This document shows positions 1 through 30,230 of a DNA stretch of 30,230 nt, piece by piece. Below the pieces are notes generated by a model, which worked only from the letters and a program-made list of their open reading frames with translations, ran no database searches and was not told where the DNA came from. How positions within the stretch are numbered: position 1 is the first letter of the stretch; each line of letters begins with the position of its first letter. The DNA is from a virus: IMG/VR virus record IMGVR_UViG_3300034093_001897, positions 1 through 30,230 of that record. One strand, given 5' to 3'. The translations under genes were made by a program, and so were the position numbers.

Positions 1-69
1 TTTATTGGAGTCCAGAAATTTAATTATCTACCAATAAATAATTATTATATAAGATTACCTTTTTTCTTG

Positions 70-132
70 TTAAACGTAAATGACGTAATCTGAATATTTT
101 TGTTTACTATCCTCTAATACAGATTGTTTGTT
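70..132 (-). pseudogene. 3' remnant of a 2OG-oxygenase-like gene (paralogue of 1063-1683)
   Basis: Read on the minus strand, this stretch encodes the last ~20 residues of a protein ending KYSDYVIYV and a stop. That ending is identical to the C-terminus of the gene at 1063-1683, and the DNA of 71-124 aligns without gaps to 1064-1117 with only scattered mismatches. Upstream in the same frame a stop codon occurs at 133-135, where the similarity ends and an unrelated plus-strand fragment begins. I read it as the surviving tail of a deleted or recombined paralogue. A conserved 3' end reused as a recombination site is an alternative. Confidence 0.7.
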
Positions 133-136
133 TCAA

Positions 137-387
137 ATGGAAAATTCAGAACCTGAATTTTTAGAATATGGAAATGTCTATAGCTGGGACACAAACCTAC
201 CTCATCGAGTATTTCCTGTAAAGAAAAAAACTTTCAACGTATACACGTTGTTCTAGGATTTAGTCCTTGGTTCGATTACATCGAAGAAGAAGATGCATGG
301 GTTACTAATGATTTTTTTGGAAAGAAACATCCATTAGACATGTTGATAGGCGGCGAGTTTCATCCACTCATTAAAGGTTTAGAATAG
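137..387 (+). pseudogene. frameshifted C-terminal fragment resembling an aspartyl/asparaginyl beta-hydroxylase
   Basis: The first frame from ATG 137 reads 39 codons, including SWDTNLPHRV, and stops at 254-256. The -1 frame continues as RIHVVLGFSPWFDYIEEE and DMLIGGEFHPLIKGLE, stopping at 385-387. Joined, these give about 83 residues. The WDT-LPHRV and RIH-V-LG-PWF patterns are like the second half of AspH/cupin-fold hydroxylases, where the His of HRV would be an iron ligand and the following Arg would bind 2-oxoglutarate. The switch falls in an A-run (224-230). The N-terminal half with the other iron ligands is absent, so it is probably a broken gene. A homopolymer sequencing error or programmed slippage is possible for the frameshift but would not restore the missing half. 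Confidence 0.5.
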
Positions 388-435
388 CACTAACATTAGG
401 ATGCTATACTATTTTTTGATCAATTATTAGATAAA

Positions 436-459
436 AGTATAGGATCAAGATCCTATACT
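436..459. promoter_or_regulatory. 24-bp perfect palindrome, candidate operator
   Basis: The arms AGTATAGGATC and GATCCTATACT are perfect inverse complements separated by AA. The right arm overlaps a near-direct repeat: GATGCTATACTA at 400-411 and GATCCTATACTA at 449-460. The element lies 29 bp before the ATG of the oxygenase gene at 489. It has no T-tract, so it is not a terminator. A dimeric repressor or activator site is the simplest reading. Confidence 0.5.
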
Positions 460-472
460 ACCCGGTGCTTTA

Positions 473-480
473 TATAAATA
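473..480 (+). promoter_or_regulatory. T4-late-type promoter octamer TATAAATA
   Basis: This is an exact match to the T4 late consensus TATAAATA, 8 nt before ATG 489. With the usual late geometry the transcript would start at about 486, leaving a leader of about 3 nt. The surrounding DNA is very A+T-rich, so chance occurrence is possible. Confidence 0.45.
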
Positions 481-488
481 TTTTTATA

Positions 489-1025
489 ATGGACAACTAC
501 TACCTAATTGATTTTAACAAGAACATCATTGTTGAAAATTTTAAACAAGAAAATTACGTTTCAGGTACAGGTTGGTTAACTCATAAGATTCTCAATAAAG
601 AGGATATACTATCACCCGAGATTATTGATTTCTTATCTACGCTAGATATCCCACTCTTTATTAATTTATTTTACGGTCCTCCTGCTGGTTTAACGTATAT
701 TCATATAGATAATCATGCAGGCGGTTGGGCTATTAATTATGCATGGGGGAGTTCTAATTCTATTATGAAATGGTACTCAATTAAAAAAGGAAGTACACCT
801 AAAAGGGTATTGACTACTGCTAATACTCCTTATTTTTTCTATACTTCAGATCAAGTTGAGATTATAGAAGAAACTGAAATTAAAGGATTATGCCTGGTAA
901 GAACAGACATACCACATTCAGTTCATAATTACAGCACTGACAGCGGACGTTGGTGTTTAAGTATACGATCACTTGTGAAAACTAATATATTAGAAAAACT
1001 TTCACCTTATATAATAAGTAGATAA
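489..1025 (+). CDS. Fe(II)/2-oxoglutarate oxygenase-like protein (phage type)
   Basis: The product has 178 residues from the ATG at 489; an in-frame GTG at 465 would add eight residues but lacks a ribosome site. The double-stranded beta-helix signature is visible: HxD as H72-I-D74, a distal histidine in DIPHSVHN (H143 or H146), and an arginine at R160 in WCLSIR that could bind 2-oxoglutarate. The segment AINYAWGSSNSIMKWY resembles the central part of small oxygenase-like proteins I know from marine T4-like phages. Family knowledge suggests hydroxylation of a protein or small molecule; the substrate cannot be inferred. It is transcribed toward the convergent cluster at 1063-2901 and is the only intact oxygenase of the island on the plus strand. 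Confidence 0.7.
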   Translation: MDNYYLIDFNKNIIVENFKQENYVSGTGWLTHKILNKEDILSPEIIDFLSTLDIPLFINLFYGPPAGLTYIHIDNHAGGWAINYAWGSSNSIMKWYSIKKGSTPKRVLTTANTPYFFYTSDQVEIIEETEIKGLCLVRTDIPHSVHNYSTDSGRWCLSIRSLVKTNILEKLSPYIISR

Positions 1026-1062
1026 AGAAGCTGTTTAGAGAATATTGCTACCTATATTTTTA

Positions 1063-1683
1063 TTAAACATAGATGACGTAATCTGAATATTTTTGTATAC
1101 TATCTGTTAACACAGATTTTAAAGATTCTTTTATAGGTCCTTGATACATAATTAGTTGTTTGTTATATCGAGGATTAAAATCAGTGCCGTGTTTTACTTT
1201 TGCATCATCATACCACCAAGTGTTAGTATCTTCCGGTAATTTTAGATAGTGCTTGTTCGTATTACTATCTTCATACCACCAAGTTTGTTTTGGATTGTTA
1301 TCAGTTAATAAACTTCTTATTGAATTGTATCCTGAAATTGAGGCAAAGTCTTGATGAGCGTAGACCTTAGTGAAACTTTGCAACATCCGAACTACATGTA
1401 CTTCAATAGGAAGTTTATCTAAGTGATCAAACAATGATGGAAATAGTTCAGGACAGTTTACATTCTTACATGTGTACGGCATAATATCATTTGAGTCTAT
1501 ACCTGGTTTAACATAGATATCAAATCCCACCCAATAGGCTTGTGCTAAGTTTTTTGTCTGCAATGACTTCGGAACAAATTTTTTATTTTTCTCCCATACT
1601 TTATTCCATATTTCCCAGTCATTGGGTACAACCTTAGGAAAAATTAATGGTATTGATACAGGAATCATTTCACAGTGCTCCAA
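1063..1683 (-). CDS. 2OG-Fe(II) oxygenase-like protein, paralogue A
   Basis: The 206-residue protein has a candidate metal triad: H110-Q-D112 in VYAHQDFA and H165 in KVKHGTDF, followed by a basic RYNK segment where 2-oxoglutarate is normally bound. The C-terminus ends KYSDYVIYV. It is paralogous to the gene at 2281-2901: both are 206 residues, both have HQD, a distal H-G and the same style of C-terminal tail. A third copy survives as debris at 70-132. Its start overlaps the 3' end of the upstream GNAT gene by 19 nt, suggesting one minus-strand transcript from 2901. Cysteines C72 and C77 have no obvious role. Substrate unknown. Confidence 0.65.
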   Translation of the reverse strand: MEHCEMIPVSIPLIFPKVVPNDWEIWNKVWEKNKKFVPKSLQTKNLAQAYWVGFDIYVKPGIDSNDIMPYTCKNVNCPELFPSLFDHLDKLPIEVHVVRMLQSFTKVYAHQDFASISGYNSIRSLLTDNNPKQTWWYEDSNTNKHYLKLPEDTNTWWYDDAKVKHGTDFNPRYNKQLIMYQGPIKESLKSVLTDSIQKYSDYVIYV

Positions 1684-2267
1684 TCAAAATTAAACGTAGA
1701 ATCCAATTTTTCATATATTACCCATTGCTTAGTATATTGTATCATTACAGGGAATTCTACTTCAATTAAATTGTTGTAAAAAAGATGACGGGGTTGTCGA
1801 GTAGTAATCCTTTCTTTAGTCTCACCTAATCGTCGTTTTTGGAAGACCTGTATAAGATTTTTGTTATAATCATTAAATGTTAATGCTATAATTTTTATGT
1901 TTTTTTCTTGGCACCAGATTTTTTGTATAGGAAATAGATATTCCCTAAGAATGCTTTGATGACGATAAATTTTATTAACCCATGTCCTTACACCCACAAA
2001 TGCAACATCTTGAGAAAAATTACTAATATATACACCCCCGCAAGCAACTATAGTTTCTCCGTCAAATACTATATGGTATGCACCACTGTTATCATTAAAT
2101 CTATCTGTTTTATTTAAGATAAAAGGCAATGTATGTTTTTCATTTTTCCAATCCTTGTGCCACATATTAATATTAGCAGATTTTAATTCTAAGTGTGTCG
2201 ACTCAAGAAAAAAATAAAAGTTTGTTTTTTCAATAGCGGACAAATTGTTATATGTTGAAACTCTCAT
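1665..2267 (-). CDS. GNAT-like N-acyltransferase
   Basis: The protein has 200 residues. The central part alternates predicted strands in GNAT order: AYHIVFDGETIVACGGVYI (beta3-beta4), then a charged region with RHQSILREYLFPIQKIW (the alpha3 helix that normally carries the acetyl-CoA pyrophosphate loop), then IKIIALTF (beta5) and a helix with NKNLIQVFQKRRLGE. The canonical RGxG loop is not clear, so activity is uncertain. It sits between two oxygenase paralogues: its stop overlaps the start of the 1063-1683 gene and the 2281-2901 gene is 13 nt upstream. Its ATG is preceded by AAGG at a normal distance. Co-transcription with the oxygenases suggests a shared substrate, but this is inference. Confidence 0.55.
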   Translation of the reverse strand: MRVSTYNNLSAIEKTNFYFFLESTHLELKSANINMWHKDWKNEKHTLPFILNKTDRFNDNSGAYHIVFDGETIVACGGVYISNFSQDVAFVGVRTWVNKIYRHQSILREYLFPIQKIWCQEKNIKIIALTFNDYNKNLIQVFQKRRLGETKERITTRQPRHLFYNNLIEVEFPVMIQYTKQWVIYEKLDSTFNFDWSTVK

Positions 2268-2280
2268 TTTACCTTGATAC

Positions 2281-2901
2281 TTAATTATAAATGATGTAAT
2301 CTTTATATTTTTCGATGCTTCTATTTAGAAGTTCTAGATGTTTTGTAGAATCTAGTTTGCCTGCAATAAACATTGTGATTTTTCTATACTCTTTTGGGGC
2401 TAAAAACGATCCGTGATATCCTAGATGATTATTTAGAATAAACCAATCAGTGGTATCGGGAAGTATAGGAAATACTGGATTTAATTTTTCTCTAGATCTT
2501 GCATCATACTGAACAATATCGGGATTTGTAGAGTTTGGTAATACATAAAATGTCTCTAACATGTCACGCATTACTAGATTTTTGTAAGCAGTAGGTCCTA
2601 GATTGGAGGGCGCTAGGGACTTGGCAATGGGATCTTGGTGCGGTTTATTATTGACAAATTGCTCTCTAAAATCAAAATGTCCACCGTTATCATAATCTAA
2701 CAACGGAATTGCTCGTAGTTTTTCATCCAGATCTGGAAAAAGTTTCAATAGTTCCGGATCAATTGGCTGATTTGTTTTTTTAAAGTTAACCCAATTCCAA
2801 TCTTGATGTCTTTCTTTTCTAGCATCAAAGTATTCTAATGTCTTGTCTCTGTTTAATTCCAGCTTAGGCAGATCAATCGGTAGCAATATAATATTGTTCA
2901 T
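2281..2901 (-). CDS. 2OG-Fe(II) oxygenase-like protein, paralogue B
   Basis: This 206-residue protein is paralogous to the 1063-1683 product. It has H88-Q-D90 (KPHQDP), H163 in GYHGSF and a basic EYRK segment at about 171-174 as a candidate 2-oxoglutarate contact. It ends KYKDYIIYN, the same style of tail as paralogue A. It is the first gene of a three-gene minus-strand run (oxygenase, GNAT-like, oxygenase). The 43-bp gap to the divergent desaturase gene contains one late-type octamer facing each way. No Shine-Dalgarno precedes its ATG. The conserved tail in both paralogues is outside the usual catalytic core and may be an interaction element. Confidence 0.65.
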   Translation of the reverse strand: MNNIILLPIDLPKLELNRDKTLEYFDARKERHQDWNWVNFKKTNQPIDPELLKLFPDLDEKLRAIPLLDYDNGGHFDFREQFVNNKPHQDPIAKSLAPSNLGPTAYKNLVMRDMLETFYVLPNSTNPDIVQYDARSREKLNPVFPILPDTTDWFILNNHLGYHGSFLAPKEYRKITMFIAGKLDSTKHLELLNRSIEKYKDYIIYN

Positions 2902-2905
2902 ATGT

Positions 2906-2913
2906 TATTTAAT
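2906..2913 (-). promoter_or_regulatory. late-type octamer ATTAAATA, 4 nt before the start of the 2281-2901 gene
   Basis: On the minus strand ATTAAATA is followed by ACAT and the ATG at 2901. It has one mismatch to NATAAATA. Together with the plus-strand octamer at 2933-2940 it forms a compact divergent promoter pair. Confidence 0.4.
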
Positions 2914-2932
2914 CAGGCGTCATGAGTTACAT

Positions 2933-2940
2933 AATAAATA
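2933..2940 (+). promoter_or_regulatory. late-type octamer AATAAATA, 4 nt before the desaturase start
   Basis: AATAAATA matches the NATAAATA late motif and is followed by CTGA and GTG 2945. There is no Shine-Dalgarno sequence. Typical late-promoter geometry places the transcript start at the start codon, within a base. Confidence 0.55.
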
Positions 2941-2944
2941 CTGA

Positions 2945-3697
2945 GTGAAACTATTTTCGTCTTCCCCGAATACATTGCGTATAATCCAACTCTTGTCAAT
3001 CGCACTTATTATAGTGTGTCCATTCGTTGCAGATGTTTCTTGGCAATACATATTGCTATCCGTATTGATGTTCTACGGGTATAGTGTGTTGGGAATCAGC
3101 ATGATGCTGCACAGATATTACAGCCACAAAAGTTTTAAACTAAACTCAGTGATCAAATGGTTCTTTACTGTGTTTGCTGTGCTATCAGGCCGCGGAAGTC
3201 CCCTAGGTTGGGTGTATATACACCGTATTCATCACGCAACTTCTGACACCGAAAAAGATCCTCACAGTCCGCATTACGATACTTTTAAGTTTATAGGATT
3301 TAAACCTATACAAGAAAATACAAAAATCAATCACTTTATTGTAAAAGAATTATTAACTACCGCACACATAAAAATTGACAAGTATTATCTTTTGCTAATA
3401 CTAAGTTTCCTAGTATTGTTGTCTATAATTGATTTTAATTTGATATTTTATATGTGGGCTATTCCTGTATTTGTAGTCAGTGTGACTCAAACTATGTTTA
3501 ATTATTTTGCACATATGAAGGGTTATCGAAATTTTGAAACAACAGATCGTAGCACTAACAATTTGTATCTTTGGCCGTTTATACTAGGCGATGCTTGGCA
3601 TAATAATCACCATGCCAACGCCCAAAAAACTTCGACAAAAGTATTAAAATATGAATACGATCCAATTGGAGTATTAATAAATTTTATAAAACAATAA
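2945..3697 (+). CDS. stearoyl-desaturase-type membrane fatty acid desaturase 1
   Basis: The 250-residue protein starts at GTG 2945. It has the three histidine boxes of membrane di-iron desaturases: H56RYYSH61, H93RIHH97 and H219NNHH223, plus DPHSP at 105-109 just after box two as in delta-9 desaturases. Hydrophobic segments at about 13-30, 35-55, 72-82 and 145-180 fit a four-helix membrane enzyme. It should insert a double bond into an acyl chain using O2 and host electron donors. It is somewhat shorter than common bacterial homologues of about 300 residues. A second desaturase lies at 4288-5061, separated only by a possible transferase gene. No ferredoxin or cytochrome partner is encoded nearby. 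Confidence 0.9.
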   Translation: MKLFSSSPNTLRIIQLLSIALIIVCPFVADVSWQYILLSVLMFYGYSVLGISMMLHRYYSHKSFKLNSVIKWFFTVFAVLSGRGSPLGWVYIHRIHHATSDTEKDPHSPHYDTFKFIGFKPIQENTKINHFIVKELLTTAHIKIDKYYLLLILSFLVLLSIIDFNLIFYMWAIPVFVVSVTQTMFNYFAHMKGYRNFETTDRSTNNLYLWPFILGDAWHNNHHANAQKTSTKVLKYEYDPIGVLINFIKQ

Positions 3698-3701
3698 CAC
3701 T

Positions 3702-4283
3702 ATGACAGAAGTTCGTGAAATTACTGGCAATCAAGAGTACGAAGAATTTTGTAAACAAATTATTTTTTCTCGTAAAAAAATAAGCGGTACTACTCCAATA
3801 TCCCCCGAACGTTATCAAGCTCTTCGAGAAGAATCTAAATCTAACAATTCTGTAGGAATTGGTTATTTTGAAGATGGTAAATTAATTAGTTGGATAACTG
3901 TAGGGTTTTACGAAAGTAAGATGCGAGGAAAATTTTGGGTAATCTCAAATTTTTTTAGTTCTGTTTATACGTCTTATTTTAATTTTAACCGGCCCGAATT
4001 TGGAATGTTGTTTAAAGCGGCATTTGACATAGCAGAAGGGCGAGGGTATCATCAATACTTTTACAGTATAGCAGAAAGACTAGAACGGGTATACGAAAGA
4101 CAATGGAAGAAAAATTCATATGCAATTCAAGGAAAGTATGACTTGACTACACTGGCTGTTGTTCCAGCAAATACCAAACCAGAATTTGAATTGTACTGGA
4201 GATTAATGGGACAGGAATTGAAACCAGATAATATTGTTATAAAATCTAGAAAACTTAAAGGCCACAATTTACCTGATAAATAG
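3702..4283 (+). CDS. possible GNAT-fold transferase
   Basis: This 193-residue protein is not clearly recognised. Segments in an order reminiscent of GNAT proteins are visible: SVGIGYFEDGKLISWITVGFY (two strands with a turn), a variable FFSSVYTSYF region, LFKAAFDIAEGRGYHQYFYSI (helix then strand), and ERQWKKNSYAI near the end. There is no clear acetyl-CoA RxxGxG loop. It begins 4 nt after the first desaturase and its stop codon is part of the late-type octamer for the second desaturase, so it is wedged into the lipid block. An acyl- or acetyl-transfer role in lipid modification would fit the setting but is a guess. Confidence 0.45.
   Translation: MTEVREITGNQEYEEFCKQIIFSRKKISGTTPISPERYQALREESKSNNSVGIGYFEDGKLISWITVGFYESKMRGKFWVISNFFSSVYTSYFNFNRPEFGMLFKAAFDIAEGRGYHQYFYSIAERLERVYERQWKKNSYAIQGKYDLTTLAVVPANTKPEFELYWRLMGQELKPDNIVIKSRKLKGHNLPDK
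4275..4282 (+). promoter_or_regulatory. late-type octamer GATAAATA, 5 nt before the second desaturase
   Basis: GATAAATA overlaps the stop codon of the preceding gene and is followed by GTTGC and ATG 4288. With -13 to -6 placement of the octamer, +1 would be the A of the ATG. Part of the motif is forced by the Asp-Lys-stop codons, which weakens it alone; the same spacing recurs elsewhere in the window. Confidence 0.5.
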
Positions 4284-4287
4284 TTGC

Positions 4288-5061
4288 ATGAAGAACTATT
4301 TTTCAAGCAGTACGTTGGGTGCCCAACTATTTTTAATCATATCTTTGCTAGGATCTATACTAGGCGTATATATCTACGGCATGAGTGCAATTGAATTGTT
4401 GTTAGTTTTACTAGGTTACTTTGTTTACGGGTGTTTAGGAATCGTAATAACATATCATAGACGGTTAACGCATAACAGTTACAAAACATATCCATGGTTA
4501 ACTAAAATACTTTCAGTTGTAGGCTGTTTTGCGGGCACCGGCAGTCCATTAGCCTGGGTTGCTATTCATATCAACCATCACTTAAAGAGCGACAAACCAG
4601 AAGACCCACACAGTCCTTTACACAAAGGCGTTAAAATTTTTACACTAGATTATGTTAATCAAATCAGTGCGGATACTAAATGGCGTATGCGTGATCTAGT
4701 TACTGATAAATTTCAACAGTTCTTACACCGTTATTATTTTGCCATTCTTATAGCTTATAGTGCTGTACTTTTTGTTGCCGGCGGCTTCTGGTTAATGGTA
4801 TTTGCACATTGGATGCCAGCAGTGATTACTGGACTTATGAGTAATGTAGTTAACTATGTAGGGCATATGCCAAACTGGTTTGGCGGTTATCGAACTTATA
4901 ATCTATCAGATCAAAGCACAAATAATTGGTTATGGTCAATTCCCAGTTGGGGAGAAAGTTGGCACAACAATCATCACAGATATCCTAAGAATTCATACTT
5001 TGGTACAAAGTGGTGGGAAGTTGACATATCAGGTCTAATTATTAAATTGATAAAGATTTAA
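4288..5061 (+). CDS. stearoyl-desaturase-type membrane fatty acid desaturase 2
   Basis: The 257-residue protein has the same architecture as the product of 2945-3697 but has diverged strongly. Its histidine boxes are H57RRLTH62, H94INHH98 (Asn where the canonical box has Arg-x-His-His) and H226NNHH230, with EDPHSP after box two. Hydrophobic segments lie at about 12-30, 36-55, 72-82 and 155-185. Two different desaturases in one phage suggest either two double-bond positions or two substrates. The next gene follows with no spacer, so it is probably co-transcribed with the hydroxylase-type enzyme. Electron donors would have to come from the host. Confidence 0.88.
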   Translation: MKNYFSSSTLGAQLFLIISLLGSILGVYIYGMSAIELLLVLLGYFVYGCLGIVITYHRRLTHNSYKTYPWLTKILSVVGCFAGTGSPLAWVAIHINHHLKSDKPEDPHSPLHKGVKIFTLDYVNQISADTKWRMRDLVTDKFQQFLHRYYFAILIAYSAVLFVAGGFWLMVFAHWMPAVITGLMSNVVNYVGHMPNWFGGYRTYNLSDQSTNNWLWSIPSWGESWHNNHHRYPKNSYFGTKWWEVDISGLIIKLIKI

Positions 5062-5493
5062 ATGTTTCTTCTGTATTTCTTTCTATGGACGTTAATTCTA
5101 TATTGGATTCATAGAATAGGGCACAAACTGCCTGTAGTACGTACTATACATATGCATCACCATAGATTTGTATTAAACCATACTACAACGTGGCATTGGT
5201 CTAATTTAGTATTATTTAATGATGATTGGACTAGCACGTTAGACTTATGGCTCACTGAAGTTATTCCTACATTGTTGTTTAGTTTAGTAACTGGTCAATG
5301 GTGGATTAGTGTGTTCTATTATATATGGGCTGCATTTATACAAGAATCAATAGAACATAATTCAAATTTTAATTTACCTATTCTTACTAGTGGTAAATGG
5401 CATTTGATTCATCATCGGAATAATTCTAATTATGGGCTATTCATGCCAATATGGGACATAATATTCGGAACTCACAAAAATGTATACAAGTGA
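5062..5493 (+). CDS. fatty acid hydroxylase / sterol desaturase superfamily membrane protein
   Basis: The 143-residue protein begins directly after the stop of desaturase 2. It shows the histidine pattern of the superfamily: H17xxxH21, H30MHHH34, H99 in ESIEHN, and H114LIHH118, followed by a WDIIFGTH ending that is typical of the family's C-terminus. Hydrophobic segments lie at about 1-16 and 65-95. It is shorter than most members (200-300 residues) but the full set of histidines is present. The reaction would be O2-dependent hydroxylation or desaturation of a lipid, possibly a carotenoid or acyl chain. Its last 14 nt overlap the next gene. Confidence 0.82.
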   Translation: MFLLYFFLWTLILYWIHRIGHKLPVVRTIHMHHHRFVLNHTTTWHWSNLVLFNDDWTSTLDLWLTEVIPTLLFSLVTGQWWISVFYYIWAAFIQESIEHNSNFNLPILTSGKWHLIHHRNNSNYGLFMPIWDIIFGTHKNVYK

Positions 5494-6400
5494 AAATAAT
5501 TGGTATCAATGGAAATACGGCAATGATGCTTTATTTGGGAGACAAATTGAAAATAAAGAGCTTAAAACCATTTACACTAAAATGGATAGACCATTATTAT
5601 CGTTCAAAGAAGAATTAATCGAAGCAGCCAAAAGCACTATAGATCATTATCCAGGATTAAGACCTTGCATATTTTTTAGTGGTGGAGTAGATAGCGAAAT
5701 AATACTACGTTCCTACCTAGCAATTGGCTCAAACCCTAAGGTTTATGTTGTTAGGTACGAAAATGATCTAAACATTTATGATGTAAGTTATGCCGTTACC
5801 GTATGTTCTATTCTTAATATTGATTATACAATAGTAGACTTTAACTTAAAAAAGTTTTATGAAAACGATGCAGTAAAAGTATCAGAAGATGCACAAATAG
5901 ATAGACCTAGAATGCTACCCCATCTTAAATTTACAGACTGTGCCGATGGGTTAATTATTGTAGGGCATAGTGATGTAAGATGGTATCGTACAGATGATGA
6001 CTATAGTAAAAAGGGTACTTGGTTGATGCAAGATTTTGAACACGATTTAGGATGTGACAAATACAACATTCTACATAATCGTCCTGCAATTTATCAATGG
6101 TTTAAGTGGTCACCTGGATTGGTTTTAGGGTATACTACGTTAACCTGGTTTAAAAAATTAGTAAACGACGAATACCGTGGACGATTAGGCATCAATTCTA
6201 CAAAAATACTAGGCTTTCGAGAAATGTATCCCGATATTATCGAACGCAAGAAACAGACAGGATTTGAAAAAATTGATGATCTAGTTGCTGAAGTTCAACT
6301 TGTATTGAAAAATAAGTACAATGGTTTGCCCTACAGGCAACAAATAGATAGAACTATAACTCAACTTTATAATGAAATTAAAGGCCCAATTAATAAGTAA
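5480..6400 (+). CDS. asparagine-synthetase-like PP-loop ATPase 1
   Basis: The 306-residue protein contains the ATP pyrophosphatase PP-loop SGGVDSE at 67-73, preceded by a beta strand (PCIFF) and followed by a helix, and a YVVRYE strand after it. Later IIVGHSD resembles the second part of the nucleotide site in the asparagine synthetase C-terminal domain. There is no N-terminal glutaminase domain, so ammonia or another amine would be the nucleophile, or a partner supplies it. Known relatives include WbpG-type sugar amidotransferases and amide-forming enzymes of natural-product pathways. Its start overlaps the end of the hydroxylase-type gene by 14 nt. Substrate unknown. Confidence 0.7.
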   Translation: MYTSENNWYQWKYGNDALFGRQIENKELKTIYTKMDRPLLSFKEELIEAAKSTIDHYPGLRPCIFFSGGVDSEIILRSYLAIGSNPKVYVVRYENDLNIYDVSYAVTVCSILNIDYTIVDFNLKKFYENDAVKVSEDAQIDRPRMLPHLKFTDCADGLIIVGHSDVRWYRTDDDYSKKGTWLMQDFEHDLGCDKYNILHNRPAIYQWFKWSPGLVLGYTTLTWFKKLVNDEYRGRLGINSTKILGFREMYPDIIERKKQTGFEKIDDLVAEVQLVLKNKYNGLPYRQQIDRTITQLYNEIKGPINK

Positions 6401-6491
6401 CTGTGGGTTTTACAAAGTAGCGGATAAAACTTGTAATAACGAAATTTATGAATCAACTTGTATTAATTCTCCTATAGTAAGAAATTTTTAA
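6372..6491 (+). CDS. possible 39-residue cysteine-containing microprotein or gene remnant
   Basis: ATG 6372 opens a 39-codon frame that overlaps the end of the PP-loop gene in another frame and continues through the intergenic gap to a stop at 6489-6491. It contains NCGFYKVADKTC and YESTC, so three cysteines. There is no ribosome site. It may be the remnant of another gene's 3' end or simply an open gap. Low confidence. Confidence 0.2.
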   Translation: MKLKAQLISNCGFYKVADKTCNNEIYESTCINSPIVRNF

Positions 6492-6507
6492 ACATGTGTC
6501 TTTGATA

Positions 6508-6526
6508 TGTAAATACTACCTATACT
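6508..6526 (+). promoter_or_regulatory. candidate promoter before the cupin gene
   Basis: TGTAAATA at 6508-6515 is a one-mismatch late-type octamer and TATACT at 6521-6526 a sigma70-type -10 box; no good -35 box is at the right distance. An AGAGG ribosome site lies before ATG 6542. Either element could drive the cupin gene. Confidence 0.3.
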
Positions 6527-6541
6527 ACAGAGGCAGTCACG

Positions 6542-7174
6542 ATGAAATTTCAAAAAATAACAGACGAGTTAACAATTTATGATAGGACTATTTTAAAAAT
6601 AAAAGTAATAGATACTCATTACACATCTGAATTAAAAAATCATTCAACATTTATTATTGGAAATAATTGTAAGATGGTATCGGCATCTTATCAAATTAAC
6701 GGAAAATTTGGCGCCTGCGTAAATGAAAATATTGTATTAGATGGGAGTGCATTGATTATTGAAACTCCCGGATACAAATTTCAAGAGCAACAATTGGTAA
6801 CATTTGATCCTACTATTCAGGGTCAATTAAGTTATATAGATGGTTGCTCAAATACCAATATTATTAATCCGTTGCGTAACGGAGATCCCTGTATAAATTA
6901 TTTGTTTTTTCCTAACGATATAAAGCAAACATTTCACACACATCCTAGTATTCGAATAGGCGTAATATTAGAAGGTAGGGGATTTGCTGAAATTGACAAA
7001 GAAGTAGTTGAATTATCCAAAGGTGATCGATTTATTTTAGACAGACACGCTAGACATAGATTTTTTACAACAGACTCTTTTATGAGTTTAGCTGTTTTTC
7101 ATCCAGATAGTGAAGACGGTCCAAAAGATGAAGCTAACCCTATGAAAACTAGAACATATATAAATAATCAATAA
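6542..7174 (+). CDS. cupin-domain protein
   Basis: The 210-residue protein has a C-terminal cupin barrel at about 118-180. Metal-ligand candidates are H132-T-H134 in TFHTHPSIRIG, E150 in GRGFAEID, and H169 or H172 in DRHARHRF, matching the two conserved cupin motifs. The N-terminal 110 residues are mostly beta strands and are not recognised. Bacterial cupins of this type act as isomerases, dioxygenases or sensors for sugars and small acids. The gene has a Shine-Dalgarno-like AGAGG, lies between two PP-loop blocks and is 12 nt ahead of the next gene. The role could be tailoring of the same compound that the PP-loop enzymes act on, but this is only contextual. Confidence 0.65.
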   Translation: MKFQKITDELTIYDRTILKIKVIDTHYTSELKNHSTFIIGNNCKMVSASYQINGKFGACVNENIVLDGSALIIETPGYKFQEQQLVTFDPTIQGQLSYIDGCSNTNIINPLRNGDPCINYLFFPNDIKQTFHTHPSIRIGVILEGRGFAEIDKEVVELSKGDRFILDRHARHRFFTTDSFMSLAVFHPDSEDGPKDEANPMKTRTYINNQ

Positions 7175-7186
7175 TTGGAGATAACA

Positions 7187-7492
7187 ATGATTAAAATTAA
7201 AAGAGAATATACAAGACCTTCTGCAGATATTCCTTGGCACGGGGATGTCTTACCAGCCGTCGAATTTAAGACCAAATTACAAACTTATATTGATTCAAGT
7301 AAACACATTTCGTATAATATCACATATAGCGAAGATGGATTGAAAATGTTTTATGAAGGAGTTTGGGTTGATCGTGCGGCTTTTGACGAATACGATGTTG
7401 ACCCGGACCTTGTCCCGTACTGGGATTTAAGAAACGAATACTACTCTTCTGTTGGTATTACTATAGGTCCTAAAATTTTTGAAGATATTTAA
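7187..7492 (+). CDS. uncharacterised phage protein
   Basis: The 101-residue protein starts at ATG 7187, preceded by GGAG at a good distance; an upstream in-frame TTG at 7175 would overlap the ribosome site. The product is acidic and rich in aromatic residues (for example IPWHGDVLP and VPYWDLRNEYY). I do not recognise a family. It follows the cupin gene by 12 nt and is probably co-transcribed. A strong intrinsic terminator follows at 7533-7564, and the gene ends within 4 nt of the convergent PP-loop gene's stop. Confidence 0.6.
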   Translation: MIKIKREYTRPSADIPWHGDVLPAVEFKTKLQTYIDSSKHISYNITYSEDGLKMFYEGVWVDRAAFDEYDVDPDLVPYWDLRNEYYSSVGITIGPKIFEDI

Positions 7493-8367
7493 TATATTAA
7501 GTTTTTAGGAACTAATACAACATCTCCTATATAGGGGTCCCAATTCGCGGACCCCTTATTTTTTAATAGAGTTATTATGGTATCTGCTAATTTCATATTT
7601 TCAAAATTTAAAGTTTTAAGAGGAGATACAAAATTCATCTTTACTAAATCTGCCAGCAATATACTCTTAGGATCATAAAAAAACTTACCATTAGTTCTCA
7701 ACTTATTGCTGTTTAAAATATGATACCACGAATCAAAAATCCTGCTATAAAAATTCATTTCGCCAGATTTTTTATAAAAATTTAAAGATTGCTGATAAGC
7801 TATTTCAGTTAGATGCATAGGTATGTAAAACACACTAGAATCGTAATTGGTAATTTTTCTATTAAAGATAGTTAGGTATTTGTTTACACTATCTTTTTCT
7901 AGATCACCCTCTCCTACAATTATATAAAAATCACTTGGAATTAATTTTAAAATATATGGGACTGTAGAGTACGTGGGCCAACATACTTCAGTAATTTTAA
8001 AATTTTCATGTATTATTGATTTTAGAATATCATCAATGGAAAATTCATAAATGTTTAATTTAACACCATATTTCTTAGCAATATCCTCAACTATTATTTT
8101 TGTAGAATCATTAATTCCGTTAATATGAAAGAAAAAATATTCTACCGGAATGTCGTTTAGGTGTATGTAATGTGCAATTAATTCACTGTCAATTCCAGAA
8201 AGGCACAGACCAATTTTATCAAGTCCTAAACCTGTCATCTCTTGTTTGATATCTTTTACAGTTTTATCAACTGCATCAAAGAACGTATCTGTAGTTACTT
8301 TATCAAAATTATCTATTTGGTATGTGAACTTTTTTGTATTTTTATCAAATGTATAAATTCTATTCAT
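7489..8367 (-). CDS. asparagine-synthetase-like PP-loop protein 2 with a shortened loop
   Basis: The product has 292 residues from ATG 8367, which overlaps the upstream gene's stop by 8 nt (ATGAATAG). A longer frame start at 8409 would overlap much more. The PP-loop position reads CLSGIDSEL (SGIDS at 57-61), one glycine shorter than the SGGxDS consensus seen in the other two PP-loop proteins here. Strands EYFFFHI and FYIIVGEG match the fold that follows. The changed loop may reduce ATP pyrophosphatase activity, leaving a structural partner for PP-loop 3. The 3' end of the gene contains the terminator of the opposite strand. Confidence 0.55.
   Translation of the reverse strand: MNRIYTFDKNTKKFTYQIDNFDKVTTDTFFDAVDKTVKDIKQEMTGLGLDKIGLCLSGIDSELIAHYIHLNDIPVEYFFFHINGINDSTKIIVEDIAKKYGVKLNIYEFSIDDILKSIIHENFKITEVCWPTYSTVPYILKLIPSDFYIIVGEGDLEKDSVNKYLTIFNRKITNYDSSVFYIPMHLTEIAYQQSLNFYKKSGEMNFYSRIFDSWYHILNSNKLRTNGKFFYDPKSILLADLVKMNFVSPLKTLNFENMKLADTIITLLKNKGSANWDPYIGDVVLVPKNLIY
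7533..7564 (+). terminator. intrinsic terminator for the plus-strand cupin block
   Basis: AGGGGTCC (7533-7540) pairs perfectly with GGACCCCT (7549-7556) around an 8-nt loop, followed by a T-rich tail TATTTTTT (7557-7564). It acts on plus-strand transcripts; the reverse strand has no T-tract after the stem. It lies inside the coding region of the convergent minus-strand gene. Confidence 0.8.
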
Positions 8368-9478
8368 GTTTAAAATTTGTAATGTGATTTGTATCATCAA
8401 ATACATCACTAAGATCTATAGATTGTGTTACACTTTGATCAGCAGTGATTGCGTTAAATCTTGGACGTAGATATAATATATTTTTTAAACTTGGTCTTTT
8501 TACTTTTTGCAAATATTCATTAGACCCTAATACGCTACACACAAACTTTTTTGCAGAAATCTTATATGTATTCCATGATCCTAGATGTTTAGACTCTTGA
8601 TTGTTCATACTCCATAATTGAAAATTTGTGGTATCAAAAAATGGAAAATATCGATCATCTAACCAAGCAGTATTAATATTGTTTGTTACGTTGCTAAACA
8701 AAAATAATCGATAATAAACATATATCCATTTCCATGTAAAATTATACCACCAAAACAGATCCCAAACTTGATTATTATGATTCGGGCACGTTTTTAGATT
8801 TTCAATAAACAATGATGTCCACATTTTTGCTGATCTTGATGATATTTTTTTAGAGTCCATAAAAAACTTTACCATTGTATCAAAATTAATTGTCTTGTTT
8901 AATGAACCGGGACCACCCCACAGTTCATAACTTTGTTGAATATCTGCACCAAATAATTGATCATTTAGTTCGCCGATAACGTAAATCCAATTACCTATGT
9001 CCTTATCACTATAAGAAAAATCACTATTTTCAACTTTGAAATGTGGTCTTATAAATTTATACCACATTTCTGGATTTTCATCGACACTGTTTTGATTCAT
9101 TTTTATAGTAATTCTTTTTGAGGCTTGTTCTACTCCTAGAAGTTTGATAAACGAGGATACAATCACACTCGAATCAATTCCTCCACTATACATAATTTGT
9201 ATTGGAATATCGAGATCTTCTTGTTGTTTTAATATTTGTGCAGCACGTTCTATTACACATTCTTCATATGTAATACTTGAATTTTTAAATTCTGGTAGCC
9301 TAAATTTATCAGGAACGTATGTTCGTATAGGAAATCTAAATGTATTGGTTCTATCATTGATGCCTATACAACGATCCTGAATAATGCTATAAAAGTCTAA
9401 CCATTCTTTAAATTTGGGATCAGCAATTAATTGAGCATTAAGAATATCAGCTTGATATGCTATCAACGATTGTGTCAT
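8360..9478 (-). CDS. asparagine-synthetase-like PP-loop ATPase 3
   Basis: The 372-residue protein carries a canonical PP-loop YSGGIDSS at 97-104 and GELNDQLFGA, the second conserved element of asparagine synthetase C-terminal domains that binds ATP and the acidic substrate. The N-terminal ~90 residues lack a catalytic Cys-2 and do not form a glutaminase domain. Trp-rich segments at about 220-250 are unusual. It overlaps the upstream gene by 4 nt and the downstream PP-loop 2 gene by 8 nt, so the three form one minus-strand operon. This is the most convincing asparagine-synthetase-like protein of the three and could form an amide bond, using ammonia or an amine. Confidence 0.78.
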   Translation of the reverse strand: MTQSLIAYQADILNAQLIADPKFKEWLDFYSIIQDRCIGINDRTNTFRFPIRTYVPDKFRLPEFKNSSITYEECVIERAAQILKQQEDLDIPIQIMYSGGIDSSVIVSSFIKLLGVEQASKRITIKMNQNSVDENPEMWYKFIRPHFKVENSDFSYSDKDIGNWIYVIGELNDQLFGADIQQSYELWGGPGSLNKTINFDTMVKFFMDSKKISSRSAKMWTSLFIENLKTCPNHNNQVWDLFWWYNFTWKWIYVYYRLFLFSNVTNNINTAWLDDRYFPFFDTTNFQLWSMNNQESKHLGSWNTYKISAKKFVCSVLGSNEYLQKVKRPSLKNILYLRPRFNAITADQSVTQSIDLSDVFDDTNHITNFKHE

Positions 9479-10062
9479 ACAACAGCCATCCTACTAATAA
9501 TTTTGTTTTCTATAATATCTAATTTACTAATATCATTTTCCAAAATAATCACTTCCATAAAATAATCAATGGTAGATTGTAATTTTATTAATATATGATT
9601 AAACGAGTCAGATTTAATTTTTAATTCTTTCAATGCTTCTTCTTTTGTTAAGCCTCTACCGCTTACATAGTCATCTAATAATTTTTCGTTTTTTGATTCT
9701 AACATATCATTTATTAAGTAGGCTACGGCTGGATTAAAGAAAAAATTACAAGTTGATAGTGATTTTGCAGTAACAAAGAATAGTACTTTAACAATTTTTC
9801 GTTTTTTTAATGCTAACAATTTTTTAAGTTTTATGTACTCAGGAACTTCGGTATCTAACTTTAACTCTATGCCTTGTTTAGAAATGCACAGGCAATTATC
9901 TTCAATATTTTTGTCGGTAATATTTTTGTAAAAGTCATAGTGTGGATAAAGTGCTATAATGTCTACATCAAATAAAGAAGACTTTAAACTTGTAGATAAT
10001 CTAGTATCTTCCACATACGTAAGTATTACACGGGTCGCAGCATCGACTATAATATATTTCAT
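9475..10062 (-). CDS. uncharacterised protein in the PP-loop operon
   Basis: The 195-residue protein is unrecognised. It starts MKYIIVDAATRVILTYVED, has a lysine-rich segment (KLKKLLALKKRKIVK) at about 78-92, and then VLFFVTAKSLSTCNFFFNPAVAYLI. The C-terminal half is helical and charged with a possible coiled coil (KIISR near the end). Its stop overlaps the start of the PP-loop 3 gene by 4 nt, giving translational coupling. It could be an accessory or substrate-presenting subunit, but no motif shows this. Confidence 0.55.
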   Translation of the reverse strand: MKYIIVDAATRVILTYVEDTRLSTSLKSSLFDVDIIALYPHYDFYKNITDKNIEDNCLCISKQGIELKLDTEVPEYIKLKKLLALKKRKIVKVLFFVTAKSLSTCNFFFNPAVAYLINDMLESKNEKLLDDYVSGRGLTKEEALKELKIKSDSFNHILIKLQSTIDYFMEVIILENDISKLDIIENKIISRMAVV

Positions 10063-10079
10063 GTTAAATGCCAGAATTT

Positions 10080-10532
10080 TTAAATTTCTTTAATCATCAA
10101 GTAGAAGAAAGGCTTCATTCCTACCTTTTCAGCAGATTTCTGTCGAACAAGATTTTTAACGTGTACATAACTTGAAATGTATTGACAACCTTTTTCTTTT
10201 GCAATTTGCTCAAAGTGCTTGTGAAGTATTGTATAGATACCTCTGCCTCTGCAAGTTTCGTCAACAGCACTAAGAGTGATCCAAAGATGATTGGGCCTAA
10301 CTGTATCATATACAATATGACCCAAAATCTTGCCATCTTGTTCTGCATAAACAGCTCCGCAGGTTTTATCATCCCATGTGGTAATAGATGTTCCAAATCC
10401 TTTATCGATTAGTTCTGCCATTTGTCGCAGAAAGAATGTATAAATGGGGCTCTTGCCAAGTTGATCGGTCCTGAAAACGTTTATTTCATTGCCTAGTTTG
10501 TCTGTCTCACTGTTTAGGAATACTGGTTTCAT
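10080..10532 (-). CDS. GNAT N-acetyltransferase
   Basis: The 150-residue protein is a full-length GNAT domain. Strands AVYAEQDGKILGHIVYD and HLWITLSAVDE are followed by the acetyl-CoA loop CRGRGIY (R95-G-R-G98) and helix TILHKHFEQIAKEKG, then CQYISSYVHVKN with the typical beta5 and Asn, and the SAEKVGMKPF element (xxxKxGF-like) at the end. It should transfer acetyl from acetyl-CoA to an amine; the substrate is unknown. It is the first gene of the minus-strand block, preceded by GTTAAATA five nt before the ATG and without a Shine-Dalgarno. Confidence 0.85.
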   Translation of the reverse strand: MKPVFLNSETDKLGNEINVFRTDQLGKSPIYTFFLRQMAELIDKGFGTSITTWDDKTCGAVYAEQDGKILGHIVYDTVRPNHLWITLSAVDETCRGRGIYTILHKHFEQIAKEKGCQYISSYVHVKNLVRQKSAEKVGMKPFFYLMIKEI

Positions 10533-10537
10533 GCCTA

Positions 10538-10545
10538 TATTTAAC
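10538..10545 (-). promoter_or_regulatory. late-type octamer GTTAAATA, 5 nt before the GNAT gene
   Basis: On the minus strand GTTAAATA is followed by TAGGC and ATG 10532. It has one mismatch to NATAAATA, with the same 5-nt spacing as at 4275, 17928, 20243 and 23934. Confidence 0.45.
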
Positions 10546-10672
10546 CATCAACTGTAGGTGCTTAAAAATTAGTTGTCTATTAAACTAGCATAATACTTTG
10601 TTTTTGGGTATAAATTCGTGTTTGCTATCATAACTCACAGTAGAATTTAACACTCCAAGTTATCATAATGCG

Positions 10673-10680
10673 AATAAATA
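10673..10680 (+). promoter_or_regulatory. late-type promoter octamer AATAAATA for the tail gene
   Basis: AATAAATA lies 26 nt before ATG 10707, with AGGAG between them, so this late transcript would have a normal leader. The rest of the 10546-10672 gap is A+T-rich and shows nothing else I can support. Confidence 0.65.
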
Positions 10681-10706
10681 CAAGTTAAGATATTCAGGAG
10701 TTTAAA

Positions 10707-12116
10707 ATGCCATTACAAATACGCAGAGGGACCACTGCACAACGACTTGCAATCACACCATTGACCGGCGAGCTGATTCATGATACTACTACCGGACAAT
10801 TGTTTGTGGGTAATGGTACAACTGCTGGCGGTGTCACTACTACTGGTATTTCTTTAGAAGATGCGGCTGATGCCGCAGCATCATTGTTTACTACAGGATC
10901 GCATTCCGGAATCACATTTGCTTATAATGACGCAGCTGGTCGAATAGATGCTACTGTTACTGTGGCAGCTACTGGTCCGTTTGATGGCGATTTAACAGGT
11001 AGTGTATTTGCAGATGATTCTACCTTGCTAGTTGACGGCACCGGAGGGGCTCTGGTTGGTTCTTTAAGAACTTCAGGTGACGTGTATATTACTAAAAATT
11101 CGTATTCTGGTACGTTTGGAAATGGATTAACATATGCGCAACACCACTCAACTGTTGATGCAGTAAATTTTAATTTTTTAAGAACTCGGGGAACAGATAT
11201 TGCACCCACCGCTGTTGCCAACGGCGACGATATTGCTGATTTAAATTTCATAGGTCACGACGGTACCAATAGAGTGTCAATTGGTGGTATAACTGCTAGA
11301 GTTTCGGGAGCTGTGTCATTGGGAATTGTTCCAGGCGAACTTACGTTTGATACTCGTAGTACAGCAGGAGTATTGTCGGAAAAAGCAGCATTAACATCAG
11401 ACGGTATATGGAAAATCAATCAACTTGGTGCGCTTTCGGGTACAACCATAAATGTTGTTGACAATAATACTATTACATTAGGTGATGTTAGACTGAGTCA
11501 AGATGGACTTTCTACTATAAACACTAATGCTACTTTGATATTATCTGCAAACGGAACTGGCTCAGTTGACATTGAATCTCTTAGAATTATAGGTAGTACT
11601 ATATCAACTACAGATTCTAGCAGCATCACAGTTTCTCAAGCATCTACCTTTAGCAGTAATCTAACTGTTGACGGCACACTAACAGTCGGTGACAGTATTG
11701 TACAAAACAACGCTAACAGAGACTATGTCAGTACCACATTACAGACACAGGGAGTTGCTCGAGTAGTAGAGGGAGTACAAAACGGTACCTATACTCAATT
11801 GGTTACAAATACAGCAGAGACATATACAACCATTTCTTATAACTCCACAATCTACAAAGGTTGTCGGGCAACATTCAAAGTCCATCAGTCTACCAATGTC
11901 TATATTAGTGAGGTGTTGTTGGTCAATGACACAACCACAGTCACTATTGTAAATGCTCAGGCTACAGCGGCAGCGATCAACTTCAGTATCATTGGTTCGA
12001 TTACTGCAGACTACGACAGTGCATCTGGTACGATTAGACTAAGACCAATTACTAGTACATCGATTACATCTGGTCTTAATTTATTTTGGACTGTAAGTTA
12101 CCAATTGTTCACATAA
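10707..12116 (+). CDS. tail fibre / receptor-binding structural protein with Mtd-like N-terminus
   Basis: The 469-residue protein begins MPLQIRRGTTAQRLAITP followed by GELIHDTTTGQLFVGNGTT, the pattern of the major tropism determinant N-terminal domain and of many marine phage tail fibres. The rest is rich in Thr, Ser, Gly and Val with repeated strand-turn elements such as GDVYITKN, GSVDIESLRIIGSTIS and SNLTVDGTLTVGDSI, as in trimeric beta-helical fibres. The last ~130 residues (from NRDYVSTTLQ) form a distinct beta-rich tip. It has a late-type promoter and AGGAG ribosome site. It likely forms part of the virion tail and contacts the host, and it abuts the accessory island. Confidence 0.8.
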   Translation: MPLQIRRGTTAQRLAITPLTGELIHDTTTGQLFVGNGTTAGGVTTTGISLEDAADAAASLFTTGSHSGITFAYNDAAGRIDATVTVAATGPFDGDLTGSVFADDSTLLVDGTGGALVGSLRTSGDVYITKNSYSGTFGNGLTYAQHHSTVDAVNFNFLRTRGTDIAPTAVANGDDIADLNFIGHDGTNRVSIGGITARVSGAVSLGIVPGELTFDTRSTAGVLSEKAALTSDGIWKINQLGALSGTTINVVDNNTITLGDVRLSQDGLSTINTNATLILSANGTGSVDIESLRIIGSTISTTDSSSITVSQASTFSSNLTVDGTLTVGDSIVQNNANRDYVSTTLQTQGVARVVEGVQNGTYTQLVTNTAETYTTISYNSTIYKGCRATFKVHQSTNVYISEVLLVNDTTTVTIVNAQATAAAINFSIIGSITADYDSASGTIRLRPITSTSITSGLNLFWTVSYQLFT

Positions 12117-12130
12117 TTGACAAAAAAGAC

Positions 12131-12158
12131 TTGACTCTAGTATTATTTCCTGTATACT
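12131..12158 (+). promoter_or_regulatory. sigma70-like promoter for the tRNA-like RNA
   Basis: TTGACT (12131-12136), a 16-nt spacer and TATACT (12153-12158) preceded by TG. A transcript starting 7 nt after the -10 box begins at 12165, the first base of the RNA's acceptor stem. Confidence 0.65.
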
Positions 12159-12164
12159 AATATT

Positions 12165-12275
12165 GTGGTCGTGAGTGGAATAGGCAGACCTCCCGCCAGG
12201 CCCATAGCTTGGTAAGGGGACGGGGCGTAGTCATAGACGTAGCCCTTGTAGGTTCGAAACCTACCGACCATACCA
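12165..12275 (+). tRNA. tRNA-like RNA of 111 nt with encoded CCA
   Basis: Acceptor arm: GTGGTCG (12165-12171) pairs with CGACCAT (12265-12271, one G-T pair), then A and CCA (12273-12275). The T arm GTAGG-TTCGAAA-CCTAC (12248-12264) is canonical. GGAATAGGCAGAC (12177-12189) resembles a tRNA-Leu D-loop, with a weak 3-bp stem 12173-12175/12190-12192. CCAGG-CCCATAG-CTTGG (12196-12212) forms a 5-bp stem with a 7-nt loop that would give anticodon CAU, though C replaces U33. The remaining 35 nt (12213-12247) are far longer than a normal variable arm and can form a hairpin (GGGGC 12222-12226 with GCCCT 12242-12246, inner GTC/GAC). Alternatives are an intron-containing tRNA, or a non-decoding tRNA mimic. 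Confidence 0.6.
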
Positions 12276-12318
12276 TATACGATAATAAGTATTAGAACAT
12301 AACTTTAAGGAAACAATT

Positions 12319-12510
12319 ATGTCAACAACAGTAGAACAATTAAAAGCAGACTTCGAAGCATTCTTAGCTGAGGACGCAAAATTCACAGCAGGCAACGGTG
12401 CCGCAGGTACTCGTGCTCGTAAAGCACTTCAAGAAGTTGCCAAGGGTGTTAAAACTCGTCGCAACGAAATCACAGAAGAAAAAAACACTCGTAAAGAAGC
12501 CAAGGCCTAA
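12319..12510 (+). CDS. small histone H1-like (Hc1-type) basic protein
   Basis: The 63-residue protein reads STTVEQLKADFEAFLAED at the N-terminus, then NGAAGTRARKALQEV and a Lys/Arg-rich helical end (KGVKTRRNEI, RKEAKA). This matches the Hc1-like helix-turn pattern with GxxAAGTRARKxLQE that I know from marine T4-like phages. It is all helical, highly charged and probably binds DNA without sequence preference. A clear AAGG ribosome site precedes the ATG. It lies just after the tRNA-like RNA and could be expressed from the same promoter; the next gene starts 2 nt after its stop. Confidence 0.75.
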   Translation: MSTTVEQLKADFEAFLAEDAKFTAGNGAAGTRARKALQEVAKGVKTRRNEITEEKNTRKEAKA

Positions 12511-12512
12511 TC

Positions 12513-13013
12513 GTGAGCAAACAAGATCTTGACGATCCTGATGTAGGCATTATTGCACAGGATATTGGTACATTAGATCTAGGTTACGGCGCCGTTCCTC
12601 CCGACTATGGTAACATCAGTTATAGTGGCGGCGTCGATACCATCACAATAGATACTAGCACTATGAATAGTATGTACAGTTCAAATACTATTACTTTACC
12701 GAGCACAACTATTGCTAATAATGGATATACCATTGGAAGTGCCAGCAGTAATAACTATTATATCACAGGTACTAGTGGTTATAATACATCATCAAGTGTG
12801 AATATCAGCAGTGACGGTATTGATATGGCCGCTGGCACTGATATCAAAGTAGATGGCAAAAGTCTCAAAGAGTTCATGAACAAGATGGAAGAACGCTTGG
12901 CCATACTTGTGCCTGACCCTAAGAAACTAGAACAGTTTGCCGCACTTAAAAAAGCCTACGATCATTACAAGCTGATGGAGAAACTCTGTCAGGAACCACC
13001 TAAAGAAGATTAA
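12513..13013 (+). CDS. phage protein with Ser/Thr/Asn-rich N-terminus and conserved helical C-terminus
   Basis: The 166-residue protein starts at GTG 12513. Residues 1-110 are low-complexity, rich in Ser, Thr, Tyr and Asn with strand-turn repeats (SNTITLPSTTIANNGYTIG), like a fibre or scaffold segment. The C-terminus is helical: DIKVDGKSLKEFMNKMEERL, then ILVPDPKKLEQFAALKKAYDHY. This end is common in uncharacterised virion-associated proteins of marine T4-like phages. The SGGVDT string at about 39-44 is not a PP-loop. It is translated next to the H1-like protein and thyX. I regard it as a probable structural or assembly protein. Confidence 0.6.
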   Translation: MSKQDLDDPDVGIIAQDIGTLDLGYGAVPPDYGNISYSGGVDTITIDTSTMNSMYSSNTITLPSTTIANNGYTIGSASSNNYYITGTSGYNTSSSVNISSDGIDMAAGTDIKVDGKSLKEFMNKMEERLAILVPDPKKLEQFAALKKAYDHYKLMEKLCQEPPKED

Positions 13014-13017
13014 ATAC

Positions 13018-13683
13018 ATGAATGTTAAACTTTTATCCTATAGTCAACCAACAGAGGAATTTAGAGATCTGGGCCTCACAGATGCGCAGGAACTCATTGC
13101 GTATTGCGCCCGTGTCAGCAATCCCTCCAATCAGCTCAACACAGACACATCCGAAAAACTCATACGATATCTTGTTAAACACGCCCACTGGAGCCCACTT
13201 GAAATGGTCTCCGCCTGCGTTGAAATTACCACAACCAGAGACATTGCCCGACAGATCCTTAGACACAGAAGTTTTAGTTTCCAAGAATTTTCTCAACGCT
13301 ATGCTGACCCAACTCGAGATCTCAATTTCGTTACAAGAGAAGCCAGACTACAAGACTCCAAAAACAGACAGAACTCAGTCGAAGTGGAAGATCAACAGTT
13401 ACAAAATGAATGGTTTAGAGCTCAACAACGAGTCATCTATGCCGCACAACGAGAATACGAGTGGGCTATCAAGAATGGCATAGCCAAGGAACAGGCTCGT
13501 GCTGTGTTACCCGAAGGCCTAATTGAAAGCAGATTGTATATGAACGGCACTCTACGTAGCTGGATTCACTTTATTGAATTGCGTAGTGCAAACGGTACAC
13601 AAAAAGAGCATCAACTAGTTGCTGTAGCCTGTGCTAAGGCCATTGCTGCCATATTCCCAATGAGTGAAAGCCTAGTGCAATGA
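13018..13683 (+). CDS. thyX: flavin-dependent thymidylate synthase ThyX
   Basis: The 221-residue protein carries the ThyX signature RHRSFSFQEFSQRY at 82-95 (RHRxxSxxExSxR). HAHWSPLEM at about 55-63 matches the conserved H-SP region, and ARAVLPEGLIES with WIHFIELR near the end matches the substrate-binding helix and the Arg/His-rich C-terminal part. It makes dTMP from dUMP with FAD, NADPH and methylenetetrahydrofolate, supplying nucleotides for phage DNA replication. Its length is typical for the family. The next gene overlaps its stop by 4 nt (ATGA). Confidence 0.95.
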   Translation: MNVKLLSYSQPTEEFRDLGLTDAQELIAYCARVSNPSNQLNTDTSEKLIRYLVKHAHWSPLEMVSACVEITTTRDIARQILRHRSFSFQEFSQRYADPTRDLNFVTREARLQDSKNRQNSVEVEDQQLQNEWFRAQQRVIYAAQREYEWAIKNGIAKEQARAVLPEGLIESRLYMNGTLRSWIHFIELRSANGTQKEHQLVAVACAKAIAAIFPMSESLVQ

Positions 13684-14063
13684 AAGAAAAAATTGATCAG
13701 TTTTGCAAAAACTACGAAATACAAATCGTAGATGATCAAAAACGGAGGGCTAGATACCACCCTCCCAAATATTTTACAGATCCTATGCGAGCAGATATTA
13801 TCAATAAGGATTTTGTAGAATTTGAAACTGAAAAAGTCTATACAGTTCAAATACCTGAAAGCCGCTTTCGAGCTCTAGTAGAAATGGAACAGAGATTTTT
13901 TGGCAACCATAAACACGGCTACAGTGATGCTGATATGTTTTCTATGCTTATGGAAAAAGAACGTGAGGAAAGTTGGTATCGGCAGTCAAACACGGCTGTG
14001 CAAAAAGCATACGAACAATACAGTATTATGCTTAATCTGGCAGGATATCAAAGAAAAATCTAA
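13680..14063 (+). CDS. conserved phage protein of unknown function
   Basis: The 127-residue acidic and helical protein overlaps thyX by 4 nt. Features include EIQIVDDQKRRARYHPP, EKVYTVQIPESRFRALVEME, and a C-terminal helix AVQKAYEQYSIMLNLAGYQ. I do not recognise a catalytic motif. It sits between nucleotide metabolism (thyX) and Kdo metabolism (kdsB), whose ATG directly follows its stop, so all three are probably one transcript. Confidence 0.6.
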   Translation: MKEKIDQFCKNYEIQIVDDQKRRARYHPPKYFTDPMRADIINKDFVEFETEKVYTVQIPESRFRALVEMEQRFFGNHKHGYSDADMFSMLMEKEREESWYRQSNTAVQKAYEQYSIMLNLAGYQRKI

Positions 14064-14723
14064 ATGAAAACCGCAATTGTGATACCCGCGAGACTTGCAA
14101 GCACTCGCTTTCCAAATAAAATGCTATGTGATGTCGGTGGACAAACTCTTATTCGTAGAGTCTACGAACAATGCTTATCCACGGGGCTCGATGTATATGT
14201 TGCAACGGACAGCAAAGACATTGCCGCTGAAGTATCAAATGCTCTACTGGTATATGATTCTGAAAACGGTACAGCTCGTATTGCCAAAGCCATAGATCAA
14301 ATGCCTCATTATGATGCCATAATCAATGTGCAGGGTGACATGGTAACAGTGCCTGTAGAAGATGTAAAGAAATTGCCATTGCTGCTCAATATCTACGATG
14401 TTGCCACATTAAAACATCCCATGGCAGATGGTCAACGACACGATCCTAACACTGTTAAAGTGATTTCGTCGGGCACCGAAGCACACTGGTTCTGTCGTGC
14501 TCCTTTAAAATACGGTGATTGGCATTACGGTATCTACGCTTACAGAATGGATGCTCTTAAAAAATACCAAACACTGACTGTCTATCCCGAAGAAAACATT
14601 GAAAGTCTGGAACAATTACGTTGGATACAAAATGGTTACACTATTGGTATCATCGACGCAGGAATCGCTGCTGAAATCAATACTCCGGAAGATTTAGAAT
14701 TGTTCAAAAAAGAATCTTATTGA
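14064..14723 (+). CDS. kdsB: CMP-Kdo synthetase (3-deoxy-manno-octulosonate cytidylyltransferase)
   Basis: The 219-residue protein starts with the nucleotidyltransferase signature IPARLASTRFPNKML. INVQGD at about 92-97 is the metal/CTP site, ESLEQLRWIQNG and INTPEDLE near the end are KdsB hallmarks, and WHYGIYAYR matches the Kdo-binding region. It would activate Kdo with CTP for lipopolysaccharide core synthesis. It is shorter than typical bacterial enzymes of about 250 residues, and the segment corresponding to the ATR-H-SGTDR region is reduced to SENGTARIA. With kdsA at 20256 it gives two of the Kdo pathway steps. Its stop overlaps the -35 box of the promoter at 14720-14748. Confidence 0.9.
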   Translation: MKTAIVIPARLASTRFPNKMLCDVGGQTLIRRVYEQCLSTGLDVYVATDSKDIAAEVSNALLVYDSENGTARIAKAIDQMPHYDAIINVQGDMVTVPVEDVKKLPLLLNIYDVATLKHPMADGQRHDPNTVKVISSGTEAHWFCRAPLKYGDWHYGIYAYRMDALKKYQTLTVYPEENIESLEQLRWIQNGYTIGIIDAGIAAEINTPEDLELFKKESY

Positions 14724-14748
14724 CAGGTTTCTAGAAAGACTGTATAAT
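14720..14748 (+). promoter_or_regulatory. consensus sigma70 promoter TTGACA-N17-TATAAT
   Basis: TTGACA (14720-14725), 17-nt spacer, TATAAT (14743-14748), preceded by TG. The expected start is at about 14755, three nt before ATG 14758, giving an almost leaderless transcript. A perfect match to both boxes is rare by chance. Confidence 0.9.
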
Positions 14749-14757
14749 TACTTTATT

Positions 14758-15594
14758 ATGGCACAACACACAAACTATTGGTCTTGCTCACCGTTCGCTG
14801 ATTGGCTTCGCGGTACTAAAAAACTGGCCGCGGGTACATCCGATGAATGGGATGACTGGACCACAGCCGCTCAGATGAAGCACAACTTCCGCTATTGGTT
14901 AGCAGAAGAAGCACTTGGACACATCCAAGATTTTGTCACTTGGCCTGTAAGGACTCTTTATGATATCAAGTACTACATTAACAACCGTTGGGTTAGTCGC
15001 ACTCATAGCCTTACCGCTCATCCCCGGGATATTAAGCCTGGCCAGTGGCAGGACGTGGGGAACCGCTTTTTGCCTTGCTTATTCAATGAGTTGGTTGATT
15101 TTGTTGAGATAGAATCAGCTTGGAGTCATATTGCCTGGGGCGACAAAGAAGCTCGTGCCAAGTATGATCCTCCCTTCTGGGCCAGTGGTTGGTTCCGTTG
15201 GCGTGTGTGGCGTTGCCCACAGGCTGGTCTCGATCACTTAGACTGGGCAATGACACTGACCAACACTGACTGGTGCCAACCAGACGATCCAGAATACGGC
15301 AAGCCCACCGGACAAGCAGAACGTGCCAAAGAAATCAAAGAACTCTACACCTGGTGGACTGTGACCTATCGTGCTCGTCCTGATCCATATGATGCCAGTG
15401 GCTGGAGTGACTACTGCGAACAGGCTAGAATTCTCAATGGTGGCAAATTGTTTGGTGGTAAGAGTACTCCTGAACTTAAAAAACTAAGCGATAAATCACA
15501 CAAGCTACTTCAGAAAATTGAAGCCGCATATGAAAAAGAAGATGAAGTCATGATGATCCGATTAATCAAGGCTAGAGATAGTTTATGGACCTAA
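14758..15594 (+). CDS. Trp-rich phage protein of unknown function
   Basis: The 278-residue protein is unusually rich in tryptophan: WSCSPFADWLRG, SGWFRWRVWRC, TNTDWC and ELYTWWTVTYR are examples. There is no signal peptide or membrane helix. The C-terminal ~40 residues are helical with SHKLLQKIEAAYEKEDE. I recognise similar proteins in marine T4-like phages but no function is known to me. A perfect sigma70 promoter directly precedes it, so early host-RNA-polymerase transcription is expected. It overlaps the next gene by 10 nt. Confidence 0.7.
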   Translation: MAQHTNYWSCSPFADWLRGTKKLAAGTSDEWDDWTTAAQMKHNFRYWLAEEALGHIQDFVTWPVRTLYDIKYYINNRWVSRTHSLTAHPRDIKPGQWQDVGNRFLPCLFNELVDFVEIESAWSHIAWGDKEARAKYDPPFWASGWFRWRVWRCPQAGLDHLDWAMTLTNTDWCQPDDPEYGKPTGQAERAKEIKELYTWWTVTYRARPDPYDASGWSDYCEQARILNGGKLFGGKSTPELKKLSDKSHKLLQKIEAAYEKEDEVMMIRLIKARDSLWT

Positions 15595-15926
15595 CAGCCG
15601 AAGCTCCAGCTAGGAGTATTTTAAAAGTTAATGAGTGGGGTACATCTAAAATGTACAAGGTTGTCTGCGAATGCGGCAACGATGATTGTACACATACCGT
15701 TGATATAGAGGCAGAAGATACCGGCGTAACTGTAACCATTTATACTAAAACAAGAACTAACTTTTGGTCAATGAATCGTTGGCAACACATTTGGACATTG
15801 TTAATCAACGGCCATGTAGACTTCGAAACTAACATACATTTGTCAGAACAAAGTGCTCTTAATTATAGTGAAACACTAAAACAAGCTGTATATGATGTTA
15901 AAAATTTCAAGAAGCCCCTCCCGTAA
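15585..15926 (+). CDS. small phage protein with a possible zinc site
   Basis: The 113-residue protein has a CECGNDDCTH cluster at about 29-38, which looks like a metal knuckle, followed by alternating strands (TVTIYTKTRTNFWSM and HIWTLLINGHVDFE). It overlaps the preceding gene by 10 nt. The next gene begins inside its 3' end. Together with its neighbours it forms a tightly packed early block behind the 14720 promoter. Function unknown. Confidence 0.65.
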   Translation: MDLTAEAPARSILKVNEWGTSKMYKVVCECGNDDCTHTVDIEAEDTGVTVTIYTKTRTNFWSMNRWQHIWTLLINGHVDFETNIHLSEQSALNYSETLKQAVYDVKNFKKPLP

Positions 15927-16464
15927 TACTTTTCAAAAAGAAAAGTATATCGAACGCTGTAAGGAAGAGGGCAAAGAGCCTAGCAAAGCATATATTAGAA
16001 TGTACGAAGAACATAATTTTGATAAACTGATCAAAGAAGAGGATCCCAATTGGCGTAAAGACAATATGGAATATGATCTTCGATCCACTGATTGGATACT
16101 GGCCAAGGTTCGTGAAAGTAATGTGTATGCTCAGAATCTCTATGCCTCAATGTGCAATATGCAGTTTATCAAAATGGATGTTTTACCTATTCTAAAAAAT
16201 CAACGCTGGTCGTGTTCGTGGAGATATGCTGGTGGTATCGTTGCCGATATGCAGGAGAAAGGCGATTACATTGATTGGTATTGTAGCGGTATTAGAGATA
16301 CTAGAACTCTAATTGCAAGCGAGTTTGCTGTGCTCACTGAGCAACAACAACTGGCCTATAAAGAAGGTGAAGGCTATGTTAGCGAAGGCATAGTCACTGA
16401 TGAGATCCGTGAGGATCTATTTCGTCTGGGCTGGGTAGTCCAAGACGATAGAATGGACGACTAA
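15895..16464 (+). CDS. conserved phage protein of unknown function
   Basis: The 189-residue protein starts at ATG 15895, with another ATG directly before it at 15892, so it overlaps the previous gene by about 32-35 nt. The N-terminus KISRSPSRNTFQKEKYIERC is basic, then comes a long mixed helix region with YAQNLYASMCNMQF, and WSCSWRYAGGIVADMQEKGDYIDWYCSG. The N-terminal SPSRNTFQKE pattern is one I know from other marine phage proteins. The C-terminus is acidic (DEIREDLFRLGWVVQDDR). No catalytic motif can be assigned. Confidence 0.65.
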   Translation: MLKISRSPSRNTFQKEKYIERCKEEGKEPSKAYIRMYEEHNFDKLIKEEDPNWRKDNMEYDLRSTDWILAKVRESNVYAQNLYASMCNMQFIKMDVLPILKNQRWSCSWRYAGGIVADMQEKGDYIDWYCSGIRDTRTLIASEFAVLTEQQQLAYKEGEGYVSEGIVTDEIREDLFRLGWVVQDDRMDD

Positions 16465-16487
16465 CCAAAAGGAGACAATAGTCCAAA

Positions 16488-16682
16488 ATGAACTGGGAAC
16501 TTTATGAAGTATGGGCCGAGGACGATGCCGGCCAAGAAGAGTTGATTGAAACAACCAACAGCCGTAAGCAGGCTTTTGAAATTGCTCAGACTCAATTAAA
16601 TTTGGGCTATATTGCCAGCATTGTGTATTTGGAAAACGAAGATGGCGAGTTAGAAAAGGTCAAAAGATTTGAACACAGTTGA
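16488..16682 (+). CDS. small acidic phage protein
   Basis: The 64-residue protein reads MNWELYEVWAEDD, then a helix and LNLGYIASIVYLENEDG, ending KRFEHS. It is probably a small alpha/beta fold. GGAG at 16471-16474 is 13 nt upstream of the ATG, further than ideal. It follows the preceding gene by 23 nt. Its last bases form the -35 box of the next promoter. Confidence 0.6.
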   Translation: MNWELYEVWAEDDAGQEELIETTNSRKQAFEIAQTQLNLGYIASIVYLENEDGELEKVKRFEHS

Positions 16683-16707
16683 CAATCTTGATAAATGGTG
16701 TTATACT
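16679..16707 (+). promoter_or_regulatory. sigma70 promoter TTGACA-N17-TATACT
   Basis: TTGACA (16679-16684), 17-nt spacer, TATACT (16702-16707). A start near 16714 gives a 24-nt leader that carries GGAG (16729-16732) before ATG 16738. Confidence 0.85.
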
Positions 16708-16737
16708 ATAAGTATTGTTTAACACACTGGAGTGAAA

Positions 16738-17910
16738 ATGGCTACTAACGCAAAACATTTGGCAGAAGTTCGTGCAAAGAAGGGTCGTGACTTTAGCCCA
16801 AAATGGGAAGGACACGAAACCTGGGATACCAATCAATTCTTACGCCAGTTTCATTCTGCCATGGCCTGGTATCGTTTAGAAAGTTCTGCCAAGGAACTCA
16901 AACCCAAAGTGATAGATTGGATGGGTCGTCAGGGCTGTACCAAAGAAGATATTTCTGCATTTAAGAAAACCAAAGACAATCGTTGCGGCATGACAATGGG
17001 TGCAGTTGCAGCCTGTCTACTCAAAGGTATGCCTAGTGTTCGTGACGAGTTCAATGAAGGTAGAGACACTGCCGTTTGGTTGCGGGCTCGTATCAACGAA
17101 GTTATTGAGCAGGGACGGGACGATGTTGATGACAGCGATAGCGGCATTGAGGTTAAAAAAGATGTATATGTTCCTAGCATCCAAGAACGGCTTCGTGAAG
17201 TGTCTTTGGGAATGACTGAGGAAATTGAAGCAGCCATCGAAGCGTTTCAAACTGATCCCGAAACATTTGATCCAAAGGCATTTAAAATGCTGAACTTGCT
17301 CAAGGCAAAACAGGCCAAGGCAGCTCACGCTCGGATCATTCGTGACTTTTATGCTCGTGACCTTACAGAGCTACTTGAGCTCGCCAGTGGCAAAGCTGAC
17401 GAGCAGTTGAAAGAAGGCTACAGTCACCGTAGCAAGAAACAGATTAAATCCTTTATTGCATTTTTACAAGAAATTGAAAGTGCCTGCAATATGCTAATGC
17501 AAGAGGCCAAGGTTAACAAGAAGCCCCGTGCTAAAAAGGTTGTCAGCAAAGACAAGATCATTGCCAAACTCAAGTACAAGAAGAGCGACGAGCCTCTCAA
17601 ACTGGTTAGTATTAATCCAGCAGACATTATTGGTGCTCAGGAATTATGGATTTTTAACAGTAAAACACGCAAACTTGGCAAGTATGTGGCTGCTGAGTTC
17701 CAGGAACTTGGTATCAAAGGCACCACTATTACAGGCTTCAACGAAATAAAAAGTGTGCAAAAAACTTTGCGTAAGCCTGCAGAACAAATCAAGGCCTTTA
17801 AAGAGGCTGGCAAAGTGGTTCTTCGCAAGTTTCTTGAAGAGATTAATGCAGTAGATACCAAGATGAACGGTCGAATCAACGAAGATATTATGCTGTTAAA
17901 GATTGCATAA
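16738..17910 (+). CDS. large conserved phage protein of unknown function
   Basis: The 390-residue protein starts at ATG 16738, since GGAG sits 5 nt upstream; a GTG at 16732 is in frame but overlaps that site. The N-terminus has KGRDFSPKWEGHETWD and LRQFHSAMAWYRLE; the middle is helical and charged (PEAAFK-like stretches such as EEIEAAIEAFQTDPETFDPK); the C-terminal ~130 residues are Lys-rich with KKPRAKKVVSKDKIIAKL and a beta segment ELWIFNSKTRKLGKYVAAEF. The Lys-rich part suggests nucleic acid contact. I know homologues in cyanophage-like genomes without assigned function. It has its own strong promoter. Confidence 0.7.
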   Translation: MATNAKHLAEVRAKKGRDFSPKWEGHETWDTNQFLRQFHSAMAWYRLESSAKELKPKVIDWMGRQGCTKEDISAFKKTKDNRCGMTMGAVAACLLKGMPSVRDEFNEGRDTAVWLRARINEVIEQGRDDVDDSDSGIEVKKDVYVPSIQERLREVSLGMTEEIEAAIEAFQTDPETFDPKAFKMLNLLKAKQAKAAHARIIRDFYARDLTELLELASGKADEQLKEGYSHRSKKQIKSFIAFLQEIESACNMLMQEAKVNKKPRAKKVVSKDKIIAKLKYKKSDEPLKLVSINPADIIGAQELWIFNSKTRKLGKYVAAEFQELGIKGTTITGFNEIKSVQKTLRKPAEQIKAFKEAGKVVLRKFLEEINAVDTKMNGRINEDIMLLKIA

Positions 17911-17927
17911 TATTTCAGTGAGAGTTT

Positions 17928-17935
17928 GATAAATA
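17928..17935 (+). promoter_or_regulatory. late-type octamer GATAAATA, 5 nt before the next gene
   Basis: GATAAATA is followed by CTGAT and ATG 17941, with no Shine-Dalgarno near the start. It lies in a 30-nt intergenic gap and so is not forced by coding sequence. Confidence 0.65.
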
Positions 17936-17940
17936 CTGAT

Positions 17941-18819
17941 ATGAATAATACCAATATCGATCAAACTCTTACTGAATTCAACGATGCTTTTAAAGCACTG
18001 TTGGAACAGGCACATCGACCTGTTGCTCAGGAAATTACACAATTTGTAGAATTTCGTGCCAAAGACGGTAGCACAAATAACGGCAAGGGCATCCTTTGGT
18101 TCGGTGAAGGTAATGTAAAACAATTTGTGTACAATGAAAAGCCGGATAGATTTTTCTCATCTGAGCACATTGAACTATTCAAAGATCGCACATTGATCAT
18201 TGGCGGAGTGCCTATTCTTTCTTCTACGGAACTAGGCACATCTGTAACAAAGAGCAATCTACGTGAACTAGGAAGACTTCGAGGATTGATCGTAGACGGA
18301 TCAATAGTAATCGATCAATACATCTATTACAATAAAGAAAATAATAGACTGGGACTAGGTACGGACACTCCAAATGCAGGATTATCTGTAGCAGAAGACG
18401 GCATTGAGGTTATGCTTGGAACTAAAGATCAAACACGAGGAATGGTAGGAACACATGCCAGTACTCCTTTTGACATTATCACCGATAATACAACTAGAAT
18501 AAGCGTATCACCTAATGGAAATATACAACTAGGCAACACTGAACAACCCCCTATTCAAGTGTCAATTCATGGAAAATTAAGTATTGGAGTCAAGAATCCC
18601 GATCCAGCGGTCGATTTACACGTAAACGGATCAGTAAGATTTAACGGACATATGCAGTCATATGCAAGCACACCCCCGGACTATGGTGCATACACTCGAG
18701 GTGACATAGTTTGGAATTCAGAACCAGAAATTAAAAAGTATATAGGTTGGGTCTGTGCAAAATCCGGTGTGCCAGGAACTTGGTTACCATTCGGAGAAAT
18801 CAAAGAAAGAGATAGATGA
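17941..18819 (+). CDS. virion structural / fibre-like protein
   Basis: The 292-residue protein starts at ATG 17941; an in-frame TTG at 17926 overlaps the promoter octamer and is unlikely. The N-terminal 100 residues are mixed (for example EITQFVEFRAKDGS and DRTLIIGGVPILSS). The rest shows the fibre pattern found in phage tail proteins: YYNKENNRLGLGTDTPNAGL, ISVSPNGNIQLGN, KLSIGVKNPDPAVDLHVNGS and SVRFNGHMQ, then a short GDIVWNSEP ... YIGWVCAKSGVPGTW end. Late-type promoter placement agrees with a virion role. The next gene overlaps its stop by 4 nt. Confidence 0.7.
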   Translation: MNNTNIDQTLTEFNDAFKALLEQAHRPVAQEITQFVEFRAKDGSTNNGKGILWFGEGNVKQFVYNEKPDRFFSSEHIELFKDRTLIIGGVPILSSTELGTSVTKSNLRELGRLRGLIVDGSIVIDQYIYYNKENNRLGLGTDTPNAGLSVAEDGIEVMLGTKDQTRGMVGTHASTPFDIITDNTTRISVSPNGNIQLGNTEQPPIQVSIHGKLSIGVKNPDPAVDLHVNGSVRFNGHMQSYASTPPDYGAYTRGDIVWNSEPEIKKYIGWVCAKSGVPGTWLPFGEIKERDR

Positions 18820-19451
18820 TACCTAATTCTGTACTGGTAATGGGCAATGGCGAAAGTCGTGGTTCTATTAATATACAAAATTTATTAGGTAATATATTAT
18901 TGGTAGGCTGTAACGCCATACATCGAGACGCTGTGGTCAATCACCTTATTTGCTGTGATGAACGTATGGTAAGAGAAGCAGTAGAAAATCCAAACACAGC
19001 TTCAACATTTATATATGTTCGAGAACACGCATATCAATGGTTTCGCAAGGTGCAAAAGCACAAAAATATAATTCTATTACCTGATATTCCCAATCAAGAA
19101 CACAATAGAATTGATCAACCAAGAAATTGGGGTAGTGGAACTTATGCATTACTGGTTGCTTCTCAGTTGCCAGACATTAAAAAAGTTTATCTATTGGGTT
19201 TTGATTTATACGGTAACGATACGTTAGTAAACAATCTTTATAAAAACACAAAAAATTATTCTTCCGGAGGATCACACTCAGTTGATCCTAGCTATTGGAT
19301 TTGGCAAGCAGCCAAAGTATTCAAATTGTTTCCTACTATAGAATATAATATTGTGAATCATGACAAATGGCTGATGCCACCAGAATGGAAAAAATCTAAT
19401 GTTGGGTTTCTTAGCATAGATAATTTTAAGAATCAGTTGCAAAACAGTTAA
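18816..19451 (+). CDS. MptE/DUF115-like or sialyltransferase-like protein
   Basis: The 211-residue protein has a Rossmann-like start, VLVMGNGESRGSIN, then ILLVGCNAIHRD and VVNHLICCDERMV. NWGSGTYALLVASQLPDIKKVYLLGFDLYG is a pattern shared by MptE-like/DUF115 proteins and CST-type sialyltransferases, where the GS-G-x-A-L-A and GFDL segments line the nucleotide site. In phages such proteins often accompany surface-glycan genes, and kdsA plus a glycosyltransferase lie downstream. It overlaps the fibre-like gene by 4 nt, so the pair is coupled. Transfer of an activated sugar to host or virion glycan is a reasonable but untested idea. Confidence 0.55.
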   Translation: MIPNSVLVMGNGESRGSINIQNLLGNILLVGCNAIHRDAVVNHLICCDERMVREAVENPNTASTFIYVREHAYQWFRKVQKHKNIILLPDIPNQEHNRIDQPRNWGSGTYALLVASQLPDIKKVYLLGFDLYGNDTLVNNLYKNTKNYSSGGSHSVDPSYWIWQAAKVFKLFPTIEYNIVNHDKWLMPPEWKKSNVGFLSIDNFKNQLQNS

Positions 19452-19465
19452 ATAGACTGTATACT
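19437..19465 (+). promoter_or_regulatory. sigma70-like promoter for the queD block
   Basis: TTGCAA (19437-19442), 17-nt spacer, TATACT (19460-19465) preceded by TG. The leader of about 80 nt up to ATG 19553 carries AAGGAG; I see no further element in it. Confidence 0.6.
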
Positions 19466-19552
19466 AAAACTTAGCGGACTTTCTACGTCATTCATCCCGC
19501 TTTATAAACTCTGCATGTCGTCAAACTTGCTACCTTACAAAGGAGACTAGAG

Positions 19553-20059
19553 ATGGCAAATCTACAACCCGTACTTTATAAGTACACTTCGACAAAAGAA
19601 TATCACGATGCATTTCCCTGTGCTTACAGGCAATGGAGAAGTGATAGTCACTGTAATCTAATTCACGGCTATTCATTTAGCATGAAATTTTACTTTGGCA
19701 CCAACGACCTAGACGTCCGCAATTGGGCGGCTGACTATGGTGGTTTGAAAGAACTTAAAAAGACACTGGAAGATCAATTTGATCATACACTAATTGTTGC
19801 ACAAGACGATCCATGTCTTGCTACATTTAAAATGTTGCAAGAAAAGAATATGGCTAAGATTGTTATCCTGCCGGCACTAGGCTGTGAAGCACTAAGCGAC
19901 ATGCTTTACAAATACGTGAATGGTGTTTACATTCCAGAAATGTGGGGTCCTGGTGAAGCAGCTAGGCTTTGGTGTTATCGTGTAGAAGTACGTGAGACAC
20001 AGAGCAATATGGCTTTCCGTGAAGGTCATCGAGAATGGAATGAGGATCTGTTTGCGTGA
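19553..20059 (+). CDS. queD: 6-pyruvoyl-tetrahydropterin synthase / 6-carboxytetrahydropterin synthase (QueD-like)
   Basis: The 168-residue protein aligns by motif to QueD/PTPS: catalytic Cys34 in HCNLIHGYSF, D77-H78 in FDHTLIV, DYGGLKELK for the conserved D-x-x-L-K, and VEVRET for the C-terminal glutamate. Of the three zinc histidines of E. coli QueD only one is retained (H38 of HGY). The second histidine of HGH is Tyr40, and the EAAHRL histidine aligns with Tyr25 in FPCAYRQW. QueD makes the 7-deazaguanine precursor CPH4, used for queuosine or deazaguanine DNA modification in some phages; no queE, queC or dpdA gene is in this window. It has a strong AAGGAG site and overlaps the next gene by 4 nt. 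Confidence 0.8.
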   Translation: MANLQPVLYKYTSTKEYHDAFPCAYRQWRSDSHCNLIHGYSFSMKFYFGTNDLDVRNWAADYGGLKELKKTLEDQFDHTLIVAQDDPCLATFKMLQEKNMAKIVILPALGCEALSDMLYKYVNGVYIPEMWGPGEAARLWCYRVEVRETQSNMAFREGHREWNEDLFA

Positions 20060-20247
20060 ACTCGCTTGAACGTATATGGGCCCGGGCGACCGGGCACCTA
20101 ATGGGTCAAACAGATGAGGATAGACCAGATGTGCCCATCCTTTCTCTACGCGAAGCTCGAATTGCTCTATTCTTTAAAACATTCTGGGTAATTATTCATG
20201 TTATAACCTGTCTGTTTATTATTGCCAACACCATTAGACATTGGTAA
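20056..20247 (+). CDS. small membrane protein
   Basis: The 63-residue protein starts at GTG 20056 and overlaps queD by 4 nt (GTGA). The first 35 residues are hydrophilic ([19 protein letters not shown]); residues ~38-58 ([20 protein letters not shown]) form one transmembrane helix. Its stop codon lies inside the late-type octamer for kdsA. Function unknown; a holin-type role is not supported by position or a second helix. Confidence 0.6.
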
Positions 20248-20250
20248 ATA
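20243..20250 (+). promoter_or_regulatory. late-type octamer GGTAAATA, 5 nt before kdsA
   Basis: GGTAAATA, one mismatch to NATAAATA, is followed by ATTAT and ATG 20256 with no Shine-Dalgarno. It overlaps the stop codon of the preceding gene. Confidence 0.45.
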
Positions 20251-20255
20251 ATTAT

Positions 20256-21089
20256 ATGCGTACATTTAACATTCATAATATAAAATTAGGAAACAACGAG
20301 CCGTTGGTATTGATTGCCGGGCCTTGTCAAATTGAAAGTCTAGACCATACACTCGAAACTGCACATAGCATAAAAGAAACCTGCGATAGTTTAGGAATTA
20401 AATTTATCTATAAAAGCAGCTTTGACAAAGCCAATCGATCTAGCATATCAACTCAACGAGGTATTGGAATTGACGAAGGTTTAAAAATTCTCAATACCGT
20501 TAAACATCAGTTAGGAGTGCCAGTTTTAACTGACATTCACGAAAGCTATCAGGCAGAACTGTGTGCTACAGCTGGCATTGATGTACTACAGATCCCAGCA
20601 TTTCTCTGTAGACAGACTGACCTATTGTTGGCAGCAGGTGCTACAGGCTGTGCCATCAATGTCAAGAAGGGGCAGTTCCTTGCACCTCACGATATGAAGA
20701 ACGTTGCGACAAAGATTGCTTCAACTGGCAATGACCGCATCATGTTATGCGAAAGAGGATACACTCATGGATATAATAATCTTGTTGTTGATATGCGTAG
20801 TCTACCCATTATGGCAAGCACCGGGTATCCAGTGGTCTTTGATGCCACACATAGTGTTCAGCAACCAGGGGGATTGGGCTCAGTCTCCGGAGGGGATCGT
20901 ACTATGGTCCCGTACCTCGCGAGGGCAGCAGTGGCCACCGGATGCGTAAGTGCAGTGTTTATGGAATGTCATGAAGATCCAGACAATGCCCCTAGCGATG
21001 GTCCCAATATGATAATGTTGTCTAATCTTAAAAACGTGTTAGAAAGTCTTATAAAAATAGATGGAATTGTTAAATCCTCCTCAAACTAA
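20256..21089 (+). CDS. kdsA: Kdo-8-phosphate synthase
   Basis: The product has 277 residues from ATG 20256 (MRTFNIHN); an upstream in-frame start at 20241 overlaps the previous stop and octamer. Signatures are [81 protein letters not shown] and [13 protein letters not shown]. Cys24 in GPC indicates the metal-dependent class rather than the E. coli type, which has Asn there. It condenses arabinose-5-phosphate with phosphoenolpyruvate to give Kdo-8-phosphate. The phosphatase and arabinose-5-phosphate isomerase are not in the window. The downstream glycosyltransferase start overlaps its end by 29 nt. Confidence 0.95.
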
Positions 21090-21876
21090 ACAAGAACGAA
21101 AGCGACTCAAGGCTATTAGAAGATTTGAAAAAGAGTCTCAACATCTGCAAAAAGAAATTGGTGTCGGTGATGCTAATCCTGAAAAAGTAACTGTTCTGTG
21201 TGTAAAATTTGGTACTAAGTACGGGCGTGAATATATCGAACGACTTCGGAACATGGTATCCCGCCATCTTACGGTACCTTATGAATTTGTCTGCATCACT
21301 GATGATCAACACTCCATACCTGGTGTTCGAAGTATTGTGCAACCTATGAAAAATTATAAAAAAATATGGTGGCACAAGGTACATATGTTTGATCCTGGGC
21401 TGCCAATACAAGGAAGAATATTATATTTTGATCTTGACGTGATAATACACGCCAATATTGATAGTCTTGCAATCGGTCACGGACATAGTTTCTTGGGTAT
21501 CAAAGATTTTAATAGAAAATTTCATGCTTCGTGGACCTATCTCAATAGTTCAGTTATGAGTTGGATACACGGATCACAAACTCATATCTATCAAGAATTT
21601 AATAATAACCCAAACGAAGCACAAAAACTGCAAGGTGATCAAGATTGGATATGGAAAACCAGCAAGGATCGTATAAAGTTTTGGCCCATAGAATGGATTC
21701 AAAGTTACAAATGGGAAATTCGCAGTCGCGAAGAACTGGTGTTGAAGGACGGTAAACGAAACTTCAAGTCAGTGATCAATCCAAAAATTCCAATCAATTG
21801 CAGTGTTTGTGTATTTCACGGAGATCCAAATCCTCACGATGTTTTAGATCCGTATGTAGTTGACAACTGGCGGTGA
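21061..21876 (+). CDS. glycosyltransferase with DxD motif
   Basis: The 271-residue protein starts at ATG 21061, inside the last 29 nt of kdsA. After a basic helical leader ([17 protein letters not shown]), [13 protein letters not shown] and EFVCITDD give the nucleotide-binding core. [13 protein letters not shown] (D124-x-D126) is the metal/sugar-nucleotide DxD, GDQDWIW is the usual acceptor-side motif, and [12 protein letters not shown] resembles the GT8-like C-terminal metal histidine. It would transfer a sugar to a glycan or protein. Placement directly after kdsA suggests work on Kdo-containing or neighbouring surface glycans. Its 3' end contains the -35 box of the 21860 promoter. Confidence 0.75.
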
Positions 21877-21888
21877 TTGTGCTATAAT
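21860..21888 (+). promoter_or_regulatory. consensus sigma70 promoter TTGACA-N17-TATAAT
   Basis: TTGACA (21860-21865), 17-nt spacer, TATAAT (21883-21888). The predicted start, 7 nt after the last base of the -10 box, is 21895, the A of the next gene's ATG. The -35 box lies within the preceding coding sequence. Confidence 0.9.
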
Positions 21889-21894
21889 AATAGC

Positions 21895-22197
21895 ATGACT
21901 ACTATTACCCCCGAAGCATTACGCACTCTGCTTCTTGAAAACGAGTGTGTTGTTGAATTTACCAAAGTCAACGGCGAGACTCGAGCTATGCCCTGTACAC
22001 TCAAGGCAGAGCTCATTCCTGCTCCTACTCCCCATATTAGTAACACAGACAATCCCGTTGACTTTCCCAAAGTTAAAAAAGAAAATCCTAATGTTATGAG
22101 TGTTTGGTGTTTAGATAAAAAGGAATGGCGATCCTTCCGTATCGCCAATGTGATCTCAGCGAAAGTAAAAGATGAAACTAACACAGTACAGTCGTAA
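21895..22197 (+). CDS. WYL_2/Sm-like SH3-fold phage protein
   Basis: The 100-residue protein starts at ATG 21895; the longer frame from 21877 would contain the promoter -10 box. LRTLLLENECVVEFTKVNGETRAMPCTL followed by NVMSVWCLDKKEWRSFRIANVIS is the pattern of the small WYL_2 (DUF2693) proteins found in marine T4-like phages, with an SH3/Sm-like barrel that may bind nucleic acid or ligands. There is no Shine-Dalgarno. The promoter directly upstream predicts leaderless translation. It overlaps the next gene by 26 nt. Confidence 0.72.
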   Translation: MTTITPEALRTLLLENECVVEFTKVNGETRAMPCTLKAELIPAPTPHISNTDNPVDFPKVKKENPNVMSVWCLDKKEWRSFRIANVISAKVKDETNTVQS

Positions 22198-22567
22198 TCG
22201 TATCCTAGAAACTTTTAACCGCTGGAATGTACCTAAAGAGTTTGCCGAGCCAATGTACAATTATCTTGTTCATGGGTTTAGTCCGGGCGGATGTTTTACC
22301 GCGGTGCTAGCCAATGACTTTCACCGTGCTATACGTAGCAGTCATCCTGGCAACACTGTCGAAGCATTTAAGGCTCTGTCTGGTTGGATAGATGAATGCA
22401 TACCTCCCGAAACAAAAGGTAACTATAATAATGTTGAAGTTTGGTGCAGTCTACCTGCAGATGTTCGTAGATCAATATTAGAAGACTGCGAAATAATCTA
22501 TACTGAGCAACAAGAAATTATGATGGCTCTGCAAAGTAAACCCACAGTTGAACCTGTCTTTTTTTAA
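22172..22567 (+). CDS. conserved phage protein of unknown function
   Basis: The 131-residue protein starts at ATG 22172 within the last 26 nt of the preceding gene. The sequence has NRILETFNRWNVPKEFAEPM and YNYLVHGFSPGGCFTAVLAN, then EAFKALSGWIDECIPP, and ends in an acidic helix with ILEDCEIIYTEQQEIMM. I know similar proteins from T4-like phages but no assigned role. Its stop shares one base with the uvsE ATG, so the three genes are translationally coupled under the 21860 promoter. Confidence 0.65.
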   Translation: MKLTQYSRNRILETFNRWNVPKEFAEPMYNYLVHGFSPGGCFTAVLANDFHRAIRSSHPGNTVEAFKALSGWIDECIPPETKGNYNNVEVWCSLPADVRRSILEDCEIIYTEQQEIMMALQSKPTVEPVFF

Positions 22568-23613
22568 TGAAAGAAACTATGATTAAACGCATAGGCTTTG
22601 CCTGCAAATGGATCAATGATCCTGAAGAAGTCAACGGCATGAAGATCAATGCCAAAGACCGTGACTTAAATACTGGTGCTACTACAGTTAGGTGGTTGCG
22701 TGAACATCCCCAAGAAGCAGAACAGCGACTTTGGGACTTGATGAAACGAAATATTGATGCCTGCACCAAGTTGGTGGCCAGGGTAGGAACACTAGATGAA
22801 GATCTTAGAATGGTACGACTCAGCAGCGATATACTGCCTGTATACACTGAGCCTAGTTGGAAGTGGTTTTGGCGGCAGCCCGATGTTAGAGCCTATGCAG
22901 AAACAGCATTTAGAACAGTGGGAGATTTGGCTCGCCAGAACGGTGTTCGCCTGTCTTTCCACCCTGGTCAGTTTTGCGTGTTGGCATCTATCAACCCTGG
23001 TATTGTAGAACGAAGTATCGAAGAGTTTGAGTATCATGTGGACATGGCTCGCTGGATGGGCTATGGCAAGACGTTTCAAGACTTTAAGATCAATGTGCAT
23101 ATCTCGGGTAAGCAAGGTCCACAAGGTGTTCGTGATGCTCTAAGCAAAATGACACCCGAAGCCCGTAACTGTCTTACCATTGAGAATGACGAAATGACCT
23201 GGGGCATTGACTCTAGCATTGAGTTGGTCAAGGACTGTGCCCTGGTCATGGACATACATCATCATTGGATTAACTCTGGAGAATATATTGAAGCAACTGA
23301 CGACCGTGTTAAGCGGATTATTGATAGCTGGCGTGGCGTTCGCCCTGTTTTACATTATAGTGTTTCACGGGAAGACTGTCTTATTGACCATCCCGGACAT
23401 ATCCGTCCCAATCTTTCGACCCTCTTAGAGCAGGGCTACAAAAAACAAAAGCTCAGAGCACATTCAGAATTTTACTGGAATACAGCAGTAAATGAATGGG
23501 CACTGAGCTTTCGAGACTCGTTTGACATCATGTGCGAAAGCAAGGCTAAGAATCTATCCAGCTTTGCACTCTATGAACAAAGTCTTAAGCAGCCGGCTTT
23601 ACTTTTGGCTTAA
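22567..23613 (+). CDS. uvsE: UV damage endonuclease (UvdE/UvsE)
   Basis: The 348-residue protein matches UVDE: IGFACKWI at the start, RLSFHPGQFCVLAS at about 134-148, INVHISGKQGPQGV, LTIENDEMTWG, and ALVMDIHHHWIN, then VLHYSVSRE and the C-terminal RAHSEFYWN. These His, Glu and Asp residues line the TIM-barrel metal site. It nicks DNA 5' of UV photoproducts and other lesions. Length is in the family range. A second in-frame ATG at 22579 is a possible alternative start. Marine surface phages commonly carry such repair genes. Its 3' end overlaps the convergent Pro/Ala/Lys-rich gene by 29 nt. Confidence 0.93.
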   Translation: MKETMIKRIGFACKWINDPEEVNGMKINAKDRDLNTGATTVRWLREHPQEAEQRLWDLMKRNIDACTKLVARVGTLDEDLRMVRLSSDILPVYTEPSWKWFWRQPDVRAYAETAFRTVGDLARQNGVRLSFHPGQFCVLASINPGIVERSIEEFEYHVDMARWMGYGKTFQDFKINVHISGKQGPQGVRDALSKMTPEARNCLTIENDEMTWGIDSSIELVKDCALVMDIHHHWINSGEYIEATDDRVKRIIDSWRGVRPVLHYSVSREDCLIDHPGHIRPNLSTLLEQGYKKQKLRAHSEFYWNTAVNEWALSFRDSFDIMCESKAKNLSSFALYEQSLKQPALLLA

Positions 23614-23905
23614 GTGGTGCTTTTGGCTTAGGTGGTGCTTTTGACGTTGCAGTCTTTGGAGCAACAGGCTTTTTGGCAACCTGTGGCTTTTTAGGTGCAG
23701 GCTTTTTAGCAGGTGCTTGTTCAACCACAGCCGCTGGAACAACTGCTTCTGCCTCAACAACCACTGCTTCAACTACAGGCGCAGGTGCTGCCTCAACAAC
23801 CACTGCCTCAACTACAGGCGCAGGTGCTGCCTCAGCTTTATATGGGGCTTCCGCAGTTTGTTCTGCTGGCTTGGCGCCAAATAGTTTCTTTAATAAATCG
23901 ATCAT
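23585..23905 (-). CDS. Ala/Pro/Val/Lys-rich protein with H1-like tail
   Basis: The product has 106 residues from ATG 23905, chosen because AAGGAG precedes it; an upstream start at 23944 has none. MIDLLKKLFGAKPAEQ forms an amphipathic N-terminal helix. Two copies of a 13-residue unit (EAAPAPVVEAVVV) follow, then a Lys/Pro/Ala-rich tail (KKPAPKKPQVAKKPVAPK, KPKAPLKPKVKPAA) like histone H1 C-termini. It is probably disordered and may bind DNA through the basic end. It is convergent with uvsE and overlaps its last 29 nt. Confidence 0.7.
   Translation of the reverse strand: MIDLLKKLFGAKPAEQTAEAPYKAEAAPAPVVEAVVVEAAPAPVVEAVVVEAEAVVPAAVVEQAPAKKPAPKKPQVAKKPVAPKTATSKAPPKPKAPLKPKVKPAA
23755..23832. repeat. 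two tandem 39-nt repeats inside the Pro/Ala-rich gene
   Basis: Units 23755-23793 and 23794-23832 differ at one position (CTGCTTC versus CTGCCTC). They encode the 13-residue repeat EAAPAPVVEAVVV on the minus strand. Near the gene's 3' end, an 18-nt unit (GGCTTAAGTGGTGCTTTT) is also repeated in slightly altered form. Confidence 0.9.
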
Positions 23906-23933
23906 ACTAAATCTCCTTAGGAATTTATTTAGC

Positions 23934-23941
23934 GGTAAATA
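23934..23941 (+). promoter_or_regulatory. late-type octamer GGTAAATA, 5 nt before the SOD gene
   Basis: GGTAAATA, one mismatch to NATAAATA, is followed by CATAT and ATG 23947, with no Shine-Dalgarno. The divergent minus-strand gene in contrast has AAGGAG. Confidence 0.45.
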
Positions 23942-23946
23942 CATAT

Positions 23947-24513
23947 ATGGAATTTAAATTCATTCAAAAGTTTATAATCGAAGGCAAAAAAGACAAACTC
24001 ATACAGTTGACACTGCCCTACGACCCCGATGAGTTGGCGCCAATAAAATCCAAAGAAACTATAGATTATCACTACGGTACACTATATAAAGCCTATGTTG
24101 ATCGATACAACAAGGGCGAGGGTGATGACGATTTCAACGAAGCTGGTGCGTTTTTACACAATATCTATTTTGGTCAATTACAAAAACCAGAAGGTGCCAA
24201 TAGACCCTATGATGCTATTTTACAGTTTATAGAAAAACATTTTGATACATTTGATCGTTTCAAAGAAGAATTTGAAAAAACTGCTATGACAATACAAGGC
24301 AGCGGGTGGGCATACCTAGCTCGAGATGGCAAGATCAAAACCATTGCGAATCACGAAATTAGAAATGATATTGTGCTGTTAGTAGATTGGTGGGAACACG
24401 CTTGGGCTTTAGACTATCAGGCTGATAAAAAAAGCTATTTGAAAAACATATGGAAGCTAATAAACTGGAGAGTAATCAATGGCGTACTCGGACAAAGTAA
24501 TCGATCACTATGA
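23947..24513 (+). CDS. Fe/Mn-family superoxide dismutase
   Basis: The 188-residue protein has all four metal ligands: H42 (DYHYGTLYKAYV), H71 (AFLHNIYF), D147 and H151 (DWWEHAWALDY). Y50 corresponds to the catalytic Tyr34. The position of the common gateway His30 is Leu46, and the second-sphere position of MnSOD Gln146 is His136 in IANHEI, while the FeSOD Gln69 site is Gly67; a His there is known in some archaeal-type enzymes. Metal choice cannot be told from this. It converts superoxide to O2 and H2O2. Its stop lies 35 nt inside iscU, so the two are coupled. It follows a late-type octamer. Confidence 0.88.
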   Translation: MEFKFIQKFIIEGKKDKLIQLTLPYDPDELAPIKSKETIDYHYGTLYKAYVDRYNKGEGDDDFNEAGAFLHNIYFGQLQKPEGANRPYDAILQFIEKHFDTFDRFKEEFEKTAMTIQGSGWAYLARDGKIKTIANHEIRNDIVLLVDWWEHAWALDYQADKKSYLKNIWKLINWRVINGVLGQSNRSL

Positions 24514-24865
24514 AAACCCACGTAATGTAGGATCATTTGCTAAAGATGATCCCAACATAGGCACAGGTATGGTCGGTGCTCCGGCATGCGGAGATGTAAT
24601 GAAATTACAGATAAAGGTAGACAATGATACAGGTCTTATTACAGATGCAAAATTTAAAACGTATGGCTGCGGATCGGCTATCGCGAGTTCGAGCCTCATT
24701 ACAGAATGGGTCAAAGGAAAAACCCTCGACCAAGCCGGAGCAATTAAAAACTCCGAAATCGCCGAAGAACTAGCCCTACCTCCAGTAAAGATACACTGTA
24801 GTATTCTAGCAGAGGATGCAATCAAAGCAGCCGTAAATGATTACCGTAACCGACACAGCCTGTAA
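24479..24865 (+). CDS. iscU: Fe-S cluster scaffold protein IscU
   Basis: The 128-residue protein is close to bacterial IscU over its length. Cluster ligands are C37 (APACGDVMKL), C64 (YGCGSAIASSS) and C107 with H106 (KIHCSILAED), plus the Asp39 that tunes cluster release. The LPPVK motif (100-104), recognised by the HscA chaperone in bacteria, is intact, so a working link to a host Isc chaperone system is plausible. The start is secure because the N-terminus MAYSDKVIDHYENPRNVG matches the family; it overlaps the SOD gene by 35 nt. The next gene, iscA, overlaps its end by 29 nt. No IscS, HscA or HscB is in the window. Confidence 0.95.
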   Translation: MAYSDKVIDHYENPRNVGSFAKDDPNIGTGMVGAPACGDVMKLQIKVDNDTGLITDAKFKTYGCGSAIASSSLITEWVKGKTLDQAGAIKNSEIAEELALPPVKIHCSILAEDAIKAAVNDYRNRHSL

Positions 24866-25163
24866 AAGAATTAAGCAAACACTTGCCAAACGTGGCAAGG
24901 GTGCGGGTATTCGAATAGGTGTTAGAACTACAGGGTGTAGTGGGTTGGCCTACGTATTAGAATACGTAGATGACTACAAACCCGAAACTGGAGTAACTAA
25001 TTTTGCTCAAGATGGTTTTGTTGTTTTGGTAGATGCCAAAAGTCTAGTGTATCTAAAAGGGATAACTATGGATTGGGTTCGCAATGGGCTCAATGAGGGA
25101 TTTGACTTCGTCAATCCCAACGAACGTGATCGATGCGGTTGCGGTGAAAGTTTTAGAGTTTAG
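24837..25163 (+). CDS. iscA: A-type Fe-S carrier protein IscA
   Basis: The 108-residue protein has the three cysteines of A-type carriers: C34 in TTGCSGLAYVLE and C100-G-C102 in RCGCGESF. NEGFDFVNPN matches IscA closely. It accepts or delivers Fe-S clusters downstream of IscU. The ATG at 24837 lies in the iscU coding region (29-nt overlap); the start agrees with the family length. Order iscU-iscA is that of bacterial isc operons, without iscS or iscR. The 3' end overlaps the convergent zinc-ribbon gene by 11 nt. Confidence 0.93.
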   Translation: MITVTDTACKRIKQTLAKRGKGAGIRIGVRTTGCSGLAYVLEYVDDYKPETGVTNFAQDGFVVLVDAKSLVYLKGITMDWVRNGLNEGFDFVNPNERDRCGCGESFRV

Positions 25164-25440
25164 AAATATCTAGATCAGCGTCAGCGGGCATATCCCAGAT
25201 TTTCTTGTGATCTACTCCTGTTCGCTGCGCAAATCTCTTGATATCGCACCCAGAACAACAATGAAAGTAGTTGTTATTCAACCGTTTTCTATCTATATTT
25301 TTTAGATCTCTTTCAAACACTGCATCACAGTCATCACACTTTAAAGTCACAACGGTTTTTGTCCTGGTATAACTGTGTTGATTGCCCAGTTTACTGAACC
25401 TAACATATTGATTTTTCTGCGATCTGGTCTGTATGAACAT
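25153..25440 (-). CDS. small zinc-ribbon protein
   Basis: The 95-residue protein has C35-D-D-C38 and H60-C61-C62-S-G-C65, a likely zinc site, separated by a basic helix (ERDLKNIDRKRL). The N-terminus is basic (RSQKNQYVRFSKLGNQ) and the C-terminus acidic. It may bind DNA or RNA or be a small HNH-like relative; no catalytic His-Asn-His can be assigned. It is convergent with iscA, and a late-type octamer TGTAAATA lies 4 nt before its ATG on the minus strand. Confidence 0.6.
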   Translation of the reverse strand: MFIQTRSQKNQYVRFSKLGNQHSYTRTKTVVTLKCDDCDAVFERDLKNIDRKRLNNNYFHCCSGCDIKRFAQRTGVDHKKIWDMPADADLDISKL

Positions 25441-25444
25441 CTAG

Positions 25445-25452
25445 TATTTACA
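25445..25452 (-). promoter_or_regulatory. late-type octamer TGTAAATA, 4 nt before the zinc-ribbon gene
   Basis: On the minus strand TGTAAATA is followed by CTAG and ATG 25440. It has one mismatch to NATAAATA, and no Shine-Dalgarno is present. Confidence 0.4.
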
Positions 25453-25472
25453 TTAGGCTTATAAAAACTTTG

Positions 25473-25480
25473 GATAAATA
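25473..25480 (+). promoter_or_regulatory. late-type promoter octamer GATAAATA for the giant structural gene
   Basis: An exact NATAAATA match, 30 nt before ATG 25511, with AGGA before the start. The transcript would have a normal leader of about 25 nt. Confidence 0.7.
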
Positions 25481-25510
25481 TTATCGATATCCAAACACAT
25501 AGGATCTGCT

Positions 25511-28500
25511 ATGGCAAGAAAAATTATTAATATTGGTGCAATTGGCAACGACGGCACCGGCGACAGTATCAGAGACAGTTTTAGATCTGTCAACGACAAC
25601 TTTAGAGAACTCTATAGTTCACTAGGACTAGGTGAAAAACTCACATTCATAGGTCTAGATGATACACCCGAATCATTTCCTAACGATTATGAAAATGCGT
25701 TGGTTGTGATCAATGATACCACAGACGGCGTGGTTTTCAAAAAACTAGAAGCTGGCGTAGGTGTTCAAATTGATTTTGATACCAGTCAAAATTCCATTGT
25801 GGTCAACAGCTTGTTTTCAGATATTTCAGGCGATCCTAATCCAAATCTAGGAGGACCAGTTAATGCTCAAAGTGGTGGAGTAAGATATCCTATTGGAAAT
25901 TTACCCGATATAGGATCTTTTTCTGAACTCACTGATTCAATTGGCAGAATAAACACAATTCACGGATCCACTGCCACAGAAACAAACAGACTGGCGGCCA
26001 ATAAGGGCTATGTAGATTCCAAGATATCCCTGCAGGGCATAGATGCTGTTGATCCTGCTACCAATACAACCAACACTGCATTTGGTACCATGACCGGGCC
26101 GTTGATACTTTCAAGAGACCCTGTGGATGATGATGATGTGGCCTACAATGGTTTGATAGCTGCCACCAAACGATATGTTGACAGTTCCGGTTATAGCAGC
26201 ACAGTGAATCTGTATGTGAGTACAGCCGGGTTAGATGATCGACCAGGTGTTGGATTAGACCGACAAGGTCGCAGTTTGGCCTATGCATATAAGACACTAG
26301 AAGCTGCTCTTAAACGTGCAGAAGAATTGGTGCTGGAAGCACCGTTAGAAATTGGCCCTTACAAGAAAGTTCTTACTTGGAACAACGGTGATGAGCCTTG
26401 TACTCTAGTAGAAATTGACGATACCAGTGCTACCGCAGGCACTGGTTTCAGTCCTGCATTTATTTTTATGAATGTGGACACAGTTGAAATTGTCAGCGGT
26501 GGCCTAAATTATCTACCCGGTGACATACTTACTGTGGCCACTGGTACCGGTACAGCAGCAAGATATCAGGTGCTGTCGGTTAGTCCTGGCGGCTCAGGAG
26601 GACGAGGACCAGTTACTGCCATTAGACAGATCACTGGCGGCAACTACAGCGTGTTGCCCGCACCAGTGGCTCCAGCAGCCACTACCTGTCCCGGCAGCAG
26701 TGTTGGTGTTAGAACTGGATGCACACTAAATCTCACATTCAAAGTGGCCAGAGTGCAGGTTAACTCGGGAGGCCGTGGAACTGGATACGGTTTAGTGTCA
26801 GTGAGATTTGTTGGTGGTGGTGGTGGTGGAGCCTTTGGTGTAGCAGATGTTAGCGCAGTTGACGGCGGCATAAACAGCATCAGTATCACCAACGGAGGAA
26901 CAGGGTTTACTTCGCAGCCATCTATACTTGTGAGTCTTCCAAGATTTAGATTGTTTACCAGCGGTTACAGAACAGACTTTACTGGAAATCCTGCATTGAG
27001 CACAGTGGCTGCTAACGCAGCCAAAGACATACGAGAAGGACTATATCTTCGTGGGGAAACGTCTGGAGCTCTTGCACAGATTCTAGCACACGACGGTACT
27101 TTGGACACGTCCGGCAATGAAGAATTTGATGTTGATGTTGTCAGTGGTGAATTTGTTGTTGGCGAGGTTATTTCATTCGGTGATGTAACCAAACGTATTC
27201 AAATTTCTGTATTTGTTGAAACTGGCATTTACCTAGAAAATTTACCATTACGTGTGCCTCAAAACGTGGCAGTAATAGGTGATGAATTTCGTAGAACTAT
27301 TATTAGACCACAGATAGGCTTTGACAGTTCCAGTCCCTGGGCATTTTTGAATTTTAGACGAGATCCTGTGGTAGACGGACTGACTGTGGCAAATGAACTG
27401 TATGGTTATCACTATCTAGCAGATTCCACACAGCCTGTTTATCCCCTGATCAATAACAAAGGTAACTATACCAGTGCTGCACGACTGATCACATTGAATA
27501 GAAAGTTTATTCAAGATCAGGTCATAGGTTGGATCAATAATCAAATTTTAACAAACACTGCACCATTTACATCTGCATTTGACTACAATGAAGATATCTG
27601 TTATAGAGACGTTGGCTTGATCATAGACTCTATGGTATTTGATTTGAAATGGAGTGGACAGAATCGCACAATTTCTGCTGCATTGAAATACAAGGGACCA
27701 GCAGTTCCGGGCAGTAATCCTGCACTAGCTATTGGTGCGCAACTGAGTCAGACTGTGGCCGGTATTCAACGTATCAACACCTTGGCCCAAGACATTATCG
27801 ACAATGTGAGTATTGCGGCACTGTATACATTGTCCGGTACTGTGGCCACTACTGCCACAGTACCAACACTACAGACTCTAGACGAAGGTCTAGTGGCAGA
27901 AGTAGGATCCGATACTGTGATCACATTGTTGACCAATGCCATAGTTGATGTTATCAGCAACAGTGGAACAGTAAACTATCCCAAAGACAACGGCGATATG
28001 GACATGTTCTTGTGTAACGATGCTGTAATCCTAAGAGCCATGACCTTCCAGGGTCAAGGTGGATTTGCAATGGTATTAGATCCAGAGGGACAAATCCTTG
28101 CTAAATCTCCGTACTGTCAAGAATCTGCATCCTTTAGTAGAAGTATAAATGCCAAGGCATTTTCTGGTGGTATGTTTGTAGATGGATTCACCGGCAATCA
28201 GAAATTTGTCATAGACAGCAAAGACAGTAATATATTTTTACGAGTATCGGGACTGCTGAGACCGCCTAATACTCCCTGCAGCTTTATTGTCAGTGGTGAA
28301 ATTTACAGAATAAACTACATTAGAGGGTATACATTTGGAACAGGTGCTGCTACTGCTACCACAGGTGGATTCAGCACAGCTCAGTTCATCTTGGATGAGC
28401 TGACACCTTACACACCTGCTGCTGGATCACGTGCCTGTACATTTAGTACTCCAAATATAACCACTGCATCTGTTCACGAACTACAACCAGGTGCCATTGT

Positions 28501-30230
28501 GAAATTCAGTTCTACTGGAACACTGCCAACTGGTATCGCTGCCAATCAAGAATACTATGTGTTACTGGCTGGATTTACGCTTACTCAATTCAGAGTTGCC
28601 GCAGTAGCTGGCAGTACCACAGCAGTGACTTTTGTAGGTGCCGGCTCGGGTACACACAGTTTTATCAGAGTGTTTGAAGTTCTTATGCCCGGTAATCGTT
28701 CCATGCTTAGTAACGACTTTACCCAGGTCTGTGATCTAGGCTACGGACTTATAACCACCAACGGCGGATTGGCCGAAGCTGTGAGTATGTTTACCTACTA
28801 CTGTCAAATTTCCTACTATTCATTGAACGGTGGACAGATTAGAAGCGTGGGTGGATCTAGTGCTCACGGAAACTTTGCATTGGTAGCGGAAGCCAGTGAT
28901 CCATTAGAAGTTCCGACTCCCACAGGATTTTACACCGATCTTGCACAGACCGCAACTGTTTATGCTGCATCAGTTGATACGTTGAACGAAAAGGGAGAAA
29001 ATATATTATATGTGACCTATGATGATTTCTTTCCTTTGCCGAACAGTGAATTAGAAATCAATCATGGAGGCCAAATTGTACGATATGTTGTCACTACGGC
29101 ACAGATCAGCGATGTTGCCACCAAACGTGCAAAATTAAATATCAGCACCGGCGGCGGACTTTTGGCAGCAGTGCCCCATGGACAACGTGTTACAATTAGA
29201 AACAACAGTTTCCATGTGTTACACGGAGACATTGTAGAGGTAGCAACTAGACCTAGTACTGCTCTGATACTAAATGACAGTAATTTTGTCTACAGACAAT
29301 TGGAATTCACAGACTATGATTCCACATATGATCTAGAAACCTATACTATCACAGGTATAAACTATGGCACTGGGGTGATAACCACTGATATCAATCATAG
29401 ACAACGTGCAGGATATCAAGTGAGATTTGTCAAACCTCCAGGCGCAGTGTTGCCCAATGAGATTACTGCAGGTGTCACAGTTGACGACGGTGTCATATAC
29501 TATGTCAAGACTGCACCAACTCCTACCACATTTACCATTTCTGCTACAGAAACAGGCTCAGGCATAACCACATTTACTGGATCGGCGGTGTCGGGAAGTC
29601 CCACAATGGTTCCTTACGGTCTAGCCCTGGCACAAGGTAGAGAAAATTATGATTATATAGAAATCACTGTGTATGAGCCGGGTGTAGAAACAGGTGCGGC
29701 CAATACTGTAACCAGTATAAGCACTGCGGCCAATACGTTTACCAAAAACAGTCACGGACTCACAGCTGGTCAACCTGTGAGATTCAGTGCCAGTGTGTTG
29801 CCTGGAGGACTAACTGCAAACACAGTGTACTTTGTAACCACTTCTGGACTAACTGCCAATGATTTCAGTGTTAGTACCAGAGCGTTAGTAGACAGTACAT
29901 TTATAGGTGTGCCTACTTCTTTGGCATTTTCAGTGGGGCCATCCCTGGGAACATCTACTGGCGCTGGTCCTTATTTTACAACCATTTCAAATATCATCTG
30001 TTTGGAAAATCTTATATTGGGATCAAGTTTGGTAGCAAAGCCAAATATTACCGGTGTTAGCGCAGTAGGTGACGGTGTTACCTGCACATTGACGTTTACC
30101 GCTCAAAACGTTCCTCCATATTTGCCATTCCAGTTGATTACTGTGAGCGCATTTGCTGTAGGTGGTGTGCCATTCAATGGCGCACAAACCGTGGTGACCT
30201 GTACCAATACCACTGTGACATTTGCCAGCG
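25511..30230 (+). CDS. giant tail fibre / baseplate-type structural protein, 3' end beyond the window
   Basis: The frame from ATG 25511 stays open to the right edge (more than 1,570 codons; I checked the frame in several places and saw no stop). The N-terminus, ARKIINIGAIGNDGTGDSIR followed by DSFRSVNDNFRELY, is the start seen in large marine T4-like virion proteins. After it come a YVDS-containing linker region, Gly-rich stretches (about 410-470) and long beta-rich domains. Three related beta modules are visible: around translated 28,441-28,680, 29,341-29,610 and 29,701-29,940, each with an H-L/x-x-G-x-V-x-F core, then LP-x-G/E-I/L-x-A and a YYV/YFV strand. It is probably a host-contacting fibre or baseplate protein. 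Confidence 0.85.
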   Translation, partial: MARKIINIGAIGNDGTGDSIRDSFRSVNDNFRELYSSLGLGEKLTFIGLDDTPESFPNDYENALVVINDTTDGVVFKKLEAGVGVQIDFDTSQNSIVVNSLFSDISGDPNPNLGGPVNAQSGGVRYPIGNLPDIGSFSELTDSIGRINTIHGSTATETNRLAANKGYVDSKISLQGIDAVDPATNTTNTAFGTMTGPLILSRDPVDDDDVAYNGLIAATKRYVDSSGYSSTVNLYVSTAGLDDRPGVGLDRQGRSLAYAYKTLEAALKRAEELVLEAPLEIGPYKKVLTWNNGDEPCTLVEIDDTSATAGTGFSPAFIFMNVDTVEIVSGGLNYLPGDILTVATGTGTAARYQVLSVSPGGSGGRGPVTAIRQITGGNYSVLPAPVAPAATTCPGSSVGVRTGCTLNLTFKVARVQVNSGGRGTGYGLVSVRFVGGGGGGAFGVADVSAVDGGINSISITNGGTGFTSQPSILVSLPRFRLFTSGYRTDFTGNPALSTVAANAAKDIREGLYLRGETSGALAQILAHDGTLDTSGNEEFDVDVVSGEFVVGEVISFGDVTKRIQISVFVETGIYLENLPLRVPQNVAVIGDEFRRTIIRPQIGFDSSSPWAFLNFRRDPVVDGLTVANELYGYHYLADSTQPVYPLINNKGNYTSAARLITLNRKFIQDQVIGWINNQILTNTAPFTSAFDYNEDICYRDVGLIIDSMVFDLKWSGQNRTISAALKYKGPAVPGSNPALAIGAQLSQTVAGIQRINTLAQDIIDNVSIAALYTLSGTVATTATVPTLQTLDEGLVAEVGSDTVITLLTNAIVDVISNSGTVNYPKDNGDMDMFLCNDAVILRAMTFQGQGGFAMVLDPEGQILAKSPYCQESASFSRSINAKAFSGGMFVDGFTGNQKFVIDSKDSNIFLRVSGLLRPPNTPCSFIVSGEIYRINYIRGYTFGTGAATATTGGFSTAQFILDELTPYTPAAGSRACTFSTPNITTASVHELQPGAIVKFSSTGTLPTGIAANQEYYVLLAGFTLTQFRVAAVAGSTTAVTFVGAGSGTHSFIRVFEVLMPGNRSMLSNDFTQVCDLGYGLITTNGGLAEAVSMFTYYCQISYYSLNGGQIRSVGGSSAHGNFALVAEASDPLEVPTPTGFYTDLAQTATVYAASVDTLNEKGENILYVTYDDFFPLPNSELEINHGGQIVRYVVTTAQISDVATKRAKLNISTGGGLLAAVPHGQRVTIRNNSFHVLHGDIVEVATRPSTALILNDSNFVYRQLEFTDYDSTYDLETYTITGINYGTGVITTDINHRQRAGYQVRFVKPPGAVLPNEITAGVTVDDGVIYYVKTAPTPTTFTISATETGSGITTFTGSAVSGSPTMVPYGLALAQGRENYDYIEITVYEPGVETGAANTVTSISTAANTFTKNSHGLTAGQPVRFSASVLPGGLTANTVYFVTTSGLTANDFSVSTRALVDSTFIGVPTSLAFSVGPSLGTSTGAGPYFTTISNIICLENLILGSSLVAKPNITGVSAVGDGVTCTLTFTAQNVPPYLPFQLITVSAFAVGGVPFNGAQTVVTCTNTTVTFAS

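Follow-up and report, generated by a model that had tools for sequence, protein, structure and literature searches.

Genes of Fe-S cluster assembly have been found on phages before. T4-like environmental genomes were described as carrying an A-type carrier and/or IscU together with further Fe-S genes, one of them having a carrier and 12 radical-SAM genes (PMC5332604, available in part), and IscU and/or A-type carriers were also recorded on marine phages, including HMO-2011-type and OM43 phages (PMC5332604, PMC9038755, PMC10580990, all available in part). An Fe/Mn superoxide dismutase (SOD) and nifU were listed among Microcystis virus genes in the accessible portion of another report (PMC12542629). 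No coupling of the published IscU or carrier genes to an SOD is mentioned in the available portions of the first three of these papers (PMC5332604, PMC9038755, PMC10580990), whereas the locus described here is a fixed, overlapping unit of three genes, sod, iscU and iscA. IscU/IscA and SODs have each been known from phages on their own, and the coupled unit appears to be new as far as the open-licence literature extends, in which no report of such a unit or of a compact phage SOD was found. So far, IscU and IscA of phages have been catalogued as auxiliary metabolic genes of no evident purpose, and their repeated pairing with a phage-type SOD suggests that what they counter is the loss of Fe-S clusters to oxidation.

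The locus lies in a window (the whole stretch of DNA that was analysed) of 30,230 bases, which is the IMG/VR virus record IMGVR_UViG_3300034093_001897. The three open reading frames (ORFs) are all encoded on the + strand and overlap one another, at 24479-24513 (35 nt) for sod and iscU and at 24837-24865 (29 nt) for iscU and iscA (Table 1). Both overlaps had been noted in a preliminary description of this DNA, which took the genes for a translation-coupled unit of SOD and Fe-S assembly on a phage. The overlap lengths were confirmed from the ORF coordinates, and the unit is real; judging from the ORFs and the conservation of the overlaps, its translation is probably coupled. The presence of a UvdE-like gene upstream and of a gp10-like baseplate/fibre gene downstream identifies the window as part of a T4-like phage. 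The gene order UvdE-SOD-IscU-IscA-Cys-rich ORF-gp10 recurs in relatives, and the small Cys-rich protein is 52-92% identical in the syntenic loci (identical loci excepted). The Ala/Pro/Lys-rich ORF, listed as 23585-23944 on the - strand, is also kept in several relatives; its second Met is the likely start (23905), preceded by a AAATCTCC block (GGAGATTT on the - strand) that is kept in most aligned relatives.

Table 1. Features of the sod-iscU-iscA locus and its neighbours in the window
Feature	Position	Strand	Description
UvdE-like UV endonuclease	22567-23613	+	Upstream syntenic neighbour; NCBIfam uvde match below cut-off
Ala/Pro/Lys-rich ORF	23585-23905	-	Divergent from sod, with a short intergenic region in common
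Conserved CGGTAAATAC block	23933-23946	+	Directly ahead of sod; may be a late promoter like those of T4 or a start signal
sod	23947-24513	+	188 aa; compact phage-type Fe/Mn superoxide dismutase
iscU	24479-24865	+	128 aa; Fe-S scaffold with LPPVK motif; start within sod
iscA	24837-25163	+	108 aa; A-type Fe-S carrier; start within iscU
Small Cys-rich protein	25153-25440	-	Convergent with iscA; DUF7836 match weak, below cut-off
gp10-like baseplate/tail-fibre gene	25511-30229	+	Downstream syntenic neighbour; open at the window end

Relatives of this IscU are very common in viral contigs, where at least 599 encoding stretches were found. Among the best 80 viral IscU loci, many of which are on short contigs, 26 presented the order SOD-IscU-IscA, 41 presented IscU-IscA and 13 presented IscU alone within the stretch examined. 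Starting from the SOD, IscU was found in 76 and all three genes in 73 of the nearest 80 viral loci. The SOD-IscU overlap measured 26 nt in 66 of these 76 loci and 35 nt, as in the window, in the other 10, and the IscU-IscA overlap was 29 nt in 66 of the 73 viral loci measured. Since the overlaps are conserved across viral loci, they are not due to chance, and the loci counted share descent, so that the counts do not represent independent events. In four loci (L028, L029, L034 and L041), tandem IscA-like genes followed iscU, one being 54-86% and the other 32-34% identical to the window IscA.

IscU, IscA and their partners in the host

The window IscU matched the Pfam family NifU_N (1.7e-54, above the gathering score), passed the NCBIfam equivalog model TIGR01999 iscU (222.1 against a cut-off of 192.4 bits) and was similar to a NifU-like protein of solved structure (PDB 1q48, E 1.5e-66); PHROG 8429 has already been named NifU-like Fe-S assembly protein. 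The preliminary description had attributed to this protein all cluster ligands and the LPPVK chaperone motif, and the alignments bore this out. The five positions C, D, C, H and C, which we take to be the cluster ligands, were retained in every one of 154 rows, 74 of them viral and 80 bacterial, and LPPVK, presumably the HscA-binding motif, was kept in 81 of 81 viral rows, the window counted, and in 80 of 80 bacterial ones. The elements CGD, GC, HC and PPVK were present in all 139 viral IscU rows. The window IscA matched Pfam Fe-S_biosyn (1.5e-16, above the gathering score) and PDB 1r94, protein yfhF (E 3.3e-36); it passed the subfamily model TIGR00049 (105 against 58.8) and fell narrowly below the cut-off of the IscA equivalog TIGR02011 (144.8 against 150.6). 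Its GCxG and CGC motifs, assumed here to hold the three carrier cysteines of IscA, were also found in 183 of 183 usable viral rows, which derive from 208 viral loci that overlap between searches.

In the bacterial isc operon, iscU is followed by iscA, as observed in 79 of 80 bacterial loci, and the phage has the same order, with an IscU that passes the IscU equivalog model. The phage pair therefore looks like an excerpt of the isc operon, in which the median bacterial iscU-iscA gap of 19 nt has been tightened to an overlap of 29 nt and a phage SOD has been placed in front. The phage also differs from a complete Isc system in the desulfurase. None of 14 related viral contigs, which range from 83 to 303 kb and are possibly fragments, as the window is of an incomplete genome, had a match to PF00266 (Aminotran_5, the cysteine desulfurase family) above cut-off; the single match below cut-off scored 15.7 bits (G161). 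In the absence of an Aminotran_5 protein over cut-off in these contigs, the sulfur would come from the host IscS, which agrees with the earlier proposal that the desulfurase is provided by the host. A full-length HSP70 (DnaK-like) match was present in two of the same 14 contigs, G003 (126272-128071) and G161 (two copies, 22905-24698 and 35161-36954), and none was found in G001, the relative with the window type of SOD.

The reading that we prefer, to which a probability of about 60% is given, is that the three genes make up a coupled phage unit by which the Fe-S enzymes of an infected aerobic cell are provided with clusters and protected from damage. Dehydratases lose their [4Fe-4S] clusters to superoxide, with release of iron, and the phage SOD would lower the superoxide level. 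The host cysteine desulfurase IscS would deliver sulfur to the phage IscU, on which clusters would be built and then transferred through the phage IscA to client enzymes, with host chaperones acting through LPPVK, a motif that would permit the use of the host HscA. With this reading we infer enzyme activity, a coupling of translation by the ribosome, the use of host IscS and chaperones, and clients in the window phage. In this way, some phages would seem to supply their own means of keeping iron enzymes functional while they infect the cell.

The first alternative, which we regard as improbable, is that the unit serves the control of the host: in competition with the host scaffold, the additional IscU and IscA would engage IscS and chaperones and would re-set, in the phage's favour, the cluster level to which IscR responds, along with the host isc/suf programme or iron use. 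Such a role would be in keeping with an IscU that is very host-like (81-87% identical to the best-80 bacterial loci), retains its ligands and LPPVK and, no desulfurase-family match having passed the cut-off, must plug into the host Isc system if it works. However, host control explains neither the SOD, nor the pairing of SODs with A-type carriers alone in other phages, nor the intact carrier cysteines throughout the usable viral IscA rows.

The phage superoxide dismutase and its pairing with carriers

The first protein of the unit is an SOD by domain and by fold. Matches to Sod_Fe_C (4.6e-24) and Sod_Fe_N (1.2e-8) were both above the Pfam gathering scores, and the four metal ligands (H42, H71, D147 and H151) were invariant in a 22-row alignment, together with the C-terminal water-site His (H136). 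The equivalent of Tyr34 (Y50) and the E-H pair were also invariant in the SOD rows. It had been claimed beforehand that the metal ligands are complete in all three proteins, and this stands for the ligands of the SOD as well as for those of IscU and IscA; at the second sphere of the SOD, however, His30 is replaced by Leu, and the alpha-hairpin is shortened. From 162 viral SOD loci, 108 gave sequence, and these yielded 59 distinct rows, of which 57 are of the window kind and the others are SODs of the PA5oct type and of Vibrio phage. The position of the second-sphere His30 of E. coli SodB was Leu in 59 of 59 viral rows and His in 32 of 32 bacterial rows, the latter drawn from 31 loci of Pseudomonadota together with one E. 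coli sequence entered by hand, so that the comparison covers this phylum. The first metal His is kept in the viral rows, and the first two metal His are 29-30 residues apart in all 59 of them, against 47-52 in all 32 bacterial rows, with the reservation that the 59-row alignment is off by one around the second His (H71 being invariant in the separate 22-row alignment). The N-terminal helical hairpin is shortened by about 17 residues relative to the rows from Pseudomonadota. The HXXXHH motif has lost both later His in the viral SODs, where it reads HXXXLY or HXXXLA.

An AlphaFold model of the window SOD, made from 18 aligned rows, reached a pLDDT of 83.9 and a pTM of 0.82, residues 1-14 and 185-188 being unsure. 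The structures that aligned best with it were Fe/Mn SODs with Z about 22 (1gv3, Z 22.9, rmsd 2.0 over 177 residues), and two uncultured-phage proteins named SOD in BFVD also matched well. The protein is therefore predicted to have a whole, normal SOD fold. It lies outside the NCBIfam equivalogs for named bacterial and archaeal SODs, since none of the three models that matched passed its cut-off (best 80 against 348 bits).

The loss of His30 and the unusual spacing of the first two metal His, constant as they are in the viral rows, could also indicate that the protein is no dismutase and instead assists the carrier, either without catalytic activity or in the handling of iron. This is unlikely, given the invariant metal ligands, Tyr34 equivalent, water-site His and E-H pair and a model with the full SOD fold at Z about 22; moreover, solved human Mn-SOD variants changed at His30 are among the structure matches, as judged from their titles.

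In the SodFM classification, the nearest signatures are those of SodFM3 and SodFM4, with which the phage SOD has in common the four metal ligands, the C-terminal His and the whole fold (definitions from the accessible portion of PMC10172142). SodFM4 is there characterized by the C-terminal water-coordinating His and by the loss of the last His of HXXXHH; both features are seen in the phage SOD, but one further His is lost (PMC10172142, same portion). The words 'virus' and 'phage' are absent from the main text of that paper (PMC10172142). The compact phage SOD appears to be a so far undescribed branch within a metalloenzyme family that has been studied well. SODs of the same compact type, 37-42% identical, are present in Pseudomonas phages of the PA5oct group (Wroclawvirus) and in Vibrio phage 2.275.O, where the neighbours are genes for ClpS or a ClpS-like protein, a small heat shock protein, RpsU and a topoisomerase, with no Fe-S assembly gene annotated within 6 kb.

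The association of SOD with Fe-S assembly genes extends beyond the layout of the window. An SOD was found in 9 of 36 virus records, and in each of the nine no more than 4 kb separated it from a gene for IscU or IscA. The module itself was the route to most of these records; a capsid gene was the route to G139, and the SOD-IscA pairs of G155 and G163 are distant from the genes by which those two records were reached. For the window type of SOD, IscU or IscA was downstream in 79 of the best 80 loci. An A-type carrier was downstream of the G155-type SOD in 73 of the best 80 loci, within 50 nt in 56 of them, and downstream of the G139-type SOD in 38 of the best 80, within 50 nt in 17. No carrier was seen within the stretch examined in 7 of 80 G155-type and 42 of 80 G139-type loci, 8 of these 42 having less than 1.5 kb of downstream DNA. 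The carriers of G155, G163 and G139 are only 31-34% identical to the window IscA. The recurrence of viral SODs next to Fe-S assembly genes in such further layouts is new here, and the most striking of these layouts is the direct succession of an SOD and an IscA-like carrier. The pairing is thus recurrent, and it is not universal, since the PA5oct-type and Vibrio phage SODs have no annotated Fe-S gene nearby. Both G163 (L612, L613) and G155 (L610, L611) carry an IscU + IscA locus and a separate SOD-IscA locus on one contig.

Upstream motif and origin of the genes

The sequence GGTAAATA, which we assume to resemble T4 late promoters, lies 13 nt before the sod start and recurs in 11 of the 12 upstream regions that were aligned. 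More generally, 6 of the 9 [TG][AG]TAAATA sites in the window and 23 of the 51 in G001 preceded a gene start by no more than 80 nt; an even spread predicts 4-5%, a figure given without correction for the base make-up of intergenic DNA. Exact late promoters of the form TATAAATA numbered two in the window, below the four expected by chance. A promoter-like role of the [TG][AG]TAAATA sites is suggested by their positions, and the module would be expressed late. In the window, G001, G003 and G004, these sites cluster ahead of gene starts, at distances of 9-16 nt or a few tens of nt; if they are promoters, some of the closest would give nearly leaderless transcripts.

A late promoter-like signal, together with the synteny that places the gp10-like baseplate/fibre gene directly downstream, could be taken to mean that a structural protein of the virion, carrying Fe-S clusters or iron, depends on the module for its maturation. 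We hold such a role to be quite unlikely, as IscU and IscA are located elsewhere in other phages of the group (e.g. G003 and G155).

Concerning the origin of the genes, IscU had been thought to be a fairly recent gain from a bacterium on account of its close resemblance to bacterial IscU. The comparisons spoke against this. In a tree with 83 cellular rows, 64 of 73 thinned viral IscU rows, the window among them, formed one phage-only group, with modest support (80/88) and an unsettled bootstrap; the thinning had reduced the viral rows from 139 to 73, the best-80 bacterial loci from 80 to 54 and the other Pseudomonadota from 30 to 29. The nine viral rows placed elsewhere in the tree suggest that IscU probably entered phages more than once. 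The best 80 cellular loci, mostly Burkholderiales, were 81-87% identical to the window IscU, with 85% for Rhodoferax and Acidovorax; since Vibrio hannami also reached 83%, such identity is not a sign of recent transfer. The similarity of IscU makes Burkholderiales a mere guess at the host. The third-position GC content (GC3) of iscU was 0.38 in the window, close to the viral median of 0.37, against a median of 0.79 in the best-80, mostly Burkholderiales, loci. The window IscA was at most 71% (median 61%) identical to the IscA of the same loci, and the window SOD at most 42% identical in 120 Pseudomonadota genomes, 91 of which had a match. Recent gain from a bacterium was rejected on the strength of the tree, the GC3, the Vibrio hannami identity and the divergent SOD and IscA. 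Deep phage-only clades with lost ligands had been named as what would speak against the original proposal; a phage-only group was found, and loss of ligands was not. That the three genes are recently acquired bacterial passengers of little use to the phage, as the 81-87% identity of IscU might suggest, is highly improbable in view of the phage-only group, the phage-like GC3, the very divergent SOD and IscA and the conserved overlaps.

Matches in Acinetobacter phage MD-2021a, Salmonella phage S.Kent and Listeria phage LM resemble bacterial DNA in phage records and were set aside, and the SOD of the freshwater record MW462191 was left out of the comparisons as well. A few IscU and SOD rows showed internal stops. 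Likewise, CAKLQH020000011.1, CAKLQF020000009.1 and similar records are labelled as phage and resemble pieces of bacterial chromosome, which can mislead searches for phage iscU or sodB.

Candidate client enzymes

The arrays of radical-SAM genes in relatives provide concrete candidates for clients. Radical-SAM matches numbered 19 in G001, 13 in G004, 12 in G006 and 10 in G008, and none was found in the window or in G009 (57.7 kb, identical at the genes compared), both of which are fragments. G001, a contig of 281,658 bases whose SOD and IscU are 90% and 93% identical to those of the window, has 13 ORFs with the radical-SAM motif between an mtd-like gene and thyX, an interval of less than 1 kb in the window.

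A tight link between IscU and the number of radical-SAM genes was rejected. Among 23 contigs chosen through the capsid gene, 17 had radical-SAM matches, 8 an A-type carrier over cut-off, 1 an SOD and 6 an IscU, one of these being divergent and one cut by the contig end. Radical-SAM counts with and without IscU did not differ significantly in this set (one-sided p 0.073 overall, 0.26 for contigs of at least 100 kb and 0.16 per length), and the 23 contigs chosen through the module, which tend to be shorter, also had radical-SAM matches in 17 (8 of 10 and 9 of 13). G138 has 16 radical-SAM matches, and no assembly gene was found in it. With counts not significantly higher in the presence of IscU and equal shares of 17/23, radical-SAM enzymes are no more than plausible clients.

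The part of the SOD in such a scheme is a separate matter. Two radical-SAM enzymes that have been tested withstood superoxide far better than the dehydratase fumarase did, and such enzymes stay functional in E. coli devoid of SOD (PMC9576991, available in part). This resistance weakens the idea of the SOD as a direct guard of radical-SAM clusters; on the evidence of these two enzymes, it is more likely that the SOD guards dehydratases and the iron pool, while IscU and IscA would rebuild clusters.

A broader proposal, which we put forward tentatively and consider less probable than its converse, is that large T4-like water phages possess a phage-specific compact SOD subfamily, marked by the short hairpin and by Leu for His30, that is a dedicated partner of A-type carriers and, with or without IscU, would constitute a superoxide-proof line for the assembly and delivery of clusters to host enzymes and to phage radical-SAM enzymes.

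It had also been supposed that the module protects the oxygenases and desaturases of an island in the window, and the case for this proved weak. No oxygenase was named by a Pfam or PHROG match among the other island ORFs scanned, and the two desaturases and the fatty-acid hydroxylase-like protein presumably belong to non-haem diiron families and are not Fe-S enzymes. This island, at 1-10062, is AT-rich (28-37% GC) and encodes, besides the two fatty-acid desaturases and the hydroxylase-like protein, a cupin, an acetyltransferase-like ORF and a weak QueC-like match. The large arrays of radical-SAM-motif genes in G001 lie at 144697-151774 and 230176-262544 (L343, L347-L349), one of them being the array between the mtd-like gene and thyX. 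Elsewhere in the window, a QueD/PTPS-like gene was found at 19553-20059, and enzymes of KDO sugar synthesis are encoded at 14064-14723 (KdsB-like) and 20241-21089 (KdsA).
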